DNA from: a virus
Length of the DNA: 64,000 nucleotides
IMG/VR virus record: IMGVR_UViG_3300047558_000137
Span: 62,001 to 126,000 of that record
Reading direction: 5' to 3' (one strand)
Every line of letters starts with the position of its first letter. Positions within the stretch are counted from its first letter, which is position 1. The translations under genes and the position numbers were made by a program. Positions 1-64,000 of this stretch are shown here, one piece after another. Below the pieces are notes generated by a model that saw nothing but the letters and a program-made list of their open reading frames with translations, did not search any database and had not been told where the DNA came from.

Positions 1-6
1 GGCCAT

Positions 7-630
7 ATGGCACTAGTTGTCTATAGTGACACATTGCCACGTATGATCCACGACGAAGTTATGCGTCAATTAGAAAGTCCGGTTGGCCAAAACGCCAAAG
101 AACTCAGTGACGTATTATTCCGTACAGTAATGGCCGATGGTCGTAATGCTTTAGAAGTATTGCACCGTGAAGGCTTTATTAAGAAAGTTCCTACTAGCCA
201 AGTGTTAATTACACCAACTAGTAAGAGCACAGTTCGTTTAGATGAACTCAACGACATCTTAGACGAAATGGAAAAGGGTGAAGAAGCCGTTAAACGTTTA
301 CAAGACATTGATAAAAACTCTGGTATGCAAACCAAGAAGCGTGTTCGTGAAGGCCGCGAAGTTGGTATGCCACCAAACAATCAAAGTCTAAGTAGAACCA
401 ATGTTGATGTTAACGCTACTGATAGTGCGGCAGCATATCTAAAGGGCGCTTTAAGCGACAGTGATCTTGCAGAACAGCGCAAGAGCCAAGCTGAACAAAT
501 GAAGCGTCAGGCCGAGCAGTTACTTGCTGAAGCCAAGAGATTAGAAACTGAAGCAAATGAACTATCACCTGCAAATGTCAAAACAACAAGAGCCAAAAAA
601 GCCCCGAAGACAAAAAAGCAAGAGGCTTAA
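7..630 (+). CDS. Conserved phage protein with C-terminal coiled coil
   Basis: I do not recognise a function. The 207 aa product has an apparently folded N-terminal half (about residues 1-85), then a charged linker. From about residue 155 it has a Gln/Glu/Ala/Lys-rich heptad-like stretch ending in a Lys-rich tail, so a coiled coil is likely. The first ATG lies 6 bases from the window edge, so the true start may be upstream. It leads a + strand operon with the nucleotide-metabolism genes, and the next gene starts inside its 3' end. Confidence 0.7.
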   Translation: MALVVYSDTLPRMIHDEVMRQLESPVGQNAKELSDVLFRTVMADGRNALEVLHREGFIKKVPTSQVLITPTSKSTVRLDELNDILDEMEKGEEAVKRLQDIDKNSGMQTKKRVREGREVGMPPNNQSLSRTNVDVNATDSAAAYLKGALSDSDLAEQRKSQAEQMKRQAEQLLAEAKRLETEANELSPANVKTTRAKKAPKTKKQEA

Positions 631-922
631 TTTAAATAAAAGAGAACAATGGGAGCGATTACTCAAGGAAGTTAATACTGAGTACGCACCCATTGGTGTT
701 ATTTTATTCTTAACAGTTAACTTAAAAGACGGAACTAAGGTCGAAGTTAACATAGCCGAAATGCTCGAAGACGGTGCCGATCCTGAAGTGATCGAAAACA
801 TCGTCACCAAGAAACTAAATGAACTAGATCACATTATTAGTGACGTTGACTTTCATATCAGCGTTGATAGTGTTGCAAAGACAGTTCAACCCTTTACCGA
901 TCAACTTTTAAGAGACTTATGA
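575..922 (+). CDS. Small hypothetical protein
   Basis: Unknown function, about 115 aa from the ATG at 575, which I prefer over the in-frame ATG at 557 because the protein then begins MSKQQEPKKPRRQ. A Lys/Arg-rich N-terminus precedes a compact alpha/beta-like domain with a run of hydrophobic beta residues (about 38-50) and an acidic helix. It overlaps the 3' end of the preceding gene by 56 bases, and its TGA overlaps the folA start (ATGA), so translation is probably coupled. Confidence 0.65.
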   Translation: MSKQQEPKKPRRQKSKRLNLNKREQWERLLKEVNTEYAPIGVILFLTVNLKDGTKVEVNIAEMLEDGADPEVIENIVTKKLNELDHIISDVDFHISVDSVAKTVQPFTDQLLRDL

Positions 923-1428
923 TTAACGCCTTATTCGCCGTAGACAGTTACGGCGGAATGGGGTTTAATGGTACAATGCCATGGCCTCACAATTCCGCTG
1001 ACTTACAAAATTTTAAATCTTTAACAATGGGACATGTTGTTGTCATGGGTCGTAAGACTTGGTCTGACAAAAACTTACCAAAGCCCTTATTAGGAAGAAC
1101 AACTTACGTTGCTACGAACAAACCGTTCTTACCATACACATCAACTATTTCTGGAGATTTAAAAACAGAAATTCTTAAACTAGAAGACCTACACCGAGAC
1201 AAAATTATTTGGGTCATTGGCGGTCCTGAAGTATTAGAACAATGTGATGGAATTTTTGATCGTTTATATTTGACTCACTACAAAGGATCGTATAAAATAG
1301 ATACTAAGTTAAATCTAAAAAACTTTTTATCTGGGTGGAGTCAAAAGACAGCCACAGCAGATCCTAAAACAAATTTTACAACAGTGGTATATGAAAGTTT
1401 ATTTAAACGCACTTCAAGAAGTTCTTAA
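919..1428 (+). CDS. folA: Dihydrofolate reductase
   Basis: Reduces dihydrofolate to tetrahydrofolate with NADPH, regenerating the cofactor oxidised by thymidylate synthase. The 169 aa length fits the family. Visible hallmarks are the N-terminal strand MINALFAVD, the substrate loop GMGFNGTMPWP (Met20-loop equivalent), the NADPH-binding VVMGRKTW, and the late IWVIGGPEV glycine pair. The ATG overlaps the upstream TGA. The 3' end overlaps thyA by 38 bases, the classic phage folA-thyA pairing. It acts in the cytoplasm to supply dTMP during phage DNA synthesis. Confidence 0.93.
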   Translation: MINALFAVDSYGGMGFNGTMPWPHNSADLQNFKSLTMGHVVVMGRKTWSDKNLPKPLLGRTTYVATNKPFLPYTSTISGDLKTEILKLEDLHRDKIIWVIGGPEVLEQCDGIFDRLYLTHYKGSYKIDTKLNLKNFLSGWSQKTATADPKTNFTTVVYESLFKRTSRSS

Positions 1429-2305
1429 TAATGGAACCGTTAAGCAAGATCGAACTGGCACTGGAACTATTAGTCAATTTGGTATGCAACAGAGATATAA
1501 TCTTGCAGAATCCTTTCCAGCGGTTACAACTAAAAAACTAGCCTGGAAATCTGTTGTATCAGAGTTGCTGTGGTTCATTGAAGGTTCAGGAGATGAAAAG
1601 CGGTTGCGAGAGATATTACATGGTAGCACCGAGTCTAGCAAGACGACTATCTGGACTGCAAATGCCACAGCACCTTATTGGCAACCTAAGGCCAAATACG
1701 AAGGAGACTTAGGTCGTGTATATGGAGTACAATGGCGCAAGTGGCGCACTCCAGTAGAACACAAACAAGAAACATTTAAAGATGATTTTGGTAGCACATA
1801 CAGTAGAGATGGATATGTGCATTTTAAAGAAGTCGATCAACTAAAGTCGTTGATTGAGGGTATTAAAGCAGACCCACACGGACGAAGACACATATTGACA
1901 GCGTGGAACCCCGGAGAATTAGAACTCATGGCTCTGCCCCCGTGTCATTGCTTTTCACAGTTTTATGTTAGTGCAGATGGCCGACTAAGTTGCCAAATGT
2001 ATCAAAGAAGTTGCGACCTGTTTTTAGGTGTCCCATTTAATATCGCAAGCTACTCGCTCCTTACTGCGATGATAGCTCAAGTGTGCGGCCTAGCGGTCGG
2101 AGAGTTCGTTCACGTTCTCGGCGATGCACACATCTACCTAAACCATGTTGAACAGGTAAAAGAACAGCTATCACGTGAACCATTACCTGCGCCAACTCTT
2201 TGGTTGAATCCTGACATAACTGATATTACAAAGTTTACTATGGCCGATATCAGACTAGACGGATACACAAGCCATGCAACAATTAAAGCGGAGATGGCAG
2301 TATGA
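1391..2305 (+). CDS. thyA: Thymidylate synthase (ThyA type)
   Basis: Methylates dUMP to dTMP using methylene-tetrahydrofolate. The 304 aa product contains the catalytic cysteine context LPPCHCFSQFYV, the dUMP-binding QRSCDLFLGVPFNIASYS segment and the GDAHIYLNH motif near the C-terminus. It is longer than the 264 aa E. coli enzyme, partly from an insertion at about residues 70-130, a size common in phages and Gram-positives. It starts inside folA, and its TGA overlaps the epimerase start. A complete enzyme is expected. Confidence 0.94.
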   Translation: MKVYLNALQEVLNNGTVKQDRTGTGTISQFGMQQRYNLAESFPAVTTKKLAWKSVVSELLWFIEGSGDEKRLREILHGSTESSKTTIWTANATAPYWQPKAKYEGDLGRVYGVQWRKWRTPVEHKQETFKDDFGSTYSRDGYVHFKEVDQLKSLIEGIKADPHGRRHILTAWNPGELELMALPPCHCFSQFYVSADGRLSCQMYQRSCDLFLGVPFNIASYSLLTAMIAQVCGLAVGEFVHVLGDAHIYLNHVEQVKEQLSREPLPAPTLWLNPDITDITKFTMADIRLDGYTSHATIKAEMAV

Positions 2306-3267
2306 AATTTATTGTAACCGGTGGTGCTGGCTTTATTGGACACAATGTTGTTAGACAGCTCGAATCACAAGGGCACGACTGCTTTGTATTAGACAGCGTA
2401 ACAGATTATGGGTTTGTTAATGCAGACGAATTAGCATACCTGTACCAAGAACGTAGATCACGTATGAAGTCGGGAGTACATCATATTGATCTCAGAGATC
2501 ATAAATCTGTAGAAGATTTCTTTCGTGCGTTTAACGGTGTACATGCAGTAATACATTTGGCCAGCTTTCCCCGACAGAAAGTAGTTGGCCAAAATCCTAT
2601 ACTAGCCAGCGAAGTAATGAGTACCAGTCTAGTAAACATGTTGGAACTAACAAGACAGCTTGGTATACCTAAGTTTGTTTATATTAGTAGCAGTATGGTC
2701 TACGGAGACTTTAATGATGATGTCACTGAAGACTACAACTGCCGACCACAGGGACAATATGGAATTATGAAACTAATGGGAGAACACCTTGTTAAAGATT
2801 ATACTCGTCGTGGTTGCTTTGATCATGTTATTATTCGTCCCTCTGCTGTCTATGGCGAGTACGATGTCGAAGATCGTGTGGTTAGTAAATTCATGCTTAG
2901 TGCTATGCGCGGCGAAACTCTACGTGTTAATGGAGCAAATGAAACACTCGATTTCACGTATGTAGAAGATGCTGCCGCCGGTATCGTGGGCGCCGCATTA
3001 AACCCTAAAGCGGTTAATGGAACATATAACATTACAAAGTCGCATAGCACAAGTCTATTAGAAGCGGCTGCATTGGCTATTAAGATTGCAGGAAAAGGCA
3101 GTGTTGAAGTTCGCGACAAGGATGCAGATTTCCCATCACGTGGTGCATTAAACATTGCAGCCGCACGTAGGGACTTTGGGTTCAATCCTACTGTAGATGT
3201 TGAAGAAGGATTTCAACGTTACCACGATTGGTTTAAAGCGAGTGAGTTTTGGGCACCAAAGCTATAA
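2302..3267 (+). CDS. NAD-dependent sugar epimerase/dehydratase (extended SDR)
   Basis: A nucleotide-sugar epimerase or dehydratase of 321 aa. It begins with the Rossmann motif TGGAGFIG (residues 6-13), has the SSSMVYGD strand and a catalytic-type Tyr-x-x-x-Lys (YGIMK, about residues 153-157). The substrate is not obvious. The ATGA overlap with thyA and the following DegT aminotransferase suggest a two-gene sugar-modifying unit for a nucleotide sugar used in glycan synthesis. Confidence 0.85.
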   Translation: MKFIVTGGAGFIGHNVVRQLESQGHDCFVLDSVTDYGFVNADELAYLYQERRSRMKSGVHHIDLRDHKSVEDFFRAFNGVHAVIHLASFPRQKVVGQNPILASEVMSTSLVNMLELTRQLGIPKFVYISSSMVYGDFNDDVTEDYNCRPQGQYGIMKLMGEHLVKDYTRRGCFDHVIIRPSAVYGEYDVEDRVVSKFMLSAMRGETLRVNGANETLDFTYVEDAAAGIVGAALNPKAVNGTYNITKSHSTSLLEAAALAIKIAGKGSVEVRDKDADFPSRGALNIAAARRDFGFNPTVDVEEGFQRYHDWFKASEFWAPKL

Positions 3268-4352
3268 TTCCGTTTTTTGGTATTAAGCGACAGTACCAAA
3301 ATCTACGCGAAGAATTACTACATATTACTGACCAAGTATATAGTAGTGGTAAAGTATTAGACGGGGAATACACCCAGCGGTTTGAGCAGTTAATTGCTAC
3401 CCGCTGTAATAGACGCTTTGCAATCGCGGTAAATTCGTGTACGCAAGGGCTTTTATTCGCGCTACAAACGCTTTATCCGCCGGGGTTGGTACTCATACCT
3501 ACCCTGAGCTTTGCAGCCACGTTAAACACGGTTTTATTAACCGAGCATGTACCCGCTTTTGTGGACGTGGATTACCAGGGTCTAATGGATCTAAATAATG
3601 TAAACTTTAGTTTAAATGATCGGAATATTGCCGCTGTTATGTATGTTAACTTATTCGGTAATACTTTGGACTACGATAAGTTTAGGGTAATGACTGAGTT
3701 TTGGGGACAGAAGCCACGCATCATCGAAGATGCTGCTCAGAGTTTCGGCGCACGATATAAGGGCATACCGTCGGGAAAGATGGGAGATGTCAGTGTACTA
3801 AGTTTTGATCCAACTAAGAATCTACCCAACTATGGATCAGGCGGAATGATCCTAACCGACGATTATCACTTGGCCGAGAACTTTCTTGATCTACGTGACA
3901 ACGGTAAACATGGTATACACGAAGCACCGGGTACTAACAGCAAGATGAGTGAAAGTGACTGTGCTCAGTTAACAGTCAAGTTACAATATTTTGATGAGTG
4001 GCAAGATCGTCGTGATGCTATTGCTCGATATTACACTCAACAATTACATCCTTACGTTGATGTATTAGGTCCCGGAGAGGATGTAGAACATGCCTGGCAT
4101 AAGTTTGTCATTCGTGTGCAGAACGATAGATACAAACTACAGAGCCATCTAAGCCTTAAAGGCGTAGAAACTAAGATACACTATGCCCAACCATTGGACA
4201 CATTATCAGTTGGTGTTGCCTATGCACAACACGGTGTTTGTATTAACTCTGCTGAGTTTAGTCGAGAGACACTTAGCTTGCCTATATACCCTGAATTAAC
4301 AGATAGCGAAGTTGAATACATCGCGCAATCTGTTAAAGAGTTTTATCATTAA
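3249..4352 (+). CDS. DegT/DnrJ/EryC1/StrS family aminotransferase
   Basis: A PLP-dependent sugar aminotransferase, about 365 aa, the usual family length. It shows the fold-type I pattern: the EDAAQSFGA aspartate that contacts the PLP ring nitrogen, and the SFDPTKNLPNYGSGG segment carrying the Schiff-base lysine. There is no ATG at the 5' end. TTG at 3249 overlaps the epimerase by 19 bases and is the likely start, though a slightly later non-ATG start cannot be excluded. Its tail overlaps the convergent minus-strand gene by 20 bases. It presumably aminates the epimerase product. Confidence 0.85.
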   Translation: MGTKAIIPFFGIKRQYQNLREELLHITDQVYSSGKVLDGEYTQRFEQLIATRCNRRFAIAVNSCTQGLLFALQTLYPPGLVLIPTLSFAATLNTVLLTEHVPAFVDVDYQGLMDLNNVNFSLNDRNIAAVMYVNLFGNTLDYDKFRVMTEFWGQKPRIIEDAAQSFGARYKGIPSGKMGDVSVLSFDPTKNLPNYGSGGMILTDDYHLAENFLDLRDNGKHGIHEAPGTNSKMSESDCAQLTVKLQYFDEWQDRRDAIARYYTQQLHPYVDVLGPGEDVEHAWHKFVIRVQNDRYKLQSHLSLKGVETKIHYAQPLDTLSVGVAYAQHGVCINSAEFSRETLSLPIYPELTDSEVEYIAQSVKEFYH

Positions 4353-4797
4353 GCTCGTAGGCCCTTGGATTAGTTAAGTAGAAATCAGTTTCGCCGGGAC
4401 CTTTTTTGGTATGCAAGTTCCAGTCCGGTAGTAAACGCTTTACCATTCTGGCATACAAACTTGTGCGAGAATCCCCTTCGGAACTAAATCGTATTTCTAA
4501 AACTTTGTTGCCATACTGTTTTAAAAACTCTCTAGTAATATCAACAGCGGATGCTATAACAGTATTGGAATTTCCAGTACCAGTCATTCCAAATGTTTTG
4601 TCCCAACCCTCTTGATCTCGTTGTTGAAATGCAATAGTCCAAACAGTTGGATCACGATGATTCATTACTCTAGCAGACCACAGATACTCAATATCGCCTG
4701 CTTTAAAACTAGCAAATGCTTCTTCGCTACCACGAAATTCCCATGCCCATTGTTTTCCAGGTTGAAATAGTTCAGTGATAAAATCTGTTGCTCGCAT
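4333..4797 (-). CDS. Putative capsid-targeted phage protein of unknown function
   Basis: A 154 aa protein whose N-terminus, MRATDFITEL, is nearly the same as that of two proteins in the 41-43 kb operon and resembles the T4 internal-protein capsid targeting sequence, with a possible prohead-protease site after ITE. The rest is a compact alpha/beta domain. A segment near residues 100-125 (IRFSSEGDSRTSLYARMVKRL) recalls phage proteins sometimes described as acetyltransferase-like, but I cannot assign an activity. It directly follows the 880 aa repeat gene on the same strand. Confidence 0.7.
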   Translation of the reverse strand: MRATDFITELFQPGKQWAWEFRGSEEAFASFKAGDIEYLWSARVMNHRDPTVWTIAFQQRDQEGWDKTFGMTGTGNSNTVIASAVDITREFLKQYGNKVLEIRFSSEGDSRTSLYARMVKRLLPDWNLHTKKGPGETDFYLTNPRAYELNDKTL

Positions 4798-7440
4798 CTA
4801 GTATTTAGCGTCATAACGGGCACGTAACCATGCCCATTCAAAGCTCAACTGTAGCTTTGCGGGATCTCCTGCTACTTCGTCATAGTAGGCAACAGCATCA
4901 TTTGCACCATCTATACAGTAATTGCTATAGTTGCCCTGCGCCACAGTAAGCCAAGTATTGAGTCTATGTTCGGTTTCTAGTGTGGGCTGGGTGGCCATAA
5001 ACAAACGTAGTTTTAATACTTCTCTAAATGCTGTACGCCATGTAGTCCAAGCGTCTTGATTAAAGTGTGCTATGCCCGACAAAACCGGCACTGATTCGTG
5101 CGGTTGTGACAAAGTAAAGTCTATTCCCGGCGCATTATTTGATAAAACGAGGCTCTTATTGTAGGCAATCATGCCCATGTGTCCGTACTCCAGTCCGTTA
5201 ACAGGATTACGTGCATTAAAGATGTAATGCTTTGGCTCTTGCCAATAGTCAGGTTGCCAGTGCCAATCGAACTCGCCGCCCAGAACTTCTAGTTTGGCAA
5301 ACACTGCAAAGAACCAATTTGTTTCACTTGCGCGGGCAGCAGCTTGATACGCAGCCACACGCCCATTAACACCGCGGATCCATTTTACATCACGATTGCT
5401 TTGATAACAGGCGTGCTCGTACCAACGTTGCTCATCTGGTTCCCCATTGCTGATATAGACAATATCCAAATCCGGAGTAAATCTTACATTACGAACTTTG
5501 CTAGTTTCTAAATATGGGTAATCATAGACTTGCGTTTTAATGTACTTCTTGATATCTCTTGGAATCATTGATGTACTCTTATCGGTACTTAGGTCCCTGG
5601 CAACACGATCCTTTTCGGTCCATAGGCAAGTATTGAAATTGCCCATACCAGCAAGATTAGGATCATTGGTAAACATAGCATACGATGATGTAAACGTATG
5701 CGCCTTAATTGCTTCAATTAAGTTGTCACCTTTATAATATACTGCGGGAACTGGCCAACGCTCAACTCGTTGATCAAAAACATAGTTAATAACATTAAAC
5801 CAGTCAAGTAACTCTAGTTCAACCATCTGCTTTTTAAATGATTCAACGTGTATGTAGAATGTATCGCCACGTAGCTCTGCATTATTCTTGCCTGCTACAC
5901 TACCATTAACAAAGCAGTGTATCATTTCCTTTTGCCATGGTTCAGGTTGCCATGTAAAGTCAAAGAAGTCATATGTACAAACACTGTTTAATATCCACAC
6001 ATACTCAGTTGTGGCTGTGTTCATGATACGCTTAAATGTATCCAGGTAGTTATCCATGAATCTAGTCTTAACTACATCATAATGATTGCGTAGCATCTCG
6101 TATTGGCTCTCTGGATTGCCATGATCAATGTAGTACATGTTCCAGATGTTTTCAGGCTTAACTACTTTCTGGTCCGGAACAAAGTTTAAGTTGGGAAATT
6201 CTTCTAAACTCTTGGCCCACTTGGCGTGTCGTTCAAACTCGTAACGATTGATTAAGAATGTATCCGACCATTTGTTGTGTTGACTTGCAAACACATGAGT
6301 CATGTAGTTTTGCCATGGCTCAGCATGCCAAGCAAAATCAAATTCATCATAGTTGTATTCGCTACTAATAACCCAGAATTTACTAGTACGACTACGTGTA
6401 ACACAACGCTTGATAGTATCCATCATGCTGTTGGCATAACGAACTTTTGTTACAGTGTAGTCTTCGGCAAGTCGTTCGTAACGTGCTTGTGCAGTATCAT
6501 TGCCTCTATCAATAAAGAATATATCTAATACTTCAACAGCAGACTTTTGTCCTACTGTGGGAATGTCGCCGCCAAACTTTAGTTCTGTTGCACTGGGCAC
6601 AGTGTATGTTAGGCCAATGCTTTGTTGATAGTCGGTACCAAAGTGATATACATAGGCAGGCTCGCCGGGGTCAGGTACCCAGCTGAAGTCTACACTATCT
6701 TCGTTAACTTCTTCGGGTATAGACCATAGAGTCTTATTAGGTAATAACTCGGCCCTAGGATAGTCCATATACTTTACAGGACTGTCTTCTGTAATGTCGG
6801 GGTGCGTCCATTCCACTGTGGGCATTTTCTCTGCTGGCCAGTGTTGATTGCCAAACACATACGTCATAGGAGGATCGCCTGGATCGGGCAACCAACTGTA
6901 ATCAAAGTGATATCTATGCTCACTCCTACTGCTCCACTGCATCATATTAGTCGCCAGAGTTGCCTTGGGATAATCCATGTACTTGCGTTCAGTGGCACCG
7001 GGTGTGTGGTACTCAACAGTGGGCATTACTTCAGCTGGATACCATTGATTACCGAAGACATATATGTAAGGAGGATCCATTGGATGTGGTACCCAACTAA
7101 AGTCAAAATCCATTGAGTATTTAGATGGTGCCCAATTTTCTAAACTGGCCTTGGTCTCAACTACTGTATGATGAAATTGCCACTTGCGTTCTTGTACACT
7201 ATCCGTGTGTGCTAGGTATGCACCACCATACTGATTCCATTGCGTAGGCCATACGTGCGTGTGTGTACTTTCCCATGGAACAGGCCTATAGTCAAAATCA
7301 AAGTTAGTGTAATCATTGTTCCCATAAATATACCAGTAGTATCCAGTACGGCACTGTGCCGCAGCATCATCAAGATCCTGAGCAGGCTTTTCAAAAGCAA
7401 ACAAGTTGGGTTTTGGCCCTGAATAAAAAACGTCAAACAT
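4798..7440 (-). CDS. 880 aa Trp/Tyr-rich repeat protein
   Basis: A large phage protein of unknown function built from repeats. I can count about seven copies of a motif of the form FDF-x-W-x-P-x-P followed by a Tyr/His-Val-Phe-Gly-Asn-Gln core, near residues 47, 109, 177, 247, 365, 480 and 715. The first half has short tandem copies. The second half has longer units that also carry an IDHGN-like strand and a helix, vaguely like GT-A glycosyltransferase domains. It has no signal peptide or membrane segment. Its start codon overlaps the divergent start at 7439. A multi-domain glycosyltransferase or glycan-binding protein is possible. Confidence 0.8.
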   Translation of the reverse strand: MFDVFYSGPKPNLFAFEKPAQDLDDAAAQCRTGYYWYIYGNNDYTNFDFDYRPVPWESTHTHVWPTQWNQYGGAYLAHTDSVQERKWQFHHTVVETKASLENWAPSKYSMDFDFSWVPHPMDPPYIYVFGNQWYPAEVMPTVEYHTPGATERKYMDYPKATLATNMMQWSSRSEHRYHFDYSWLPDPGDPPMTYVFGNQHWPAEKMPTVEWTHPDITEDSPVKYMDYPRAELLPNKTLWSIPEEVNEDSVDFSWVPDPGEPAYVYHFGTDYQQSIGLTYTVPSATELKFGGDIPTVGQKSAVEVLDIFFIDRGNDTAQARYERLAEDYTVTKVRYANSMMDTIKRCVTRSRTSKFWVISSEYNYDEFDFAWHAEPWQNYMTHVFASQHNKWSDTFLINRYEFERHAKWAKSLEEFPNLNFVPDQKVVKPENIWNMYYIDHGNPESQYEMLRNHYDVVKTRFMDNYLDTFKRIMNTATTEYVWILNSVCTYDFFDFTWQPEPWQKEMIHCFVNGSVAGKNNAELRGDTFYIHVESFKKQMVELELLDWFNVINYVFDQRVERWPVPAVYYKGDNLIEAIKAHTFTSSYAMFTNDPNLAGMGNFNTCLWTEKDRVARDLSTDKSTSMIPRDIKKYIKTQVYDYPYLETSKVRNVRFTPDLDIVYISNGEPDEQRWYEHACYQSNRDVKWIRGVNGRVAAYQAAARASETNWFFAVFAKLEVLGGEFDWHWQPDYWQEPKHYIFNARNPVNGLEYGHMGMIAYNKSLVLSNNAPGIDFTLSQPHESVPVLSGIAHFNQDAWTTWRTAFREVLKLRLFMATQPTLETEHRLNTWLTVAQGNYSNYCIDGANDAVAYYDEVAGDPAKLQLSFEWAWLRARYDAKY

Positions 7441-8620
7441 GTATAATATAGCTAACCATTATGAGAATATCTACGAGTATCTTAAGACTATTATAACAGA
7501 TCCTCGATTATTATATCTCTACCCTTTTGGATCAACTCAACCAGAAAATATAGAGATACTTAGAAATGACATTGATCCACCAGTACGCCGGGGCCCTCTG
7601 TTTATATTCTACGATCAAGAGCCTTTAAATTTTTCTTATAACCAACCATTCTTTGATTACATTATAGAAAATACAAAAGGTCCTTATGTATTAGTACACA
7701 CCGAAAGAACAAGTGAGGAAGTGGACCGTATATGCGACCATTATGGGTTTGCCAAACTAGAATATTTCTTTCATATATTTGCAGCCGCAGATTGGTACAG
7801 GGGACATGAGTACTTACCTGGAATTGTTGCACCCGAAAATAGAAAGTTATCTAAGTCCTACATTACATTTAATAGACTAACAAGCAATGAACGTATATAT
7901 CGTAGTTTATTTGTTAATGAACTATACAAGGCAGATTTATTAGAATCGGGGCATGTTAGTTTTAGTAAAGATTGCCCCGATGGTGGCAGATTTGACATTA
8001 ATTTACTTGCTGGCATAGAGAACCAAGGACTTGATTCCTTGCTAGTTAAAGATGCTATTACCAATATAAATCAATTGCCTGAGCTGCGTATAGACTTTCC
8101 CGATCAACATATACCTAATCAGAGTATGTTGTTAAGCCCACTGCAACAACTAATGGAGAGCTTTATATTTGTAGTTACAGAAACCTGCTATTGGCAAAAC
8201 AAAACTCATTTAACAGAAAAGATATTTAAACCTATTGTTCTACGTATGCCGTTTGTATTAGTTGGCTGTACAAACAATCTAGAATATTTACGTAGTTACG
8301 GGTTTAAGACATTTGGTAATTACTGGGATGAAAGTTACGATTCTATTGAAGATCCAATATTGCGTATGCAGGCCGTGGCTGCTATCTTAAAACAACTGTC
8401 TAATATGACGGCAGATGAACAATATCGTATGCTGTTGGATATGCAACCTATACTAGAGCACAACTACAATCTATTCAATGATCCTGCATTTGTTAGAAAA
8501 GAATGGGATCACCTGTTAAGTCAACTTAATAGTATAAGTGCCTATTATAAATTTGAGCCACCGTATACCCTTGACTTGAAAACAGGACAGGCGATTCCTA
8601 AAGTATTACAAGATGCTTGA
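7439..8620 (+). CDS. Glycosyltransferase-like protein (GT10-like C-terminus)
   Basis: A 393 aa protein. Its C-terminal third has the pattern LTEKIFKPIVLRMPFVLVG followed by LEYLRSYGFKTF and DESYD, typical of phage proteins related to fucosyltransferase/exostosin-type GT-B enzymes. A middle segment, YITFNRLTSNERIYRS, fits the preceding strand-helix. The product of the gene at 26134 shares the same C-terminal pattern. Its ATG overlaps the start codon of the divergent 880 aa gene, and its 3' end overlaps the convergent HNH-like gene. The acceptor is unknown. Confidence 0.6.
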   Translation: MYNIANHYENIYEYLKTIITDPRLLYLYPFGSTQPENIEILRNDIDPPVRRGPLFIFYDQEPLNFSYNQPFFDYIIENTKGPYVLVHTERTSEEVDRICDHYGFAKLEYFFHIFAAADWYRGHEYLPGIVAPENRKLSKSYITFNRLTSNERIYRSLFVNELYKADLLESGHVSFSKDCPDGGRFDINLLAGIENQGLDSLLVKDAITNINQLPELRIDFPDQHIPNQSMLLSPLQQLMESFIFVVTETCYWQNKTHLTEKIFKPIVLRMPFVLVGCTNNLEYLRSYGFKTFGNYWDESYDSIEDPILRMQAVAAILKQLSNMTADEQYRMLLDMQPILEHNYNLFNDPAFVRKEWDHLLSQLNSISAYYKFEPPYTLDLKTGQAIPKVLQDA

Positions 8621-9161
8621 AGTAATTGAAATGTTGCTCTAAGGTCCAAGTGGCAGGATCAATTACCGTACCATCATATGTTTCGTATACGGCCGTAAAC
8701 ACGTTTGTATAACGTTGGAATGGTAACCACATATTAGGTGTTTTACTGGCCCAACCTGCATCTTTAAGTGCCATATGTTTAGTGCGGCTTAATCGCACAG
8801 TGGGCGCATTAAGCGCCTGCTCGGTGGTTATAGTGCCTGCTAGTAACAGATCACGAATACGACTTGCTGGGATCAGATGTTCAAAGTCGCATTGATCGTC
8901 TGCATTAACTTCGTGATAATGTGCTTTCATGCCATCACGCTCCTCAATGCAGTAGGCGTGGTATCGACGAAGATAATAATCAATATCGTTACGAACTTCC
9001 CGTAACCACTGTTGATCATTCTTAATGATTTGATATTCGCCTACTAAGCGATCAATATGCGTACTGCAATGTTTAGCCACAGTACGGTAAGTCTCAGATG
9101 TACGCTTAGTCTTACCGTAGACTGGTGCTGTAAATTTCTCTAATGATTCTTGAAGTGTCAT
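8598..9161 (-). CDS. HNH-like nuclease-associated protein
   Basis: A 187 aa protein. Near residues 91-103 it has CDFEHLIPASRIR, which looks like the beta-beta-alpha metal core of HNH-type endonucleases (His before a hydrophobic-Pro turn). A downstream SRTKHM could supply a last histidine. The first 90 residues are helical and charged. It overlaps the ParB-like gene upstream (ATGA type). A nuclease is plausible, but the metal site is not complete enough to be sure. The family occurs in phages, where it is usually left unnamed. Confidence 0.5.
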   Translation of the reverse strand: MTLQESLEKFTAPVYGKTKRTSETYRTVAKHCSTHIDRLVGEYQIIKNDQQWLREVRNDIDYYLRRYHAYCIEERDGMKAHYHEVNADDQCDFEHLIPASRIRDLLLAGTITTEQALNAPTVRLSRTKHMALKDAGWASKTPNMWLPFQRYTNVFTAVYETYDGTVIDPATWTLEQHFNYFKHLVIL

Positions 9162-10219
9162 TGTGTATCTGGGAAAAGTCCTGGGGCAATATTACCCGCT
9201 AACACTCCCATTGTAGCACCTTCTCCGTGATAGGGCAAGTCTAATGTGCCACCGTTGCGTAAATGCAACTCACGCAAGAAGTTAGCCATAGCACTTGGGG
9301 CCGACCATGTAGCACCTGGGTTTTTGTGTTCCCATTGTACTTTGGCTTTAGCATGAACTAATGAGCTTGACTTAAATGTTGGCTTAATACTCATTAACAG
9401 TGTTTTCATCCAATCTGGCGGCAAGTTAATATTAGGACTAGTCTTAGCCAATCTGTGCAATTCGTAGAGGCCAATAAAATTTCCTTGATCTATTTCCTCC
9501 TGCAAAGGAAATACTGTTTGGATAGCGTCAAGAATATTGTATAAAGTTTTGCCTGTGTCATCTACTTCGATAGCCTTTTGAGCGTACTTGAAGTGGCTAA
9601 AGAATCGATCATTATCTCCTCGGAGATTATCGCTATTGCGACTGTTCTTGTCCTGTAGATCAATTCCGCAGGCATCAAATTGATCTTGCATTGTACGTGC
9701 CAGTACGTTCTTCAGTTCTCTGCTGCCGTTCTTGTAACGTACTAGAGCATTGCGATGTAGGTCTCCGGGAGTCAGACGTTTAACACCTGTATCGTTTAGC
9801 ATTTCAAATGCTTCGCTGGCAAAGTGTGGATCACTTGTAACAACAACAGCACAGGGTACTTCTGTGTATCCTAGTATAGCCGCAGTAATAGTACGATGCT
9901 GTCCATCATAGGTATCAATGCGACCAGTTTCGCTAACACGACAGGCACTCACAGGACTGCAAATACGTGGATCCCATTTCTTAAGGAGAGAAATGATATG
10001 AAGAAAAACTACGTCCCTCTGAATTTCGTAGTCAATCCAGAGGTCAGCAATTGGTTGCATTGTGCATTGTGGAAAGCTAAAACCTTCAACATCATGCTTG
10101 GCCTTGGCCTTGATACGCCATGCATCAAGTTCTTTTTGAGTTACGTTGAAGTGTGCTTTAAGTTGTGTCTCAACTTCGTCGGCGACTTCTGTTAGTTTTC
10201 TTGTTAAACGTTTTGCCAT
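9158..10219 (-). CDS. ParB/sulfiredoxin-fold nuclease-like protein
   Basis: A 353 aa protein with a ParB/Srx-type core: a strand-helix before residue 70, then DGQHRTITAAILG at about 105-117 followed by a VPCAVV strand, matching the ParB N-terminal nucleotide-binding or nuclease box. The C-terminal 200 residues are helical and unassigned. Such phage proteins are usually DNA-binding or DNase-like rather than partition proteins, and there is no parA nearby. It sits between HNH-like and GIY-YIG-like genes, 2 bases after the latter. Confidence 0.65.
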   Translation of the reverse strand: MAKRLTRKLTEVADEVETQLKAHFNVTQKELDAWRIKAKAKHDVEGFSFPQCTMQPIADLWIDYEIQRDVVFLHIISLLKKWDPRICSPVSACRVSETGRIDTYDGQHRTITAAILGYTEVPCAVVVTSDPHFASEAFEMLNDTGVKRLTPGDLHRNALVRYKNGSRELKNVLARTMQDQFDACGIDLQDKNSRNSDNLRGDNDRFFSHFKYAQKAIEVDDTGKTLYNILDAIQTVFPLQEEIDQGNFIGLYELHRLAKTSPNINLPPDWMKTLLMSIKPTFKSSSLVHAKAKVQWEHKNPGATWSAPSAMANFLRELHLRNGGTLDLPYHGEGATMGVLAGNIAPGLFPDTQ

Positions 10220-10221
10220 GA

Positions 10222-10818
10222 TTATTTGTGTGATTTGTTTAAGAAAGGCAGCATGCCTGTTGTAGTGCTGAAGTGTTTCAGATAAAGTTCTTCAAGACTT
10301 TTGTGAATAGTGTTTTTAACTGTTATAGTTTTACCTGCTACAGTTGTAGTGAATGTATCAATAGGGCAGGCACGTGCCCAGATAGTAATTTCGTTGCCAG
10401 CATCAATACTCTCTCTGAGACTTTCTCTGATGTTGTAATCAGTGCCGTCGCCCTTTCGTAGTCGGCCGAGCCGGCAGACAGAAGAGCCCTTGGGTTGCCA
10501 TTCGGCATGGTATCTTTGAGATTCTCTAATACCAAGTGGGTTACCTGTTTCACCTAGTTTGAGAATTACATCATTTTCGACTACAACATAAATCCAACTC
10601 TTATGATCTGCATACATCAAATTCGTATTGATGTTGTAGTAAACCCACCCGCTATAGTTGTCTAATTTTACATCACAGACTTTTTCAAATCCATCCTCGA
10701 TGAATTTGTTAATATCAAATCCTTTGAATCCACGTGGAATTTTGTGACGGGAAGTTGCACCTTGTGCTGTGGTGCTAGTGTCTTCTGATTCAGAAGAGCT
10801 TTCGGCATCTAATAACAT
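10222..10818 (-). CDS. GIY-YIG-like domain protein
   Basis: A 198 aa protein with an acidic, low-complexity Ser/Glu N-terminus (1-25). The C-terminal domain resembles a GIY-YIG nuclease: WIYVVVENDVILKLGETGNP at about 75-94 corresponds to the two strands and the GxT turn, followed by a conserved-looking Arg and a late catalytic-type Glu near 180. The GIY and YIG triplets themselves are degenerate, so activity is uncertain. The ATG has a good Shine-Dalgarno (TAGGAG). It is the first gene of a three-gene nuclease-like minus-strand unit. Confidence 0.55.
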   Translation of the reverse strand: MLLDAESSSESEDTSTTAQGATSRHKIPRGFKGFDINKFIEDGFEKVCDVKLDNYSGWVYYNINTNLMYADHKSWIYVVVENDVILKLGETGNPLGIRESQRYHAEWQPKGSSVCRLGRLRKGDGTDYNIRESLRESIDAGNEITIWARACPIDTFTTTVAGKTITVKNTIHKSLEELYLKHFSTTTGMLPFLNKSHK

Positions 10819-11037
10819 AATATATTCTCCTACGGGTTATAACAGCGTACCATACGCTACCAGCCGATGCACTAAAATAAGTACCATACTAACGTGTGCA
10901 TCAACTAAGTGTTATTATTATATTTAAAAGCTATGAGCTAAATCAAATTAATAGGTAAACTTAATTGGGCTAAAAGCACCTAAAAAGTAAATATGCGTAT
11001 ATAACGAGATAAATAATAGTAGATCAAGGAAACTGTT
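10819..11037. promoter_or_regulatory. Divergent intergenic region with inverted repeats
   Basis: The longest gene-free stretch in the first 60 kb separates divergent transcription units. It holds a hairpin AGCGTA-CCA-TACGCT near 10845-10859, a 7 bp inverted repeat GATGCAC/GTGCATC at 10866-10872 and 10896-10902, and an AT-rich half leading to the late-promoter-like motif at 11008. I saw no convincing sigma70 pair for the leftward genes. It is probably a regulatory region. Confidence 0.5.
11008..11015 (+). promoter_or_regulatory. T4-like late promoter motif GATAAATA
   Basis: GATAAATA, close to the T4 late consensus TATAAATA, lies 22 bases before the ATG at 11038. A Shine-Dalgarno AAGGA (11026-11030) sits in between, the expected geometry for a late transcript. 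Confidence 0.5.
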
Positions 11038-11325
11038 ATGTCAAGACCAAAACCAACTGTACTGTTGGATCACGTTAATAAGAATACCTATAAGAGCCAG
11101 CAAATTCTGAATTCAGAAGGAATCTGGGCAGTCTTCTATGATAATATGCCTATCAATATGAAGAGCTTCAATATATTAACTTCATACCCAGGTCCAAAAT
11201 ATGGCAAAGTTAGTTTTAGCAATCCAGGTCATGCAATTAACTTGGCCAAGAAATTAAATACTCTATTCAAGAGCGATAAATTTACTGTAGTCTTGTTAAA
11301 GCAAGGTGATCAAATCTACCCCTAA
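11038..11325 (+). CDS. Small hypothetical phage protein
   Basis: Unknown function, 95 aa. It has an alternating beta pattern and no membrane segment. The ATG has a Shine-Dalgarno (AAGGA) at the right distance and a late-promoter-like motif upstream. Its end overlaps the next gene by 20 bases. The two genes form a short + strand island in an otherwise leftward region. Confidence 0.75.
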   Translation: MSRPKPTVLLDHVNKNTYKSQQILNSEGIWAVFYDNMPINMKSFNILTSYPGPKYGKVSFSNPGHAINLAKKLNTLFKSDKFTVVLLKQGDQIYP

Positions 11326-11677
11326 TCGACAGTTGGAATTCCAACAGCGTGTGTTGTCTGCTTACGGACACGACCATCGCATATTTGTCGAACACGCCAA
11401 AGTTTGGTGGCGCAACCCAACTAATCATAACAGTCTACGCATGACTAGAACAGGTCTAGACTTCTTTACAAAAACTTTAGACCTAAAGACCTATAAGATT
11501 GCTGTAGATAGGCCATTGAACTTTAAACACCTAATACAGTTAGAGAGATTATTTACTGCACCGTATTTTTTACATCATGGTGCTATCACAGTGTTCAGTG
11601 AACAAGATGCTATTATGTTGCAACTACACGCAGGCAATCTAGATCAGTATCTAGATAATTTAGAAATCAATCAATAA
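11306..11677 (+). CDS. Small hypothetical phage protein (GTG start)
   Basis: Unknown function, 123 aa. The start is GTG at 11306, inside the preceding gene and preceded by AAGCAAG as a weak Shine-Dalgarno. It has an Arg/His-rich N-terminus and a helical C-terminus. It ends directly against the stop of the convergent gene, so the two opposing units meet here with no spacer. Confidence 0.7.
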   Translation: MIKSTPNRQLEFQQRVLSAYGHDHRIFVEHAKVWWRNPTNHNSLRMTRTGLDFFTKTLDLKTYKIAVDRPLNFKHLIQLERLFTAPYFLHHGAITVFSEQDAIMLQLHAGNLDQYLDNLEINQ

Positions 11678-11893
11678 TTATTTAAACCCGCCACCATCCA
11701 TATTAACGCTGATAACGGATGGTGCAGTGGGATTTTCTTTAGTCAACTCAGCAATAGTGGCCAACAGTTCGTAGATATCGTTATGTAGACTACGTGCCTC
11801 TTGTGCGTTAAGAGTTAGTAGCTTGCCATTGGTTTGATTTAACTGACGCACACGGTCGTTAAACAGTTTTACGTGATACGGTAAATTATCCAT
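11678..11893 (-). CDS. Small hypothetical protein, helical
   Basis: A 71 aa protein with heptad-like helices rich in Leu, Asn and Gln and a short glycine-rich end (DGGGFK). The function is not recognised. It overlaps the upstream gene by 8 bases and is the last gene of the long minus-strand region. Confidence 0.6.
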   Translation of the reverse strand: MDNLPYHVKLFNDRVRQLNQTNGKLLTLNAQEARSLHNDIYELLATIAELTKENPTAPSVISVNMDGGGFK

Positions 11894-12356
11894 TTGCCTT
11901 CTTTAATGCCGCAGTCATTTCTTCTGTAGTATGGAACGGGCCTTGGTATTCATAACGATTAAGTGTAATTAACTTAGGACATGTGGCACGTACCCATGTG
12001 TTACTGAACTTAATAATGTAATGACCTGCACAGAAAAAACTTTTACTTTTTGCAGTCTTTGTATAGATAGGTAATTTGCGTTGTACGTCAAATACTTCGT
12101 TATGCGGCTGATTTCCTGCAGGATAACCGTAGACTTCGTGACCTGCAGAGCGGTCTTTCTTAGTTTTTTCTGCCTTTACAAATTCAATGTTGTATTGCTT
12201 TGTTAACAGCTTAATGCTAGGAAAACGCTCACGAGTGTTATCGTGTACGTATGCAAACCCACCTTCTTCAATTGCTTGTATAGTGGCAATCTTTGTCCCC
12301 TCGGATTCTACTATCCAATATTTGTTTTTAACTACTGGTTTAGCTACTGCGTTCAT
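11886..12356 (-). CDS. Conserved hypothetical phage protein
   Basis: A 156 aa protein without a known domain. It begins with about 50 residues that look like a small beta barrel, then a basic linker. The conserved-looking region is rich in aromatic residues and Cys (FCAGHYIIKF, WVRATCPK, YEYQGPFHT). The family recurs in T4-like phages of aquatic bacteria as far as I recall, but I know of no function. It is soluble, with no signal peptide. Confidence 0.75.
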   Translation of the reverse strand: MNAVAKPVVKNKYWIVESEGTKIATIQAIEEGGFAYVHDNTRERFPSIKLLTKQYNIEFVKAEKTKKDRSAGHEVYGYPAGNQPHNEVFDVQRKLPIYTKTAKSKSFFCAGHYIIKFSNTWVRATCPKLITLNRYEYQGPFHTTEEMTAALKKANG

Positions 12357-12361
12357 TTTTA

Positions 12362-12655
12362 TTATTCTTTCTTTAAACAGCTCATAGTAATGATCTTACC
12401 AATCTCTGCACCAAGGTCTTTATCCTCAGTAACAATATGTAGATCGGGCCTAACTCCAATATTGCGATGGCTTACACTTACAATAAATCCGCCGCTAGCA
12501 GGAGTAACACGAATGTCAATGCCTGCATCATACTCATGTTGAGGGCCAACAGTGTACGGGCCACTCAACCCAATACCGGGTATAGCGCCATATCCATGTC
12601 CGGCTACAGCACCAGCATTTGTACTAGCCGATTGTTTGGCTACATTTACACTCAT
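12362..12655 (-). CDS. Small hypothetical protein, paralogue of its upstream neighbour
   Basis: A 97 aa protein with a Gly/Ala-rich N-terminus (1-45) and a C-terminal domain, PASGGFIVSVS... to LGAEIGKIITMSCLKK. That domain aligns with the neighbour at 12652-12930 (PAEGGTIVQMR... to VAHRIGQIVAMELFK). The pair therefore looks like a tandem duplication with divergent N-termini. The function is unknown. Confidence 0.7.
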   Translation of the reverse strand: MSVNVAKQSASTNAGAVAGHGYGAIPGIGLSGPYTVGPQHEYDAGIDIRVTPASGGFIVSVSHRNIGVRPDLHIVTEDKDLGAEIGKIITMSCLKKE

Positions 12656-12930
12656 ATCTTAAACAACTCCATAGCAACAATCTGTCCAATGCGATGTGCT
12701 ACGTCCTGTTCAGTTTCAGGAATAACATAAGTCCTGGTATTACTTTCGTCCTTGCGTCGATCGTATGTACGCATTTGAACAATAGTTCCGCCTTCTGCTG
12801 GCATAACGGTAAAACGCATGCCTTCAATATCAGCTTCTTCACGTTCGCGGACACTTGACATCTTGGGACTAGCAAGATTATCTTGTGGAAATATAAAATT
12901 GTGTAGTCGGTGTCTTAGCCAATTAATCAT
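12652..12930 (-). CDS. Small hypothetical protein, paralogue of its downstream neighbour
   Basis: A 92 aa protein with a basic N-terminus and the same C-terminal domain as the gene at 12362-12655: a PAxGGxIV strand pair and a terminal IGxIVxMxxxK helix. Both ends overlap neighbours by 4-8 bases, which supports it as a real, co-translated gene. The function is unknown. Confidence 0.7.
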   Translation of the reverse strand: MINWLRHRLHNFIFPQDNLASPKMSSVREREEADIEGMRFTVMPAEGGTIVQMRTYDRRKDESNTRTYVIPETEQDVAHRIGQIVAMELFKI

Positions 12931-13276
12931 GTTTCTTTTCTTCCTCTAATGTTAGCGCCTTCATAATCTCTAGGCGTTCGTATGCTTCTTTAAGGCCGGG
13001 ATGCTTTTCCATAAGTTCTTTTAACTTAAATTCTTCATCTCGCTTTGTGCGGGCCCAATCCAACAGGCTTTCTGCCTCAGTAGTTAATCCAATACTAGCA
13101 AAGCCCGTATTAAGTTGTACCCAATTATTGCCATCAAACACTTCCATGGTTTGATTGCTGGTATTGTAACGCATATTTCCTACGCCTTGTGCGCCACTGT
13201 ATCCGTTAACATAAGTACTGGCTGTGCCACCTGACACCTGCATATAACGTCCGGCCTGCATGATAGTTTTAATCAT
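12923..13276 (-). CDS. Small hypothetical protein with virion-like beta motif
   Basis: About 117 aa, starting at the ATG at 13276, which overlaps the upstream TGA as ATGA; a longer start at 13291 is possible. The N-terminal half, with GNMRYNTSNQTMEVFDGNNW, resembles short beta-hairpin units found in tail-fibre or collagen-like phage proteins. The C-terminal half is a charged helix. A structural role is possible but unproven. Confidence 0.65.
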   Translation of the reverse strand: MIKTIMQAGRYMQVSGGTASTYVNGYSGAQGVGNMRYNTSNQTMEVFDGNNWVQLNTGFASIGLTTEAESLLDWARTKRDEEFKLKELMEKHPGLKEAYERLEIMKALTLEEEKKHD

Positions 13277-13656
13277 GCAAATACCATCCAAATAATGAAT
13301 AGATAGGTAAGTTGATGCAACATCTGGTCAAATCCTAACCAGATCCAAAACGCAGTATCTTTTACTGTGTAATTGTATTTCTTATTAAGGTTAATCTTGG
13401 CCCAATCAATATGATAGTGCAGTGCAAAATCAATTGCTGATATAATACCGGCCCAGGCAATATAAGGCCACCCTGTGACCATTAATACTGCAAAGAATGT
13501 CCCTATAGCGTGTTTTGCACTATGATTAATACCTGCGGCATCGCCATATATGCCCTTGCTAACAACTTCTTCCATTGATTGATCAACAAAATCAATATAC
13601 CAGTGTTTGATCTGCAATAGAACTAATAACGCCAATATATAGTTAACAGTATTCAT
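13273..13656 (-). CDS. DUF3307-like membrane protein
   Basis: A 127 aa protein with four hydrophobic segments (about 4-17, 48-68, 70-78 and 103-125). It has the DUF3307 pattern of an early Lys-His-x-x-x-Asp motif (KHWYIDF), a central AKHA and an ALHYHIDWAK box, and a C-terminal DQMLHQLTY. It probably resides in the host inner membrane. The function of DUF3307 is not known to me. It is coupled to both neighbours by 4 base overlaps. Confidence 0.75.
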   Translation of the reverse strand: MNTVNYILALLVLLQIKHWYIDFVDQSMEEVVSKGIYGDAAGINHSAKHAIGTFFAVLMVTGWPYIAWAGIISAIDFALHYHIDWAKINLNKKYNYTVKDTAFWIWLGFDQMLHQLTYLFIIWMVFA

Positions 13657-13889
13657 AGGTTAAATCTTGCCTTAATTGCAGCCTTTGCCGCATCAACTGA
13701 ACATTCATGCTGACCTAAATCAAATGTAGTATACACATGATTTTTACTGGCAGTATCTATTGCACGTAGACATTCTTCTACCACGTGACGACCGTAGGTT
13801 TCTAATAGTTCTCCGCCAACATCGGGATAGTGGCTTCCACCTACTTCCAATGCAATGTTGTGAAATAATTGATTTTTCATTCTGCTCAT
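13653..13889 (-). CDS. Small hypothetical protein
   Basis: A 78 aa helical protein. The N-terminus MSRMKNQLFHNIALEVGGSH may be preceded by a true start at the second Met. It has no membrane segment or motif. It is linked to the DUF3307 gene by an ATGA overlap and follows a 31 aa membrane peptide gene by one base. Confidence 0.6.
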   Translation of the reverse strand: MSRMKNQLFHNIALEVGGSHYPDVGGELLETYGRHVVEECLRAIDTASKNHVYTTFDLGQHECSVDAAKAAIKARFNL

Positions 13890-13890
13890 A

Positions 13891-13986
13891 TTAATCCATT
13901 AATTTTAAAAATCGCCATGCCAAGTAGAACATAGGTACGCCTACAATAAAGGCGCAGATGATGTTTAAAGTCATATTATCGGTCAT
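13891..13986 (-). CDS. 31 aa single-span membrane peptide
   Basis: A very short gene filling exactly the space between its neighbours. The ATG at 13986 overlaps the stop region of the exonuclease gene, and the stop at 13891 is one base from the next start. It reads MTDNM then a hydrophobic span of about 20 residues (LNIICAFIVGVPMFYLAW) and a positive tail (RFLKLMD), the topology of a single-pass inner-membrane peptide. The tight packing supports a real gene. Confidence 0.6.
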   Translation of the reverse strand: MTDNMTLNIICAFIVGVPMFYLAWRFLKLMD

Positions 13987-15008
13987 TTTGTGTTCCTTAG
14001 TACACTTGCTGTTGCTTCGACTTCGGGATAACTAGAACCTAAGAAGTCTACATAATTTTGTAAGTTGTCACTAATACGTTTAAGCTCATACTTGCCGCAG
14101 AACTTCATGAACTTAGTTCCAACTTGTCCAACTTCTTTAGTTACGCTGTTGGCTGCAATAGTTTCTGCAATCCATACTTTAACATGATCAGGCTGTGCAG
14201 TCAAATCAATTAATACTCGATTACGTTCATAGTCATCAAGTACACGATGTTCGACTCCATTATGGTCAACCCAACGTTGGAGCATTAGATTGTTCCAATT
14301 GAAACCTTTTGTTTCTTTGTCTTGGAATGCTTCAGTAAGTCCAACGCGATTTTTAGTTCCTTTAGTCCGCACCCCTGGATAGGCCGAGAACACGTTATCG
14401 CTTGTATCGCCACGCATACACTTTTCGAAGAGGATCCACTCAGGTGCCGGGATCGTTTTTGGCTCCTTAGTTTTCTTATCTTTGACTGGGGCACCTTTTT
14501 TGTCAAAGATCCCGTTAATGGTATGAAGTTCTTCAGAGATGCCATTGAATTGCTTTACGTTAGTTGCCAGTAATTGATAAAAATCGCTGTCGCTTGATAC
14601 GATTATGTGTTCATCGTGAGGGTGTGCTTGAATCCATCCTGCCACCAAGTCATCCGCTTCCAAGTTTTCGTGCCGGAGAACAGTACAATTGGACTTTTCT
14701 TGGATGAACGCTTTGAAGTCGTCAAAAGTTTCCCAAAATAATCGGTCTTCTTCTTGCTCGGCTTCTGTGAGCGCTGCTCTCGCGACTGCGCGGTTTGCTT
14801 TGTACGGGGCATAGTAATCCTTACGCCAGCTACGGCCTTCTAAACAAAATACAACGTGATCTGCTTGCTGTTCACGCCAACACATAGCAACGCTGGCAAG
14901 TGTTACATGGATAGCAAAGCCTAGTTTGTCCCATGTATCACTTTGAGGGTGTGCCGCGTGGCGGGCACGAAAGAATGTATTAGCGGTGTCGACAATCAGA
15001 TATTTCAT
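13983..15008 (-). CDS. 5'-3' exonuclease / RNase H (FEN-1 family, T4 Rnh-like)
   Basis: Removes RNA primers and flaps during lagging-strand synthesis. The 341 aa product shows the PIN/FEN metal ligands: IVDTANTFFRARHA at the N-terminus, LEADDLV near 117, IIVSSDSDFYQL near 135 and the KCMRGDTSDNV box near 205. It is slightly longer than T4 RNase H (305 aa). It is a replication gene on the same strand as the polymerase and clamp, but about 20 kb away. Confidence 0.88.
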   Translation of the reverse strand: MKYLIVDTANTFFRARHAAHPQSDTWDKLGFAIHVTLASVAMCWREQQADHVVFCLEGRSWRKDYYAPYKANRAVARAALTEAEQEEDRLFWETFDDFKAFIQEKSNCTVLRHENLEADDLVAGWIQAHPHDEHIIVSSDSDFYQLLATNVKQFNGISEELHTINGIFDKKGAPVKDKKTKEPKTIPAPEWILFEKCMRGDTSDNVFSAYPGVRTKGTKNRVGLTEAFQDKETKGFNWNNLMLQRWVDHNGVEHRVLDDYERNRVLIDLTAQPDHVKVWIAETIAANSVTKEVGQVGTKFMKFCGKYELKRISDNLQNYVDFLGSSYPEVEATASVLRNTK

Positions 15009-15031
15009 AGAGCAATAATAACACAGATCTA

Positions 15032-15736
15032 TTAACTAGTCAATGCGTTATATGAAAGTTGTTTGAATAAGTAATCGGCCCAGGCTGCGTGTGCAGGTTC
15101 GCCGAAATGGTAGCTATTTGTATTTACCGTTGTAAAACCTTTGTTTTTAAGCCAATTGTAGTATGTAGAGTCGCGATCGTATGGATTCAGATAATATTTT
15201 CCCCATTCTAACGTATCAACATTAGTAAATGGTTCGTAACAGGTAAAGAATAAATGATTTATTTTCTTATCCAATAACACCTGATGCAACAACCAAATTC
15301 TATAATGATCGTCTTCCATGCTTTTTTGATAATCTAAGTCTAAGATCCAGTTTTGGTAACGGGCAACAATACTATTTGGCCAATCGTGCCCTATACCACC
15401 AGCATTAACCTGCCAGTAACGATTAGTTTCACTATCATACCATTCTTCGCGTTCCCAAGTTGACCAGCCAATAACGATTAAATCTGGCCTGGGATTGTTT
15501 TCTAAGTATTCTTCTGTAGTGCGAATAATACGTTTGTTACTACTGGCACTTTCTGCATCACATTCAAGGATGGCACCTAGGTGATTGGCCAAATGGCAAC
15601 CATAGCTGGCACGTAGGTTATCGGGGTGTGGTTGACGACCTAAGCCCCAATACAATCTATCATCTTCTGCAAAGGCGTGAGCATTAACTGCTTCTGCGCC
15701 TGCACTGTGGCTATCACCGTTTACGTATAGTATCAT
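15032..15736 (-). CDS. SGNH-like hydrolase
   Basis: A 234 aa protein with an SGNH/GDSL-type arrangement: NGDSHSAG near residue 5 (block I serine), a conserved-looking GWSTWEREEW strand-helix in the middle, and a C-terminal GEPAHAAWADYL, where the histidine fits the last catalytic block. It could deacylate a glycan or lipid. It has no signal peptide. The following gene overlaps by 23 bases. Other phages carry similar proteins next to glycosyltransferases. Confidence 0.65.
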   Translation of the reverse strand: MILYVNGDSHSAGAEAVNAHAFAEDDRLYWGLGRQPHPDNLRASYGCHLANHLGAILECDAESASSNKRIIRTTEEYLENNPRPDLIVIGWSTWEREEWYDSETNRYWQVNAGGIGHDWPNSIVARYQNWILDLDYQKSMEDDHYRIWLLHQVLLDKKINHLFFTCYEPFTNVDTLEWGKYYLNPYDRDSTYYNWLKNKGFTTVNTNSYHFGEPAHAAWADYLFKQLSYNALTS

Positions 15737-16034
15737 GTTCTTTTACTAGTTCTACAACTACTCGCAATTTTTCTAAGGCATCTGCTACCGCTGGGTTGTC
15801 TCGATATTTAATTGCATCGTCAAACACAGTTAATGTATCTCGATCGAGGTAGTCCGAGAATTGAAACAGATATGTGCTACCATCGCCGTGTATACGTGCC
15901 AGTGTACCAAAGTGATTTCTAATATCTATGCTACTTCCCATTGGAGGAGGCGTAGAAAAGCTCACGGCATTGTTGCAAGAAGTGTAGTCAATGCCAGGAA
16001 CCTGTATTAACCCATTAACGGATACTAGTAACAT
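15714..16034 (-). CDS. Small protein with tail-fibre-like NGLIQVPGxDY motif
   Basis: A 106 aa protein. Residues 5-45 (VNGLIQVPGIDYTS to PPPMGSSIDIR) match a beta-sandwich repeat seen in phage tail proteins (a strand, x-Pro-Gly-x-Asp-Tyr, then a Pro-Pro-x-Gly turn). The rest is a helical tail. A structural or adaptor role is likely, but the exact part is unknown. It overlaps both neighbours. Confidence 0.6.
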   Translation of the reverse strand: MLLVSVNGLIQVPGIDYTSCNNAVSFSTPPPMGSSIDIRNHFGTLARIHGDGSTYLFQFSDYLDRDTLTVFDDAIKYRDNPAVADALEKLRVVVELVKEHDTIRKR

Positions 16035-16288
16035 TATTCTTTATATGCTGGATTAGGCAACTCTAGTTCAAAGACGTGGTAACTGTTAAAAGCCCCGTCT
16101 TGGTCCTTAAGAATTTCCAATGTGCGATTATGCTCAGCTTCTTGTAACGTCAAATACATACCAGTACCGATGTAATTAGCACTGCCTCCTGGACTAGTAC
16201 CGCAGCTTGAAATATTCAAACTGGTTTTAGTTGACATTTTTAACAGTTGATAGACCTTCATGGTCTTTGGTGGTTCTAGGCCTTGCAT
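16034..16288 (-). CDS. Small hypothetical protein
   Basis: An 84 aa protein, or 75 aa if the ATG at 16261 is used. The longer start overlaps the upstream TAA as TAATG, which favours translational coupling. It has a Ser/Gly-rich middle (CGTSPGGSANYIGTGMYL) and a C-terminal YHVFELELPNP strand. It has no known domain. Confidence 0.6.
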   Translation of the reverse strand: MQGLEPPKTMKVYQLLKMSTKTSLNISSCGTSPGGSANYIGTGMYLTLQEAEHNRTLEILKDQDGAFNSYHVFELELPNPAYKE

Positions 16289-16695
16289 TAGCTCACCTCT
16301 GTGCGGCCATCGCCTATGTCTTTACGTGCAATCACACGTGGTCTACCATCAATTGGTTGATTGGCTTCCCATTGCTCAAAGTTTTCCAATACAACATTGC
16401 GGCAAACATCTTGGAACCAGCGATCGACAATAGTTGCATCTTCTTCGCCGGGTTTCAATTGATAGCCAGCACGTACTAGATTAGTAACAAACTTGTCGTT
16501 CCAGTCCAATTCAAAAGCACCGTTACCGATATTATCGGGGTCAAGTTCTACACTAAGAATGGCAACATATGGTTCGCCTTTTTCGTCTGCAATTTCTTTA
16601 GCAGTTTTCTTTGGTGTAGCCTTGGCCTTTGTTGGTGCAGACTTAGGTGCCTCTGGGGCTGTCTTCTTTCCAAGTAGTTTATCAAATATTCCCAT
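16288..16695 (-). CDS. Hypothetical protein with Lys/Ala/Pro-rich N-terminal linker
   Basis: A 135 aa protein. Residues 8-33 are a Lys/Ala/Pro/Thr-rich low-complexity linker. The remaining alpha/beta domain has a VAILSVELDPDNIGNGAFELDWND stretch (two parts) and an RPRVIARKDIGDGRTEVS tail. The function is unknown. A Shine-Dalgarno (AAAGGATC) precedes the ATG. Confidence 0.65.
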   Translation of the reverse strand: MGIFDKLLGKKTAPEAPKSAPTKAKATPKKTAKEIADEKGEPYVAILSVELDPDNIGNGAFELDWNDKFVTNLVRAGYQLKPGEEDATIVDRWFQDVCRNVVLENFEQWEANQPIDGRPRVIARKDIGDGRTEVS

Positions 16696-16704
16696 ACAGA
16701 TCCT

Positions 16705-17058
16705 TTAAATTACATGCTGGGCAATAACCATTAAACTTAACCATGCCCACATAGTATTAAATGCTACCAAGGTTGGTAACAGTTTTTTGTTTGATGCCCA
16801 AATAAGTGTTAGACTAGTTGCTAACGTTAAGAAATACAATTGCCATATATTAATGCCAAAAATTAGCCCAGGAATAATAATAACGGCCTTGGCTAACCAA
16901 CTAACGGCTTCTACAATATTGTATGTATGTTGCCAGTATTCTTTAGTGAACCACATTTGATAGCAGTCGCGTATCTTTGCCCATCCTGTAAAGTGATAGG
17001 TAATTCCCGTTAATGCTAACCAGCTTGTGACCACAAATATTAATTGATCTGTTGTCAT
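16705..17058 (-). CDS. Small multi-pass membrane protein
   Basis: A 117 aa protein with about four hydrophobic spans (near 5-22, 48-67, 70-85 and 92-115) and short polar loops, so it sits in the inner membrane. I do not recognise a family. Two other membrane genes (17300, 18334) lie close by on the same strand, which suggests a cluster of host-membrane modifiers. Confidence 0.65.
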   Translation of the reverse strand: MTTDQLIFVVTSWLALTGITYHFTGWAKIRDCYQMWFTKEYWQHTYNIVEAVSWLAKAVIIIPGLIFGINIWQLYFLTLATSLTLIWASNKKLLPTLVAFNTMWAWLSLMVIAQHVI

Positions 17059-17300
17059 TAGTTGCCTTTAAGTTTCCACATTAAGTGTTCTAGTTTGTTA
17101 TGCCATCGATGATCAATAATAGGATCGCCGGGCCCGGTTAGTACACTTGTGCCTTGGTATGCATATTCTAACCAAACTCTGCGACCAGTTAAGTCGCAAA
17201 TGCTAGGCCACCAGACGAATTTAAGTTCCCACCCAACACAACGACGATAAAACCAGTCATCGAGCTCATGTCTGTTTTTCTTAAATGCGTAACCGGCCAT
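17058..17300 (-). CDS. Small hypothetical protein, Trp-rich
   Basis: 80 aa from the ATG at 17300, which overlaps the TAA of the DUF2061 gene (TAATG); an upstream start at 17315 is less likely. It is rich in Trp, Arg and Tyr, with a pattern WFYRRCVGWELKFVWWP followed by a beta region. The function is unknown. Confidence 0.6.
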   Translation of the reverse strand: MAGYAFKKNRHELDDWFYRRCVGWELKFVWWPSICDLTGRRVWLEYAYQGTSVLTGPGDPIIDHRWHNKLEHLMWKLKGN

Positions 17301-17476
17301 TAATTGTCTCCCCATTTAACTTTTAACCATACACGATCGTGTACATAATGTATAATCATAAGACCTATATGTATACCTATCGCTGTTGATAATCCTGTCC
17401 ACACAGCGGTAAAAATTACTGCCAGTAACCGGTATGTTACAATTCTTGCTAAAGTTCTTTTATGTGTTTCTATCAT
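17300..17476 (-). CDS. DUF2061-like membrane protein
   Basis: 58 aa from the ATG at 17476, which overlaps the queE stop (ATGA). It matches the DUF2061 pattern: ETHKRTLARIVTYRLLAVIF, a second span, then IIHYVHDRVWLKVKWG. The short length fits the single-domain family. It is an inner-membrane protein of unknown role. Confidence 0.7.
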   Translation of the reverse strand: MIETHKRTLARIVTYRLLAVIFTAVWTGLSTAIGIHIGLMIIHYVHDRVWLKVKWGDN

Positions 17477-18330
17477 TTGCCCCAGCCGTTGCCCCACAAG
17501 TCAACGTGTAGACGTGGACTGTAGTTGTAACCTTTGCTTAGTGCCCAGTCTGCTACCCGAACACGGTTGGCGGCATAAGGAGTAACAACACCACCTTGTG
17601 GCATTACATAGACAGGACCATGAAACCCAACAGCACGATATTGACCAACTGCACGATCTACTTCTGCAAAGTGTTCGTCTGTTTCCACAACAAACTTCAA
17701 GTAGGTAAAGCCGTAGTCTTGGTACATACGCACAATCTCTGGACGAATTGCTTCGTCCCATGCTTCGCCACTTGCACTTAGCTTGGGACTTACTGAGAAT
17801 GTAATTTCATTGCCAGCAATATCAACCCAGTCTAAGATGTAGTCAATAAACCTACCTTGCAGAGTTTGTGTACCATTTGTTTCGAATGTGATATTACGCA
17901 AGTCCTGCATACGCTCATGTTCTAATAACTCTTGATACGCACGTTGCCAACCTAGCAATGGTTCACCACCTGTAATTACAAGATGCACATCGTTGCCATT
18001 GTCCTGCACCCAACGATGATTGGGTGTAAGAGCTAGCATTTGATCTACTAGATCTTTTGTTTCTACTGTTGGGCTTAGATCTTTAAAAGCAGGATGCCAC
18101 GATGCGTAGCTGTCGCATCCAGTATTAACTAAGGGTAGACTAGTAAAGTCTTTATACAAGTGGACATTCTTTGCCACTTCGTCGGCCTCCGTTGACGTTT
18201 CGCCTGGCTTGCAGCCAAAGCCTGCACATGTAAAATTACATCCAAATGTGCGTAAGAATACTGATGGTACGCCAACAAAACGGCCTTCACCTTGAGCGCT
18301 GTAAAAGAGTTCACTGATTTTTAATTTCAT
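17473..18330 (-). CDS. queE: 7-carboxy-7-deazaguanine synthase (QueE), radical SAM
   Basis: Converts 6-carboxytetrahydropterin to 7-carboxy-7-deazaguanine (CDG), the ring-contraction step of the 7-deazaguanine pathway. The 285 aa product begins with ISELFYSAQGEGRFVGVPSVF, typical of QueE. It has the cluster region GCNFTCAGFGC (residues 30-40) and the SAM-binding TGGEPLLGWQ. The cluster motif is C-x3-C with the third cysteine not at the usual +3 position; C40 or the cysteine in GCDSYASWHP could serve. It belongs with queD (20623), folE (23786) and dpdA (32863). Confidence 0.9.
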   Translation of the reverse strand: MKLKISELFYSAQGEGRFVGVPSVFLRTFGCNFTCAGFGCKPGETSTEADEVAKNVHLYKDFTSLPLVNTGCDSYASWHPAFKDLSPTVETKDLVDQMLALTPNHRWVQDNGNDVHLVITGGEPLLGWQRAYQELLEHERMQDLRNITFETNGTQTLQGRFIDYILDWVDIAGNEITFSVSPKLSASGEAWDEAIRPEIVRMYQDYGFTYLKFVVETDEHFAEVDRAVGQYRAVGFHGPVYVMPQGGVVTPYAANRVRVADWALSKGYNYSPRLHVDLWGNGWGK

Positions 18331-18333
18331 ATG

Positions 18334-18498
18334 TTACCAATGTCGAATTACACCTGCTACAATAAACAGGTTAGTTATGATATATGTTAGCACAATTGCT
18401 GTGCGGATGCAAGCAATACGGTCAGATTCTTTGTCCGTATTTCCTGCTTTCTCTCCAAGTGCCTTGGCCCATAATCTCCAAAATTTATTTCTTTCCAT
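18334..18498 (-). CDS. 54 aa membrane-anchored phage protein
   Basis: A short gene just upstream of queE. It starts MERNKFWRLWAKALGEKAG, has a polar middle, a single hydrophobic span (AIVLTYIITNLFIVAGV) and ends IRHW. The N-terminus is amphipathic and basic, so a membrane anchor with a cytoplasmic head is likely. The start overlaps the upstream gene by 14 bases. I have seen near-identical small proteins in T4-like cyanophages, but no function is known to me. Confidence 0.7.
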   Translation of the reverse strand: MERNKFWRLWAKALGEKAGNTDKESDRIACIRTAIVLTYIITNLFIVAGVIRHW

Positions 18499-19213
18499 GG
18501 ACAATGTTTTTTATTAAGTCTATATTAAGTTGCCCTTGCAACCATTTTCTATAATAGTTTACAGATTCTTCTGTAGGCAATGTACCTAAATTTTTAAGAT
18601 GTGTAAAAAATTTAGTTTCGCTATATAGGTCCAATAAATTAACAACATAGTCGGCGTCTGTTGTTAACTCTGTCGGTAACCCGTCCCTAAACAAATCTAC
18701 ATTGTTACGAAAGTAATCAACAAGTTGATTAAAGTTTACTGGCAATTGAGTAGGCAAGTTAATAAATTGGGAATCAATCATTGCCCTTTGTTGTATAGAA
18801 TCCTCACCTAGGCATACTGTTGCGTTAAACCTTGCCCAGTTTTCTAGCACAATCGGATACAGTTCTTGACTATAATGTATAGCAACAGTAAAAAGTTGAT
18901 CACCAAAATGTTGTTTCATTGGTAATAACTGATTATGATATACAGTTGCTAACCATACGTGTCTTTTTTCACTTTCGAGGAAAGATTCCAACGCATGAAT
19001 ATTATTAGGCCAATTAATATTTCTCCATCTGCATCTATTAGCCTGTGTAAACATTTTTACATACGGCTCAATAGTTGAACTATTATATAAAAGAATGCCG
19101 TTATCGGTTATATCAGCAATGCATGGCCGAAGCCATGCATTATTAAATCCACCTAAACAAATAATGAATACATCGGCTACAGTAGCCTGTGGAAAAACTC
19201 CAAAATACAGCAT
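18485..19213 (-). CDS. Hypothetical protein, possibly glycosyltransferase-related
   Basis: A 242 aa protein without a clear motif. It is alpha/beta, with strands VADVFIICLGGF and HVWLATVYHNQLL that suggest a Rossmann-like fold, and a C-terminal helical part. It may be related to phage proteins of the sugar or sulfotransferase neighbourhood. Its ATG overlaps the isocitrate lyase stop by one base (TAATG), so it is co-translated with that gene. Confidence 0.55.
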   Translation of the reverse strand: MLYFGVFPQATVADVFIICLGGFNNAWLRPCIADITDNGILLYNSSTIEPYVKMFTQANRCRWRNINWPNNIHALESFLESEKRHVWLATVYHNQLLPMKQHFGDQLFTVAIHYSQELYPIVLENWARFNATVCLGEDSIQQRAMIDSQFINLPTQLPVNFNQLVDYFRNNVDLFRDGLPTELTTDADYVVNLLDLYSETKFFTHLKNLGTLPTEESVNYYRKWLQGQLNIDLIKNIVHGKK

Positions 19214-20421
19214 TAATGGAATTGATCAGCTTCGGTTGAATGTTTGTTAGCTACAGTAGAAGTTGCGCCCACTGCTTCACTAATCAAGTCAAAATAACCA
19301 ACGCCAACTTCACGTTGATGTTTGACAGTAGTGAATCCACGTTCTTGGGCCGCAAACTCACGCTGTTGCATTTCACTATATCCAGCCATACCACGTTCCT
19401 TGTATGCTTCTGCTAATTCAAATGTAGCTAAGTTAACTGAATGGAATCCTGCTAATGTAATAAATTGGAACTTGTAGCCTAGTTCACCTAGTTCACGCTG
19501 GAATGATTCACACTCGGCTTCGCTTAAAAACTTACGCCAATTAAAACTAGGACTACAGTTATAAGCAAGCATTTGATCAGGGTACTGTGCGTGTATAGCA
19601 TCGGCAAACTTTCTAGCTTGTGCAATATCAGGCGTACTAGTTTCGAACCATAAGAGATCAGCGTAAGGGGCATAAGCAAGACCTCGGCTAATACAAGCAT
19701 CAATACCATTTTTAAATTTGTAAAAGCCTTCGTCAGTGCGTTCATTGATAATAAAGTCCTTGTCCAATGGATCATGATCTGATGTGATAAGTGTTGCGGC
19801 TTCGGCATCTGTGCGAGCCATAATAACTGTGTCAACACCTGCAACGTCTGCGGCTAAACGTGCGGCATTTAGTGTGCGAATCATTTGTGATGTTGGAACA
19901 AGAACTTTGCCACCTAAGTGACCGCATTTCTTTTCACTTGCTAACTGGTCTTCAAAGTGAACACCTGCCGCACCTGCTTCAATCATATGTGTCATTAACT
20001 CGTATGCGTTTAATGCGCCACCAAAGCCTGCTTCTGCATCTGCTACGATAGGCAAGAAATAATCTGTTGTTACTTTGCCTTCACTATGTTCAATCTGGTC
20101 TGCACGACGGAATGCGTTGTTGATACCTTTAACTACACGAGGAACACTGTCAACTGGGTATAGTGATTGGTCCGGATATGTAGTGTTTTGTGTATTATTA
20201 GCAGCCGCTACTTGCCATCCGCTTAGATAGATGGCCTTTAATCCTGCTTTAGCATGTTGAACTGCCATTTGTCCATTGTATGCACCTAATGTATTAACAT
20301 AAGGCTCATTGGCCAATAATTCGCGTAGTTTGTGTGCTCCACGCTTCGCTAATGTGTGTTCTACTTGTAAACTACCTTGTAGCCTACGAACTGTTTCTTG
20401 TGTATAATTTCTTTTCTTCAT
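19213..20421 (-). CDS. aceA: Isocitrate lyase
   Basis: Cleaves isocitrate to glyoxylate and succinate, the first step of the glyoxylate shunt. The 402 aa product, from the ATG at 20421 with the Shine-Dalgarno AAGGAA, matches the family along its length. It shows the LSGWQVAAA strand, the [10 protein letters not shown] metal-binding loop (near 127-135), the catalytic KKCGHLGGK (active-site Cys166), [14 protein letters not shown] and the NCSPSFNW substrate loop. It is a little shorter than E. coli AceA (434 aa). All key residues I can check are present, so it should be active. No malate synthase is seen in the window. Confidence 0.93.
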
Positions 20422-20431
20422 ATATTTCCTT

Positions 20432-20647
20432 TTAAGTTCCACAATCCATGCGCCAAGGACACATAGATAAAGTAACAGTTGCACAATCATCCTGACCAAA
20501 ACATCGTGGTTGATTGGTTCTCTTTAATCTAATTATTGTGTGAATCTTTTTGCGTTCTTCGCTATTGCTATGCCCTGTATTAGAGAGCATGGCTTCTTCA
20601 TTGAGCAATTTTTGCAGCTCACTTAATCCAGAAGATTCTCGTTCCAT
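20432..20647 (-). CDS. Small Cys-containing phage protein
   Basis: A 71 aa protein whose C-terminus [21 protein letters not shown] has four cysteines in a pattern (C-x5-C-x7-C-x5-C) that could bind zinc or iron. The N-terminus is helical and charged. Proteins with a very similar Cys tail are common in related phages as I recall. It overlaps queD upstream by 25 bases and lies 10 bases before the isocitrate lyase start. Confidence 0.65.
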
Positions 20648-21177
20648 TCTCGGTGCCCTTCACGGTATGCCATGTTGCTTTGTGTTTCACGTACCTCAAC
20701 TCTGTAGCACCACAAACGTTCAGCTTCTCCTGGGCCCCACATCTCGGGGATGTAAACGCCATTGACATACTTGTAAAGCATATCTGAGAGTGCTTCGCAT
20801 CCTAGTGCAGGAAGTACAACAATCTTGGCCATTTTCTTTTCTTGCAACAGTTTAAATGTTTCCATTTCTGGATCATCTTGTGCAACAATTAGCGTGTGGT
20901 CAAATTGATCTTCTAGTGTCTTTTTTAGTTCTTTAAGGCCGCCGTAGTCCGCGGCCCAATTACGAACGTCTAGGTCATTGGTTCCAAAATAGAACTTCAT
21001 ACTAAACGCATAACCATGAATCAAATTGCAGTGACTATCCGCACGCCACTGACGGTATGCTACTGGAAATGCATTGTGATATTCTTTTGTACTTGTGTAC
21101 TTGTATTGTACTGGTCGGGTGTTTTGTAAGTTTTCTTCTAGATGACGAATCAAGTCGCCGGTTGATGAGTTTGCCAT
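20623..21177 (-). CDS. queD: 6-carboxy-tetrahydropterin synthase (QueD)
   Basis: Makes 6-carboxytetrahydropterin from dihydroneopterin triphosphate, the step between FolE and QueE. The 184 aa product has the T-fold hallmarks: FPVAYRQWRADSHCNLIHGYAFSMKFYF (in two parts, with the catalytic Cys and zinc-type His), the DYGGLKELKKTL element, FDHTLIV, an LGCEALSDMLY helix and the closing RVEVRETQSNMAY with the pterin-binding Glu. The HGY replaces the usual HGH, so one zinc ligand may differ. An SD (TAGGAG) precedes the ATG, and a late-like GATAAATA lies about 80 bases upstream. Confidence 0.85.
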   Translation of the reverse strand: MANSSTGDLIRHLEENLQNTRPVQYKYTSTKEYHNAFPVAYRQWRADSHCNLIHGYAFSMKFYFGTNDLDVRNWAADYGGLKELKKTLEDQFDHTLIVAQDDPEMETFKLLQEKKMAKIVVLPALGCEALSDMLYKYVNGVYIPEMWGPGEAERLWCYRVEVRETQSNMAYREGHREWNENLLD

Positions 21178-21258
21178 TGTGAATCTCCTATAAGTTAATA
21201 TAGGCTTGCAGAATTTGTATAGCGGGATGAATGCCGAGAAAGGCCGCTGGTTGAATTA

Positions 21259-21267
21259 GTATTTATC
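21259..21267 (-). promoter_or_regulatory. T4-like late promoter motif GATAAATAC
   Basis: On the minus strand GATAAATAC overlaps the stop of the phosphoribosyltransferase gene, about 80 bases upstream of queD. It matches the late-motif form seen at 11008 and 59494. The leader it would give ends with a strong Shine-Dalgarno. Confidence 0.4.
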
Positions 21268-21796
21268 TCCACCAGTGTTCCCATGGAAAAACACACCAAA
21301 TATCAATCTCTTGTTTGTTGATAGTATGACCAACATAGTTAACATCTTTAAACTCGCTAGCATCGTTATTAATCAATGCCGCGGTACGCACGTTGGCGCC
21401 CCAGATGTCTTGCCAAGCAGGATCATTAGGCATACAACTGCTACGCCAATCCTCTTGTATCCATTTGAATGTTGCACCACTGTCATTAATGTCGTCAACA
21501 ATCAAAATGTTCTTACGCTTGAACTCATCACTTTGCCCATCTTCGTAGCCAAATGCATCTTCGCTCATCCAGAGATTACTTTCTGGGCCAAAGTCGCTGT
21601 CACGCAGACTTGCATTAAGACTATGCATAGGAATGTTAAAGTAATGACTCAACATTACAGCAGGAGTAAGTCCACCACGTGATAGGCCTACGATATAATC
21701 TGGGCGCCAGTTATCTGCAACGATTTCGCGGATAATATTATGAAGCCACCCATTAACTTCATTTTGTTCGTAATATACTTTAGTAGTAGAACTCAT
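21263..21796 (-). CDS. Purine-type phosphoribosyltransferase
   Basis: A 177 aa type I phosphoribosyltransferase. It has the VGLSRGGLTPAVMLSH loop near residue 37 and the PRPP-binding box ILIVDDINDSGATF near 97-110. It is probably a salvage enzyme for a purine or a modified purine. Its position between queD and folE makes salvage of a 7-deazaguanine base an interesting but unproven option. It has no membrane segment. Its start overlaps the upstream gene by 17 bases. Confidence 0.8.
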   Translation of the reverse strand: MSSTTKVYYEQNEVNGWLHNIIREIVADNWRPDYIVGLSRGGLTPAVMLSHYFNIPMHSLNASLRDSDFGPESNLWMSEDAFGYEDGQSDEFKRKNILIVDDINDSGATFKWIQEDWRSSCMPNDPAWQDIWGANVRTAALINNDASEFKDVNYVGHTINKQEIDIWCVFPWEHWWR

Positions 21797-22103
21797 TTAC
21801 TTCTTTCAAATTATGTTTAACAACACGTTCGTTGAATTTTAACAGAAACATACTGGCAGTACTAGCATCTTTGCCTAAAAAGTGTAGGCGAACATTACCA
21901 GTTCCGTCTTGCATATAATGACAGGCTTTGCTGTTATAAGACACATATGATCTGCGTGTATGCTTACCTCGGTGCGAGTATTCATCTTTGTGTGATACTG
22001 TACCTTCGATTAACCTATACCAGTCAACTATCTCGTCGGTTAACTGATCTATGTCAATAGTGATACCGTATGCTACAGTACAGCCTGGTGGTAGTGCGAT
22101 CAT
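21780..22103 (-). CDS. Small hypothetical protein
   Basis: 107 aa from the ATG at 22103, which overlaps the cupin gene's TGA (ATGA); the reading frame extends upstream, but that part lies wholly inside the cupin gene. It is alpha/beta with many His, Tyr and Lys residues (SYVSYNSKACHYMQDGTG, FLLKFNERVVKHNL). The function is unknown. Confidence 0.65.
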   Translation of the reverse strand: MIALPPGCTVAYGITIDIDQLTDEIVDWYRLIEGTVSHKDEYSHRGKHTRRSYVSYNSKACHYMQDGTGNVRLHFLGKDASTASMFLLKFNERVVKHNLKEVNEFYY

Positions 22104-22558
22104 TTTGCTCTGGCAGACAAATATTCTTCGTGCTGTACCCAACCTTTGTTGGTTAGGAATCCCCAGTCACGCCGCTGTGGGCCTGGCATAAACAAGGTCC
22201 AACAATCTACTGCGGGGTCAAGTTCAATGCGGTGGTAACTGTTTGCACCAGCCATTCTAAAGCTGCCTGGGCCACACCAGCGAGCAATTTCGCCAATCTT
22301 TTTTCCGTTGGCATCAAACTGTGGACGCCATTCCCAGTAGCCGCCTTTTAGGATAAGAGTGGCATAAGGCCAAGGGTGGTCATGCACATCATCGGGATCT
22401 GATTTGAGAAACTTGTGCAAAAACACATTAAACGGAAACCGTGTACGGTCTGTGAGAAAGAGGTAATATCTTTCAAGGTATGGTTCATCATTGATCCTAT
22501 CCATAACAATACGCTTGCGACCCATTCGTTCAAGCAGGTTGAGAAACTTAGTAAACAT
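22100..22558 (-). CDS. Cupin-fold protein
   Basis: A 152 aa protein with cupin-type motifs: DPDDVHDHPWPYATLILKGGYWEW (two blocks, His-x-His for metal binding) and a later SYHRIEL...CWTLFMPGP strand pair with the last metal-type His. It may be a small metal-dependent dioxygenase or isomerase, or only a binding protein. The substrate is unknown. It is coupled to the FG-GAP lipoprotein gene (shared base) and to the next gene by ATGA. Confidence 0.7.
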   Translation of the reverse strand: MFTKFLNLLERMGRKRIVMDRINDEPYLERYYLFLTDRTRFPFNVFLHKFLKSDPDDVHDHPWPYATLILKGGYWEWRPQFDANGKKIGEIARWCGPGSFRMAGANSYHRIELDPAVDCWTLFMPGPQRRDWGFLTNKGWVQHEEYLSARAK

Positions 22559-23760
22559 TACATCTCCTGAGTGTAAAGGGTTCTGTTAATAGATTGTAGC
22601 ATATACAACTTACCTGTGCTAGAGTTTTGGTAAACAACACCCGAGTCTACACTCCAGTTAAATCCTGGCGTATATCCTGCTTGTTGTGCCATCTCAACAA
22701 AACGATTTTGGTTATATGCTACTACTGTATTGTTTTGAATCTTGTATAAACGGCTCTGTAAGTTTGATCCGCTAACATATAGATACTGTGTGCCATTAAA
22801 CACTAGTGCTCTGTGATGGTATAGGCTATAGACATTGTCTTCAACAGTGTATGCGTAGGTATAGTTACCGGCCCCGTTATTTGTCCATACTTCTCGTCGA
22901 CCTTTTGTATTGTCTGTTGTGCTGTTAAACACTAGAATAAAGTCTCGATGCCCGTCATTGTTAACATCAAGGCTAACACTGTCAATTAAATCATTGGTGG
23001 CAGGATCTTGACTAGACACATTAACTGTACTAATTAAATTCAAGTTGCTATCATAGGTATTAATGTGATTACTGTTGCCCGCTACAATAGACACACGGCC
23101 ATTTGATTCATGATTAATACTGCAAGTTGCACCCGAGCCAATGGCTGTGCTAAATGTGAAAGACCGGTTGCCGTTGTTAATATATAGCCCACCTTGTGTT
23201 GTATGTGTAGCCTGATCATAAACTCCACGCACTAAAACATCCAAGCGTCCATCATTGTTAATGTCGTCTACACAGGCACCGTGGCTATCTAACTGCTCGG
23301 GTAATGTCTGTTGTACAAACTGTCCGGGCTGATTCCAAAAGATAACACTGTTTACTGCACAACCGCCAACACAGCCATCATTGAAGCCGGGAATAAAAAT
23401 ATCATTGCGTCCGTCATTGTCAAAGTCTTGTATAAAGATACGCTGACTGCCACCGTATGTAACCACAGGAAGAATACTAGCGGTGCGGTCAACTAAGGTA
23501 CCATCAGTGTTTTGTATGAGCACATAGATGTTAGTATTAGATCCGGGACCCGACCAGCCGCCCACAACAACATCATCTAATCCGTCACCATTAAGGTCGC
23601 CAACAGCCATGTTTCGAATGCTACCTGATGTATAGGTTAACACAGATTGCAATGCTTTAGTATTACTAGCAGGAGTAGCAGGAGCAGAACCTCCTCCCCC
23701 GCCGCCTCCGCAAGCAGTTAATACTAAAGTTAACAAAAAAGGTGCAATGAGTTTTATCAT
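22558..23760 (-). CDS. FG-GAP/VCBS-repeat lipoprotein (beta-propeller-like)
   Basis: About 400 aa from the ATG at 23760; an in-frame upstream stretch lies inside folE and looks artificial. It has a lipoprotein signal, MIKLIAPFLLTLVLTACGGG, with the lipobox cysteine at residue 17, then a poly-Gly linker. Four calcium-binding-type loops follow in FG-GAP/VCBS repeats: DLNGDGLDD, DFDNDGRND, DINNDGRLD and DVNNDGHRD. The protein is presumably lipid-anchored in the host envelope, or carried on the particle. A surface-exposed receptor-blocking or adhesion role is possible. Such a protein is unusual in a phage. Confidence 0.8.
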   Translation of the reverse strand: MIKLIAPFLLTLVLTACGGGGGGGSAPATPASNTKALQSVLTYTSGSIRNMAVGDLNGDGLDDVVVGGWSGPGSNTNIYVLIQNTDGTLVDRTASILPVVTYGGSQRIFIQDFDNDGRNDIFIPGFNDGCVGGCAVNSVIFWNQPGQFVQQTLPEQLDSHGACVDDINNDGRLDVLVRGVYDQATHTTQGGLYINNGNRSFTFSTAIGSGATCSINHESNGRVSIVAGNSNHINTYDSNLNLISTVNVSSQDPATNDLIDSVSLDVNNDGHRDFILVFNSTTDNTKGRREVWTNNGAGNYTYAYTVEDNVYSLYHHRALVFNGTQYLYVSGSNLQSRLYKIQNNTVVAYNQNRFVEMAQQAGYTPGFNWSVDSGVVYQNSSTGKLYMLQSINRTLYTQEM

Positions 23761-23785
23761 GCACCTATTATAACATAGTTTCGAA

Positions 23786-24529
23786 TTAACGCGGAGCGAA
23801 CTCTTGCTGTAGCTTGATGTTATCAAAGAACTCTTTTTTAGTACTTTGATCCCGTTCAAATGCGCCTTTTAGTACTGTGGTCTGTGTGAGGCTACTGTGC
23901 GCCATAATACCACGATTCTCGCAGCATCCGTGGGTAGCTTGGATATATACCGCAACATCATTCGATCCAGTGGCAAACCCGATCTCACGAGCGATGTCCA
24001 TGCAAAGTTCTTCCTGAAGTGTTCCGCGGCGAGCACACCATTGTGCGATTCTAGTATACTTACTAAGTCCGATGAGCTTTGGCCCAGCAATAATTCCAAT
24101 ATAAGCCACGCCTGACACAGGCTGATGGTGATGGCTACACATGCTCTTAAGCTCACTACGCACAACCAACATGCCTTCGTATCGTCCTTCTGTGTCATTT
24201 GGGAAAGCCGTTGCGTTAGGTGTTGGTTCGTAGCGACCAGCCATGATTTCATTGTAGTACATTTTTGCAAGGCGTCTTGCTGTACCTTTACTGTTAGGAT
24301 CATTTTCTCTATCAATCAATAATGTGTCTAGTACACGTTCAAATGCTTCTGTAGCTTCGTCGATTAGTTGATCTTTCATTTTGTCGTCGATGTATTCGCT
24401 GACATTATCTCCTGCCCAGAATCTTTTGCCATCACGTTTAAATTTAAAGCGAAGGTGATCGCATACTTTGCCTAATCCATATCCGCCGTCTCCGGCCATT
24501 GCATCTAGTGCTGTTTCTTTATCTGTCAT
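23786..24529 (-). CDS. folE: GTP cyclohydrolase I (FolE)
   Basis: Opens GTP to dihydroneopterin triphosphate, the entry step to 7-deazaguanine synthesis. The 247 aa product has the zinc and catalytic region SMCSHHHQPVSGVAYIG, the GLSKYTRIAQWCARR helix, and ATHGCCENRG, where the last cysteine binds zinc. It is slightly longer than E. coli FolE (222 aa). Its stop is 25 bases before the lipoprotein start, and its start is one base after the DegT-like gene. It pairs functionally with queD, queE and dpdA. Confidence 0.93.
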   Translation of the reverse strand: MTDKETALDAMAGDGGYGLGKVCDHLRFKFKRDGKRFWAGDNVSEYIDDKMKDQLIDEATEAFERVLDTLLIDRENDPNSKGTARRLAKMYYNEIMAGRYEPTPNATAFPNDTEGRYEGMLVVRSELKSMCSHHHQPVSGVAYIGIIAGPKLIGLSKYTRIAQWCARRGTLQEELCMDIAREIGFATGSNDVAVYIQATHGCCENRGIMAHSSLTQTTVLKGAFERDQSTKKEFFDNIKLQQEFAPR

Positions 24530-24530
24530 T

Positions 24531-25130
24531 TTAATCCTTGATAGTGATTGTTCTTAAATCTGGGTACTGTACTAATACAGGGTCAACTGGAAACTCTTTA
24601 AGTTTTTCTAGTAAAGCAAGTCCTCGATCGGCTTCTTCAATAGTAGGCTTATAGTGATATCCAACTCTAAACTCTCGTTGTTCTACCCAGGGTGATGTAT
24701 TTAGGTCGCGGCCATCATAGCGCATTAAAATTATTGCATCATATGCAGCCTTGTCGTCTAACAGTATAGCACCTCCGCGGCCGATTTGTAAAGGCTTTCC
24801 TTGTCCAAAGCTGAGACATTGCATCGTTCCTGCTCGATACATATTCTTTTCTAAACGTCTAGCACTATCCCATATTCTAGTTAATCCAAAAGGATATTCT
24901 CCAATCCATTGTTTAGGCGAATGATTTTCATACATGTACTTAATTTCTAATTTATGCATAAGCATAGGGATACTCAGATAGGTAAACGGCGTCATAATAA
25001 CTTCCTGTACCTGCTCATAACGCATACACAACTCAATTGCGTGTGTACAACAGTCAGTCATGACGGCGTAAGGAGCACCTGTATACTCTGCTAGTGCTGT
25101 TTCAAATTGTTTAATTTTATCAAATGTCAT
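24531..25130 (-). CDS. Shortened DegT-family aminotransferase-like protein
   Basis: A 199 aa relative of DegT/DnrJ aminotransferases, about half the usual length. The N-terminal PLP-binding region is there (YTGAPYAVMTDCCTHAIELC), as is the lysine loop CLSFGQGKPLQIGRGG, but the C-terminal domain is missing. There is no frameshift in sight: both ends overlap neighbours cleanly (ATGA with the radical SAM gene). It may be a minimal or inactive version working with the radical SAM protein. Confidence 0.7.
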   Translation of the reverse strand: MTFDKIKQFETALAEYTGAPYAVMTDCCTHAIELCMRYEQVQEVIMTPFTYLSIPMLMHKLEIKYMYENHSPKQWIGEYPFGLTRIWDSARRLEKNMYRAGTMQCLSFGQGKPLQIGRGGAILLDDKAAYDAIILMRYDGRDLNTSPWVEQREFRVGYHYKPTIEEADRGLALLEKLKEFPVDPVLVQYPDLRTITIKD

Positions 25131-26155
25131 AGATACATTGTCTCCATTGACTGAGGATTATCTAGAATATTTTGTATATTGATATTGTGTATGTTAGGCC
25201 TACATGGCTGGCAAAAAGCAACTCTAGTTTGATTATAAACTTCCATATGACGCTCACCCAACCATTCATCTCTAAAGTCACCCGAGTCCCACGACCCAAT
25301 TCTGAAATTAGGATTACCTTTATTTTCACAGCAGGTGTATATTCCACCATCTGCACAGAACACAGGAAAATGAAACATCTGATGACACTTCTTATAATTA
25401 CGTGTTAGATACTTGTTTAAGTTGATTTTATGTTCAACTTGATATCTCTTGCCTAGTTCATCTATCAGGGCCAGAGTCTTATTAGATATGTGGTATGCTA
25501 CATTGTTAACAATAGCCGGCCTAAAAAATACTGATCTGGCTCGTGTATCTCGGACTAACATAAAAATATCTGTTAGGGCCTGTTCGTTATCGTTGTAATC
25601 ATTAAGCAGTATTTTAAAATCAACATTTACACCAGCATCGATTAACCCACGTGCATTATTAATAACCTTGTTAAAGATACTTTTTTTAGGTATAGAACGT
25701 CGAATAGTTTCGTATAATTCTTCTGTTGCGGCATCTATATCAATACCTACCCAACCTAATTTGCGTAGCTTATCTACTGGTACTTTATTAAGTAATACAT
25801 CTAAGTTTGTGCCATTGGTTGTAATACTGGTTAGGAATCCTAGATCAATGGTATGTTCGATTACGTTTTCGTACCCTTTAAGCAAGGTGGGTTCCCCTCC
25901 GCCCGGGTAAGTGATAGTGTGTAAACTGCCATAGCTTCTGGGACTATGTGAACGCCAAGAAGCCAAACGATCTAGTAATTCTATATATTCACTGTATTGT
26001 TTTTGTACAGGCATTTCTTTTCTAAACTCTGCACTGTTACAATAGAAGCAATCTTGATTGCAGATATTAGTTAGGTCTATGTCGATTGATGCAGGCAATA
26101 TCTTCATGGTAGATGAATTGCCCATCCAGTGTACTACTTCAGCGTATTGATACAT
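25127..26155 (-). CDS. Radical SAM protein with SPASM-like C-terminus
   Basis: A 342 aa radical SAM enzyme. The cluster motif is CNQDCFYC (C-x3-C-x2-C), preceded by IDIDLTNI. The SAM-binding stretch is TYPGGGEPTLLKG. A C-terminal cysteine-rich region, with CADGGIYTCCENKGN and a closing CQPC, resembles a SPASM/Twitch auxiliary cluster domain. Such enzymes modify peptides or sugars; the target here is unknown. It is clustered with a DegT-like protein, a glycosyltransferase-like protein and GalE, so a glycan precursor is a reasonable guess. Confidence 0.8.
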   Translation of the reverse strand: MYQYAEVVHWMGNSSTMKILPASIDIDLTNICNQDCFYCNSAEFRKEMPVQKQYSEYIELLDRLASWRSHSPRSYGSLHTITYPGGGEPTLLKGYENVIEHTIDLGFLTSITTNGTNLDVLLNKVPVDKLRKLGWVGIDIDAATEELYETIRRSIPKKSIFNKVINNARGLIDAGVNVDFKILLNDYNDNEQALTDIFMLVRDTRARSVFFRPAIVNNVAYHISNKTLALIDELGKRYQVEHKINLNKYLTRNYKKCHQMFHFPVFCADGGIYTCCENKGNPNFRIGSWDSGDFRDEWLGERHMEVYNQTRVAFCQPCRPNIHNINIQNILDNPQSMETMYL

Positions 26156-27105
26156 GTTTTTATTTCTTGTTTATATGGTTGCCCGAACAGCCCTGCAAAA
26201 AAATTGTCAGCATTTCTTTGTCTACGAGCAAGGGTATGTTGATTTAATTTATACAGATCTTGGGCCATTAACGAATCTAATAATTCGTGTACCTTGTCTA
26301 TTCTACTAGACCAGTTTAATTCTGTATCATAATACTTATGATCAACAATATCGTCAAATGTGTCCACACCTAAACTACGCAAGTGATCTACAGCACCTGG
26401 TGCACCGATCATTAAAAATAATTGCCCACTGGCAACGGATTTCCATGTCTTCTCTGTAATAAAGACTTCAGGTAACACTGTTGTTTCTGTGATAAGATTT
26501 ATATAACTGTTACTATATGCAGGATTATAAATTTCATCTTCGACCCCGGGGCGAATTTTATTTCTATTAGGCAATGAATCTTTAATTGTATTCCACTCCT
26601 CGGCAACACTAGGCTCTAATTTATAATCGTCGTGTCTGCCGGGATCAAAGTCGGACCGGTGCATAGTAAACAGCATTTTGTCAAAGTAGGACTTTTTGCG
26701 TAATGCCAGATAATTATAGATTCTATTAAAACGTGGTGCGGCATTAAGGCATGACACAGGATAGAGTTTTTCTAGTGTGTTAATACGTAAACAGCGTTGA
26801 TTAAAATTATCTTTTGTCCATTCGTACCACCACGGATAAAATAATAATCTAGGTTTTCTTAAATGGTCAGCTGGATTATATGTTAAAAGAATAAAGTTTA
26901 TATTATTTTCTTCCAGTAACTGATATACGTAATCAATAGAAGTTGACCAATGCTCACTGCTTAAATCAGCAATAACCAATGGATAGTTTTTAAATTCTTC
27001 TATGTGCTCGACAATATTATAGTTGATATTATTGAGAAAATAAAAGGCATTTGTTTGGTTTCGAAGAACTATCAAGTCGCTGGTTGGGCTCTGCTGCAAT
27101 ACCAT
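26134..27105 (-). CDS. Glycosyltransferase-like protein
   Basis: A 323 aa protein whose C-terminal part (ITEKTWKSVASGQLFLMIG, then LRSLGVDTFDDIVDH) matches the GT-B-like pattern also present in the protein at 7439. The N-terminal half is alpha/beta and divergent. It probably transfers a sugar; donor and acceptor are unknown. It overlaps galE by 34 bases and the radical SAM gene by 22 bases. Confidence 0.6.
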   Translation of the reverse strand: MVLQQSPTSDLIVLRNQTNAFYFLNNINYNIVEHIEEFKNYPLVIADLSSEHWSTSIDYVYQLLEENNINFILLTYNPADHLRKPRLLFYPWWYEWTKDNFNQRCLRINTLEKLYPVSCLNAAPRFNRIYNYLALRKKSYFDKMLFTMHRSDFDPGRHDDYKLEPSVAEEWNTIKDSLPNRNKIRPGVEDEIYNPAYSNSYINLITETTVLPEVFITEKTWKSVASGQLFLMIGAPGAVDHLRSLGVDTFDDIVDHKYYDTELNWSSRIDKVHELLDSLMAQDLYKLNQHTLARRQRNADNFFAGLFGQPYKQEIKTCINTLK

Positions 27106-28079
27106 TTATATGCACTATCAATAATTTCTTCTATGCTACTGTGTTGGGGTTTCCAGCCTAGCCATGTTTCTGCATCGTCGGCATCGGCAACTAGTCGTTC
27201 TGGATCGCCAGGTCGCTTGGGACCATAGTTAACAAAAGGCAACCCGTAAGTATTAACTACATAGTCAACAATGTACTTATTACTAATTCCTTGGTTGGTC
27301 CCCAGATTAAAGATATGGCAATCTGACACACCGGTAATTGTACTGCGTTCTAGAAACTCTGCGGCACGTACATGTGCTGTAGCAATATCCCATACGTGTA
27401 CATAGTCGCGCACACACGTACCATCGCTAGTTCCATAATCATCACCATTAATGGTAAATCCACGACCTGCTAGGCTTGCTTCTAATACACGGGCAACAAT
27501 GTGCGTGGCATTAGGTTCTTGGCCTAGATCAAAGTCTTTAGGTTCAGCGCCCGCGGCATTAAAGTATCTAAAGACTACACTGTTAAGATTGTATGCTCTA
27601 GCATAGTCCCATAAGACTTCTTCGATCATGTCCTTGGACTTGCCGTAAGGACTCATTGGTCTCTTAGGGTGTCCTTCTTTTAATGGAAGGTCTTCAGGCT
27701 CAGGATCGCCATATACTGCGGCACTGCTACTAAACATAATGACAGGTTGCTTCTTAAAGTCCTTAATGTAGTTTAAGAACTTAACGGTCTTGGCTACATT
27801 GTTATCATAATAGTCAGCAGGATCTGTTACACTGGGACCAACTAGACTAGTGCCAGCACAGTGTACAATGATATCGGGCTGTAGATCGAAGATAGTTGCT
27901 AGACTTTCATCGCTTGAAAAGTCATTAACAAAGAACCCGTCTAGGCCCTTTAGTGTATGTTCACGTAGAACACGATCAATAACAAACACACGGTTGTCTG
28001 CGTTAGCATACTTAAATGCTCGTGCGACATGGCTACCAATGTAGCCACATCCACCTGTAACAATAATAGTTTTACTCAT
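27072..28079 (-). CDS. galE: UDP-glucose 4-epimerase (GalE-like)
   Basis: Interconverts UDP-glucose and UDP-galactose (or the N-acetyl forms). The 335 aa product has full-length family features: TGGCGYIGSHVARAF at the N-terminus, FSSSAAVYGDP with the catalytic serine, the SPYGKSKDM tyrosine/lysine pair, the FRYFNAAGAEP loop and GTCVRDYVHVWDIA. It is 335 aa against 338 in E. coli. It likely supplies galactose units to the glycosyltransferases around it. Confidence 0.9.
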   Translation of the reverse strand: MSKTIIVTGGCGYIGSHVARAFKYANADNRVFVIDRVLREHTLKGLDGFFVNDFSSDESLATIFDLQPDIIVHCAGTSLVGPSVTDPADYYDNNVAKTVKFLNYIKDFKKQPVIMFSSSAAVYGDPEPEDLPLKEGHPKRPMSPYGKSKDMIEEVLWDYARAYNLNSVVFRYFNAAGAEPKDFDLGQEPNATHIVARVLEASLAGRGFTINGDDYGTSDGTCVRDYVHVWDIATAHVRAAEFLERSTITGVSDCHIFNLGTNQGISNKYIVDYVVNTYGLPFVNYGPKRPGDPERLVADADDAETWLGWKPQHSSIEEIIDSAYKWYCSRAQPAT

Positions 28080-29007
28080 TTACAATTGCATCAGGGTCTA
28101 CAGCTAGACCTTGCCATTCTTTAATTTTAATTTCTTCTGTGCTGGGTTCGTCGTCATGCCATGAGCCGATCCAACGTGTGCCAGTCCATTTAGCTTGATA
28201 TGTATAACTGTTCTTACCGGCAGTTTTAACCATGTAGATACCGTTGCGTACAGGGTTAATCTTCTTAGGGAACCAATCAGTCATAGTGTATTCGATGTCA
28301 TCCATATTTGAATACTTTTCCCACTTATTATCGTTTTTGTTACTGCCGGCAATGTAAAAGCCAAAGTCCGAACTCTTGCCGTCTGTACTACCACCCCAGT
28401 TGTCAATAGTTTCACCATCGTACTCAACATAGTTGACGATTTCTTCACCATCAATTTCATCGTAGCCTAGTGTTAGTTTGGTAATATCAAATGGAGATTT
28501 AAGCTCAATTTCGCCTTCGAAGAACGTGCCTTTTTCGTTACTGTTACCAATAAACACAACAGTACCATCTGGCTTCTCACCAATCCAAACTTCTTCGTTA
28601 CAAGTCCACTCTGGTTGATCTTCATCGTAAGTAAAATCGTCAAAGCTCTTTTGGAATACGGTCTCACCGTTTTCATCTTCGATTTGCAGTGTACCAGCAT
28701 TACGACTTACACCGTGTGCATGACCCATACTGTCGCATTCGTACCACGATCCTGATGGAAATGGTTGCATGTGATCGGGAATATTGTTAATTTCTGCATA
28801 CTCGTGGTCCCAGGCGTATTCACTTAAATCAAGTCTGCGTGATCTAAAATAATCGTAAATCTCACGAGTTACAGTGCCCATAACCTTTTCACCACCGTAG
28901 CCCCACATAGTGATCTTGTAGGTACGTGGAGTGAACTTGAGATGTTCAAGTAGCTTTTCGTGTTCTGGGTTAACTGTTTCAATATTCGTCGTCTTCTTCT
29001 TGCTCAT
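28072..29007 (-). CDS. Hypothetical protein, acidic, beta-rich
   Basis: A 311 aa acidic protein, rich in Asp, Glu, Tyr and Trp, without a signal peptide. The N-terminal third (KITMWGYGGEKVMGTV, DHEYAEINNIPDH) could be one domain. The rest has short beta repeats with GD/NG turns. I recognise similar unnamed proteins in T4-like cyanophages, but not a function. It overlaps galE by 8 bases and the gene upstream by 29 bases. Confidence 0.7.
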   Translation of the reverse strand: MSKKKTTNIETVNPEHEKLLEHLKFTPRTYKITMWGYGGEKVMGTVTREIYDYFRSRRLDLSEYAWDHEYAEINNIPDHMQPFPSGSWYECDSMGHAHGVSRNAGTLQIEDENGETVFQKSFDDFTYDEDQPEWTCNEEVWIGEKPDGTVVFIGNSNEKGTFFEGEIELKSPFDITKLTLGYDEIDGEEIVNYVEYDGETIDNWGGSTDGKSSDFGFYIAGSNKNDNKWEKYSNMDDIEYTMTDWFPKKINPVRNGIYMVKTAGKNSYTYQAKWTGTRWIGSWHDDEPSTEEIKIKEWQGLAVDPDAIVNE

Positions 29008-29230
29008 AGAAATCCTTTGATAGCGTATCTACAATTTTACATTTTTTGTAAATATCTGTCAATTCAATCATACGATCAAATCCATCAACATAATACTTAC
29101 TGTTTGCCGCTACAGCCCGTAGGACAATTTTGAGCAAATGATATGCTCGATCGGGACAGATGTCTTCCCACCAGATAATTTCATCCAATGATTCGTGCCA
29201 GGCACGAAACCCCGATCTAGTTAGAAACAT
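28979..29230 (-). CDS. Small hypothetical protein
   Basis: An 83 aa helical protein with a Trp-rich N-terminal half (AWHESLDEIIWWEDICPDR) and an acidic C-terminus (EEDDEY). Its ATG shares a base with the upstream stop. The function is unknown; the tight coupling supports a real gene. Confidence 0.6.
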   Translation of the reverse strand: MFLTRSGFRAWHESLDEIIWWEDICPDRAYHLLKIVLRAVAANSKYYVDGFDRMIELTDIYKKCKIVDTLSKDFYEQEEDDEY

Positions 29231-29415
29231 TATAAATCCTTTAATGTTTTTAGCATTATGTATTGTTCAAACACTTCTACTAACTCAGGGTCACCCCCGA
29301 GATAGTATTCTGCTGCGGCCTTCATACTAAGTGCCATTGCGGCTGCTTCGGTAATAGTGGGCCATTTTGCTTGACAGCACTCTAACCAGATTTCTTGTTT
29401 AGAATTTAGACTCAT
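29230..29415 (-). CDS. Small hypothetical protein
   Basis: 61 aa from the ATG at 29415. A longer in-frame start at 29472 would lie fully inside the glycosyltransferase gene and adds a cysteine-rich, unlikely N-terminus. It is a helical protein with an Ala/Met-rich core (AAAMALSMKAAAEYYL). It overlaps the upstream gene by 17 bases. The function is unknown. Confidence 0.55.
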   Translation of the reverse strand: MSLNSKQEIWLECCQAKWPTITEAAAMALSMKAAAEYYLGGDPELVEVFEQYIMLKTLKDL

Positions 29416-30589
29416 GTGTGTATTTGCGATAATCAGTTGACATACGCAGCCATTGCTCGCCCTTACCTTCAATTATATCACAAATACGATTTACAGTATT
29501 ATCAGTCCAGTCACTTATTTTGCCCATATTATCATGTGGCTTTTCTAGCAACTTTTCTAATTTGTTAAGTGCATCTTCTATTGACCAAGGAATGTAAAGG
29601 CGTTCAGCATCGTTCGCAAATGATTCAGGAAAACTCCGATAAGCAGGATACAGAACATTGCTTCCCAGGGTGTCAGCTTCTGAGACTGTGTTAGAGACCC
29701 AATCTTGTAAAGCACAATTAAAAAGCACACGGGTATCATTGAGTAAATTATAGTAATCATTCTTTTCTAGATCCTCGTGAATAACTAGTGTACCTTCTTC
29801 CTGCATACGGCGTGTACGTGCCATATAGCTGTCGTTGTTGTACTTGAGTTTAGCACCCGAAAAGATGCAGAACTCTACATAACGACTTGGGTGACGCTTA
29901 TTCCAAGCATCAATTAAGTCCATGTAGAAGTCTGGTTGCTTCTCCTGATCCCAACGAGCCGCAAAGCCTACACGATGCTTACGCTCATTAAATGGCTTCA
30001 ATGGTCCTGCTACACGCTCACGCACTTCCGCTTTGCCAAATGCTAGACCACTAATGTTGTAGATAGGGCAGTCCCATCCTGCAACCTTCATGTGCATGAC
30101 CATTTCTTCATTAGAAGCGAGTACTGCTCCATTCGTTTTACGAACGATTTCACAGACCATCTGTTCATAGAGCCCCATCCACTTGGACATTCCCCATACG
30201 TGAACAAAGTCGTCAGGATCAATTGACTGTGCCAAACACCGTACATAAATGCGTGGTCGCATTGCTTCAGGTACTTGATCAATGATATAAGGTAGACTTT
30301 CAATGCCCGGCTGGAACATGTCTTCAAAGTAGATAACATCTTCATTAGTGACTTCTCCTGCCTTCATCATCTTAACTAGATTCATTAGTTGACTCATACC
30401 AAAGTAACTGCGACCATGTGCATCTAGCACCTGTCCAGTTACAATAGCTTGATCATTGCCGAGTGTCTCGCCGGGTACCAACACATAGTCAATACCTCTC
30501 CGATCGAACACACGCTTATTCCATTCCTCTAGCTGTAGAGTGTAACGTGCTTTGTAGGACTCAAGTCCCATGTAGTATAGTTTTCTCAT
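29399..30589 (-). CDS. GT-B glycosyltransferase (GT4-like)
   Basis: A 396 aa glycosyltransferase with the GT-B layout: an N-terminal Rossmann part and a C-terminal half beginning HRVGFAARWDQEKQPDF, followed by a nucleotide-sugar site with the pattern CALQDWVSNTVSEADTLG, where the Glu is of the GT4 E-x7-E region. It has no transmembrane segment. It lies in the run of genes leading back to dpdA, so a DNA or tRNA base as acceptor cannot be excluded, though a glycan is more usual. Confidence 0.75.
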   Translation of the reverse strand: MRKLYYMGLESYKARYTLQLEEWNKRVFDRRGIDYVLVPGETLGNDQAIVTGQVLDAHGRSYFGMSQLMNLVKMMKAGEVTNEDVIYFEDMFQPGIESLPYIIDQVPEAMRPRIYVRCLAQSIDPDDFVHVWGMSKWMGLYEQMVCEIVRKTNGAVLASNEEMVMHMKVAGWDCPIYNISGLAFGKAEVRERVAGPLKPFNERKHRVGFAARWDQEKQPDFYMDLIDAWNKRHPSRYVEFCIFSGAKLKYNNDSYMARTRRMQEEGTLVIHEDLEKNDYYNLLNDTRVLFNCALQDWVSNTVSEADTLGSNVLYPAYRSFPESFANDAERLYIPWSIEDALNKLEKLLEKPHDNMGKISDWTDNTVNRICDIIEGKGEQWLRMSTDYRKYTHESKF

Positions 30590-30987
30590 TCGTCTTTGTA
30601 TTTCTTTAATAAAGGACTATTGATATGCTTAATAGCCTGTTCAAGATGCTTCATTTTTTGATCTTCGAGTTCCCATTTGCTTAGACTCCAGTGATTTTGG
30701 GCATCAACAGCAGTTGTGCCATAGCGTGTATTCATAGCGGAGATACTACGCATTTCACTTTCCATACGTTCTAGTCTTCGTATGATCTGATTTTGATCAT
30801 CGAGTACTTGACGCAATGGTCCAATGGTGGCACCTTTACGACCCTCAGGCTTGGTTAAAATAACCATCATCATTAGACTACGTAGTGCATTGATCACACG
30901 CTCGTCGTTGCTAGTTAATGCTTCATCAAACATGTCAATGAAACGCTCAAGATCGAAGTCTGCCTGCTCTTTTTCTCTCATTCCCAT
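30586..30987 (-). CDS. Small helical protein, possible coiled coil
   Basis: A 133 aa protein, mostly charged helix, with heptad-like spacing in residues 60-95 (QVLDDQNQIIRRLERMESEM). It has an SD-like AAGGAT before the ATG. It is coupled to the glycosyltransferase by an ATGA-type overlap. It has no known domain. Confidence 0.65.
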   Translation of the reverse strand: MGMREKEQADFDLERFIDMFDEALTSNDERVINALRSLMMMVILTKPEGRKGATIGPLRQVLDDQNQIIRRLERMESEMRSISAMNTRYGTTAVDAQNHWSLSKWELEDQKMKHLEQAIKHINSPLLKKYKDE

Positions 30988-30990
30988 TTT

Positions 30991-31650
30991 TTATCCTTTA
31001 ATGTAATAGCCTTTACCGTAGCTACGACTGTGTACGATTTTATGGCATTCTATAGGTATTCCAAACCGTCCATTGGCCAATTCACCAACGAATCTAGGAA
31101 CTCCCCCATCTGTTGTATTATATAAAATATCGTCAAACACAACAATGCCACCTGGACGAACTAAGGGTTCGTATAATAACCAATCGCATAATACAGAATG
31201 GTAACTATGATCCCCATCAATGAACAACAGGTCAACTTGATGTACAGCATCGTATATTTTTTTAACAGTTGCAGGATCTTGGCTACTACCAATGGCAAAG
31301 TGTGATCGCCCATCGTTGCCAAACGAATGCCCAAAAACCTGTTCAGTTCTTAGGCTAAATTCGTTTACTCGATTGTGATTTTGTTCAATGGTGTAGACTT
31401 GGTCTGCAATATTACGCCACATAACGTGCGTACTACCAAAATGACCTAATCCTATTTCTAATACAGTAGATAGTCTGCCGGGCATAACGTGTAGAAGATC
31501 TTGGATTTCTCTTCGGACCTGTTGCATTCCGTGAACCGGCATCACTTGTAAGTCGGGCAATGGATCGATTGCATCTTCTGCATAATACTTTCCATTACCG
31601 CACATACTAACCCAACTATCTAACTTAGCCAGGATTTCGTCTACGTTCAT
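30991..31650 (-). CDS. SAM-dependent methyltransferase (Methyltransf_24 type)
   Basis: A 219 aa class I methyltransferase. The SAM-binding glycine loop is VLEIGLGHFGSTHVMW (about residue 62), followed by TIEQN, the FIDGDHSY acid box typical of Methyltransf_24, and a late GGIVVFDDI strand. The family acts on sugars and small molecules. It is placed among a glycosyltransferase, small genes and the QueD-like/dpdA unit. Confidence 0.8.
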   Translation of the reverse strand: MNVDEILAKLDSWVSMCGNGKYYAEDAIDPLPDLQVMPVHGMQQVRREIQDLLHVMPGRLSTVLEIGLGHFGSTHVMWRNIADQVYTIEQNHNRVNEFSLRTEQVFGHSFGNDGRSHFAIGSSQDPATVKKIYDAVHQVDLLFIDGDHSYHSVLCDWLLYEPLVRPGGIVVFDDILYNTTDGGVPRFVGELANGRFGIPIECHKIVHSRSYGKGYYIKG

Positions 31651-31653
31651 TGA

Positions 31654-31926
31654 TTAACGTGCCCTAAAGTTATGGTTACCGTTTGTGTTGCGAGGACGGA
31701 ACTCAGTACGTTCACGTCGTGGGCTGCGCCACTGATCCCATGGTTCACGCCCTTTAGCGTACTTCATGTATTCTGCATAAGCAGGCTTACGCTCGTTGTA
31801 TAGGTGTGACTCGTCAAAGACGTAGCCATAGTCTACGCAAAATCTTTTAAATGACTCAAGGTCCTCGAAAATGTTGCGGACTTCAGATTTCATTGTGAAG
31901 TATTTTTGTAGATGTTCGTTAGCCAT
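31654..31926 (-). CDS. Small basic hypothetical protein
   Basis: A 90 aa protein with a helical N-terminal half. The C-terminal tail is rich in Arg, Asn and Pro (RSPRRERTEFRPRNTNGNHN) and suggests nucleic-acid binding. An SD (AAGGAA) sits before the ATG. It has no known domain. Confidence 0.65.
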   Translation of the reverse strand: MANEHLQKYFTMKSEVRNIFEDLESFKRFCVDYGYVFDESHLYNERKPAYAEYMKYAKGREPWDQWRSPRRERTEFRPRNTNGNHNFRAR

Positions 31927-31935
31927 TTTTATTCC

Positions 31936-32376
31936 TTAAACGCTAATTTGTTGTGGTCGGTGAGTTTCATATTTAATAAGTGCGCCGTTTTCACCATCTT
32001 CGGCCACTTCAATCCAGACACTACGTCCAGGATATTTTGATGCGATTTGCAAATACAAATCGTCTGCAATCATTTCGCACGACTTAAAGTCAAGGTGTAT
32101 GGTTCCATCTCTGTAGAGATTTTCCAGCCAACGCTTGAACTGAATAAATTCCACATCCCGGTCATTATGAAAAACATCGATCCAAACACGGAAGTGGAAT
32201 ATATGGCGATGAGGCACCCCAAGAAAAGATACATCATACTCATCACCGGTCGCCAAAGCAGGATCAGTTGCTGCGGCTGGATATTTGTGAATGCCTTCTT
32301 TACGGAATGTAACCCAGATTTTTCTATCTGCACGTTCTTTAATCCTATCTATAGTAGCACGTTGTTCTTGATTCAT
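31936..32376 (-). CDS. QueD-like T-fold protein linked to dpdA
   Basis: A 146 aa protein of the QueD/6-pyruvoyl-tetrahydropterin synthase fold. PHRHIFHFRVWIDV gives the His-x-His zinc pair, FIQFKRWLENLY is the V-x-F-x-x-L/K element, SCEMIADDLY the helix, and WIEVAEDGENGALIKYE the closing strand with the pterin-binding Glu. The upstream cysteine of the true QueD catalytic motif is not evident. A full QueD is already present at 20623, so this copy probably does something else, such as tailoring the 7-deazaguanine for DNA insertion. It overlaps the next gene by 4 bases. Confidence 0.7.
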   Translation of the reverse strand: MNQEQRATIDRIKERADRKIWVTFRKEGIHKYPAAATDPALATGDEYDVSFLGVPHRHIFHFRVWIDVFHNDRDVEFIQFKRWLENLYRDGTIHLDFKSCEMIADDLYLQIASKYPGRSVWIEVAEDGENGALIKYETHRPQQISV

Positions 32377-32882
32377 AATGGTGTATCCTTAGTATATTTA
32401 GACCAGTCAGTAAAGACTTTTCTATTTCTTAATTCATGTAGACTATGACACCAGACTCCTGGATTAGTTGCAGCAAAGTCTTTGTCGTCTAGCTTAATTG
32501 TAGCATTGTAGCCTAGCATTTGTATATAGGGTAATTTTACCGAAATCATCGGAATAAAATTATTGTATTCGCAAAGAGCTCCTTCTACTAGACCTTCAGC
32601 CGATTGTACATCAATATCTAATGTACATAGATATCCTTGTTTTAGATAATGTGTAATCATATCTTCCCAGGCCTTCCATGTATCAGCATCATTAATTGCT
32701 GGATTAGGAAAGCTCATGTTAGCGCCAAAGTAAATGTGCTGACCCGGCTTCTTTAATCGAGCAGTAATATCTGCTGTTGATTGTACGCCAACAACAAACA
32801 AGGTATCCATGCCATATGCAGGGGTGTGTTCTACTTCAACACCGTAAAAGAAATTTACATCTTCATGCCCGGGTCTGTCCAT
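32373..32882 (-). CDS. Conserved protein fused in operon with dpdA
   Basis: A 169 aa protein without a named domain that I can assign. The patterns FFYGVEVEHTPAYGMDTLFVVG and HIYFGANMSFPNP are strong strands with conserved-looking acidic and aromatic residues, and a C-terminal GVWCHSLHEL. I believe it travels with dpdA in other phages, but I could not check that. It overlaps dpdA by 20 bases and the QueD-like gene by 4, so the three are one translational unit. Confidence 0.65.
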   Translation of the reverse strand: MDRPGHEDVNFFYGVEVEHTPAYGMDTLFVVGVQSTADITARLKKPGQHIYFGANMSFPNPAINDADTWKAWEDMITHYLKQGYLCTLDIDVQSAEGLVEGALCEYNNFIPMISVKLPYIQMLGYNATIKLDDKDFAATNPGVWCHSLHELRNRKVFTDWSKYTKDTPL

Positions 32883-34404
32883 CTTCCAATTCCTCTAGTT
32901 TATGTTCGTCAAGTTCTACTTCGGGGTCTTCGTCTACAAACTCAACAAGTCTGTTAAACACAGTATTTGAGTTCATAGTCTTTTTACCTTTAAATCCACG
33001 AGTACCTACAATTTCCATCCAGTAGTCACTATATGAATTAATTATAGCAATGCTTTCTTCTTTAGTCTTTGCTGCAAATATACGTTCTACAATATCTTCA
33101 AAGTAAGAATAGTCGCCAGTACTGTAACGCATCATAGCAGGATGTTCTCCGGCATCGAATCGACGATTGGCTTCTTGTACCGCTGTTAAATGTTGATAGA
33201 CATTATGACCCATTAGCAATGCATATGAGAAACTGTCCCAACTAGTCTTGCCTTCTTTGCCAATCTTATTTAGATCTCCTGGCTTGTAGATACAGATATC
33301 TTTCATAGTTAGCAAGTCACTAATGGGACTATTTTGCCAACGATCGTAGATGCCGTCCTGTACTACGCCGGTGGCCCAAGGTCTGGTGTCTGTGGCGTAT
33401 TTTTTGTCGTCTGCGCTTGGGGCCATTCTGTAGCTCCATTTTGAGTCGTGTTCGAAGACGTTTTCGAAATAGACTTGGCCATTCGCCGTCGCAAGGAATG
33501 GACTAGCGCAATCAAAACTAATAGTAAAAGCAGGGTTGACATATTTTCTTACAGCTCTCTGAATAACGGTGAGCAATACTGCCCACTCTAATTTACTTGT
33601 GCCCAAGAAGTGCATCCAATCATGCCGGCCTTCTTGTAACAAGTTATCGTAACGTAGTTCAGTTAGGCGTTTAAGCACCAAATGAACATCACACATGTTC
33701 TGTCCTCCCATTGCCCATCCATCAAAGTGTGTATCTGGATAAACATCAGGATCACAAAATTCTTTCATAGTCTGGTACCATTCTTCGGCACTGGTATGAT
33801 TATCACCTTGTAACACATTTAAGAAACGTGCGCCACCATTCTTAACACCCTTACGATGCTGCATGAAATAGTTATTATTAAACTTAGTTGCGTCTACTGC
33901 TTCTTGCAGTGTAGTAATCTGACAGGCTGCACTTGCTTTCTTATCATGTATAACCCAAGTAGGAATATCAAGAATCATGCCATAATCGGCAATATTGTCT
34001 AGCCAGTTTAATATGAGCTCGCGTTTTTTCTGCGCCTTAGGACAACCCGAATTGGCTTTCCAATCCCCTTCCCACAGCCCTTTAGCAATCTGGAAACCAC
34101 CCGAGTCGCCAAGAATAAAAGATCCAGCTTCCCTATTTCGAACCATATCCTCTGACCAATCTTGTTTATTAAGGTCAAGGTTCGCATGTCCTCCACTATA
34201 CAAACTCCATTTATACGGAAATAAACCCTTAGTTGAGTTGAGCCAATTAAGCTGCTCCATATCAGTAAGACCCTGAGGAAATCTTGCGGGATCAACATAC
34301 TGTTCATTACGTTGTTTGCCTATAAATGTAGCATAGAAGCCGGAAATAGCAGGGAGAAAAACTGCATAGTCTAATTGTTTACTTGTTAAATCATCTTGCG
34401 CCAT
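32863..34404 (-). CDS. dpdA: DpdA-like DNA 7-deazaguanine transglycosylase
   Basis: Swaps guanine in DNA for a 7-deazaguanine base, by analogy with tRNA-guanine transglycosylases. The 513 aa product carries the TGT signature FILGDSGGFQIAKG (first catalytic-type Asp at 100) and a second acidic element, TISFDCASPFLA, at the nucleophile position. DGWAMGGQN, a GG-substrate loop, lies between. I do not see the C-x-C-x2-C zinc motif of tRNA enzymes, which fits DNA-type members. With folE, queD and queE it completes a phage DNA modification route. No canonical QueC is seen in the window. Confidence 0.85.
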   Translation of the reverse strand: MAQDDLTSKQLDYAVFLPAISGFYATFIGKQRNEQYVDPARFPQGLTDMEQLNWLNSTKGLFPYKWSLYSGGHANLDLNKQDWSEDMVRNREAGSFILGDSGGFQIAKGLWEGDWKANSGCPKAQKKRELILNWLDNIADYGMILDIPTWVIHDKKASAACQITTLQEAVDATKFNNNYFMQHRKGVKNGGARFLNVLQGDNHTSAEEWYQTMKEFCDPDVYPDTHFDGWAMGGQNMCDVHLVLKRLTELRYDNLLQEGRHDWMHFLGTSKLEWAVLLTVIQRAVRKYVNPAFTISFDCASPFLATANGQVYFENVFEHDSKWSYRMAPSADDKKYATDTRPWATGVVQDGIYDRWQNSPISDLLTMKDICIYKPGDLNKIGKEGKTSWDSFSYALLMGHNVYQHLTAVQEANRRFDAGEHPAMMRYSTGDYSYFEDIVERIFAAKTKEESIAIINSYSDYWMEIVGTRGFKGKKTMNSNTVFNRLVEFVDEDPEVELDEHKLEELEDGQTRA

Positions 34405-35023
34405 AAAATTGTACTTGTTCTATTAATCTATAATCTTCTTCAAAATAGTCTTGTATACGTTGAAGGTATTTAGGTTCGTCCTGCATAGCTTCATTAAAAA
34501 GCATCTTAAATTGCCTACGCTCGGGACTATTTTTGCTTACGTGCTGATAATCATATCTATCATATTTGTTATCACCGCAGTGCGTTTTTATAAAATCACT
34601 AAAGTTCTTTCTATAATTGTCATCGCACATCATAAACGTGCAATTGTCTGTATTTAGACCTACTAGAAATTTTATTTGTTTTTCTGTATGATCGTCAAAT
34701 GTAACACGATCGAAAACTAAATCAAAAACGCTTTGAGTAAAATGTCCTGCACTTATATGCGGGTGGTATAATGTAAAATATTCAGCTATGCCACTTAGCC
34801 AACGATCAACAGGATCACGTAGTACAACTAGGGCATCTTTGTCTAACATGTCTGTGCGATAGTTGTAGAACTCCCACCCCCAGTCTTTGAGGTTGGGTTT
34901 AGTCCAACTACTGGCATTCTTGGGAATGTATACGTACATTAGGTTAACACCTGCCTTACTCATACATTCACCATAGACATGGCCCTTATGTTGCCATTCC
35001 GTGATACCTGATTTAATTATCAC
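34391..35023 (-). CDS. Sulfotransferase-like protein
   Basis: A 210 aa protein of the Sulfotransfer family (P-loop-like PAPS binding). YVYIPKNASSWTK is the 5'-phosphosulfate loop, and VVLRDPVDRWLSGIAEY the 3'-phosphate loop, in the correct order and spacing (about residues 30 and 66). It is shorter than carbohydrate sulfotransferases of cells. The acceptor is unknown. It overlaps dpdA by 14 bases and the clamp gene by 4. Confidence 0.8.
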   Translation of the reverse strand: MIIKSGITEWQHKGHVYGECMSKAGVNLMYVYIPKNASSWTKPNLKDWGWEFYNYRTDMLDKDALVVLRDPVDRWLSGIAEYFTLYHPHISAGHFTQSVFDLVFDRVTFDDHTEKQIKFLVGLNTDNCTFMMCDDNYRKNFSDFIKTHCGDNKYDRYDYQHVSKNSPERRQFKMLFNEAMQDEPKYLQRIQDYFEEDYRLIEQVQFYGAR

Positions 35024-35754
35024 TTGGTCTGTGCAAGAATAGTGTAGCTGTATTCGATTAAGCCACTATCAACAGTAATCATCATAGCGCCTTCATCACT
35101 GATCTTAAATGTCTTATCTCCAGACAATCCAAGAATACCGATAACGGCTGCAACTGGCCAATTCCATCCTTTAGCAATTGCGCCACTGACGCCACTTTGG
35201 AATACAAAGTTGCCGGCATGGCGGCTATGATCACCAAACGTAAACTTCAAATCGTTGTTTTCTGTTTTAGCGATAAATGTAGTTTCTTCGCTGTTGGCAC
35301 TGGCCATAAACTTTAGTCGTTGAATGCCTTGCACAGTTGGAGCAAAGTCTACGTGCCATGGAACTGGACGCATTTTAAACTTCTTTAGTTTATCGTTAAC
35401 AACCTGTGCAGTCATAAAACGATAGTCGTTCTTAAAGTCGCCTGTGGCGTTTTCAAAGTGAACACCATTTGGAACATCTACACCATTGGGATCTTTTTGT
35501 GTAGTGATTGTGAGCTTTGCATTTTCTGCATACTCAGGAATACCTAAAATAGTGTTTAGCTTGCCTAGGTTAGGCATACCAAATGTACCAATAAAGTCCG
35601 GGTGTGGGTTTTTAAATTTGGCTTCAACAACAAATAAATTTTGTTCTGCTAGTGCGGTAACAACAGTTTCTTCTGCTGTGCCAACAACTTTAACCAATTC
35701 TACGCTGCCTAAGTTGTATGTGTGTTGTACGATGTCCTTAAGATAATCTTGCAT
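35020..35754 (-). CDS. DNA polymerase sliding clamp (T4 gp45-like)
   Basis: Trimeric processivity clamp that tethers the polymerase and, in T4, links replication to late transcription. The 244 aa product is close to T4 gp45 (228 aa) and shows its two-domain beta layout, with the internal PVPWHVDFAP segment and a terminal strand set (ISDEGAMMITVDSGLIEYSY). An upstream TTGACA-N17-TATACT promoter and a good SD (TTGGAGAAAT) indicate strong early expression. The polymerase gene lies about 1 kb away. Confidence 0.82.
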   Translation of the reverse strand: MQDYLKDIVQHTYNLGSVELVKVVGTAEETVVTALAEQNLFVVEAKFKNPHPDFIGTFGMPNLGKLNTILGIPEYAENAKLTITTQKDPNGVDVPNGVHFENATGDFKNDYRFMTAQVVNDKLKKFKMRPVPWHVDFAPTVQGIQRLKFMASANSEETTFIAKTENNDLKFTFGDHSRHAGNFVFQSGVSGAIAKGWNWPVAAVIGILGLSGDKTFKISDEGAMMITVDSGLIEYSYTILAQTK

Positions 35755-35775
35755 TTATTTCTCCAATAATAAAGT

Positions 35776-35804
35776 AGTATATAGATTGTATTTAGATTTG
35801 TCAA
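35776..35804 (-). promoter_or_regulatory. Sigma70-type promoter of the sliding clamp gene
   Basis: On the minus strand TTGACA (35804-35799) and TATACT (35781-35776) are exactly 17 bases apart, 21 bases before the clamp ATG. This is a near-consensus host sigma70 promoter, expected for early or middle transcription. Confidence 0.75.
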
Positions 35805-35808
35805 TGAA

Positions 35809-36747
35809 TTAGATTTCTCTTTTTTCAATTGAGCCTAAAACTTGATGTGCCTTAACTGTTTTTAATGTGCCAGGTTTTTTAATTTCCAACCAACTAATAT
35901 TCGAACCATAGCTTTCATCATGCAATAGTTCAAATCCTAAACTCAAACATAATGGTACCAACAGGCTTTTTGGTAGATATGTTTGACTAAACTTTTCAGC
36001 CATACCTGCACCTGCAGGAGTATCGCCGTCGTTATAACTAAACAAGAACACGCCGCCGGGTCGCATTAATTCGTGTAATTGTTTTAGCATCTGTGTAACT
36101 GTATCAAAACTAACATAGTTAAAGAATCCCCAACTAAACACAAAGGCAAATTGATTTACTGGCAACGCAGATAAATTGTGATCAATCAGTTGATACTTGC
36201 GTAAACGTGCTTGATATACAGGCGGAAAACGATCGTTTGTACTATTTAGAAATTCAATATGCCTATCAGTTATGTATAACGGATCGCCTGCTACTAGATG
36301 CTGTGTCCATTCTCCATCTCTACAACCAATTTCTAATACAGGGTATTTCCAATCAGTATATCTTGCAATTTTTTGTCGAATAATAACTTCTAAGTCTGCG
36401 GTTACTTCAAGACGACGATTGTTCCTAACTTGCTCTACACTACCAACTCTTTCTTCAAGTTCATAATTGTTAGCAAACAGTTCTCGGGTCTTTAATAGTA
36501 TTCTACTGTCAATTGAATTTACGTGATCGTCTACACTTTTAAGTGTTTGATCTATACGTAGAAGAATTTGTTCGTAGTCTTTAACTAAAGTTAAAATAGC
36601 ATTCTTATACTCTGGGCGAGTGTCGGGGATTTCATCAATGATGCCTTGAAGTTTACTTTTAACATCATTAATGTTATCCACAGTGGGGCTTATATTAACT
36701 GCACTAGTTAATGATTGTTTTAACTTAGTTAAGTTATATAAGCTCAC
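35809..36747 (-). CDS. SAM-dependent methyltransferase with N-terminal coiled coil
   Basis: A 312 aa protein. Residues 1-115 are helical, with heptad-like repeats (KDYEQILLRIDQTLKSVDDH). Then comes a class I methyltransferase domain with the glycine loop VLEIGCRDGEWTQHL (about residue 137) and a MRPGGVFLFSYNDGD strand, where the post-IV acidic pair sits. The target is unknown, perhaps a glycan or small molecule. The start is directly after the DNA polymerase gene, with one base between them. Confidence 0.75.
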   Translation of the reverse strand: MSLYNLTKLKQSLTSAVNISPTVDNINDVKSKLQGIIDEIPDTRPEYKNAILTLVKDYEQILLRIDQTLKSVDDHVNSIDSRILLKTRELFANNYELEERVGSVEQVRNNRRLEVTADLEVIIRQKIARYTDWKYPVLEIGCRDGEWTQHLVAGDPLYITDRHIEFLNSTNDRFPPVYQARLRKYQLIDHNLSALPVNQFAFVFSWGFFNYVSFDTVTQMLKQLHELMRPGGVFLFSYNDGDTPAGAGMAEKFSQTYLPKSLLVPLCLSLGFELLHDESYGSNISWLEIKKPGTLKTVKAHQVLGSIEKREI

Positions 36748-36748
36748 T

Positions 36749-39415
36749 TTAATCTTCCCAGCTGAATAGTGAGTCGAATGTGGTTTTAATATCAGTATTG
36801 CCGGGAATGTCCCAATCCAATACTCCTAATAGGTTTTCTACCTTTTGGTCTACGATTGTTGATTCCATTAGACCGTCATCAAACGGCAAGTCTTTGAACC
36901 ACTGTGGAATATGTAGTTCGTCTGTGGGATAACCGACGCTAGTATAACCTAGTGGATTATCACGTAGTTTACAGACAATGGTTTTCATACCATCAATGAT
37001 CTGCATACTGTAGTTGTCACCATGCATACGCTTTAGGTTGTTCCAGTTCATGGCTGCACGAACGTGCCCGGGCATGTTTGCTTTGCCCAATCTTGCTTCT
37101 TCAGCAGTATACTTGGTCAAGTTGTTTACACGCTTAGGTGTGCCCTTTTCCCATGCTGGACGATCTTTAAACAGTAATTTAAATTCACGTACTTTATCGT
37201 ATACGTGTTCTTTAGTACAACCTGTTAGAACATCTAGCAGTAGTTCACTTAAGAAGTCTTGTACAACCTTAGGTGTATCACTACGCTTTAGGTCAAGGCC
37301 CATGGCTTTTACTTTACCTGGCTTACCGTTGACATCAAGACGCTTGCCTTCCATATCGTAGATTAGCACAGCATAGCGTTTCTTCTTAATGAATAGTCCT
37401 TGTCCTGCAACAAGTTCTCGACCTGCGGCAATAATTGCGCCCATATCGCGTGGACAGTGGCAAGCACGTTCCATAAATGCAGGGAAAGATTCGTTTACTG
37501 CATCTGCAATAGTATCATAGAGCTGGATACAAATATCTTTGTTCCACTCCATCTTACCGGCTTCTACTTCTTCTTTGATGGCCGGCCACGCACTAAAGTA
37601 TACTGAGTCCGTGTCGCCGTAGATAATGCTTTCGCCAACATGGTCGTAGTTGCCCGTAATTGCCTCGTTAACGAAGCTGTCCATATGTTTGGCAATGATC
37701 CGCCCAGTGAGCGTTGTACTCTGCCCAATGCGCTGGTCAAAGAACCTGCACCCCGGATTAAGGATAGCCCCGTATAAGGAGTTGAGGTTAATTTTTTTGA
37801 CGAGCTGTCGCTTGTCCCAGAACGCAGTGTCTTCAGGAGTTTCTGCGGTCTTCTTTTTTGCTTGTAACTCTTTGCGCTCGGCATACCACCTTTCTAACAA
37901 TCCAGGCACAACGCCTTTCATGTCATATTTAAAAATTGTACCATTGGCACTTAGTGTCCACGGTTGGTTACTATCAAATAACATGTGCCAGACTTCTGCG
38001 GCACTGTGTATGGTACTAGTTCCAGACTCTTCCCAATCAACTGTAAGTTCTGTTCCTACTTCCATATTCATAACAGCTTGATACTCTAGTGTACCAAACA
38101 TGTTTTCCCAAGCATCTGCAAACGACGACCCTGCGGCCATTTTGTCTGCGATGTATTTGTCTGTCATGATTGTTCGGATTTGCCCAACAATCGTTTCTGG
38201 TCCCATGTTAAGGGCTCGAATAGTCGAGGGATAGAGCGAGTTGAGGTCGATGGCTCCAATGTCTCTGTGCATTCCTTTTTTGGGATAAGCAACATAGGCA
38301 CCTGCGGCTTGCGTGTTTTCTTGATCATCTCTATTTTTCCTATTTGGAACAATCATACCACGTTGGTGAGCTTCATTAATGATAGCCTGCTCTGTTACAG
38401 CAACCGCACCCATTGTGGTTTGTAACAACACCGTATTGTCATGAGCAAGTTCGTTAGCAAGATCTAGGAAACGTAGTTTCTTATCTAGTTTTGCTAACAG
38501 CATGGTATCTTGTCTGTTATAGTCAATGAACTTGGGAAAGTCCTTGTTATACAATTGGTCTAGAGTACCTTCGTAAGCAACCTTACGTTCATCTAGTTCA
38601 TACTCACCAATGGCATCCAAGCTATAACTATGTCGTTCCTCGTATGTATACTTGCGGTACAGTTGCATATAGTCCAAATGCACACGACCCAACAAGTCAA
38701 ACGTCAGTTGCTCTGCACCAAAACGTTCAAACATACGTTGTTTAGGTAATTGATTCCACAAGCATAGACGTCTAGTGTCGTCTTTACTCAACACCTTAGT
38801 AATACGCATTGTGGTATAGGGAATATCGAAACCTTCACTGTTCCAGCCAGATAATACATCAGCATCTTCAATTAGGTCAAGAAATGTATTGAGCATGTCT
38901 TCTTCACGCTCAAATAGGAAACAGTTTTCAAACTTACTACAGATTTCTTCTGCTGATTCCCACGAATAACTCTTGGGCGGAACAACCAGTGTAACTAGTT
39001 TGTCTAACCAGTCTAGGTAAACAGAAATAGCAGTAATTGCGTTAAATGGATCATCTGGTCGACTATAACCACGCACGGGATCAAAGTCGACCTCAATGTC
39101 AAAAAACGCTGCCTGTAGTTTAGGCGATTGGGCGCCTAGATAGTTTGTTTCAAGACAACGGAAAATGGGATTGATATCCGACTCCCATAGCCGTTTGTTT
39201 GAATTCATTTTAAGTTCTTTTTGATACTCTTTGTTGCTACGTGAGCTAAAGCGGCTCACTGGAGTACCGTAGATTGTGCGGAACTTACCGCGGGGGTCAT
39301 CATAATAAAAAATATAGTCCGCTGGATATTCGCGGTACTGTCTTTGACCATTTACACGCTCTACTACATGTATACGGTCTTTTTGCCTATCAAAGATAGC
39401 ATCAACGTAACTCAT
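36749..39415 (-). CDS. DNA polymerase, family B (T4 gp43-like)
   Basis: The replicative polymerase with 3'-5' proofreading. The 888 aa product is nearly the length of T4 gp43 (898 aa). The exonuclease motif FFDIEVDFD is near residue 107. The polymerase motifs follow in order: A (AIDLNSLYPSTIRALNMG, about 395), B (KKINLNSLYGAILNPG, about 560) and C (IYGDTDSVYFS, about 617). It works with the clamp at 35020 and the exonuclease at 13983. Its ATG overlaps the stop of the small Cys-rich gene upstream (ATGA), so the two are coupled. Confidence 0.95.
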   Translation of the reverse strand: MSYVDAIFDRQKDRIHVVERVNGQRQYREYPADYIFYYDDPRGKFRTIYGTPVSRFSSRSNKEYQKELKMNSNKRLWESDINPIFRCLETNYLGAQSPKLQAAFFDIEVDFDPVRGYSRPDDPFNAITAISVYLDWLDKLVTLVVPPKSYSWESAEEICSKFENCFLFEREEDMLNTFLDLIEDADVLSGWNSEGFDIPYTTMRITKVLSKDDTRRLCLWNQLPKQRMFERFGAEQLTFDLLGRVHLDYMQLYRKYTYEERHSYSLDAIGEYELDERKVAYEGTLDQLYNKDFPKFIDYNRQDTMLLAKLDKKLRFLDLANELAHDNTVLLQTTMGAVAVTEQAIINEAHQRGMIVPNRKNRDDQENTQAAGAYVAYPKKGMHRDIGAIDLNSLYPSTIRALNMGPETIVGQIRTIMTDKYIADKMAAGSSFADAWENMFGTLEYQAVMNMEVGTELTVDWEESGTSTIHSAAEVWHMLFDSNQPWTLSANGTIFKYDMKGVVPGLLERWYAERKELQAKKKTAETPEDTAFWDKRQLVKKINLNSLYGAILNPGCRFFDQRIGQSTTLTGRIIAKHMDSFVNEAITGNYDHVGESIIYGDTDSVYFSAWPAIKEEVEAGKMEWNKDICIQLYDTIADAVNESFPAFMERACHCPRDMGAIIAAGRELVAGQGLFIKKKRYAVLIYDMEGKRLDVNGKPGKVKAMGLDLKRSDTPKVVQDFLSELLLDVLTGCTKEHVYDKVREFKLLFKDRPAWEKGTPKRVNNLTKYTAEEARLGKANMPGHVRAAMNWNNLKRMHGDNYSMQIIDGMKTIVCKLRDNPLGYTSVGYPTDELHIPQWFKDLPFDDGLMESTIVDQKVENLLGVLDWDIPGNTDIKTTFDSLFSWED

Positions 39416-39564
39416 AGGTTTTCACCTCGGATAGTTGCTACATCTTCATGGATATGGTGTTTAATTGCACATTCTCTAATGCATCCGTTTGGGAATACGC
39501 AGTCTTCGCACTGCTCACATTGTTCGATGGTGTCTTCATCCTCGAAATAATTTCGATTACTCAT
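39412..39564 (-). CDS. 50 aa Cys-rich protein coupled to DNA polymerase
   Basis: A short gene just upstream of the polymerase. It has five cysteines spaced C-x2-C-x2-C-x5-C-x3-C (EQCEQCEDCVFPNGCIREC) and a His-rich tail (KHHIHED), a likely zinc- or cluster-binding mini-domain. It has a perfect SD (AAGGAG) seven bases from the ATG, and its TGA overlaps the polymerase ATG. A late-like AATAAATA lies 68 bases upstream. The function is unknown. Confidence 0.75.
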   Translation of the reverse strand: MSNRNYFEDEDTIEQCEQCEDCVFPNGCIRECAIKHHIHEDVATIRGENL

Positions 39565-39631
39565 AATTCTCCTTGTATAGTTTAAAGCCTATACGACTCT
39601 ACATGCCGCTTAATGTCCGGCGAGACAAAAG

Positions 39632-39639
39632 TATTTATT
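39632..39639 (-). promoter_or_regulatory. T4-like late promoter motif AATAAATA
   Basis: On the minus strand AATAAATAC lies about 68 bases before the small Cys-rich gene and the DNA polymerase. It overlaps the stop region of the membrane-protein gene at 39635. A match could be chance in AT-rich sequence, so confidence is limited. Confidence 0.35.
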
Positions 39640-39925
39640 GTAATAACATCCTAGCCAACGCAATACTATCAATTGACACTAATAGTAAGTAATTGGCCAG
39701 CATACCAAAACTTTTGCGGCTCCACGCACTCCATCCAAATATAGCGCATTGTGTAATAAACAATGGATAAAGGATCAGGAACGGTGGATTAGGTACAGTC
39801 AGCATCATTGTAAAACTACAGGCAATGCTTAACGCCCATGCGGTAATCTCAAGGAAGCAGCGAACAGGGTTACTGCGCCAATCTTCCTTGATCCAGTTTA
39901 CGGTATTGTAAAATAGTTCTATCAA
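39635..39925 (-). CDS. Small membrane protein
   Basis: A 96 aa protein with three hydrophobic spans (about 26-42, 46-66 and 74-92) after a polar, basic N-terminus (NTVNWIKEDWRSNPVR). It is presumably an inner-membrane protein. I do not recognise a family. Its start overlaps the DsbA-like gene stop by 4 bases. Confidence 0.65.
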   Translation of the reverse strand: MIELFYNTVNWIKEDWRSNPVRCFLEITAWALSIACSFTMMLTVPNPPFLILYPLFITQCAIFGWSAWSRKSFGMLANYLLLVSIDSIALARMLLQ

Positions 39926-40188
39926 AGTGTCTTGCCAACAGTTTCCAAGATGGTGTTTAGTTCATCATGATCACGGTTAGTTTCGCCTAGTTTAGCCTTA
40001 TGTGCAATTTTAATTGCCTTCTTTAATGTAGCTGGTTTAATTTCAAGTTCTTCTGCGATAGCTTTAATGGTATCGTTAAGACCTTCATTAAGTGTATCAA
40101 CTTCATGAAGTACTTGCATGCCTTCATTAATAAGTTGAGTAAGTTTAATTTTGGCATCGCCATTGAAACTGCGGTTATAGTCGCTCAT
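39922..40188 (-). CDS. DsbA-like double-stranded DNA-binding protein
   Basis: An 88 aa helical protein similar to T4 DsbA (89 aa), which binds double-stranded DNA near late promoters and modulates late transcription. The pattern fits: a short N-terminus, a long helix with NEGLNDTIKAIAEELEI, a KPATLKKAIKIAHK DNA-binding-type helix, and a C-terminal acidic helix. The ATG has an SD (TAGGAG). It is consistent with the late-promoter motifs in the window. Confidence 0.75.
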   Translation of the reverse strand: MSDYNRSFNGDAKIKLTQLINEGMQVLHEVDTLNEGLNDTIKAIAEELEIKPATLKKAIKIAHKAKLGETNRDHDELNTILETVGKTL

Positions 40189-40221
40189 GTTATCTCCTAT
40201 TAATAAATGTATTGTATAGTG

Positions 40222-40737
40222 TTAGTCTTGGTAAATCAAGTAAATTGATTGCCGAATTTGATTTTCTACCCGATTAATTGTACCATGGACGGCTTGGTAA
40301 CTGTTGTCCATAATATAACCGCTATTAGGTAAAAATGGCAGTGTTACTTCTCTTGAATTGATAATAAAAGTAGTGCCCTGATCTATATTGCCATCTAGGT
40401 ATATCTGTACAGTGGGCAATCTTGTAAAATCGTCAGCATGAAACGCACTGCGATATCCTGGTTGATCTCTCCATAGGAATATAGCAGGTGTTTTTGTTAA
40501 GGTAATGTTAGTTAGTTGACTTACTTTAGGTACAGTAGATGCAGCCCAATTGATTAAGTTGGCGAATTGATTATTTTCGTGTGTTACACAAAAACGATAT
40601 CGCATAGGCTCAAATCGTAGATCGTATATATTATCGTCAAGTGATAATATCTGTTTGTGTATACTATCCCACTGTTGATATGGGAAAAATTTTTCAACGT
40701 GCCAGATACCTGGCCCACGATCATTGATTTGCAACAT
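40222..40737 (-). CDS. 2OG-Fe(II) oxygenase-like protein
   Basis: About 171 aa from the ATG at 40737; a GTG at 40752 inside a palindrome is an alternative start. The pattern is that of a jelly-roll iron oxygenase: FHADDFTR supplies His-x-Asp, then an LPFLPNSGYIMDNSYQAVHG segment in two parts supplies the distal His, and a C-terminal RQSIYLIYQD the Arg for 2-oxoglutarate. The substrate is unknown; hydroxylation of a protein or nucleic acid is possible. Confidence 0.6.
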   Translation of the reverse strand: MLQINDRGPGIWHVEKFFPYQQWDSIHKQILSLDDNIYDLRFEPMRYRFCVTHENNQFANLINWAASTVPKVSQLTNITLTKTPAIFLWRDQPGYRSAFHADDFTRLPTVQIYLDGNIDQGTTFIINSREVTLPFLPNSGYIMDNSYQAVHGTINRVENQIRQSIYLIYQD

Positions 40738-40752
40738 AATATAAGTGCTCAC

Positions 40753-40846
40753 TTTCGAAAGTCTAGGATTCCCGGCCTATTCCTTCGCGCCAGCAGCCGG
40801 CGCACACAAGTAACCATAAGGTCCTAAGGTAGTGTGTTCTGTTTAT
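40753..40846. other. GC-rich structured spacer with 23S rRNA-like segment
   Basis: This short gap after the deaminase operon is much more GC-rich than its surroundings. It holds a perfect palindrome ACTTTCGAAAGT (40751-40762) and a hairpin GCGCC-7-GGCGC (40787-40803). It also has GTAACCATAAGGTCCTAAGG (from 40810) followed by TAG, which resembles the conserved 23S rRNA helix that contains the I-CeuI recognition site. There is no T-run after the hairpin on the minus strand, so a classical terminator is unlikely. It may be a structured RNA or a relic. Confidence 0.45.
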
Positions 40847-41512
40847 TCATTTTTTCTTTGCGCGACCAGATTTCATGTTAGCCATCCAGTGTGCCAATTG
40901 GCCTCTTCGGCCACCTTGTTTGGCTATTTTGCGTAGACTTGATATGCTGCCTTTTGTTGGAACATTGTAACGCTTGCTGTCACCTTTATCTTCAGGATGG
41001 CGGCCATCGTGGAAGTTTTCTTTAAGATGTTCTTCGTCACGAGCCAATACAGCCTGCCCAATTCGCTCACATAACTGATTTAGTTTGGCATTATCGGTTT
41101 CGACTAGTTTGAACTTGTGTTGCCCATTATCTTGACTAGGATCCATATATCCACAGTAGACATAGTCAATCCCTAAATCTTCTAGTAGATCTGTGCAACT
41201 TTCATTGTAACGTAATTCCATACGTTGGTCACTACAAGGACTTAGCGTTGTAACTATAATGGATCCAGCGGGCAAGTCACCGTATTCTTTATTATAAGCA
41301 TCAATAGCTGTGCGTTCAGCATGGCACCAAAGTTCTGGATTGTCACTAACTAATGTGCCCAATCTTAGAACTCGTTGACCGTTAGGATCAACTACTGCGG
41401 CACCAACCCAACTGTGTTTTTCGTTGTCGTTGTCAACAATCATTTCGCAAAGGTCAACTAATACTTGATCTAAATCATTTTCTGCTGATTGAGTAAATTC
41501 GCTTAGTCTCAT
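40847..41512 (-). CDS. Deaminase-fold protein, putatively capsid-targeted
   Basis: A 221 aa protein with a cytidine-deaminase-type zinc site. LWCHAERTAIDAY supplies His and the catalytic Glu, and TTLSPCSDQRMELRYNESC the two cysteines, spaced unusually far apart (13 residues), a feature I associate with toxin-like deaminases. The N-terminus MRLSEFTQSAEND resembles the capsid-targeting peptides of its neighbours. The C-terminus ends in a Gly/Arg/Lys-rich tail (GRRGQLAHWMANMKSGRAKKK, one residue beyond the middle part). It may act on host nucleic acid after injection, or on free nucleotides. It overlaps the GH19 gene by 4 bases. Confidence 0.65.
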   Translation of the reverse strand: MRLSEFTQSAENDLDQVLVDLCEMIVDNDNEKHSWVGAAVVDPNGQRVLRLGTLVSDNPELWCHAERTAIDAYNKEYGDLPAGSIIVTTLSPCSDQRMELRYNESCTDLLEDLGIDYVYCGYMDPSQDNGQHKFKLVETDNAKLNQLCERIGQAVLARDEEHLKENFHDGRHPEDKGDSKRYNVPTKGSISSLRKIAKQGGRRGQLAHWMANMKSGRAKKK

Positions 41513-42144
41513 AGTATGTTCTTATAGTCTAGAAAATTGGCGTGACGATCTTGCAGTCCGCGCAAGGCAGGATTAATAAACTTAGTTACCAATGCAGTAT
41601 CGGCAAAGTTTTTAACGTTTGGTTTTACACGGGTGTTCCAGTACCATACTGCAATCTTTGCAGCCACATCGGGTCTGGCAGCTAGTTCTGGTTGTTGCTC
41701 TAATGGCAAACCTAACGCACGTCCGGCCATTTGATAATTAGCACGACCTGTAATTTGTATATAACCGCGACCATGATAACGTGCGCCATCACCGGGATGT
41801 GTGTTACCTAATATCCGAGCTTTGTCTGGAGAGTGCCGTGGATCGTATCTACGTGTGAAATACTGTGCGCCGCCAATTTCTTTCATACGACTAAAGTCGG
41901 CCGACTCGTGTTTAGTTTGTGCTAGAAATTGTGCTAACTCTACCCCACGTAGCCCATACTTCATTGCAGTCTTTTGTAATAGTATTTCTTTATCGGGATT
42001 ATTACTTAGAACATTGTATGAAGTTGGTGCCTTCATTCCCAAACCAGCTTGTGCAGCACCTGTTGCAGCCATGGCACCGGCACCTGCTAATCCACGCAGG
42101 AAACCTCTACGGTCCATTTCTGTAACAAATTCTGTTGCTCTCAT
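41509..42144 (-). CDS. GH19 chitinase/lysozyme-like protein with capsid peptide and Tat-like signal
   Basis: A 211 aa protein with a GH19 glycosidase domain from about residue 45: AQFLAQTKHESADFSRMKEI carries the catalytic Glu, and ARYHGRGYIQITGRANYQ follows. The N-terminus MRATEFVTE is a capsid-targeting-like peptide. It is immediately followed by DRRGFLRGLAGAGAMAATG and AQA, which looks like a twin-arginine signal peptide (RRGFLRG). Cleavage after VTE would expose the Tat signal. A peptidoglycan hydrolase carried in the virion and then exported is the natural reading, but it is inference. It overlaps both neighbours by 4 bases. Confidence 0.78.
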   Translation of the reverse strand: MRATEFVTEMDRRGFLRGLAGAGAMAATGAAQAGLGMKAPTSYNVLSNNPDKEILLQKTAMKYGLRGVELAQFLAQTKHESADFSRMKEIGGAQYFTRRYDPRHSPDKARILGNTHPGDGARYHGRGYIQITGRANYQMAGRALGLPLEQQPELAARPDVAAKIAVWYWNTRVKPNVKNFADTALVTKFINPALRGLQDRHANFLDYKNIL

Positions 42145-42824
42145 TGCTTTAGGTGTTCGGGATTAGTTTGATTATAGTTACGCATGATAACGCCAGCTTC
42201 GGCGTTGGCTTCGTTTTCTTCTGGTGTACCTGTACCGCCTGCACCTGCTTCTAACCGGCCTTCACTATCTTGTTTGTAGTGTACAAGCTCGTGTGCAAGT
42301 GTACGCATGACATCCACAGGATGACGAGTGCCGACAACTAGCTTAATAGTTTTTTCATTTGGATTATATGTACCAAATGTAGTATCTTCAGGTTGATCTA
42401 AAAATACAATTTTAGGCAAATCCTGTAGTCCAAGCTCTTTGGCAACCCAAGGAATAAACTTCTTAACTAGTTCAACAGAAGATTGGTCTTCTGCATCCTC
42501 GCCTACATGCTTGAAGTATTGTACTTGACGTTCTCTTTTTTCTGCACCAGCATGACTAGGATATGTGCCCAAATTCTTGCCAGTGTGGCTTACTAGACGA
42601 TATCCGCCTTTTACTTTGCGAATGGTCTCGGCGATTTCTTGTAACTTTCTAACTGTTTGTGGTGTACAGACAATCTGTTTAATTTCAAAACTACTGTTAG
42701 GAAATTTAGTTTTAATGTTATTGTAGTCTAATAGAACCTCGGCCTCATCAGATGACTTGCTGATAGGCTGTCCGTCTTTATATAAGACGTACTCGGATTC
42801 GTTTAGAAAGTCTCTAGCTCTCAT
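42141..42824 (-). CDS. Zinc metallopeptidase-like protein, putatively capsid-targeted
   Basis: A 227 aa protein. The N-terminus MRARDFLNES matches the capsid-targeting pattern, with a possible cut after LNE. A small module follows at about residues 73-109 (GGYRLVSHTGKNLGTYPS), a type I associate with other phage head proteins. A gluzincin-like active site TLAHELVHYKQD lies at 175-186 (HExxH 178-182), and the downstream EENEANAEA could carry the third ligand. It is likely packaged in the capsid. The substrate is unknown. Confidence 0.7.
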   Translation of the reverse strand: MRARDFLNESEYVLYKDGQPISKSSDEAEVLLDYNNIKTKFPNSSFEIKQIVCTPQTVRKLQEIAETIRKVKGGYRLVSHTGKNLGTYPSHAGAEKRERQVQYFKHVGEDAEDQSSVELVKKFIPWVAKELGLQDLPKIVFLDQPEDTTFGTYNPNEKTIKLVVGTRHPVDVMRTLAHELVHYKQDSEGRLEAGAGGTGTPEENEANAEAGVIMRNYNQTNPEHLKQ

Positions 42825-43255
42825 TTTAGGCTTGCACGTAGCATCCAGCTATGCTTTTCGTGTGCATCCATGCGTTCTGCTAGGAAGTTGCTGAAGCCAT
42901 GCTTACCGTGGATCTCTGCAATGTCGTAAGTCATCTTAAGAATAGTAACCATGTTGCGGCTGTCTTCTAACAATTCAGCAATCATCTGCTCAGGCGGCAA
43001 TACATCAGTCTCATCTTCGATACGACTTAACATGTTAAAACGACTGTTACTACCAGGAGCATACGCACCTAGAGCACGAATCTTTTCTGCAAAGTCGTCA
43101 ACGCTTCCGTAGACTTCTTCGTATATTGTACCAAACAAATCGTGTAGTTCTTTGAAGTTAATACCTTCTACGTTCCAGTGAAAGAACTGTGCTTTCAAAT
43201 AAAATGTAAACTCGCTAGCAAATGCTACTTTGGCTGCTTTATGTAATTCTTCCAT
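42821..43255 (-). CDS. Dps/ferritin-like protein
   Basis: A 144 aa four-helix-bundle protein of the Dps family. The AQFFHWNVEGINFKELHDLFG stretch (in two parts) with HWNVEG and the following Asp/Glu residues is the ferroxidase-type signature, and the late RMDAHEKHSW is the C-terminal helix. Dps proteins bind DNA and store iron, protecting against oxidative damage. It lies within the capsid-protein operon without the targeting peptide. It could protect DNA in the capsid or in the new host. Confidence 0.78.
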   Translation of the reverse strand: MEELHKAAKVAFASEFTFYLKAQFFHWNVEGINFKELHDLFGTIYEEVYGSVDDFAEKIRALGAYAPGSNSRFNMLSRIEDETDVLPPEQMIAELLEDSRNMVTILKMTYDIAEIHGKHGFSNFLAERMDAHEKHSWMLRASLK

Positions 43256-45681
43256 TATTTCTTACCTTTGCGGATTGACTCTGCAATCATCATTAATTCG
43301 TTAAAATCTTCTACGCTTTCGCAATTCCATTTACGAAGTGCTAGCGCCTTACGTGTAGGCTCACCATTTGGTTTCTTCATTGGACCATCTACACCTGACA
43401 TACGGGCACAGAAACTTTTACGGCGTTTAGCATCCTTGCTACCTGGCTTTAGTTTGCTAGGTTTAGTAGTAACTGCTGTTTGCAGTTTGCTACCAGGATG
43501 TTCGCGGCGATAACTATCAACGCCCTTTTGGTTTAGGCCGCCGTTTTTGTTTTTGCCCGACTTCTTTTGCCATGCTGCACTTTCGCCATATTGTTGACGA
43601 TAGTGCTTTAACATACTCATAGCAGTTTCTTTACTCATGCCAGTTTTAATAGTCACACCATTAGCACTTAACAATTCATATACTTCGTATGTTCTACCAT
43701 CCGGGGCTGTTCTAGTTACTTTACGGATCAGAGGCTTACCTGTTGCTTCTGCCACACCTTCTCTTCCATAATGAAAGATAGATTCTAATTCATCTACTAG
43801 TTTATGGTAGTGAGTTGTGCCATCTAGTCTTTCTGGATTAGCGATAACTCCAGTTGCGTAAACCATTGCTCTAAAGAACTCTGGGCTTGCATCTACTTCG
43901 GCTTTTACTGATGGATTGGTTTTATAAACCTGAATCATCTTTCTTGCAGCACGACGGTATTTGTTATCAATACCTTGTTCTTCGCCTTCCTCCACGCCTT
44001 GCTTTAACTTTTTAATGGTCCAAGAACCATCGTTGTTCATATAGTAAAGTTCTTTTTTATGTTCACTGGCACTCCCATTCGGCGAAAGGCTACCCGACAT
44101 TTCTTCCATATATTCTGGACTATAAACATTAGGGTCGCAAATTACTACGTGATCAGCATAATAGATTTTGTTGCCTTTTATAGTTGGCTCTGATGTTAAG
44201 CCTTCCGCCACACCTTGGTCTTTATTAAATCCAAAATTACCAAACTGACGATAGAACTTTATTGCGTCATTGAAATATGCGTTAAATTCTGGTGTACCTT
44301 TTTTATACCCAATCTTTGTTAATTCTTGTTCAATATGTCGAACCAATGGCATCTCTGCTTTTAGTAGTTCTGGAGCACCTTCAGACATACCACCTGCTAA
44401 TTCTTCTTCGCTCCAGCCAATATAACTATCGCCGTCTTCGTCGCCGATACGCATAACAAACGCACCGCCTTCTTCGCTTTCAAGTTCGCCGATTTCCCAC
44501 CCAACTTTAGCTAGTGCTTGCTCTACTCGTTGTTGTGTAGCAACGTCGGGTGCAGAAAACCACATTTTGGCAAGATGGAACAGCGCATCTTCTGGACCAT
44601 CACCATTGTCATCGCCTGCTGCATATTCGTTAAGACCTTCTTGGTCAGCAACAGCTTGTAGTTCTTTTGCAATTCTAGCCAAATTCTTAGGACTCAGTTC
44701 GGCAATCATGCTGTCCAAGTCGCCCTCGTACTGATCCCAGAACTGTGCAAACAATGGCGCACTAGTATTCAAATACTCTAGTGCATCGTCGCCTTGATCA
44801 TATATTGATTGATACAATTGACGAATAGTATCACCCAGACCTTGGCTTTCTGCCATAGGTGCTGCACCGCCTGCACCTAATGTTGCACCAGCTGGTAAGT
44901 GCCATGCATCTGCAGGCTCATTACCTGTACCGTGCCAATCATCTTCATTTATGTCTGCATCAAAATAGTTTTGTGCATAGGCACGAACTTCGTCATCATT
45001 GTAGAATGGTCCTGCAACTTGATATCCGCGACTGTAGTCTTTCTGGATATGTTTCATAATATCGTTTGGAGTTAAGTAACTCATAAAGTTACCTCCCCAA
45101 TTGTAAGGTGGGTTACCGGATACAGTAGTTTCTTTCCAACGGCCACCATCCTGTGTCAATGCACCAATGAATACTCCTTCGTCTTCACTGGCAACTATAA
45201 CGTAGAAACCATCTACATATTCATCAGACTCTTCATCTTGATCATAGTCATTTTGGCTAACATCGCTAGAGTGGAAACTTACAAGACCGTGGTTATATAA
45301 ATTAACAACAACAAAACGCTTGTCTTGTCCAAAGTCTGTAATAACACCAGTCGCACCTTTATACTGTACATCGCCAGTAACAATGACGTCGTCGCCGATG
45401 TTTAGCTCTTCAGCATTTTCCGCCATGGCTTTCTGGTAAGCAATTTCGGTGTTATTGGCCATTTGTTGCTTGAAGTTGTCAACTGCACCGCCTGGGTCAA
45501 TTGATCCTGGAGTGGTAGGTATTGGAGCACCTTCTTTGACTTTTTTAACTTTAACGCAACTATCTGTACCATTCTTAGTACCGTTATAACGATACCCGTC
45601 CCAGCAAGCCTTGCCGTCTGCACCTTTAATTTTCTTGGATTCTTTTATCGGCTTTGGCCCAATGATGTCATCTAGAAACAT
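43255..45681 (-). CDS. 808 aa modular protein, putative prohead-protease polyprotein
   Basis: A large multi-module protein. Short sites of the form V/I/M-x-E followed by G, A or S recur between folded segments: IKE14-S, VKE50-G, MAE278-S, MSE434-G, VAE493-G, VEE565-G, VAE645-A and IAE801-S. This is the specificity of T4 prohead protease gp21 (I/L-x-E followed by a small residue). The segments between these sites look like separate small domains (for example a KOW-like VTGDVQYKGATGVITDF near 101-117). The last module, residues 701-808 (AAWQKKSGK to RKALALRKWNCESVED), matches DUF6321. It is likely a capsid-internal protein. Confidence 0.75.
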   Translation of the reverse strand: MFLDDIIGPKPIKESKKIKGADGKACWDGYRYNGTKNGTDSCVKVKKVKEGAPIPTTPGSIDPGGAVDNFKQQMANNTEIAYQKAMAENAEELNIGDDVIVTGDVQYKGATGVITDFGQDKRFVVVNLYNHGLVSFHSSDVSQNDYDQDEESDEYVDGFYVIVASEDEGVFIGALTQDGGRWKETTVSGNPPYNWGGNFMSYLTPNDIMKHIQKDYSRGYQVAGPFYNDDEVRAYAQNYFDADINEDDWHGTGNEPADAWHLPAGATLGAGGAAPMAESQGLGDTIRQLYQSIYDQGDDALEYLNTSAPLFAQFWDQYEGDLDSMIAELSPKNLARIAKELQAVADQEGLNEYAAGDDNGDGPEDALFHLAKMWFSAPDVATQQRVEQALAKVGWEIGELESEEGGAFVMRIGDEDGDSYIGWSEEELAGGMSEGAPELLKAEMPLVRHIEQELTKIGYKKGTPEFNAYFNDAIKFYRQFGNFGFNKDQGVAEGLTSEPTIKGNKIYYADHVVICDPNVYSPEYMEEMSGSLSPNGSASEHKKELYYMNNDGSWTIKKLKQGVEEGEEQGIDNKYRRAARKMIQVYKTNPSVKAEVDASPEFFRAMVYATGVIANPERLDGTTHYHKLVDELESIFHYGREGVAEATGKPLIRKVTRTAPDGRTYEVYELLSANGVTIKTGMSKETAMSMLKHYRQQYGESAAWQKKSGKNKNGGLNQKGVDSYRREHPGSKLQTAVTTKPSKLKPGSKDAKRRKSFCARMSGVDGPMKKPNGEPTRKALALRKWNCESVEDFNELMMIAESIRKGKK

Positions 45682-45682
45682 T

Positions 45683-47617
45683 TTATTTCATTCCTTGCTG
45701 TTTAGATACCTGTTGCAATATGCTAGCAACTTGTCCACCTTTTTGTGGATCTGCTAGTGCATCACCAACTAGATCAGCTAGGGCCTTTGTTTGTTTTACA
45801 TCAGTTGATGCCATTGGCTTGCTTGGATCTGTTGCAATACCTTGTATTGCGTGTGATGCTTGTGCAACGTTAATACTCTTATCGGCACCTGCAATCTTAT
45901 TTAAGTTTGCTTTTTGAGCTTGTGCAGCTTGTGGGTCCGGTTGTTGTGGTTGTCCTGGTTGTTGTGCGGCAGGATTAGCAGTACCGCCTGTAGTCATGCC
46001 GTACTCTTTAATCTTACGTGGGGTTTTGCCTTCTGGGTGCTTGCGAATAATAACGCCAGCTTGTCCCATTTTCTGCAATGGTAATACATCATAGCTGCCA
46101 CCTAGAACTTGTTCTACATAACCAATTAGTTCTTTAGTAGTAAAGCCCTTTTGATATGTGCCTGCACTGGTAATAACACTCATTGGCTCTGGACCTGGCT
46201 TACCATTCTTAAGAGCACTTAATACATCTTTGCCACGAGTAGTAATCAACGCAACACCACCTGGTGCTAAAATACGACCAATGTTCTGTACGATCTCTTG
46301 ACGTAGTTTAGGTGGAACAACGTTCAATACGTTAAAGTTAGTTACACGATGGTAAGCATTATCTGGAATAGCTGTAAAGTCTGTGTATGTTGGCTTTACA
46401 TCTTTCTTTGGATATGGCTCATAGCTATCAGCACCCAATTCAGCAGCACCTAGGCCTAGGCCTGATCCAATATCAATGGTTTTGCCTGTTGGACTATGTG
46501 TGTCTAAGTGTGCGCGAGCTTTTTTGTATGTTGGTAGTGTACCGGGAATCTGTGTACGCTGTGCATTTTCTGGTGGAGGTAATTCTTCATCATCCTCATC
46601 AATGCTCTTACTTTGTTCTTGATACAAGGCGTGTAACTCAGCTGGTTCGATTTCGAAACTAACGCTTGCTTGTAATAGTGCTTCTTTATATGATGCACCT
46701 GCATTGTGAATAAGATCCTGCATCAATGCTACAGCTTCTCTAGAATCTAATGCTTCTGGACTAGTAATATTGCCCATCATGACGTCAAACTTTTCATCGC
46801 CAGTGGATTCTTTAACTAATTCGTGACCACCTTCCATGATAGCAAGTTCTTTATCAGTAAATTGCTTGCTAGATTCTCTAACTGGTGGCATCCATTTCTT
46901 AGCCTTGGCGCCTAGCTTTTGTTCTAAGTTGGCAACAGTTTTGTCTACTAGTTCCTGACTAGCACCTGCCTGTGGCTTATAGAACCATGCACCATTACGC
47001 GATTGGCGTAGACCTAACTGTTGTAGTTGTTGATCTGTAAAACTACCAGCAATGTTTCTTAAATTAAAGAAATACATGCTCTTATCAGCTTCTGCTGTGC
47101 CCTGTGGAATATAAGCATCGCCCACAGGATTAACAGTACCATTTGGCCATTTAACGCCAATGGTCATATTAGGATACTTAGACTTAATAGCACCAGCATG
47201 ACGGAACGCATCGTTGCTATTAGTATGTTGTTTCATATCAATCCACTGTGCGCCCTGTTTTTTAACAACACGGAAGTCGCCTTGTGGATCTTCTTCGCCG
47301 GTGACATCTGGACCACGACGACTAAATGGTTTAGCATGGAAGTTATGATCGTAACCTTCATCAAACTTTGCAAACTCTTGCTTTAGTCTGCGCTCAACGC
47401 TGCCTTCAACTACTTGCTTATCTAAGTCACGAAGAATACTTTCGGCTGCACCTACTAACCGTCCAGCAAATGGGTGTTCGCCCGACTTTTTTGCTTTGGC
47501 TTTTTCGGTACCACGTACTTGGTCGCCAGCCTTCTGGCCTTTCTTTTCTCCTGCAAAAGAGAATTTGGTACCCTCATGGATACCATCCAAAATGGATAGT
47601 GATTTTTTAATGTCCAT
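45683..47617 (-). CDS. 644 aa modular capsid-internal protein with methyltransferase domain
   Basis: A modular protein like its neighbour. V/I/A-x-E plus small-residue sites include IHE15-G, AAE59-S, VVE71-G, TAE176-A, VRE248-S, IME262-G and VKE270-S. The C-terminal half (about 365-535) is a class I methyltransferase: KTIDIGSGLGLGAAELG binds SAM, followed by NVLNVVPP and ILAPGGVALITTRG. A Gln/Pro/Ala-rich tail closes the protein. It could be an injected methyltransferase. It starts at the base where the next gene stops. Confidence 0.75.
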   Translation of the reverse strand: MDIKKSLSILDGIHEGTKFSFAGEKKGQKAGDQVRGTEKAKAKKSGEHPFAGRLVGAAESILRDLDKQVVEGSVERRLKQEFAKFDEGYDHNFHAKPFSRRGPDVTGEEDPQGDFRVVKKQGAQWIDMKQHTNSNDAFRHAGAIKSKYPNMTIGVKWPNGTVNPVGDAYIPQGTAEADKSMYFFNLRNIAGSFTDQQLQQLGLRQSRNGAWFYKPQAGASQELVDKTVANLEQKLGAKAKKWMPPVRESSKQFTDKELAIMEGGHELVKESTGDEKFDVMMGNITSPEALDSREAVALMQDLIHNAGASYKEALLQASVSFEIEPAELHALYQEQSKSIDEDDEELPPPENAQRTQIPGTLPTYKKARAHLDTHSPTGKTIDIGSGLGLGAAELGADSYEPYPKKDVKPTYTDFTAIPDNAYHRVTNFNVLNVVPPKLRQEIVQNIGRILAPGGVALITTRGKDVLSALKNGKPGPEPMSVITSAGTYQKGFTTKELIGYVEQVLGGSYDVLPLQKMGQAGVIIRKHPEGKTPRKIKEYGMTTGGTANPAAQQPGQPQQPDPQAAQAQKANLNKIAGADKSINVAQASHAIQGIATDPSKPMASTDVKQTKALADLVGDALADPQKGGQVASILQQVSKQQGMK

Positions 47618-48216
47618 TAGTAGGCACCTTTAACTTTAACTAACTTAGGCTTGGTAGCAATATTTGTATATCCACCTAGCTTCTTATTAACCTGCTTGCG
47701 GGTCATGCCCTCTTCGCCTAATTCTTTAACTACTGCACTAACAGAACTAGAGCAACTTGCACCACCTGTAGCATCTTCTCTAATTTTTAAATTCTTAGTA
47801 AGATCAGCTGCATCGCCACCAAAGAATCCCTTAAATGCATCTCTGTACTGTTGTTGTCTTTGTTGCTTTTCTTGTTGTCTTTTAGTTGGCTGTGCTGCTG
47901 GCTTCTTTTGCTTAGGCTCTGAACCTAACATTTCAGACATCTGCGCTTCTGCGTCTGCTGGATTAAATCCTGGGATTTCTTCTTGCTTGCCCATTTCGTG
48001 CTGACTAATCATATAGTCCATAACACTAACAATCATGCCTTTAACTTGGGCAATCTTTTCTTGGCACCACTCTGGCAAGTTTTCGTTATCGCCGATGGCA
48101 CGTTCTAGGTGTGTGGATACGCGAATAATAGTATGCAGGTTGTTTTTAAACATGCCCGCTTCGTCATCATATTCAGCATCTTCTGTGTAAGAGTTAATAA
48201 AATCTGTAGTTTTCAT
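47617..48216 (-). CDS. 199 aa putative capsid-targeted protein, first gene of the operon
   Basis: The N-terminus MKTTDFINSYTEDAEYDD resembles a T4 capsid-targeting peptide (compare MKTYQEFIAE of T4 IPIII, from memory). A helical domain (20-80) is followed by a Gln/Lys/Arg-rich linker (105-125). The last part, from IREDATGGASCSS, is a small module with a possible protease site (IRE-D). The function is unknown. It begins the run of tightly coupled genes to 40847 and is preceded by a late promoter motif. Confidence 0.72.
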   Translation of the reverse strand: MKTTDFINSYTEDAEYDDEAGMFKNNLHTIIRVSTHLERAIGDNENLPEWCQEKIAQVKGMIVSVMDYMISQHEMGKQEEIPGFNPADAEAQMSEMLGSEPKQKKPAAQPTKRQQEKQQRQQQYRDAFKGFFGGDAADLTKNLKIREDATGGASCSSSVSAVVKELGEEGMTRKQVNKKLGGYTNIATKPKLVKVKGAY

Positions 48217-48236
48217 AGGGAATTCCGGCCTTTTGT

Positions 48237-48244
48237 ATATTTAG
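48237..48244 (-). promoter_or_regulatory. Late promoter motif CTAAATAT of the capsid-protein operon
   Basis: On the minus strand CTAAATAT lies 20 bases before the ATG at 48216. The same 8 bases occur before the endolysin (58387-58394) and the NMNAT-like gene. It would drive transcription of the eight-gene block down to 40847. Confidence 0.55.
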
Positions 48245-48246
48245 CA

Positions 48247-48543
48247 CTATACGTAAAAGGTGAATTCTTGAAATTCCTGTGAACTACTGTCGGGCAATAA
48301 TCTACCATCAACTGTTACGTTTTTAAATGATATATTATTGTTAGGGGCACAATTATAAATTTTTACTTGATGAGCGCCGTGTTCTACTTCTACTTCTATG
48401 TGCTCTTTAATGTATGTTTCGTAGCTAGGCCATGCCCAGGTACGTTCGGTTAGCAAATCATCGTCTACGTAGACACGATATACAGGACTGCAATCCCAAT
48501 CTTTGTGGCAATACACATCAATTGTGAGAGCAGCGTGTGCCAT
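48247..48543 (-). CDS. Small beta-sandwich protein, carbohydrate-binding-like
   Basis: A 98 aa protein of alternating strands: VYRVYVDDDLLTERTW, EVEVEHGAHQVKIYN, then FKNVTVDGRLL. The pattern recalls calcium-dependent xylan-binding modules (CBM60-like) by shape only. Its ATG overlaps the stop of the NMNAT-like gene by one base. A similar layout is present at 49328. It could decorate the capsid or fibre, but that is not shown. Confidence 0.5.
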   Translation of the reverse strand: MAHAALTIDVYCHKDWDCSPVYRVYVDDDLLTERTWAWPSYETYIKEHIEVEVEHGAHQVKIYNCAPNNNISFKNVTVDGRLLPDSSSQEFQEFTFYV

Positions 48544-49289
48544 TATTTTAACCCCGCGGCCTGTATTGTTTTGGGCAGTTTAGGATATCTAGTAGATACC
48601 ACTTCTTCCTGTTCTGCCATGGGGATTTTGTCCATAATGCGCCCTAGTTCAGCGTCATTGCGTCCAAACATCTGCATTAAGAATGTTGATCTTAATTCAG
48701 GATTGTTTCTAATCTGATTCCAAGTGTTGCGTACATCTGTGCCGTGACTTACATCAACTGCATCTTCTTCAAGATTAACTTCAGCCTCTTGCTCGGGAAC
48801 AATAATAACATACCCATGTTGATCTGCTGTTACTGCATTATCAGGGCCTTCCCAGGTTTGATAGTAAGTAGGGTCGCCTACACTTTTGCCAGCTGGCAAT
48901 GTGTTTCTTTGTCCGTTTTTCTTAAACTCTTGATATGTACCATCTACATTTAACCGTGCAGCATCGGGCGCACCTACTGCGGTAATAAACACAGTGCGGT
49001 TCTTTTGTGCCTCAAATTGTTTGGGGAATGTGTATAGGCTGCTAGCCTGTATGATACGGTCTTGTGCCACGCCCTGCGCTGTCATGAATTTAACTCTATC
49101 ACTAAAGTTAAATGGACTGTCGTCTTTAACGATACCCGATGTAACTACGTAAACATTATCACGGCCAAATCGGCCCTGTAACTTCTCGTAAACTGCACGG
49201 TGATTAAGACCAAAGGGCTGAAAACGCCCTGGGTATGTTACAACCAAGTTAACCGGGTCTAGGGATTCAAGTAATTCGTTTATAAACAT
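48543..49289 (-). CDS. Nucleotidyltransferase of the NMNAT/NadR superfamily, possibly capsid-targeted
   Basis: A 248 aa protein of the HxGH nucleotidyltransferase superfamily. VVTYPGRFQPFGLNHRAVYE is the N-terminal phosphate-binding motif, but the usual H-x-G-H reads G-L-N-H, so catalysis may be altered. A later VSHGTDVRNTW corresponds to the ISSTxxR motif. The N-terminus MFINELLESLD could be a variant capsid-targeting peptide (INE-L). The C-terminal tail (about 200-248) resembles a small module. NAD or nucleotide adenylylation is the expected chemistry of the family. Confidence 0.65.
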   Translation of the reverse strand: MFINELLESLDPVNLVVTYPGRFQPFGLNHRAVYEKLQGRFGRDNVYVVTSGIVKDDSPFNFSDRVKFMTAQGVAQDRIIQASSLYTFPKQFEAQKNRTVFITAVGAPDAARLNVDGTYQEFKKNGQRNTLPAGKSVGDPTYYQTWEGPDNAVTADQHGYVIIVPEQEAEVNLEEDAVDVSHGTDVRNTWNQIRNNPELRSTFLMQMFGRNDAELGRIMDKIPMAEQEEVVSTRYPKLPKTIQAAGLK

Positions 49290-49318
49290 AGTAGCATATT
49301 ATACTACTATATTTAGTT
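49288..49318 (-). promoter_or_regulatory. Late promoter motif and start-codon hairpin of the NMNAT-like gene
   Basis: On the minus strand CTAAATATAGTAG leads into an inverted repeat ATAGTAG-9-CTACTAT whose 3' arm ends at the AU of the start codon. There is no Shine-Dalgarno. The transcript from this promoter would have a short, structured leader, so initiation may be regulated by unfolding. Confidence 0.5.
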
Positions 49319-49327
49319 TATTTTGGT

Positions 49328-49774
49328 TTAGATGTTTTCCAAAAGCCAGATATAAAACGGGCTAGTGAATTTAATGGACCAGGTGCCATTCCAGCCTAGG
49401 TCAATACAGTTATCCAATGCAGGATATTGGCTATCATCTGGTGTGTAAGTTGATTTTGTATGAATCATATTACCCAAATTGACTTCGTCAATTTCTACAC
49501 TACGGATATTTAACAACATATCTTTTACAATAGCTGTTTTATCTTCGTTTTGTATAGTATCTTGCCAATCTTTATTTTCTAAGCGAATACCTAGTTCAGC
49601 AGGCCCTTCATCTAGTTCATGATCGAACTCTATCACAAAAGAATTGCCGCTTGGCTCATCTACTGCGCCTTGTTTTACAGTTTGACCATTAACTAGAATA
49701 GAATAAGCGGGACGCTTATCCCAATACGTGCCCGCTAATTCGATTTTAAAATGTAATGTTTCTTTATCAGACAT
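49328..49774 (-). CDS. Hypothetical beta-sandwich protein
   Basis: A 148 aa protein of alternating strands with a start similar to carbohydrate-binding modules: FKIELAGTYWDKRPAYSILVNG, then GNSFVIEFDHEL and ELGIRLENKD. I cannot assign a ligand. It resembles the layout of the gene at 48247, so both may be virion decoration proteins. It overlaps the glycosyltransferase upstream by 8 bases. Confidence 0.55.
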   Translation of the reverse strand: MSDKETLHFKIELAGTYWDKRPAYSILVNGQTVKQGAVDEPSGNSFVIEFDHELDEGPAELGIRLENKDWQDTIQNEDKTAIVKDMLLNIRSVEIDEVNLGNMIHTKSTYTPDDSQYPALDNCIDLGWNGTWSIKFTSPFYIWLLENI

Positions 49775-50639
49775 TTTGTACTGGTTGTGCTTCTAATTTA
49801 GCACCTTGCGCTTTTAGAGTATCTTCGATGATGCCCATAGACCCACGTTCTGCAATTTTTAACTTGTCAAGATCGCCTGCGTATTCGTAGTGTCCAACGT
49901 GGTTCAACAATACTTTGCTGTGTGCCCAAATCTCACCACCTAGATCTTGCCAACGACGACAGAATAACCAGTCTTCGCTTAGATAATGGCCGCGCTCGTC
50001 AATCTTGCAATCAAAGATGCTATACATCATTGGCTCATATTGCTTACCTAACCCAACATCATCCACGTACTTACACTCTGGATGTGCGTCAATTAAACGC
50101 TTATACACATCACGTTTGAACATTAGGAAGCCAGTTCCCATAGTATCAACCGTAAAGATGTCGCCTTGGATCTTAGTCTGTGGTTTTAAGTTAATTACAT
50201 AGTTAACTGGTAAAGTCTTTTTAGGATACAAACCGCCGATAACATCTTTATCGTATGCAATCATACTTAAAATACTATCTGGTTGGAAACGAATGTCTGC
50301 GTCAATGAACATAAAATGTGTAGCCTGTGTGTTGCTCATCATTTTAGCCATTAAGTTGTTACGTGCGCGAGTAACCAATGACTCGTTAACCATGGTATCT
50401 AGGCTCCAGTTAAGACCTGCCTGTTGTGCTAACAATGTAAAACGCAAGAAGCTGGTCATTGTTGGTTCACTAACCATTCCGCCGTAGCATGGAATACCGA
50501 TATGTAAGTGTACATTACGGAAGTCAAATGGCACACCTTGCTGTTGTACTGCCTGTTGTTGCTGTGCTGCTTTTTGTTTGGCTGCGGCTGCTTTAATTAA
50601 ATTCACAGCATCGCTCTGGCTGACTTTTTTATCGCTCAT
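49767..50639 (-). CDS. GT-A glycosyltransferase
   Basis: A 290 aa protein. Gln-rich residues 20-35 are followed by a GT-A fold: HLHIGIPCYGGMV starts the nucleotide-sugar site, ARNNLMAKMMSNTQATHFMF (in two parts) leads to FIDADIRF, where Asp-x-Asp binds metal, and LSEDWLFCRRW holds the catalytic-type Glu/Asp. It probably glycosylates a virion protein or a cell-surface acceptor. Confidence 0.75.
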   Translation of the reverse strand: MSDKKVSQSDAVNLIKAAAAKQKAAQQQQAVQQQGVPFDFRNVHLHIGIPCYGGMVSEPTMTSFLRFTLLAQQAGLNWSLDTMVNESLVTRARNNLMAKMMSNTQATHFMFIDADIRFQPDSILSMIAYDKDVIGGLYPKKTLPVNYVINLKPQTKIQGDIFTVDTMGTGFLMFKRDVYKRLIDAHPECKYVDDVGLGKQYEPMMYSIFDCKIDERGHYLSEDWLFCRRWQDLGGEIWAHSKVLLNHVGHYEYAGDLDKLKIAERGSMGIIEDTLKAQGAKLEAQPVQNV

Positions 50640-50664
50640 TGATTTCTTTCTTTAGGTTAATTGA

Positions 50665-50832
50665 TTATGCTACGTTGACTTCGACTACTACGCCGCCGCC
50701 AATTAGTTCTTGTGCTACTTGCTCTAGCGCCGCAATAACTTCGTCTGACACCATTGAGGTACCATCGGTTTCGTTATCTTTAACTAGTTTGCTAACGGTA
50801 ATTACAATATTTTCTGATTGAACTTTTGCCAT
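50665..50832 (-). CDS. 55 aa hypothetical protein
   Basis: A short gene from ATG 50832 to TAA 50665. The product (MAKVQSENIVITVSKLVKDN, then an acidic helix and a terminal GGGVVVEVNVA strand) looks like a folded alpha/beta mini-domain. It has a perfect SD (AAGGAG) and a late-promoter-like CATAAATA 25 bases upstream. The function is unknown. Confidence 0.7.
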   Translation of the reverse strand: MAKVQSENIVITVSKLVKDNETDGTSMVSDEVIAALEQVAQELIGGGVVVEVNVA

Positions 50833-50856
50833 ATTGGCTCCTTGAATTATATGCTA

Positions 50857-51579
50857 TTATTTATGTGGCATTACAACCAGCTCATGACAATTTGATATCA
50901 AATCCGGGGACATTAAACGAACCATAGTATTAATACCTTCGTCGTTGCTGTAAAAATAGCAATTCCAAATATAAGAACTACCTTTTGACAGCATATCTAA
51001 TGTGCCTTTTGGAACATGGACTAGATCTGGCCCTAAATTAGAAAGATACAGATAAAGACTCTCTTTTACATGGGCAGAGAATGTGCCATCTTTAATGATA
51101 ACTTTATAACGATACCCGAGATCATTCTTTCGAATAATAGCGCCAGAGTTTAATATAGCTTCTGCTTCGTCATCTTCGGGCCCATATACAGACTCAACAT
51201 GGGTTTTATATGTGGGTATATATGTTTCAACAATATTACGCATATCATCGTCGGTTTGTGCATATACCTGTATGCGCGGTTCTTCGACTCGCATCTTTAT
51301 TCCGGGGATATTGGCCTGTTTGAGATTGCGTAGTTGTTCCAATAAAACAACATCGGCAGAATTTACATTAGACTGTCGAATATGGCGATACCACCAAGAT
51401 CCGCCAGGGTTGTAATTCTTACGGAATTCTATTTCTTGGGCGATATCGCCATTGCTTAAAATCAATCTACCAGCAGGAGCATACAATACCATTTTATATA
51501 GGTACTTGCCATAGTATTTTTTGGCTGTATGTCCTACTGTTATTTTAGGATTGGACTGAATCCAATACGATATATCCAT
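50857..51579 (-). CDS. Hypothetical phage protein
   Basis: A 240 aa protein without a recognisable motif. It has long basic and aromatic beta segments (KYLYKMVLYAPAGRLIL, RIQVYAQTDDDMRNIV) and helices. It overlaps the ClpA-like gene by 35 bases. Genes like it recur in T4-like aquatic phages as unnamed proteins, as far as I recall. Confidence 0.6.
   Translation of the reverse strand: MDISYWIQSNPKITVGHTAKKYYGKYLYKMVLYAPAGRLILSNGDIAQEIEFRKNYNPGGSWWYRHIRQSNVNSADVVLLEQLRNLKQANIPGIKMRVEEPRIQVYAQTDDDMRNIVETYIPTYKTHVESVYGPEDDEAEAILNSGAIIRKNDLGYRYKVIIKDGTFSAHVKESLYLYLSNLGPDLVHVPKGTLDMLSKGSSYIWNCYFYSNDEGINTMVRLMSPDLISNCHELVVMPHK
50858..50865 (-). promoter_or_regulatory. Late promoter motif CATAAATA
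   Basis: On the minus strand CATAAATA overlaps the stop of the upstream gene and lies 25 bases before the ATG at 50832, with AAGGAG in between. Confidence 0.5.
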
Positions 51580-53833
51580 TATTATCTACCATAGGAGTGC
51601 TCGGAGCATACGATCCCTGCGGAGTAAAGATGAATCCATCGTTAATGTAATCAACTTCAATCAATGTATATGCAGGAATGTTCTCGAACAATATCTTCTT
51701 ACTTAGCGGGACCTTAATAAGATCGCTAATTTTACGTGCAAGGGGTCGTGCGCCAAGTTTAGGATCATATCCTACCTTGCTCAATTGATCCACAGCCGCT
51801 TCAGTTAACCGAATCTTAACAGATTTCTCTGACAACAGTTCGTTAACTTCGTTAATAAATTTGCTAACAATCTTCTTGATGCTAATTTCATCAAGTTTGT
51901 TAAATTTACAGATGCCATCTAAACGGTTACGGAATTCAGGTTTAAAGAATTCTTTAACTGCTCGGTCATCTTCTCCAGTTTTTTGCAAATCACGGCCAAA
52001 GCCAATGTTATTGCGTTCATTATCTGCCGCACCTAAGTTACTTGTTAGAATAACAATAGCATTACGGGCATCGGCCTTTTTACCATTGGAACTAGTAATA
52101 GTGCCTTCATCCATAAGTGCCAGCATAATATTCATAATATCTGGATGTGCTTTTTCAACTTCATCAAGAAGAATAATACAGTTAGGATTCTTCTCAATAT
52201 CGCTAATAAGCAGGCCGCCGCCTAAGTTACCATCATCGAAGCCAACGTAACCGGGGGGAGCACCAATCAGTTTCGCAACTGAGTGCTTCTCTTGGTATTC
52301 ACTCATATCGTAGCGTAGTAGTTTCATCCCGAGATTCTCGGCTAGCAACTTTGCTAACTCAGTTTTACCTGTACCAGTGGGGCCCAGAAACAAGAAGTTA
52401 CCAATAGGTTTGTTCATTGCTTTTAGACCGGCACGAGCCACGTAAATCTTTTCCAGCACAGTACCAACAACTTGGTCCTGGCCATATAGTTTGTTCTTAA
52501 TATTTGATTCAAGATCAACAAGAGAGTTGGTATTATCACTGCCAATTTGGTCAACTGGAATCTTAGTAAACTTACTAATAATATCCACAATGTGACTCTT
52601 ACGGCAAGTCCAGCTAATAGCATTGATCTTTAGCTTTGCACAGGCTGTATCAACAAGATCAATAGCTTTGTCAGGCAACTTCTTGTCTGTTTGATAGCGT
52701 ACACTTAGATCAACTGCGGCATCTAATGCCTCATCGCTAATACTACCGCCATGAAATTCTTCAAAGTAACCACGTAGTCCACGCAAAATCTCTTTTGCTA
52801 CCTGTGGAGTAGGCTCTTCTACAGTCATACGATAGAAACGGCGCATCAACGCACGATCCTTTTCAAACGATTGGCTGTATTCTTCCCAAGTGGTTGATGC
52901 TACTACCTTAATATTGCCTTTAGTTAGTGCAGGCTTAATCATGTTAGCAAAGTCAACACTGCTATTGCTACCAGTGCCGGCGCCACGCATCTGATGTGCT
53001 TCATCAATAAACAAGATGCACTTGCCTTTGCTGTTTAACGCACCAATAACATCTTTAAACTTCTCTTCAAACTCGCCGCGGTACTTAGATCCAGCAAGCA
53101 AACTGCCAATGTCTAGGTTATAGACTGTATAGTCTTGTAGGTAATTAGGTACTGCACCATTAACAATGTTACGTGCCAGTCCTTCTGCAATAGCAGTCTT
53201 ACCAACTCCGGGGTCGCCTACTAACAATACGTTAGATTTGTTACGCTTAGCCAATACTTGTGCAATCTCATCAAGTTCGAACTCGCGACCAACAACTGGA
53301 TCAATTTGATTGTCCTTGGCTTTGGCGTTAAGGTTGTCGCAATATTCTTTAAGAATCTCTTCTGCGCGGGCACTGTTTGCATTGCCGCGGCGCTGTTTGC
53401 TCTCTACATAGTTCTTATTGTAGTAATCAACAAACTGTGTGCGTTCTAGACCGTACTTGATAAAAAAGTAACTGGCGTGACTATTTGTTTCGCTTGTGAT
53501 GCTTAGAAAAATGTCAATAACTTGTAAGTGACTGCGACCACTAAACAATACTTGTGTAAATGCACGGTTAAACACACGCTCTAGGCTGTGAGTTTTCTTA
53601 GCAACATGATCTGGATCTCGACTAACAATAGCAGTTTGTGCATCTAGGTAGTCTTCAATGTCTTTGATCATGGCATCTGCATCTGCCCCATATGCTACAG
53701 TTAGATCATAAAACGGCTTATAGGTCATAAGACCGTGTGTTAGATGCTCTAACGTCACGTATTCGTGATTGTATTTCTTTGCCAGATCAACTGCACTGGC
53801 AATAATAGTTTCAATTTCGGGGTTTTGATTCAT
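51545..53833 (-). CDS. ClpA-like AAA+ unfoldase
   Basis: A 762 aa two-ring AAA+ protein of the ClpA type. It has an N-domain (1-145), D1 Walker A GDPGVGKT (206-213), FIDEAHQMRGAG Walker B, and D2 Walker A GPTGTGKTE near 475 with LLDEVEKAHPD. The segment before D2's sensor, NNIGFGRD, sits where ClpA carries its ClpP-docking loop IGL; IGF is the ClpX form. So it could hand proteins to host ClpP. It is close in length to E. coli ClpA (758 aa). A DnaJ-like gene lies directly upstream. Confidence 0.88.
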   Translation of the reverse strand: MNQNPEIETIIASAVDLAKKYNHEYVTLEHLTHGLMTYKPFYDLTVAYGADADAMIKDIEDYLDAQTAIVSRDPDHVAKKTHSLERVFNRAFTQVLFSGRSHLQVIDIFLSITSETNSHASYFFIKYGLERTQFVDYYNKNYVESKQRRGNANSARAEEILKEYCDNLNAKAKDNQIDPVVGREFELDEIAQVLAKRNKSNVLLVGDPGVGKTAIAEGLARNIVNGAVPNYLQDYTVYNLDIGSLLAGSKYRGEFEEKFKDVIGALNSKGKCILFIDEAHQMRGAGTGSNSSVDFANMIKPALTKGNIKVVASTTWEEYSQSFEKDRALMRRFYRMTVEEPTPQVAKEILRGLRGYFEEFHGGSISDEALDAAVDLSVRYQTDKKLPDKAIDLVDTACAKLKINAISWTCRKSHIVDIISKFTKIPVDQIGSDNTNSLVDLESNIKNKLYGQDQVVGTVLEKIYVARAGLKAMNKPIGNFLFLGPTGTGKTELAKLLAENLGMKLLRYDMSEYQEKHSVAKLIGAPPGYVGFDDGNLGGGLLISDIEKNPNCIILLDEVEKAHPDIMNIMLALMDEGTITSSNGKKADARNAIVILTSNLGAADNERNNIGFGRDLQKTGEDDRAVKEFFKPEFRNRLDGICKFNKLDEISIKKIVSKFINEVNELLSEKSVKIRLTEAAVDQLSKVGYDPKLGARPLARKISDLIKVPLSKKILFENIPAYTLIEVDYINDGFIFTPQGSYAPSTPMVDNNGYIVLDSVQS

Positions 53834-53842
53834 ATCAGATAT

Positions 53843-54685
53843 TTATTTTGGATTGATTAGTGAACGAACAGTTTCTAGTTGCTCGCTGTTAAGATCTTTT
53901 GGGACAAACAGATTTAGCTCTGCATACAAATTACCTCTAGTGTTGCTGTTAAGTTGATACAATCCTTGTCCGGGAATCCTGAATTTAATTCCAGGTTGTG
54001 TGCCGGGTGGTATTGTAATCTCAAATATTTTATCATCGATTGTGGTGATAGTTGTTGTGCCGCCAGCAATCGCTAATAAACAGTTCACGCTAATTTTACT
54101 ATATAAATCGATATCTTGCACGACAAAATTGTCCAATGGGGCAACCGAAATGTGTACATACAAGTCTCCACGTGGAATAGTGCTAAACAAATTGTCGCCC
54201 AAATTTGGATATTTTATCTGAGTGCCGTGATGTACGCCACGTGGTATCCGTACCTCAACAGTTTCTCGTTGTCCATTTGTTGTCTGTACACTGATTGTTG
54301 TATTTTGTTCACTTAATGTAGATGCCAATGATACCGGTATATTAACACGAAGGTCTTTGTTTCTTCGCATTTGTCTTTGAAAAGGACTTTGGCCTCCAAA
54401 GTTAAATCCAAAATTTTGGAATATTTGATCTAGGTCTGGGTGCGACCCAGGTCCATTCCATTGGAAATTAAATCCACTAGGCATGCCGCCACCGCGACGT
54501 TCTAAATCATACTGCTGTCGTCGATTTGGATCACTTAACGTGTCGTAGGCAGTTTGAATAGCTTGGAATCGAGCCGTGTCTCCGCCCTTGTCAGGATGAT
54601 GCTGACTTGCAAGTTTTCGGTATGCCTTTTTAATTTCATCTGGTGTAGCTGTTTCGCTTACACCCAATGTTTCGTAGTGAGTCAT
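53843..54685 (-). CDS. DnaJ/CbpA-type J-domain co-chaperone
   Basis: A 280 aa J-protein. The J-domain (about 1-66) has the HPD motif in [11 protein letters not shown] and drives host DnaK. A Gly/Phe-rich stretch (70-100) and the C-terminal peptide-binding domain follow; no zinc finger is present, so it is the CbpA class. It is 10 bases upstream of the ClpA-like gene. Together they form a chaperone/unfoldase unit, possibly for folding virion proteins or redirecting proteolysis. Confidence 0.88.
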
Positions 54686-55431
54686 AACACAGTGAATAAT
54701 TTTTCAGTTTCGGATAACGCCCGAAGTCTATATTGTAGCACAAATTCTCTTAATTCATCAGTTCCTAGTGCATTATACCAACCTGATGGTGGGCCAATAT
54801 GAAACTGACTATCTATATATGCCATTTCCCACAGCTGATAACTCCAGTGTCTAGGATTTGGTCCTTTTGTTCTAATATTGTCAATTGATTTCAAAAAGCT
54901 CAATCTAGCTTGATCAAACAATTGTCTATTGTCAACAAACTCTATTTGTTTATGAGTTAGCACCGAAACAATCTGTGAATAAAATAAATCAGGATTGGTA
55001 ATTAAATCCTCATAATACAAATTTACTGGATAAGTTTTGTTAAACTGTAATATAAATCTAGCTTGATAGAATAACCAATTAAAATCAGACTCATTGATAT
55101 CTGTAGTATTGGCCGGTGTATATGGATCTTTAATTAACCTAACACGCTGTCCGTTATCAACAATAACAGATTTTAACCCGCCCTGCTCACGCTTAATATT
55201 TTTTATAAAATAATTACACCATAGATTATATGGATAGCGACTAGATAAAATAAAATCTGGATCGGCTTCGGTATGATTTAACAGTAATGGAATTTTGCTT
55301 ACTGTACGATACTGTGGGTGCCAATTTTTCTTTTGTTCAACAAACAATTTGTTATTAATTAAACAATCAATTAAATGGAATAACCAATGCCCGCCGGCAC
55401 CCTGTGCAAATGCAATAGCAATTTGTTTCAT
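54682..55431 (-). CDS. Hypothetical protein, sulfotransferase-like N-terminus
   Basis: 249 aa from the ATG at 55431, which overlaps the upstream TGA (ATGA). The start [20 protein letters not shown] looks like a phosphate-binding loop of P-loop sulfotransferases or kinases. The middle has [10 protein letters not shown], which could be the 3'-phosphate contact. The rest is divergent. It may transfer sulfate or a sugar. Confidence 0.5.
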
Positions 55432-55655
55432 TTGGTAGTATATTTTAAATGATACCACATGTAGTTTTGTTCAGTATCAAACACTGGAATAATCCTGATA
55501 GTATGCGGCTCTTCTTTAAACCGAATATCCATTAGACCAGGAATTCCAGCAGCTAATATTTCAGCCCTTACTTCACTCTGGAATTCAGCATCGGTCCAAT
55601 CGATAGCATAAGGCCCTTTGGATTCAATGATTTTAGAAATTGGATTAGTGGCCAT
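55428..55655 (-). CDS. Small hypothetical protein behind a terminator
   Basis: A 75 aa protein (helical N-terminus, then a beta C-terminus, HTIRIIPVFDTEQNYMWYHL). Its ATG lies directly after the T-run of the hairpin at 55656-55689, and the only Shine-Dalgarno (AGGA) is in the hairpin's 3' arm. Translation may depend on the hairpin being open. The function is unknown. Confidence 0.65.
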   Translation of the reverse strand: MATNPISKIIESKGPYAIDWTDAEFQSEVRAEILAAGIPGLMDIRFKEEPHTIRIIPVFDTEQNYMWYHLKYTTK

Positions 55656-55689
55656 AAAAAAGTCCTGTATGTTGATTATACAGGACTTT
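55656..55689 (-). terminator. Rho-independent terminator
   Basis: A perfect 12 bp stem AAAGTCCTGTAT/ATACAGGACTTT with a 7-base loop, followed on the minus strand by a T6 run. It ends transcription from the 55705 gene. The T-run adjoins the ATG of the next gene, and the SD AGGA is in the 3' arm, so read-through could be coupled to regulation. Confidence 0.85.
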
Positions 55690-55704
55690 GGGTTTTAAGT
55701 CAAA

Positions 55705-55905
55705 TTACTTCTTTTCGGGAACTTTTTCGCCTTCAACCTTTTTGTGAACTTTGATTTTCTTACAGGCTTGCTTTTCAGAACCGTCTTTGTTCTTTACAAC
55801 ATTGCCCTTTTTGTCTTTTACAGGTTCACAAACTTCTTTGGTTTGGCCGCCTGCGTATGCAGTACCAGCCAATGCCAACATAATGATTGCTAATAGTTGT
55901 TTCAT
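55705..55905 (-). CDS. Small secreted Lys-rich protein
   Basis: A 66 aa protein with a clear signal peptide, MKQLLAIIMLALAGTAYA, cut before GGQT. The mature part is 48 aa, with two cysteines and many Lys, Glu and Val residues, and it ends VHKKVEGEKVPEKK. It would be periplasmic. The function is unknown. It lies between the putative holin and a strong terminator, so it is the last gene of the lysis-region transcript. Confidence 0.75.
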   Translation of the reverse strand: MKQLLAIIMLALAGTAYAGGQTKEVCEPVKDKKGNVVKNKDGSEKQACKKIKVHKKVEGEKVPEKK

Positions 55906-55914
55906 TTTACTTCC

Positions 55915-56448
55915 TTATAGTAATGGTTGTTCAGCACCTGGTACAATTTTCTTACCACTTGCTGTTGTTGCGATTGGTGCACCAAATCCACCAAATGTTT
56001 GTGTTACGGTAGTCTGCACTGGTGCGCCAAATCCACTTGCTGGTTGTGCTGCTGGTGCACCAAATCCACCTGCTGCCGGTGCTGGTGTAGCACTAGACAA
56101 TTGTGGGCTAGGTAGACCTGCTGCATCTGGTACAGCGGATTGTCCTGCCAATTTCTCTTGTGTACGACCATAAGCTGACACACCTAATACAGCACACATA
56201 CTCACGTGGAATAGTCCACCGCCTTGTAGCGTAATAGGTACCCATTGACGGAACGCATCATTGGCTGCTTCCTGTTCCCAGAATTGGACTACAGTAAACA
56301 TGATTGGAAATACTGCAAAGTCACATAGACAGCAGGTCATGTACATAAATGCTGCACATGGGCGCCAGTATTTCTGCATCCACTCGCCTTTTGAATTAAT
56401 TTCTGTGACAACTGGTGCTGTTTCTTTTTCTTTTTTCTTTTTAAACAT
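55915..56448 (-). CDS. Putative holin with FG-rich C-terminus
   Basis: A 177 aa protein. A charged N-terminus (KKKKEKE) is followed by a segment WMQKYWRPCAAFMYMTCCLCDFAVF with two hydrophobic spans and a third near 80-95. This resembles the holin family of the 3TM type, placing it in the inner membrane. From about residue 108 the C-terminus is Gly/Phe/Ala/Pro-rich, with four GFGAP repeats. It is in the lysis region next to spanins and endolysin. The holin assignment rests on membrane pattern and context. Confidence 0.6.
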   Translation of the reverse strand: MFKKKKEKETAPVVTEINSKGEWMQKYWRPCAAFMYMTCCLCDFAVFPIMFTVVQFWEQEAANDAFRQWVPITLQGGGLFHVSMCAVLGVSAYGRTQEKLAGQSAVPDAAGLPSPQLSSATPAPAAGGFGAPAAQPASGFGAPVQTTVTQTFGGFGAPIATTASGKKIVPGAEQPLL

Positions 56449-56471
56449 CTCTAGCTCCTTGAATTTTTATA

Positions 56472-57026
56472 TTAGAGTGGCATCCATAACCAGATACCCT
56501 GGCTTAGTAAGATAATGCCTATAACAGCAACAACTTCACTAATCTTATACATCTTGTTATTAACTGACAAGATACTTGCTGACAGCAACACAATAGCCAA
56601 TTGGAATGCCATGCTAGCAAATGTTAACCATGGACCATGTTTGGCTGCTTCGTCACGTGCTTTTTCAAATGCCTGTGCTTTTGCTAACAATTCTCGTTTA
56701 CCTTCGCCCTTTTCGGGTTCAGATTCGTAACGATCGATTTTCTTTTGTAGTGCTTCTGCTTTTACTTTATCACCGCGAGCAATGTAGTCATCACGTTGGC
56801 CTTCGGCAATAGTTTGTTTAATTGACTTTGACTGATAGAAAGCGTATGTATCAGTAGCCTTCAACATATTCTTTAAGCCAGCACCTGAGTGCATGTTTGC
56901 AAAGTAAGTAGTAATGGCCATGAACAAGGCCATGATAACAATAACTAGACCTGCTTTGTCTTTGATTTGTGCTTCACGTTCGCTGCGTGATAATGGTTTA
57001 ACTTCGGCTTTAACTTCTTCTGCCAT
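56472..57026 (-). CDS. DUF4337-like membrane protein
   Basis: A 184 aa protein with one N-terminal span (28-44), a long charged helical middle (65-128, with a coil-type KSIKQTIAEGQRDDYIARGD), and two C-terminal spans (137-155 and 165-182). This matches the DUF4337 layout, where TDTYAFYQSKSIKQ is the signature segment. It sits in the inner membrane and may act in the lysis module. The function of the family is unknown to me. Confidence 0.65.
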   Translation of the reverse strand: MAEEVKAEVKPLSRSEREAQIKDKAGLVIVIMALFMAITTYFANMHSGAGLKNMLKATDTYAFYQSKSIKQTIAEGQRDDYIARGDKVKAEALQKKIDRYESEPEKGEGKRELLAKAQAFEKARDEAAKHGPWLTFASMAFQLAIVLLSASILSVNNKMYKISEVVAVIGIILLSQGIWLWMPL

Positions 57027-57281
57027 TTATTTTACTCCTTCGAATATTCTTTTTTGTATTTCGTACCATTCATTCCATTTATCAATTTTAACTGCACATT
57101 CATAGTATGTAGCATAGTTAATATTAACAGTGGAACTAACGTCACTTAACTTTGCACCTTCGGCTAGTTTTTGTAACTGTGGGCAAGTCTGTGCGTTTTT
57201 AGGTGCTTCAGGAAACTTTGCTGTTACTGGAACAACAGTTGAACATCCAGATAACAATAATGCCGCTAATAGATATCTCAT
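57027..57281 (-). CDS. Outer-membrane spanin lipoprotein (Rz1-like)
   Basis: An 84 aa lipoprotein. MRYLLAALLLSGCS gives the signal and lipobox (Cys13), then VVPVTAKFPEAPKN is the Pro-rich stretch of o-spanins, followed by a helical domain. It would anchor in the outer membrane and link to the inner-membrane spanin to fuse membranes at lysis. It overlaps the Rz-like gene by 4 bases. Confidence 0.75.
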   Translation of the reverse strand: MRYLLAALLLSGCSTVVPVTAKFPEAPKNAQTCPQLQKLAEGAKLSDVSSTVNINYATYYECAVKIDKWNEWYEIQKRIFEGVK

Positions 57282-57742
57282 TTTGGTTGCTCCGCCGACA
57301 TGTTATGTGCATCAATGAATGCTTTAGGGATAACACATTGATTGTTGTATTTTGCAACTTCGCGATCGATATATTGCTTAACAATAACTTCGCGGCCCTT
57401 TATTACTTTGACCTTCTCTGCTGACTTCTTATCTAATGCTAGATTAGCAGCCTTAGATTCCTCTTCGGCCTTGGCAACTTTGGCTTCCATTTCTGCAACA
57501 CGCTCACGCCATTGCATCTCTGTAGCATACCCACCTTCGAAGTATATACCGGCAGCTAAAAGAGCTGCACTAGCAACCTGTGCTAGTGTTACATATTTCG
57601 ATAATGGCGGGAACCAACGTAGTAGTCGATTGACAACAAAGAAGAATAGTACACAACCAACAATCCCGGCCAATAGGATAGTGTGTACAATAAATTGTAT
57701 AAAACTATCTGGTAGGAAATGTAGCAACCACATGTTATGCAC
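57278..57742 (-). CDS. Inner-membrane spanin (Rz-like)
   Basis: A 154 aa protein. Two hydrophobic N-terminal spans (about 12-38 and 50-66) are followed by a long charged coiled coil (75-130, MEAKVAKAEEESKAANLALD). The C-terminus CVIPKAFIDAHNMSAEQPK is the type of end found in Rz proteins. With the Rz1-like lipoprotein it forms the spanin pair; the endolysin gene lies directly upstream. Confidence 0.75.
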   Translation of the reverse strand: MHNMWLLHFLPDSFIQFIVHTILLAGIVGCVLFFFVVNRLLRWFPPLSKYVTLAQVASAALLAAGIYFEGGYATEMQWRERVAEMEAKVAKAEEESKAANLALDKKSAEKVKVIKGREVIVKQYIDREVAKYNNQCVIPKAFIDAHNMSAEQPK

Positions 57743-58364
57743 CTAGTACGTGGCAGGCGTGGTTGTAGTGTTTAATACGATCTTCTAATCCAATGGTACC
57801 GCCGTTAATGCGCTTAGTTAGATTTAGAATGTCGCCTTTGTCTGCGTATTGGTTTAAGTTGTTAGCTTCCCAGAACCAAGCGGCACTTTGTACACAACCT
57901 TCAAAAGTTGTTAAGTGTTCGCTAGCTTCTTCTACACTAATTTCTAAACTTTGTGCGTAACGACTGTAGTTGTCCTTACCAGTTAACTGGATAAGTCCAC
58001 GTCCGCAATACTTATATCCATCGCCTGACTCTTCTGGACCGTTGCCCATACGGTTAGCATAGATTCTATTAGCAATAGCCTCTTGCTTGTTAAGCTTTGC
58101 ACAGTATTCTTCTGCTAGTGCATCCGTTGGGAAATACTTACCGAACAACTTACGTAGTGTTGGCGGGCGATAGTTTAAATTCTCTTTAATGGCTTTAAAA
58201 CCACCAGATTCGTGGGCACACTGTGCTAAAAATGCTGCTACACGCTGTGGTGTATCAATATCATAATCTGGTAATATTTCACACAGGGCTTCATGCCAGT
58301 GATCAATATATGGGTTTCCGGGAACGATTTGTTTTAATTGGTCTAATGATAGTTCGAAACTCAT
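57735..58364 (-). CDS. Endolysin, GH19 chitinase-type muramidase
   Basis: A 209 aa GH19 glycosidase that cuts peptidoglycan. AAFLAQCAHESGGFKAIKEN carries the catalytic Glu, and YKYCGRGLIQLTGKDNYSRYA the second site. It has no signal peptide, so it needs the holin. It is unlike the second GH19 protein at 41509, which carries a capsid peptide. A late promoter motif and a hairpin overlap its 5' leader (58369-58408). Confidence 0.85.
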   Translation of the reverse strand: MSFELSLDQLKQIVPGNPYIDHWHEALCEILPDYDIDTPQRVAAFLAQCAHESGGFKAIKENLNYRPPTLRKLFGKYFPTDALAEEYCAKLNKQEAIANRIYANRMGNGPEESGDGYKYCGRGLIQLTGKDNYSRYAQSLEISVEEASEHLTTFEGCVQSAAWFWEANNLNQYADKGDILNLTKRINGGTIGLEDRIKHYNHACHVLGA

Positions 58365-58368
58365 TGAA

Positions 58369-58408
58369 AAACTCCTAGTGACTAAGATATTTAGCCAAAA
58401 AGGAGTTT
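58369..58408 (-). promoter_or_regulatory. Late promoter inside an RBS-hiding hairpin upstream of the endolysin
   Basis: In the minus-strand transcript AAACUCCU (58408-58401) pairs perfectly with the Shine-Dalgarno AGGAGUUU (58376-58369). The late motif CTAAATAT (58394-58387) lies in the loop. Read-through RNA would hide the RBS; RNA starting at the late promoter would lack the pairing arm and be free. This is the arrangement known for T4 gene e (lysozyme). Confidence 0.7.
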
Positions 58409-58416
58409 AAAATGGG

Positions 58417-58977
58417 TTAGCGAATAATACCGGCCATATTGCGTAGGGCCTCTGTGTACTCGTTTTTAGGTGCTTTTGTTGTTACTTTTACACCAGCAGT
58501 AGCTTTTAGCTTGTCAATTACTTCTTGCCCGTACAATTGATTGTACTTTTCTGGGCTAGTAGGAATCATCGATTCTAATGCTTCTAGACTAAGAGTTTGT
58601 TCATCATGACTTTTAGTGTAACGCACACGCCAATCCTCTGCTTTTTGTTCAGTTAGATTAAACACATCTTCCATCATGGTCATAATGTTAGCGGGTGCAT
58701 CTTCTGTACGATCTATTTCGACAAATACAATATAGCTGCCATCGTCCATTTCGCCTGAACTTACGTCAGCGTCAAGTACCCAGTCATAGCCTTTTTCAAT
58801 AAATGCAACTAGGTCTTCTGCTGGTTCCTTGCTGTCAACTTTAAAAGTTACAACAACAACATCAGCATCGTCACCTAACTTACTTTTGAATTCGTCTATG
58901 TGTAGTTCAGGGTGAATTAGGCGCTTTAAATCGCCCATTTCAAGACCCTCAAAGATTGGATTGTTGGTCTTGGTCAT
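58417..58977 (-). CDS. Hypothetical phage protein
   Basis: 186 aa from the ATG at 58977; the reading frame extends upstream, but that part lies inside the next gene. It has an acidic alpha/beta domain with GDLKRLIHPELHIDEFKSKLG, DADVVVVTFKV and a calcium-like DADVSSGEMDDGSY. I recall unnamed relatives in T4-like phages. It overlaps the upstream gene by 29 bases. Confidence 0.65.
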   Translation of the reverse strand: MTKTNNPIFEGLEMGDLKRLIHPELHIDEFKSKLGDDADVVVVTFKVDSKEPAEDLVAFIEKGYDWVLDADVSSGEMDDGSYIVFVEIDRTEDAPANIMTMMEDVFNLTEQKAEDWRVRYTKSHDEQTLSLEALESMIPTSPEKYNQLYGQEVIDKLKATAGVKVTTKAPKNEYTEALRNMAGIIR

Positions 58978-59488
58978 TAATTGTATCCTCTTGGTCCATG
59001 GCTTCATTGTCTGTACCTGTTTCGTAGGCTGTATCAATTTCTTCCATGTCAACTGTGCCAGATTCTAATTCTAAGGCACCCTGTTCAATGTCTTGCATTA
59101 GTTTCTTAGGCATAACGATTTCTACTAACCAGACTGGACTCTTAGTTAGTTTAGGTACTTTAGTACCGGGTTCGTAATCGTTAGGTGTTTTTACTTTTAC
59201 TGGATGTTCAAAGTGATCTTCTTTGTAAGTAACATCGCAGTCGTATTCATTTAAGCGAATGCCGCCACGTGGGTCGGGCATCTTTTTGTAAGGCCACATA
59301 AAAGTACATTTAACAAAATACTTTTCGTAAATTGGGCCCTCTACTAGCTCGCCCTGTTTCCAATTGGCAAAGGCATACAGGTCAAGTTCATCTAACACAC
59401 GTTCAAAATCCAACAGAGTGCTAACAGCAGAATCTGTCATGAAGATATCTTTTGTGTTATCTAATAAATCTCTAATATTTGCTGGCAT
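58949..59488 (-). CDS. Hypothetical phage protein with leaderless-type start
   Basis: A 179 aa protein: a helix (RDLLDNTKDIFMTDSAVSTL), then an alpha/beta core (FVKCTFMWPYKKMPDPRGGI) and an acidic C-terminal tail (150-179). A late motif GATAAATA ends five bases before the ATG, with no SD. The transcript may start almost at the ATG. The function is unknown. Confidence 0.65.
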   Translation of the reverse strand: MPANIRDLLDNTKDIFMTDSAVSTLLDFERVLDELDLYAFANWKQGELVEGPIYEKYFVKCTFMWPYKKMPDPRGGIRLNEYDCDVTYKEDHFEHPVKVKTPNDYEPGTKVPKLTKSPVWLVEIVMPKKLMQDIEQGALELESGTVDMEEIDTAYETGTDNEAMDQEDTINDQDQQSNL

Positions 59489-59493
59489 GTAGT

Positions 59494-59501
59494 TATTTAT
59501 C
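59494..59501 (-). promoter_or_regulatory. Late promoter motif GATAAATA with no leader
   Basis: On the minus strand GATAAATA is separated from the ATG at 59488 by only five bases (ACTAC). Since T4-type late transcripts start about six bases after this motif, the mRNA would be nearly leaderless. A similar geometry occurs before the ClpA-like gene at 53833. Confidence 0.5.
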
Positions 59502-59508
59502 GACTTAG

Positions 59509-60768
59509 TTAAATAGCGTGTGTTGCTATTTTCTTTAATTTTCTGTTCTGTATAGCCATAATTTCCATGTTAGAACGTTCTAAGTATCCTCTATTTACAA
59601 ATTTAGGAGATACAGGATTATACGTGCTGTCTCCTATGTAATATAGTTGACTTAAATTTGGTTTAAACCCCACGGGGCTGTTTAATTCATATTGGAAATA
59701 CTTTGGATCGATTTTATCTACTAGAAATTTTAGCCCTGCACGCCATGCATGATCGTACTCGGTCCCTGCTAAATTAGTATGAAACCAGTGATCCATTTCA
59801 TTGTAGAAACTAGTTGTTGGCTTTGATGTTTGCCATGTTTCTAAATCATAATCTGGGTATATTATTGATTTAGCGATATATTCGTATGCTGTGCGCTGGT
59901 TTGTATTACCATTGGGTGTCTGCACCAAATGCCTGACATGTCCGTTCTGGGACATATCAAACCACATCTTAATCATGTGTGCTTGCTTACACACTATTTC
60001 TGGCAAATCTGGAGTCCAATAAAATAACTCTGTGGTTATATTGGTATTATCTCCAACTACAGGATTGGGATGATTTGCCTGTAGGTCACTATAATAGACA
60101 TACCATTTGTTTTCTATAATACAGACTTTGGGTTTATCAATACCATATAACGCACAGATCTTCTTTCCAGAATCAGCTAGGGTTTGATGTGCAGTAGTTC
60201 CAAAGTTAGTGTGCTTAATTCCATGACCGGGTTGAAACCAGTCCCGAGTAGTGTAGACCCACGACTCATCTCTCATATATGAATCGTTTAGAAGATTTTC
60301 ACTGTAGTCTTGAACTGTAACTACTGTATCGGGAAAGTTTGTCTTGATCCAGTGCAGTAGTGGTTCAGCGGCAAATTTCTTCTCACTTAGTGTATTTTCT
60401 GCGTTAGTGTTCCATGGATCGTCTGTTACATCCTTGTCTACTTGTGCGGGATATCTAAATACAACTTCGTCTAAGTGAATTCCGTTTAGTAAGAAAGCAA
60501 AAATAGCAGTAGTACTGTCTCCACCGCCACTAGCTTCAACTCTAATCCAATCATACTGATCTCGTAACTGCTGTGCCCTGATTCGATACAACTCTCGTAT
60601 ACTGACTTCGGGTTCTTGTGTCCAATTAAATTTAGCCAAGTCGATTGTATTAAAGTGCCACCCAGGTGTTACGCCTAATTCTGTGGCACGTATGTAAGCC
60701 TGAGGCTTTGAATAGAAAACCTCAGTGCCTACTGTGTAATAACCTAATTTAGGATTACGTTCAATCAT
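59509..60768 (-). CDS. PP-loop ATP pyrophosphatase-like protein (copy B)
   Basis: A 419 aa protein with a PP-loop (ASGGGDS, residues 79-85) in the segment RIRAQQLRDQYDWIRVEASG, followed by a helix and an LNGIHLDEVVFRYP strand. This is the ATP-adenylating motif of the QueC/TilS/asparagine-synthetase superfamily. It is much longer than QueC (about 230 aa) and I see no QueC zinc cysteines. It is paralogous to the protein at 62851. It probably activates a carboxylate or carbonyl with ATP, substrate unknown. It is coupled to the Bug-like gene by ATGA. Confidence 0.75.
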   Translation of the reverse strand: MIERNPKLGYYTVGTEVFYSKPQAYIRATELGVTPGWHFNTIDLAKFNWTQEPEVSIRELYRIRAQQLRDQYDWIRVEASGGGDSTTAIFAFLLNGIHLDEVVFRYPAQVDKDVTDDPWNTNAENTLSEKKFAAEPLLHWIKTNFPDTVVTVQDYSENLLNDSYMRDESWVYTTRDWFQPGHGIKHTNFGTTAHQTLADSGKKICALYGIDKPKVCIIENKWYVYYSDLQANHPNPVVGDNTNITTELFYWTPDLPEIVCKQAHMIKMWFDMSQNGHVRHLVQTPNGNTNQRTAYEYIAKSIIYPDYDLETWQTSKPTTSFYNEMDHWFHTNLAGTEYDHAWRAGLKFLVDKIDPKYFQYELNSPVGFKPNLSQLYYIGDSTYNPVSPKFVNRGYLERSNMEIMAIQNRKLKKIATHAI

Positions 60769-61685
60769 TTTGATTGATCGATTTTAACACCAACTGTTAA
60801 GTTAGTCCAATATTTAGATTGCTCATCCCACCATTTTACTAAATCCTTTTCTGGGATTTGGTAAGGTTGGCAATAGTCAAGTGCATAAGAATCTCTAACA
60901 GATTTTTTACCTTCTACTTTAAGTAGAATATCTCTGATTTCTTTTGCTTTGTCTTCTGGGAATGTTTTTGGTACCATTAGGTTATAAGGAGTATTCATCT
61001 TGCCCATTGCTGTAGGAAAGCCTTGGCTTACTAATGTTGCGTACTTTCCTACAGGTTTAGTGCCGGTGATCCCTAGAATATTCAGCTTAGGCTTACCTGG
61101 TTCAGCAACAACATATTTTTCTGCATCACCAATAAATCCCACTGCTAGATCAACTTGGCCGCCGAGAGCAGCAATAAATGCATCTATTGTAGATTTAAAC
61201 GGAATAATGGTTGCATTTGGGTATGCTCGAACTACCTCAATGGCCATCAGATGACTAACTACACCAAGTCCACTAGTCGCAATGGTAATAGGTTGATCCT
61301 TTGGAACTTCCTTCCATGATGAGTACTTAGAACTTGCTACAGAAAATGGAACACTACATTGTGTGATTAATGTACGGAAATCGTTTGGATCGTAGCTTTC
61401 TTTAGGATAGAAAGCAGGACGCACCCAGAATACACCCGACGTCATAAAAATACTGCCGGGCGTATTTTTAACATAGTTACCTGCAATAGCATTGCCGGCC
61501 CCGGGCTTTGCATCAAAGATAAAGTTATACTTGTCTTGAATTTTATTTGCTTCTTCAGCCAGGTTACGACTGTAGTTTGCACTGTTATCTGCGGCGCTGA
61601 AGCCATAGATGATTTGAATAGTTTCTTTTGCAGATGCAGATAATGCTACTGCCGCAAAAACCAACGCGGTTAAAAGTTTTTTCAT
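60765..61685 (-). CDS. Bug/TctC family periplasmic solute-binding protein
   Basis: About 306 aa from the ATG at 61685, with the SD TTGGAG. It has a signal peptide, MKKLLTALVFAAVALSASA, cut before KETI. The mature protein has the Bug/TctC pattern: IIYGFSAADNSANY at the ligand-binding loop, a FDAKPGAGNAIAGNYV motif (the PGAG typical of the family), ATSGLGVVSHLMAIE and a late DYCQPYQIP. The family binds carboxylates for tripartite tricarboxylate transporters in the periplasm. It would feed a host TctAB-type transporter. A sigma70 promoter lies just upstream. Confidence 0.82.
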   Translation of the reverse strand: MKKLLTALVFAAVALSASAKETIQIIYGFSAADNSANYSRNLAEEANKIQDKYNFIFDAKPGAGNAIAGNYVKNTPGSIFMTSGVFWVRPAFYPKESYDPNDFRTLITQCSVPFSVASSKYSSWKEVPKDQPITIATSGLGVVSHLMAIEVVRAYPNATIIPFKSTIDAFIAALGGQVDLAVGFIGDAEKYVVAEPGKPKLNILGITGTKPVGKYATLVSQGFPTAMGKMNTPYNLMVPKTFPEDKAKEIRDILLKVEGKKSVRDSYALDYCQPYQIPEKDLVKWWDEQSKYWTNLTVGVKIDQSK

Positions 61686-61705
61686 GTTTATTTTCTCCAA
61701 TAAAA

Positions 61706-61734
61706 ATTATACAAAATTATTACTAATTTGTCTA
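61706..61734 (-). promoter_or_regulatory. Sigma70-type promoter of the Bug-like gene
   Basis: On the minus strand TAGACA (61734-61729) and TATAAT (61711-61706) are exactly 17 bases apart. The SD and ATG of the Bug-like gene follow within 25 bases. One base differs from the -35 consensus, and the -10 is perfect. It indicates transcription by the host polymerase, independent of the late genes. Confidence 0.75.
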
Positions 61735-61867
61735 TGATTAAAGGCTAGTAGGATTTCTACTTACGGAAGTCGGCGTTCTATGTGTATCACAACAGTAAAA
61801 GAGTTTTACTACTCTTGGCGTCAACTATATGTCCGGCGTCAGATATCTGGCGCTGCAAAATTATTTA
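61735..61867. promoter_or_regulatory. Intergenic region with hairpins and GGCGTCA repeats
   Basis: The region contains a perfect 7 bp hairpin AGTAAAA-GAG-TTTTACT (61794-61810), an 18 bp near-palindrome around CAGATATCTG (61836-61853) and two direct GGCGTCA repeats 18 bases apart (61817, 61835). It has no T-run, so a regulatory site is more likely than a terminator. It separates the dihydroxyphthalate-type gene from the Bug-like gene's promoter. Confidence 0.5.
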
Positions 61868-62851
61868 TTATAATTTGTATTGTAACAAAGTTTCTTTAGC
61901 AAATAATTCTTCTACAGTAAGTAAATGTTTAGACAAGCCTTGTGTGTGGTGGTAACGGCAAAATGTTTCTAACATAGTTAAATTATTTTTAATTCCATAA
62001 CTCCACCAATTGTTGCCAAACTCTCGACGAGTTTCTTCTATGTGTGCAGGCAACCACGGTAACATTATTTTTAATGCATCGGTTTCCTGTAAATCTGTAT
62101 AAGCATACTCTTGAGCCTGTACAAACGCATTAAGTAAATTTTGAGCAAGCCATCTATGTTGTTCATATATCGATCTACGTATAACAATAACATGCATAGC
62201 AGGAAATATATTAGTTAGCCGATAGTAATCTTTTTCTACGTTTGCAAAATCAGGAAACAATCTTATAACTTTCCCGTCACCTTTTAAAAAACTAGTTGGC
62301 GTTCTGGCAGCATATAGTGCATCAATTTCGCCAGTATACAACATATTAGACAATGTTTTATTTGAGTCAATTGGGCTCACAAAATCTAAATCAAGTGGTA
62401 CACGTTCTATTCTGCCGGGCTGCTCTTGCCCGCCGGTGTAATGTTTTTGCGTAGTTTGATCTACACCATAGTATTCTTGCAAAATGCCACGGATCCATAC
62501 AGGTGCAGTCATTTGATATTCAGGGCTCGCTACACGTTTACCATTTAAATCACTCGGTGTTTTAATTCCTGACTCAGCATTAACGTAGATACAACTATGT
62601 CTAAAGAATCTAGATGGAAACACTGGAATAGCAACAAATGGTCTTTCTTCAGTATGTAAAGACATGCAGTAACTAGATAAAGACATTTCTGCTACGTCAA
62701 AATCTTGATATCGTGCCATTCTGAAGAATGTTTCATCTACAGGTAAATTGCTGTAATACAATTCTGCGCCCTCAACAGACACACACCCGTCAATTAACGC
62801 GGCAATGCGATCATAGTTCCAACAGGCAAAACTTAAATTTAATTTTTTCAT
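61868..62851 (-). CDS. 4,5-dihydroxyphthalate decarboxylase family protein
   Basis: A 327 aa protein that matches, from end to end, the pattern I know for 4,5-dihydroxyphthalate decarboxylases: DVAEMSLSSYCMS near 53-65, the FPSRFFRHSCIYVNAES box, GKRVASPEYQMTAPVWIRG and PGRIERVPLDL. The family also holds periplasmic substrate-binding proteins, but here there is no signal peptide, so a cytoplasmic enzyme is likely. The reaction would release CO2 from dihydroxyphthalate to give protocatechuate. The ATG overlaps the PP-loop gene's stop (TAATG). Confidence 0.75.
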   Translation of the reverse strand: MKKLNLSFACWNYDRIAALIDGCVSVEGAELYYSNLPVDETFFRMARYQDFDVAEMSLSSYCMSLHTEERPFVAIPVFPSRFFRHSCIYVNAESGIKTPSDLNGKRVASPEYQMTAPVWIRGILQEYYGVDQTTQKHYTGGQEQPGRIERVPLDLDFVSPIDSNKTLSNMLYTGEIDALYAARTPTSFLKGDGKVIRLFPDFANVEKDYYRLTNIFPAMHVIVIRRSIYEQHRWLAQNLLNAFVQAQEYAYTDLQETDALKIMLPWLPAHIEETRREFGNNWWSYGIKNNLTMLETFCRYHHTQGLSKHLLTVEELFAKETLLQYKL

Positions 62852-64000
62852 TAAAATCTATTACCTAAGGTAATATTAAATTTTTGTCTAGTATTATCAA
62901 ACATTACAGCATCACCAATATAGTAGAACGGAGTTAAGAACCCAACAAAGCCTACCGCACGGCCAAATTCAATATTAAAGTATTTTCGATCAATATTACG
63001 TTCAACAAAATTAATGCCAGCCATCCAACTATTGTATAGTTTATGTCCTTGAAAGTTATTGTAAAACCAAAAGTCCATTTCGCTATAAAAGTTAGTACCA
63101 GGTTTAGATACTTGAAACGTCATTGGATCGTAGTCAGGATAGACCAATGGCTTAACCATTTGTTCGTATGCTGTTCGCTGAGCGTTACTATGATTAGGCC
63201 AACGCACTAGGTATTGTAAATGCTGATTAGCTGGCATACTAAACCAATTGCGTACTAGGTGTGCTTGCTTTACACTGATCTCAGGCAAGTCCGGAGACCA
63301 GAAGAAGTATTCGTTTGTAATATTAGTATACTCACCTATGTCTGGATTGGCATAGTTAGCCTGGAAGTCGATAAAATACAAATACCACTTGTCGTCACGT
63401 ATACACATCTTAGGTTTGTCAATGCCGTATAACACACAGATCTTTTTACCCGAGTCTGCTAATATGCGTTGGTCAATTGTGTGGTAGTTAGGAAACTTAG
63501 TAACGTGTGCTGGTTGTAGGAAGTCTTTGGCTGCATAAACCCACGACTCATCACGGTCTTCATTTTCTAACATGTCTTCGCTGTAGTCGTGGACTGTAAC
63601 TTTAACCTTAGGGTAATGTACCTGCACCCATTGTAACAACGGTTTAGTTGCTAACTCAGCTTCACTTAGAGTATTTTCAACTTTATAGTTACCGGCATCA
63701 ACGGGTATAGTTTCGCCTCCGGCCTTTGGATAACGAAATACAACTTCGTCGATATGAATACCATTAAGTAGAAAACAAAATAGGGTTTGTGCGCTATCAC
63801 TGCCACCTGAACATTCTAGTCGAATATAATCGTAACGATCCCGTAACTGCTGTGCCCTGATGCGATATAATTCTTTGAGATTTACTTCAGGCTCGTGTGT
63901 CCAATTTTGGGCACCATATACTTCGTTATTAAAATTCCAGTTTGGAAATTGATCTGTGCGAGTGCCTTCTATTAGGGCCTGCACCTTACTGTAATATCGT
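62851..64000 (-). CDS. PP-loop ATP pyrophosphatase-like protein (copy A), partial at window end
   Basis: A paralogue of the protein at 59509, with SGGSDS in the same context (RDRYDYIRLECSGGSDSAQT) and LNGIHIDEVVFRYPK. The frame is open to the window edge, and the bases before the GTG at 63984 still encode residues that match the paralogue (RYYSKV versus FYSKPQ), so the start is outside the window. It belongs to a four-gene unit with the decarboxylase-family gene, the Bug-like gene and copy B. Confidence 0.75.
   Translation of the reverse strand, partial: RYYSKVQALIEGTRTDQFPNWNFNNEVYGAQNWTHEPEVNLKELYRIRAQQLRDRYDYIRLECSGGSDSAQTLFCFLLNGIHIDEVVFRYPKAGGETIPVDAGNYKVENTLSEAELATKPLLQWVQVHYPKVKVTVHDYSEDMLENEDRDESWVYAAKDFLQPAHVTKFPNYHTIDQRILADSGKKICVLYGIDKPKMCIRDDKWYLYFIDFQANYANPDIGEYTNITNEYFFWSPDLPEISVKQAHLVRNWFSMPANQHLQYLVRWPNHSNAQRTAYEQMVKPLVYPDYDPMTFQVSKPGTNFYSEMDFWFYNNFQGHKLYNSWMAGINFVERNIDRKYFNIEFGRAVGFVGFLTPFYYIGDAVMFDNTRQKFNITLGNRF

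Follow-up and report, generated by a model that had tools for sequence, protein, structure and literature searches.

A QueD-like zinc-site protein and a glycosyltransferase encoded with DpdA in a giant phage: a possible QueC-independent route to a sugar-bearing 7-deazaguanine in DNA

What becomes of 7-carboxy-7-deazaguanine (CDG) in a phage that encodes the enzymes for its synthesis and a DpdA-like protein, and in which no QueC is found? The question is raised by a giant phage, IMG/VR virus record IMGVR_UViG_3300047558_000137 (374,314 bp), of which positions 62001–126000 were analyzed (64,000 nucleotides, hereafter the window, whose numbering is used below). The formation of CDG by FolE, QueD, and QueE is an established pathway (PMC6884629), and Enterobacteria phage 9g and Vibrio phage nt-1 likewise combine phage-encoded FolE, QueD, and QueE with a TGT-like DpdA (PMC6884629). 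Unlike in those systems, neither QueC nor an amidotransferase is found here, while an extra QueD-like protein and a GT-B/GT4-like glycosyltransferase (GT) are encoded in the dpdA unit.

Genes of the dpdA unit and its surroundings

The three genes for CDG synthesis are on the minus strand. FolE (GTP cyclohydrolase I, 247 aa, 23786–24529) matches PF01227 (3.9e-38), and QueE (CDG synthase, 285 aa, 17473–18330) matches TIGR03365 with 1.2e-12, which is under the NCBI equivalog cut-off. The canonical phage-type QueD (CPH4 synthase, 184 aa, 20623–21177) matches PF01242 (1.2e-14) and harbors the catalytic Cys and FDHT motifs in the alignment. These matches bear out the preliminary description, in which folE, queD, queE, and dpdA were recorded as present and QueC as unseen.

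The dpdA unit, also on the minus strand, comprises the DpdA-like protein (513 aa, long type, 32863–34404), a 169-aa accessory protein (32373–32882), and the QueD-like protein (146 aa, 31936–32376). The first two ORFs overlap by 20 bp and the last two by 4 bp, so the overlapping arrangement first proposed for this unit is confirmed. The unit was, however, drawn too short, in that the GT (396 aa, 29399–30589) was overlooked. This gene is the final one of a tight run that begins with an ORF at 34391–35023 and has gaps of at most 9 bp throughout. The QueD-like gene is separated from the GT by three minus-strand ORFs with intergenic gaps of 3–9 bp, which encode a 90-aa protein (31654–31926), a class-I methyltransferase-like protein (219 aa, 30991–31650; PF13578, 6e-13), and a 133-aa protein (30586–30987). 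Their occurrence is variable, with the 90-aa cluster present in 30 loci and the 133-aa cluster in 11, and their membership in the unit is uncertain.

The 169-aa protein, included in the unit as first drawn, is conserved in the phage's own group but is optional. It is found in 15 of the 24 records that carry the QueD-like family (the phage's own record, 12 contigs, PA5oct, and ACP17), and only in these among the 34 records surveyed below. Its AlphaFold2 model has a pLDDT of 88, and a comparison with the PDB gave no match with E ≤ 0.001.

Several other genes surround the unit. An isocitrate lyase family protein (19213–20499, minus strand; PF00463, 9.6e-103) is encoded between QueE and QueD. Near FolE is a radical SAM protein (25127–26155, minus strand), for which NCBIfam gives viperin as the top-scoring family, at 1.5e-15 and under the cut-off; it adjoins a DegT-type aminotransferase. 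The latter (24531–25130) and an NAD-dependent epimerase-like protein recognized by sequence inspection (27072–28079) are sugar genes close to the unit.

The QueD-like family and the near exclusion of QueC

The QueD-like protein belongs to phrog_17812 (2.6e-36), a PHROGs family with no function assigned there, and is recognized neither by Pfam, including PF01242, nor by NCBIfam. The genes of this family are real, as relatives are encoded in no fewer than 599 stretches of viral contigs. An AlphaFold2 model (pLDDT 86) has E. coli QueD as its best Foldseek match in the PDB (E 7e-5, target TM 0.72), and ranks 1–20 for this predicted model are all QueD/PTPS proteins, in keeping with a T-fold. When the family profile is compared with that of phage QueD, the match is limited to the C-terminal 47 columns (83%, E 9e-6). 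In Chryseobacterium phage MA9V-3 (7428–8312) and Vibrio phage Bakedbeans (7200–8381), the QueD-like domain is located at the C-terminal end of a longer protein.

In canonical QueD, the zinc histidines, the catalytic Cys, the Asp-His pair, and a substrate-anchoring Glu have established roles. An alignment of 21 divergent QueD-like members contains 15 invariant columns, among them the zinc triad, H70, R73, E76, C100, E101, and E126. The triad, H30, H56, and H58, aligns with the zinc histidines of E. coli QueD, and E126 aligns with its substrate-anchoring Glu. In contrast, the position of the E. coli catalytic Cys is an invariant Leu52, and the Asp-His pair falls on gaps. Thus, the QueD-like protein shares the fold, the zinc triad, and the Glu of canonical QueD/6-PTPS (PF01242) but has lost the Cys and Asp-His residues, which precludes normal QueD function. 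It is best described as a QueD-fold zinc-site protein with a different chemistry, for which C100 is a candidate new catalytic residue.

As canonical QueD is kept alongside it, the QueD-like protein is no substitute for QueD; canonical QueD is above cut-off in 33 of 34 records and sub-threshold in the remaining one, Vibrio phage D479. In phage-type QueDs, HGH is replaced by HGY and the first zinc histidine is missing, whether or not a QueD-like partner is encoded. Complementation of this site by the QueD-like protein was considered and rejected, since the same HGY is found in QueC phages that do not encode the partner.

A search with the QueC profile (PF06508), which detected QueC in 12 of 14 control genomes, gave no match anywhere in the 374,314-bp record, so the search of the rest of the genome called for by the preliminary description has been run and has found no QueC. 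The absence is strong and not absolute, as the record may be incomplete. The survey was then widened to the phage's own record and 33 others, of which 24 have the QueD-like family (the own record and 23 fetched through the family) and 10 do not. Full-length QueC was detected by profile search in none of the 24. In contrast, all ten records that have canonical QueD but not the QueD-like protein give a QueC match, which is near full length in nine and partial in Moby. Nine of these controls were chosen from the list of QueD matches and one from the DpdA matches, and the QueC annotation of some was known beforehand. Hence, QueC and the QueD-like family are in near mutual exclusion over 34 records; no P value is given for this because the records are related by descent. 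QueF follows a similar division, being above cut-off in none of the 24 QueD-like records compared with five of the ten controls.

The residual QueC signals in the QueD-like group are partial or weak, consisting of one in D479 and three N-terminal PP-loop stretches. The D479 signal covers model positions 133–201 and more likely belongs to an NAD-pathway PP-loop enzyme, as it adjoins a nicotinamide phosphoribosyltransferase. The window itself encodes two PP-loop-like paralogues that are 53% identical (59509–60768 and 62851–63984, both minus strand), with the motifs SGGGDS and SGGSDS, respectively. They were considered as a hidden QueC, a reading that gains no support, as they match neither PF06508 nor any other Pfam family. 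The pair flanks periplasmic-binding-like proteins (TctC, 60765–61700; NMT1/phosphonate-binding, 61868–62851), forming an odd cassette.

With QueC absent, CDG would not be converted to preQ0 and would be available to the QueD-like protein. It is therefore probable that this phage forms a CDG-derived base independently of QueC. The earlier proposal of such a base, tailored by the QueD-like protein, has good but not conclusive support in the whole-record absence of QueC and the near exclusion. Of the reactions that could be proposed for a CDG-tailoring enzyme, decarboxylation is the most likely; it is the simplest, and it fits genomes with and without the GT alike. A role as CDG decarboxylase is rated as somewhat better than an even prospect.

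The QueD-like protein is perhaps the one named DpdL. Cui et al. 2023 reportedly found dDG and predicted that DpdL decarboxylates CDG; no link to a GT is known from that work. If so, the QueD-like protein would act in the same QueC-less pathway. The family occurs with FolE, QueD, QueE, and DpdA and without full-length QueC, as is expected of DpdL, and the family found in the window is present in Cellulophaga phages phiST, phi13:1, and phi19:2. The profile libraries searched contain no model named DpdL.

DpdA types and the linked glycosyltransferase

The 513-aa protein is a predicted DpdA-like DNA guanine transglycosylase, in which the motif D100-S-G-G-F-Q and D298 are invariant in the alignment and provide candidate catalytic aspartates. 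By hhalign, its profile is related to DpdA2 (93.7%, E 2e-7) and to DpdA3-like proteins (61%, E 8e-5), with no relationship detected to DpdA1 (0.7%) or to the GT used as a negative control (0.2%). Unlike the DpdA2 of nt-1, it is of the long type and is only a remote relative of that enzyme. No match to the Pfam TGT family (PF01702) is found in the record at E ≤ 1, and PDB sequence searches with the DpdA profiles found nothing. A PF01702 match does not define phage DpdAs, as the DpdA2 of phage X1 is likewise unmatched.

The QueD-like family pairs with the long DpdA type, DpdA2, short DpdA3-like enzymes, and DpdA1-type enzymes. By tblastn, the DpdAs of X1, ACP17, and BUCT-ZZ01 belong to the DpdA2 family of nt-1 and KVP40. 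The short DpdA3-like proteins resemble the annotated DpdA of Flavobacterium phage immuto, and the DpdA1-type enzymes accompany the QueD-like protein in one Flavobacterium contig and in prophage-like contigs of actinobacteria.

The GT of the window scores 17.2 bits against Pfam GT group 1, for which the cut-off is 25. Its homologues in X1 and BUCT-ZZ01 are above the cut-offs of Glycos_transf_1/Glyco_trans_1_4 (45.5 against 26.4 and 28.3 against 27, respectively). A C-terminal motif is visible in the GT alignment as D-x7-E in the subfamily of the window and as E-x7-E in subfamily B. The two subfamilies are ~22% identical and share the same locus, with 2–3 switches between them on the DpdA tree.

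The survey of genes around dpdA in phages that had been suggested for this locus shows that, the DpdA3-type phages apart, no gene partners the QueD-like protein more consistently than the GT. The GT is present in 18 of 18 QueD-like records with the long DpdA or DpdA2 and in one of the ten QueC records (PhiXhv-16). When viral loci are retrieved through the GT, QueD-like and DpdA genes are found in 61 of the 61 that extend at least 6 kb upstream; these contigs are mostly related jumbo phages, so the counts are not independent. Four QueD-like contigs have no GT, and in each the contig end is near the gene. Homologues in the phage collection are found in the same phages (PA5oct, ACP17, X1, BUCT-ZZ01, and Phosso) and in a distant group.

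The arrangement varies among lineages. The GT overlaps DpdA by 1 bp in PA5oct, precedes DpdA2 in X1, and directly follows the QueD-like gene in BUCT-ZZ01 and Phosso, while in ACP17 a single run reads QueD-FolE-169aa-DpdA2-GT-QueD-like-QueE. In the Flavobacterium contig, it abuts the QueD-like gene, with the DpdA1-type enzyme adjoining. Bacterial assemblies also encode the GT/QueD-like pair, often with an overlap of a few bases, next to a DpdA; such contigs come from Magnetospirillum, Aurantimonas, Methylobacterium, a deltaproteobacterium, a verrucomicrobium, and Flavobacterium. Altogether, six lineages, as well as bacterial contigs, combine the GT with the QueD-like protein and DpdA, of which three types are represented.

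A number of the bacterial loci probably represent mobile islands, or contigs of viral origin included in MAGs. The Magnetospirillum contigs contain an island with the GT, the QueD-like protein, DpdA, and QueD, preceded in one of them by a gene for a CoiA-nuclease-domain protein, with a phage integrase also close by; this is possibly a bacterial modification or restriction island. In PhiXhv-16, a GT relative, a PIG-L-type deacetylase, and a QueC-containing gene that carries the annotation glutamine amidotransferase lie side by side (PV764603.1, 106855–110089), in a cluster that may make a glucosamine-bearing deazaguanine. A PIG-L deacetylase was rejected as a general partner, as it is present in only two of the 24 QueD-like records and 14–16 kb distant there.

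A proposed pathway and its alternatives

In the proposed pathway, FolE, QueD, and QueE would make CDG, and the QueD-like zinc-site protein would alter the group at C7, the most likely reaction being a decarboxylation, which would give 7-deazaguanine. DpdA would then exchange guanine in the phage DNA for the resulting base, to which the GT of the unit would add a sugar. The repeated occurrence of this GT with three DpdA types and the QueD-like protein, almost always in the absence of QueC, predicts a sugar-coated guanine analogue. For the phage of the window, the chances of the full sequence of events, from a QueC-independent 7-deazaguanine inserted by DpdA to its glycosylation, are judged to be evenly balanced. 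Addition of the sugar by the GT, taken separately, is given slightly poorer prospects. A generalization is put forward tentatively, in which a sugar-bearing 7-deazaguanine built without QueC replaces guanine wherever phages, or certain bacterial islands, combine the GT with DpdA and the QueD-like protein. The weak point is the acceptor atom. As 7-deazaguanine has no hydroxyl group for O-glycosylation, C7, N2, or another group must be the point of attachment; a different product of the QueD-like protein is the alternative to a C7 or N2 link.

The scheme resembles the glucosylated hydroxymethylcytosine of T4, in which an unusual base is installed and then capped with a sugar against host nucleases. 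The difference from T4 is that the unusual base would be an analogue of a purine and that transglycosylation would place it in DNA already replicated. To our knowledge, sugars in DNA are known only on pyrimidines such as hydroxymethylcytosine, and we know of no earlier glycosylated deazaguanine in DNA; the literature searched contains no description of a sugar-coated deazaguanine DNA base. If correct, the pathway would add a new class to the hypermodified purines, would be the first case known to us of a deazaguanine glycosylated in DNA, and would bear on restriction, on sequencing, and on the use of phages. The literature searched contained no nucleoside measurements for these phages and no paper naming PA5oct together with queuosine. 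The cultured isolates PA5oct, Paride, ACP17, and BUCT-ZZ01 make the DNA chemistry directly testable. PA5oct has a pulsed-field size of 375 kb (PMC3936114) compared with a 287 kb sequence; this difference was set aside as evidence because terminal redundancy explains it equally well.

The best surviving alternative, though an unlikely one, accepts the QueD-like protein as CDG decarboxylase and places plain 7-deazaguanine in the DNA, with the GT a mere neighbor that acts on a host surface glycan or another base. The QueD-like family does function without the GT in six isolates, since none of the six QueD-like records with a DpdA3-like enzyme encodes one. Other sugar genes, the epimerase-like and DegT family ones, are close by, and Cui et al. 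2023 reportedly found dDG and predicted DpdL to be a CDG decarboxylase. Against this alternative, the GT directly borders DpdA or the QueD-like gene in numerous lineages, which differ in their surrounding genes and together have three types of DpdA, and a distant paralogue has taken its place at the same position. A role for the GT in the modification would instead mean that one CDG-diverting protein serves two outcomes, in the DpdA3-type phages without the GT and with other DpdA types together with it.

It is improbable that DpdA inserts preQ0, supplied by host QueC or by import, while the QueD-like protein does something else. The YhhQ family is a queuosine-precursor transporter family, and the record encodes a YhhQ/Vut_1 family protein outside the window (record positions 206451–206891, plus strand; PF02592, 1.9e-24), so import of preQ0 is possible. 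A YhhQ-like gene is also present in six other QueD-like viral loci, and host participation has been discussed (PMC6884629). Nevertheless, PF02592 has no match in the 23 other QueD-like records, and full-length QueC is missing from all records of this group although they retain canonical QueD.

Poorer still are the prospects of CDG itself as the inserted base, with the QueD-like protein a non-catalytic carrier or assembly partner of QueD or DpdA. The loss of the known QueD catalytic residues from a protein whose gene overlaps the DpdA unit would fit such a role, and CDG was already suggested in 2019 for the QueC-less phage Bipper (PMC6884629). In contrast, the residues invariant in the 21 members point to an active site, and the family is found with several DpdA types.

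Finally, the genes could scarcely serve tRNA queuosine or another small molecule instead of DNA, for although FolE, QueD, and QueE without QueC could support other deazapurines and two Streptomyces loci encode a QueD-like member beside QueD with no DpdA-family match in the DNA searched, the phage record has no QueF or Pfam TGT match and the DpdA-like gene adjoins the QueD-like gene in phages. One of the Streptomyces loci also encodes FolE, and in one the QueD-like gene follows an amidohydrolase-like ORF; these loci perhaps represent a deazapurine natural-product pathway.

Follow-up and report, generated by a model that had tools for sequence, protein, structure and literature searches.

Here, we analysed a window of 64,000 nucleotides, which spans bases 62001-126000 of a virus record 374,314 bases long. 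Together with further stretches of the same record, the window forms a genome sample of 264 kb out of 374 kb. Judged by its genes, the source is a T4-like jumbo phage, since its DNA polymerase matched the phage family of T4-type DNA polymerases, its capsid protein shared 70% identity with the capsid protein of Vibrio phage 2.275.O and 67% with that of Pseudomonas phage PA5oct, and its genome encodes a gp55-like late sigma factor (E 6.3e-81; also E 4.5e-24). The T4 late co-activator gp45 was not found in a search that had no positive control, and an Rfam search of the window returned no match.

The features of the locus are listed in Table 1. The endolysin matched the Pfam family PF00182 (Glyco_hydro_19) at 29.6 bits, exceeding the cut-off of 25.5, and the phrog_181 endolysin family with E 6.5e-75. 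The Pfam scan yielded Glyco_hydro_19 only and no homology to the T4 e lysozyme, in agreement with the initial annotation, which had described a GH19 enzyme unrelated to T4 lysozyme. The two nearest genes upstream encode homologues of virion structural proteins and their order is conserved; the adjacent one is separated from the endolysin by a gap of 52 nt, which holds a hairpin whose 5' arm lies 8 nt after the upstream stop codon. Candidate Rz and Rz1 spanins come downstream of the endolysin. A strong sigma-70-like promoter was located 3.3 kb upstream on the same strand, and 11 of 17 sites of this type in the genome sample lay within 80 nt before a start.

Several other genes in the window deserve mention. 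Two periplasmic-receptor-like genes (60765-61682 and 61868-62851, both on the minus strand) are present upstream of the lysis genes, one of which encodes a TctC tripartite tricarboxylate receptor (PF03401, exceeding the cut-off), and the other is a weak match to phosphonate-binding or NMT1-like proteins. A further GH19 protein (41509-42144, minus strand), for which a TAT signal sequence is predicted, is ~31% identical to the endolysin across the matched part.

Table 1. Features of the endolysin locus, with positions counted from the first base of the window
Feature	Position	Strand	Remarks
GH19 endolysin, 209 aa	57735-58364	-	Pfam PF00182 and phrog_181
Gene upstream of endolysin, homologous to virion structural proteins of jumbo phages	58417-58974	-	phrog_13138
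Candidate inner-membrane (Rz-like) spanin	57278-57742	-	phrog_312, E 5.6e-4; conserved beside endolysin
Candidate outer-membrane lipoprotein (Rz1-like) spanin	57027-57281	-	Conserved order
Sigma-70-like promoter, TAGACA-17-TATAAT	61706-61734	-	11/12; possible source of early read-through toward endolysin
5' arm (anti-Shine-Dalgarno)	58401-58408	-	RNA AAACUCCU; only in read-through RNA
3' arm	58369-58376	-	RNA AGGAGUUU; holds endolysin Shine-Dalgarno
Inner stem-loop	58379-58397	-	58397-58391 (UGGCUAA) with 58385-58379 (UUAGUCA); covaries in relatives
CTAAATA, T4-type late promoter box	58388-58394	-	In loop and inner stem
Predicted late transcription start	58382 +/- 2 nt	-	Deduced from spacing known for T4 late promoters

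On the minus strand, AAACTCCT (58408-58401) is complementary to AGGAGTTT (58376-58369) at all eight positions, the two arms being separated by a loop of 24 nt. The Shine-Dalgarno sequence of the endolysin, AGGAG at 58376-58372, lies within the 3' arm, 7 nt before the ATG. The initial annotation had proposed both this 8 bp pairing over the Shine-Dalgarno sequence and a late promoter in its loop, and the pairing and the position of the promoter motif were confirmed. To these we add the inner stem, which uses the first bases of the promoter and adds stability to the hairpin. The predicted folding energy of the read-through leader was -15.4 kcal/mol, compared with -1.8 kcal/mol for a leader starting just past the promoter and -14.9 kcal/mol for the predicted fold of the T4 gene e leader, and the Shine-Dalgarno sequence was predicted to be unpaired at 0.01 in read-through RNA versus 0.56 in late-start RNA. 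Relative to dinucleotide shuffles of the leader, z was -4.4 here and -4.3 for T4 gene e. When the upstream arm was shuffled with the promoter and downstream sequence kept fixed, none of 300 versions folded as well as the native one.

The position of CTAAATA relative to genes is consistent with a late promoter. In a blind count of heptamers located at -50 to -10 of starts in the 264 kb, TAAATAT, ATAAATA and CTAAATA took ranks 1, 2 and 3, and CTAAATA was observed 16 times in this interval versus 1.15 expected. TAAATA words in this sample typically lie ~20 nt before the start, and CTAAATA precedes both the gp23-like capsid gene and the gp18-like sheath gene. The total number of CTAAATA in the window was at expectation (16 vs 15.7); the signal is the position before starts, not abundance. 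The exact T4 late box TATAAATA was found 0 times in the window versus 6.9 expected, and it is the TAAATA boxes preceded by C or A that are positioned before genes in this phage.

GH19 endolysin loci were taken from viral contigs for comparison, and the layout was common to nine sequences, counting the window, all from a single endolysin clade. Three arm types were distinguished, in which the base after GGAG is T, A or C and its upstream partner is A, T or G, respectively. Over the 13 pairs of the two stems, 93% were paired, with nine compensatory double changes distributed over both stems; none of 500 shuffles reached this covariation score, and slid versions of the arm alignment were 31-52% paired. 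The covariation of the arms in relatives, which had been set beforehand as a check on the pairing, was thus observed, and the outcome named in advance as refuting, a pairing not conserved in relatives, did not occur. This count was made on arms trimmed by hand with guidance from the folds, because MAFFT misaligned the 5' arms, and an alignment-free arm-swap test was therefore added, in which each upstream arm was joined to the promoter and leader of every other sequence. Mean folds were -16.9 kcal/mol for native combinations, -15.2 kcal/mol for arms of the same type and -10.5 kcal/mol for arms of a different type, and only 2 of 40,320 arm permutations matched the native mean, namely the native arrangement itself and the exchange of two sequences with identical cores. 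A pattern ignoring the 5' arm (TAAATA, variable gap, GGAGNTTTTCAATG) retrieved the clade and 34 other genes; clade folds ranged from -14.8 to -20.6 and just one of the 34 fell in this range (p = 4e-6), although the compared sequences are related and such p-values describe separation, not counts of independent events. That the arms change sequence yet stay complementary fits RNA pairing and not a fixed protein site.

In the endolysin tree, all nine carriers of the layout fell into one group of 14. Among the other five members, L166 has a variant geometry and L005, L018, L045 and L172 are without the layout, the upstream gene of L172 being ~800 nt further off. Many relatives at a greater distance have extra sequence inserted between the endolysin and the gene upstream, or have the endolysin after the spanins, and are without the TAAATA box. 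As judged from these comparisons, the layout is conserved within one clade of GH19 endolysin. Across 131 endolysin leaders, the Shine-Dalgarno sequence was predicted to be unpaired at 0.33 when a TAAATA box was present versus 0.57 when it was not (p = 6e-5). Hairpins burying the Shine-Dalgarno sequence at or around a TAAATA box were also identified for related GH19 endolysins of the Sinorhizobium phages phiM12, phiM7 and phiN3 and the Vibrio phages Va1, pv27 and phiKT1024. These cultured-phage versions are looser, with a 5' arm that touches or overlaps the promoter box, so that truncation would be less clean.

A lytic phage pays a high price for endolysin made too early, a risk faced by large phages whose operons are long and co-directional. 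With the predicted hairpin, the position and enrichment of the promoter motif, the sigma factor gene and the compensatory conservation at hand, it is very probable that an RNA lock ties synthesis of the GH19 endolysin to the gene's own late promoter, like the T4 gene e lock. We infer the start site, the early read-through RNA and the translational effect as follows. RNA entering from upstream genes would carry the 5' arm and fold at about -15 kcal/mol into a hairpin of two parts, burying AGGAG and blocking the ribosome start at the endolysin; early RNA of this kind could come from the upstream sigma-70-like promoter at a distance of 3.3 kb. Late in infection, RNA polymerase with the gp55-like sigma factor would start at CTAAATA inside the loop, and the resulting RNA, beginning at about 58382 and free of the 5' arm, would have a short, near-unstructured leader and could be translated. 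On the other hand, four of the 14 clade members are without the layout, the search for gp45 gave no match, as is also the case in jumbo phage CBB, and both neighbouring genes upstream encode homologues of virion proteins, which means that RNA from upstream may also be late. The earlier statement that only late transcripts can be translated therefore has to be weakened to only transcripts from the lysin's own promoter. The lock may also silence late read-through, leaving the lysin dose to this promoter.

The main purpose of the lock might even be to shield the endolysin from late RNA running in from the structural genes upstream, in place of separating early from late expression. The identity and conserved order of the adjacent upstream genes favor this purpose, whereas the strong sigma-70-like promoter on the same strand makes early read-through possible, and every T4 precedent concerns a late gene carried on an early or middle transcript (PMC2988022). 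We regard such a purpose as possible, with a chance clearly below even. It is very improbable, by comparison, that the inverted repeat acts as an intrinsic terminator for the gene upstream and overlaps the Shine-Dalgarno sequence incidentally. The repeat does begin shortly after the upstream stop codon and ends in a U run; however, the loop between the arms is long, the U run lies mostly inside the stem with just UUC after it, the site is absent from the list produced by the terminator scan, and the position of the promoter in the loop is conserved. The site lacks a G+C-rich stem with a short loop and an unpaired U tract behind it, and the intrinsic terminator was rejected as the main explanation.

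The arms could also be half-sites in DNA at which a bound protein would block the late promoter, given that the promoter lies between them and that T4 I-TevI represses its own late promoter via DNA binding (PMC2988022). However, the covarying arms keep their complementarity while varying in sequence, and relatives differ in how far the 3' arm lies from the promoter; for these reasons a DNA operator was rejected as the main explanation, and we consider it extremely improbable. As for chance complementarity to the Shine-Dalgarno sequence, viral contigs were scanned for a pattern made of the anti-Shine-Dalgarno core, CTAAATA, AGGAG and ATG. This retrieved 31 stretches, compared with 28 when the left arm was scrambled and 10 when the promoter was. 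CTAAATA flanked by five-base arms is therefore no more frequent than the control, and information comes only from longer pairing seen within gene families. The 8-bp stem and the inner stem with their compensatory changes were nevertheless unreached by shuffles or arm swaps, and for the endolysin clade chance is refuted by the covariation and arm-swap tests, which leaves it a next to negligible probability.

The RNA lock agrees with what is known for T4 gene e, in which long transcripts form an inhibitory structure and lysozyme synthesis is ~100-fold lower (PMC3014915); this translational control is the subject of McPheeters et al. 1986, cited in PMC2988022 and reviewed in PMC3014915. As known for T4 and predicted here, the Shine-Dalgarno sequence is hidden in long transcripts, a late promoter in the hairpin region removes the 5' arm, the stabilities are similar (see above) and the product is an endolysin. 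Unlike in T4, the enzyme is a GH19 protein and not the e lysozyme, there is one late box (CTAAATA) and not two (TATAAATA), the inner stem is built from the promoter's own bases, and the neighbours are virion-protein homologues upstream and spanins downstream. Among the phages listed in a review of T4-type leaders, many have no gene e, and some have the gene without an apparent structure (PMC3014915). The leaders of T4 soc, gene 49, I-TevI and segB and of Aeh1 mobE belong to the same mechanism class, with late genes on early or middle transcripts (PMC3014915, PMC2988022), but these genes have other functions, and several of the leaders were experimentally tested whereas the endolysin lock is predicted from sequence. 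A search of open-licence papers found none on such a lock before a GH19 endolysin. Control of the T4 gene e type, as put forward in the initial annotation, is supported by structure, promoter placement and conservation, all of which fit. The layout is conserved within one clade; with respect to T4 gene e, the GH19 lock is a known control mechanism on a non-homologous enzyme, that is, reuse and not shared descent of the lysis gene.

Jumbo phage CBB resembles the source phage in having a gp55-like sigma factor and ATAAATA boxes, located before structural genes, and in that gp45 was not found, according to the sections of PMC5259590 considered here, which contain no description of hairpins at CBB late promoters. 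In the fold that we computed for the CBB tail-sheath leader, a stem around ATAAATA buries GGAGG. CBB encodes a different, unrelated lysozyme, which has a transmembrane segment at its N terminus; before the lysozyme gene (L319 5604, plus strand) AAGGAGG is buried in a stem of -16.2 kcal/mol, with no TAAATA box in the loop.

Similar layouts were observed for other genes. Among 38 TAAATA-preceded genes in the genome sample, five had p<0.01 for pairing of the upstream arm (0.4 expected): a PhoH-like gene, genes for 260-aa and 199-aa proteins of unknown function, the tail sheath gene and the endolysin gene. The leader of the PhoH-like gene (L157 2691-3437, plus strand; 128691-129440 in its own genome) forms a hairpin of about -36 kcal/mol that buries AGGAGG, with TTAAATA within its 5' part. 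Tail-sheath leaders of relatives had p<0.05 in 16 of 48 cases (2.4 expected), these sequences being related. The sheath Shine-Dalgarno sequence pairs with an arm upstream of the TAAATA box in the source phage, CBB and a third of relatives (L163 7408-10764, minus strand; L319 13798, plus strand; L332, L352, L362 and others). For a small secreted-looking protein (L094 7273-7314, L100 280-321, L099 1820-1861), a perfect stem of 14 bp, AAAACTCCTTATAC/GTATAAGGAGTTTT, holds CTAAATA in its loop region. The layout was also seen before two homing-endonuclease-like ORFs (L105 3111-3144, minus strand, and L109 851-894, plus strand; by eye HNH-like and GIY-YIG-like), as is known for T4 I-TevI, segB and Aeh1 mobE (PMC2988022). 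Given that the viral contigs showed no enrichment, extension to other genes is tentative. That the lock is a recurrent module in T4-like jumbo phages, having arisen or persisted before numerous unrelated genes (among them those for endolysin and tail sheath), has in our view somewhat less than an even chance.

The presence of a lock like that of T4 gene e before a non-homologous endolysin, its compensatory upkeep and the looser cultured versions suggest that it has been selected for the lysis function and not merely inherited with one gene. The lock is kept by compensatory mutation in uncultured jumbo phages and is looser in cultured Sinorhizobium and Vibrio phages. If it is indeed a recurrent module, late timing would be set at translation as well as transcription over a set of genes. 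The finding extends the mechanism to another enzyme family and identifies cultured phages in which the lock can be tested.

Follow-up and report, generated by a model that had tools for sequence, protein, structure and literature searches.

Uncultured phages recurrently carry genes for a PP-loop protein (PP), a TctC solute-binding protein and a signal-less (cytosolic) DctP homologue, and these three, not the four-gene set of the stretch analysed here, are the conserved element. The four-gene unit lies at the end of that stretch (the window: 64,000 bases, positions 62001-126000 of a 374,314-base IMG/VR virus record) and encodes two PP-loop proteins (PPa and PPb), a member of the 4,5-dihydroxyphthalate decarboxylase family (DHPD) and a TctC/Bug protein. 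We tentatively read the unit as one copy of a phage cassette for the capture and activation of a carboxylate. The earlier note on this DNA had proposed a phage carboxylate module made up of all four genes. The module survives insofar as PP genes are associated with carboxylate-binding proteins far above chance, and AsnB/beta-lactam-synthetase-class enzymes are among the best structural matches of both PP families found; the four-gene combination is not supported as a unit, as no other viral DHPD was found in IMG/VR (single-protein and alignment scans) or in GenBank phages, and the conserved third partner is the cytosolic DctP.

Gene layout and the phoH-virion region

All four ORFs were confirmed on the minus strand, where they read PPa-DHPD-TctC-PPb (Table 1). 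The tight coupling described previously is present at both junctions: the PPa stop and DHPD start share one base (TAATG), and the TctC stop and PPb start overlap (ATGA). PPa is cut by the window end, with 382 of its 406 aa inside and its ATG at window position 64071, 71 bases beyond the end. The TctC ORF runs 60765-61700 if counted from a TTG at 61700, but the true start is probably the ATG at 61685, which is preceded by GGAG; the spacer from the DHPD stop to this ATG is 182 bases. The promoter formerly placed in this intergenic region is plausible as judged from an 11/12 promoter-like site before TctC, although the number of such matches in the region is at chance level (37, versus 34.1 +/- 5.9 in shuffled sequence). 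The T4-type late promoter TATAAATA was not found in the window. Just past the window, between a sulfotransferase-like gene and PPa, is the tail of a decayed gene, the translation of which resembles the C-terminus of a 2OG-oxygenase-like family (c24) that relatives carry intact at this place.

Table 1. Features of the four-gene unit, its flanks and related loci (positions in the window unless a locus is named).
Feature	Position	Strand	Remarks
Virion structural gene phrog_12928	58949-59488	-	Hotspot border; homologue in PA5oct adjoins phoH
PPb, PP-loop protein, 419 aa	59509-60768	-	SGGGDS motif; AlphaFold2 model
TctC/Bug solute-binding protein, 306 aa from ATG	60765-61685	-	PF03401; signal peptide; GGAG before ATG
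Promoter-like site before TctC	61734-61706 (L003:8735-8707)	-	TAGACA-17-TATAAT (11/12)
DHPD, 4,5-dihydroxyphthalate decarboxylase family, 327 aa	61868-62851	-	PDB 9jp7 match, E 9.8e-73
PPa, PP-loop protein	62851-63999	-	SGGSDS motif; 53% identical to PPb
PPa, complete ORF, 406 aa	L003:9852-11072		
Decayed-gene tail	L003:11073-11195 (G000:126072-126194)		
Further TctC-PP pairs, same genome	L003:14438-16464; L038:6081-8125		Each short-overlap coupled
R2/ferritin-like gene	L003:16524-17219		
Signal-less DctP homologues, same genome	L003:17219-18178; L041:5888-6844		
Split DctP, other phages	L025:9347-10302; L026:2742-3700; L087:9336-10291; L111:5789-6746		
Chromosomal PP homologue	L116:7977-9658		Bdellovibrionota-like genome

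The downstream virion gene has counterparts in large phages, among them PA5oct and RaK2-like phages. PA5oct, a cultured relative, has phoH directly beside this gene with nothing in between, whereas PP genes, mostly together with TctC and/or DctP, occupy the phoH side of it in the window genome and in 11 relatives from IMG/VR; we therefore regard the phoH-virion region as an accessory hotspot.

The phage record as a whole encodes four PP proteins, each adjoining a gene for a protein of binding-protein fold (TctC, DHPD, TctC and TctC, respectively). It also has four genes for TctC and two for DctP without a signal peptide. The PP copies in the two further TctC-PP pairs are only about 31% identical to PPa and PPb, or less. 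One of the two DctP genes is coupled to the R2/ferritin-like gene, and inspection of the other (in L041) revealed a GNAT-like gene nearby. No TctA, DctM or Rieske domain was found in the 374-kb record.

Recurrence of the association in other phages

The PP family has 373 confirmed matches in IMG/VR, and the best 80 loci per scan were taken as locus sets. TctC or DctP is present in 53 of 57 non-redundant PP loci with at least 12 genes (TctC in 44, DctP in 38), the contig fragments being short and redundant, with duplicates removed by contig and by identical PP sets only. PP adjoins TctC or DctP in 68 of 111 cases; when gene order was permuted within loci (2000 trials), the mean was 22.4 and the maximum 35, and none of the trials reached 68. 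Coupling of TctC with PP is frequent, the two ORFs overlapping by 1 or 4 bases or lying only a short gap apart. Reciprocal scans from DctP (447 matches) or TctC (129 matches) recover PP in about half of loci. Many PP genes have no adjoining TctC or DctP, and no PP lies within 6 kb in about half of the loci with TctC or DctP (the fragments are short), which weakens a carboxylate reading. The earlier note had named as its own refutation that PP-loop genes should occur mostly without the other two genes; this is the case for DHPD but not for TctC, given the 44 loci above.

The partners occur together not only in the phoH-virion hotspot but also behind a FEN-like nuclease gene, behind UvsX plus an rfaE-like gene, and next to a gene resembling peroxiredoxin (these neighbours were named by reading their sequences, not by family search). 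Counted over distinct proteins, members of a second PP-loop family lie next to DctP in 21 cases and next to TctC in 5, and in marine phage contigs that lack the first PP family DctP typically has this second family before or after it. By hhalign the two families are related over the PP-loop region (96.6%, E 5e-10), and Foldseek places the model of the second (pLDDT 78.8) near beta-lactam synthetase, TsnB9 and AsnB. Marine T4-like contigs (L182, L183, L188, L200, L204, L207 and others) have the order DUF2061-DctP-second PP family, and the neighbours of these loci look like replication genes. In three contigs (L224, L282 and L283), an AMP-binding (ANL) ligase is encoded directly 3' of TctC.

Among GenBank phages, the PP-loop proteins, their diverged copies, the second PP family and TctC had no match, with the virion gene as a positive control (83 records). 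DctP matches there reach at most about 29% identity, many of them in short unannotated or bacterial-looking records, and are unconvincing. The GenBank "phage" records OR845268, OR847573 and AFYI01000003 hold bacterial-type TRAP DctP genes, and at least AFYI01000003 looks bacterial. No description of a PP-loop and TctC/DctP combination in phages was found in the open-access papers searched. In SUP05 viral contigs, tctA, likewise a TTT component on phage DNA, was noted as a domain hit (eLife 2014, PMC4164917); it differs from the present genes in encoding a membrane subunit, in being a domain hit only and, as far as the relevant passage of that paper goes, in having no PP-loop partner.

The encoded proteins

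The families first assigned from the letters alone were borne out by searches and modelling: DHPD matches a solved structure (9jp7), TctC matches PF03401, and the PP-loop proteins have the SGGxDS motif and a fold model to match; PPa and PPb are paralogues, as had been claimed (identity in Table 1). Neither PPa nor PPb matched any Pfam or NCBIfam family. Within the motif, S80, G81, G82 and D84 are invariant across the PP family and S85 nearly so (65 sequences). Against the PDB, the AlphaFold2 model of PPb (pLDDT 92.6) is nearest in Foldseek to carbapenam synthetase, beta-lactam synthetase, LarE (prob 0.99) and GMP synthetase, and PP-loop enzymes make up nearly all of its top matches, though the significance is modest (best E 2e-3, TM about 0.3). 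The model thus supports a PP-loop fold and would place PPa and PPb structurally nearest to beta-lactam/carbapenam synthetases and LarE. The viral models close to it are those of uncharacterised proteins from uncultured Caudovirales. The phage proteins share the PP-loop SGGxDS motif with asparagine, beta-lactam and carbapenam synthetases, which are the best structural matches over about 350 columns; they differ in the low TM-scores, in a conserved Gx[DE]K motif of their own and in having no detected glutaminase domain (no Pfam match to an AsnB-type N-terminal glutaminase at E up to 1, and fewer than 80 residues before the PP-loop motif in PPb). A role in carboxylate activation is made less secure by the weakness of these matches and because PP-loop enzymes also perform thiolation and other chemistry.

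Cellular PP homologues were found only in a few Bdellovibrionota-like genomes, where they are chromosomal (L116, L136, L137 and L138), and in one MAG contig. In L116 the PP gene is coupled to a methyltransferase-like gene; an assignment of this neighbour as nicotianamine synthase was dropped, as Pfam gives a weak methyltransferase match alone. Inspection of the other Bdellovibrionota-like genomes indicated spermidine-synthase-like membrane proteins near PP. The MAG contig (L115, Methylococcaceae, 3156 bp) has no genes besides a DctP-PP pair and fragments of PP, and is probably a piece of phage DNA that ended up in a bacterial bin.

TctC has a hydrophobic Sec-type N-terminal signal peptide and a PF03401 score of 28.1 bits, barely over the gathering score of 27. 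Its best PDB matches are TphC, of the TTT aromatic-acid uptake system of Comamonas (PDB 7NDR/7NDS), and Bug proteins (7ndr, E 2e-9), and its profile likewise matches TphC/terephthalate-binding proteins best. In TphC, Q150 and T155 hold terephthalate (PMC8556258); in the alignment the phage protein has Ser and Val, respectively, at these two positions and Asp opposite TphC G34, and the AGG loop of TphC reads AAD at the aligned positions, which places phage TctC outside the TphC subgroup by that test. The phage record also differs from the TTT system in the absence of TctA. These replaced contacts, together with the lack of TctA, DctM and Rieske genes, weaken the carboxylate reading, and with the key terephthalate-contact residues lost and no Rieske oxygenase a phthalate specificity is unproven.

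By a crude hydrophobicity rule, 133 of 139 TctC proteins have a hydrophobic N-terminus, compared with 2 of 105 DctP proteins; the DctP N-termini begin straight at the first strand, with no recognisable export signal. The phage DctP proteins score far over the PF03480 cut-off and are homologous to many solved structures of TRAP solute-binding proteins, from which they differ in the missing signal peptide and in a record without DctM. Both copies in the window genome lack the Arg found in the usual KxRxxxxP motif, and another Arg is invariant. Several phages encode the cytosolic DctP as two overlapping genes, each of about 160 codons, with the split at about the same site.

DHPD is a full-length member of its family as judged from its phmmer alignment with 9jp7, a solved 4,5-dihydroxyphthalate decarboxylase (residues 1-325 of 327); no signal peptide was found in it. 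It is 39-57% identical to genes in bacterial ortho-phthalate 4,5-pathway clusters (with Rieske phthalate dioxygenase and dihydrodiol dehydrogenase), the nearest relative found (57%) having Rieske oxygenase and Gfo/Idh dehydrogenase genes as neighbours; it differs from these in being coupled to PP-loop genes in a record without a Rieske oxygenase. One such bacterial cluster (L140) has TctC-like genes nearby too, by sequence inspection. Of 118 positions that do not vary among three bacterial homologues, phage DHPD retains 97; leave-one-out bacterial controls retain somewhat more (97 of 108-115). Its GC content (36%) is phage-like, against 54-63% for the bacterial genes, which makes a recent import or a faulty join in the assembly less likely.

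The gene order of the window was partly recovered elsewhere: three syntenic relatives (L023, L042 and L077) have PP, one or two DctP genes, TctC, PP and the virion gene, but no DHPD, and two others (L004 and L043) lack the middle gene. DHPD thus occupies the place where syntenic relatives carry cytosolic DctP. Profile comparison found no significant homology between DHPD and DctP, so the replacement is one of position and broad type, not of sequence descent. By this analogy, the DctP homologues may have a task in which a small decarboxylase can stand in for them, and a phthalate-like substrate is plausible only for the DHPD-bearing variant.

Candidate function and alternatives

If the four genes act as a capture-and-activation cassette, TctC would be exported and bind an organic carboxylate in the periplasm, and entry would be via a host TctAB permease, proposed because TctA was not found in the phage record. 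A cytosolic protein, usually the signal-less DctP homologue and here DHPD, would take over the carboxylate; DHPD would probably decarboxylate an aromatic (ortho-dicarboxylate-like) acid. PPa and PPb would activate a carboxylate by adenylation and, most likely, couple it with an amine or another nucleophile, as asparagine or beta-lactam synthetases do. We infer the substrate and its aromatic nature, the use of a host permease, the decarboxylation, the adenylation, the product and the benefit to the phage. This reading is favoured because carboxylate-binding proteins recurrently join enzymes whose nearest structures are carboxylate-activating.

The main rival is biosynthesis instead of nutrition, which we consider rather unlikely: the PP-loop enzymes would make a compound (an amide, a nitrile or a thio-compound) with which phage DNA, virions or the host surface are modified, the proteins of binding-protein fold would deliver or shape its building block, and neighbouring oxygenases, radical SAM enzymes and sulfotransferase-like proteins would tailor the product. 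The AsnB/beta-lactam synthetase class often makes small molecules, the hotspot borders virion genes, and genes for 2OG-Fe oxygenase-like, R2/ferritin-like, radical SAM and methyltransferase proteins lie nearby in relatives; however, a constant set of tailoring enzymes is missing, the cassette of other phages adjoins what look like replication genes, and the exported TctC speaks for import.

Two further explanations fit less well. Counter-defence by ligand sequestration, in which signal-less DctP and DHPD would soak up or sense a small acid in the cytosol and the PP-loop enzymes would inactivate it, would accord with the cytosolic location of DctP, its missing motif Arg beside a different invariant Arg, and its splitting, but appears improbable: a periplasmic TctC is unsuited to sequestration in the cytosol, DHPD retains most family-invariant residues, and no defence signal is known to be a TctC/DctP-type carboxylate. 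Equally improbable is mere hitchhiking, by which unrelated host genes would share an insertion site, as the empty region of PA5oct, the highly variable gene content and the gene remnant beside PPa might suggest, since the same partners recur in several unrelated contexts and with a different PP-loop family in marine phages, adjoin more often than in within-locus shuffles, and are often translationally coupled as TctC-PP pairs.

Beyond the window, the capture-and-activation reading extends to a broader possibility that we put forward with some doubt, namely an undescribed, widespread phage system in which periplasmic TctC, cytosolic DctP or DHPD and stand-alone carboxylate-activating enzymes would capture a host or environmental carboxylate and convert it chemically during infection. 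The activators would be two divergent PP-loop families or, in a few phages, an ANL ligase, and the cytosolic DctP proteins would be enzymes or substrate carriers. Such a system raises the biochemical question of the role of a TRAP-type binding protein in the cytosol, and of why a small decarboxylase can replace it. Cassette genes are present on hundreds of contigs from uncultured freshwater and marine phages; if carboxylates are captured and activated, these phages would join in the turnover of dissolved organic acids via a dedicated uptake-plus-activation module.
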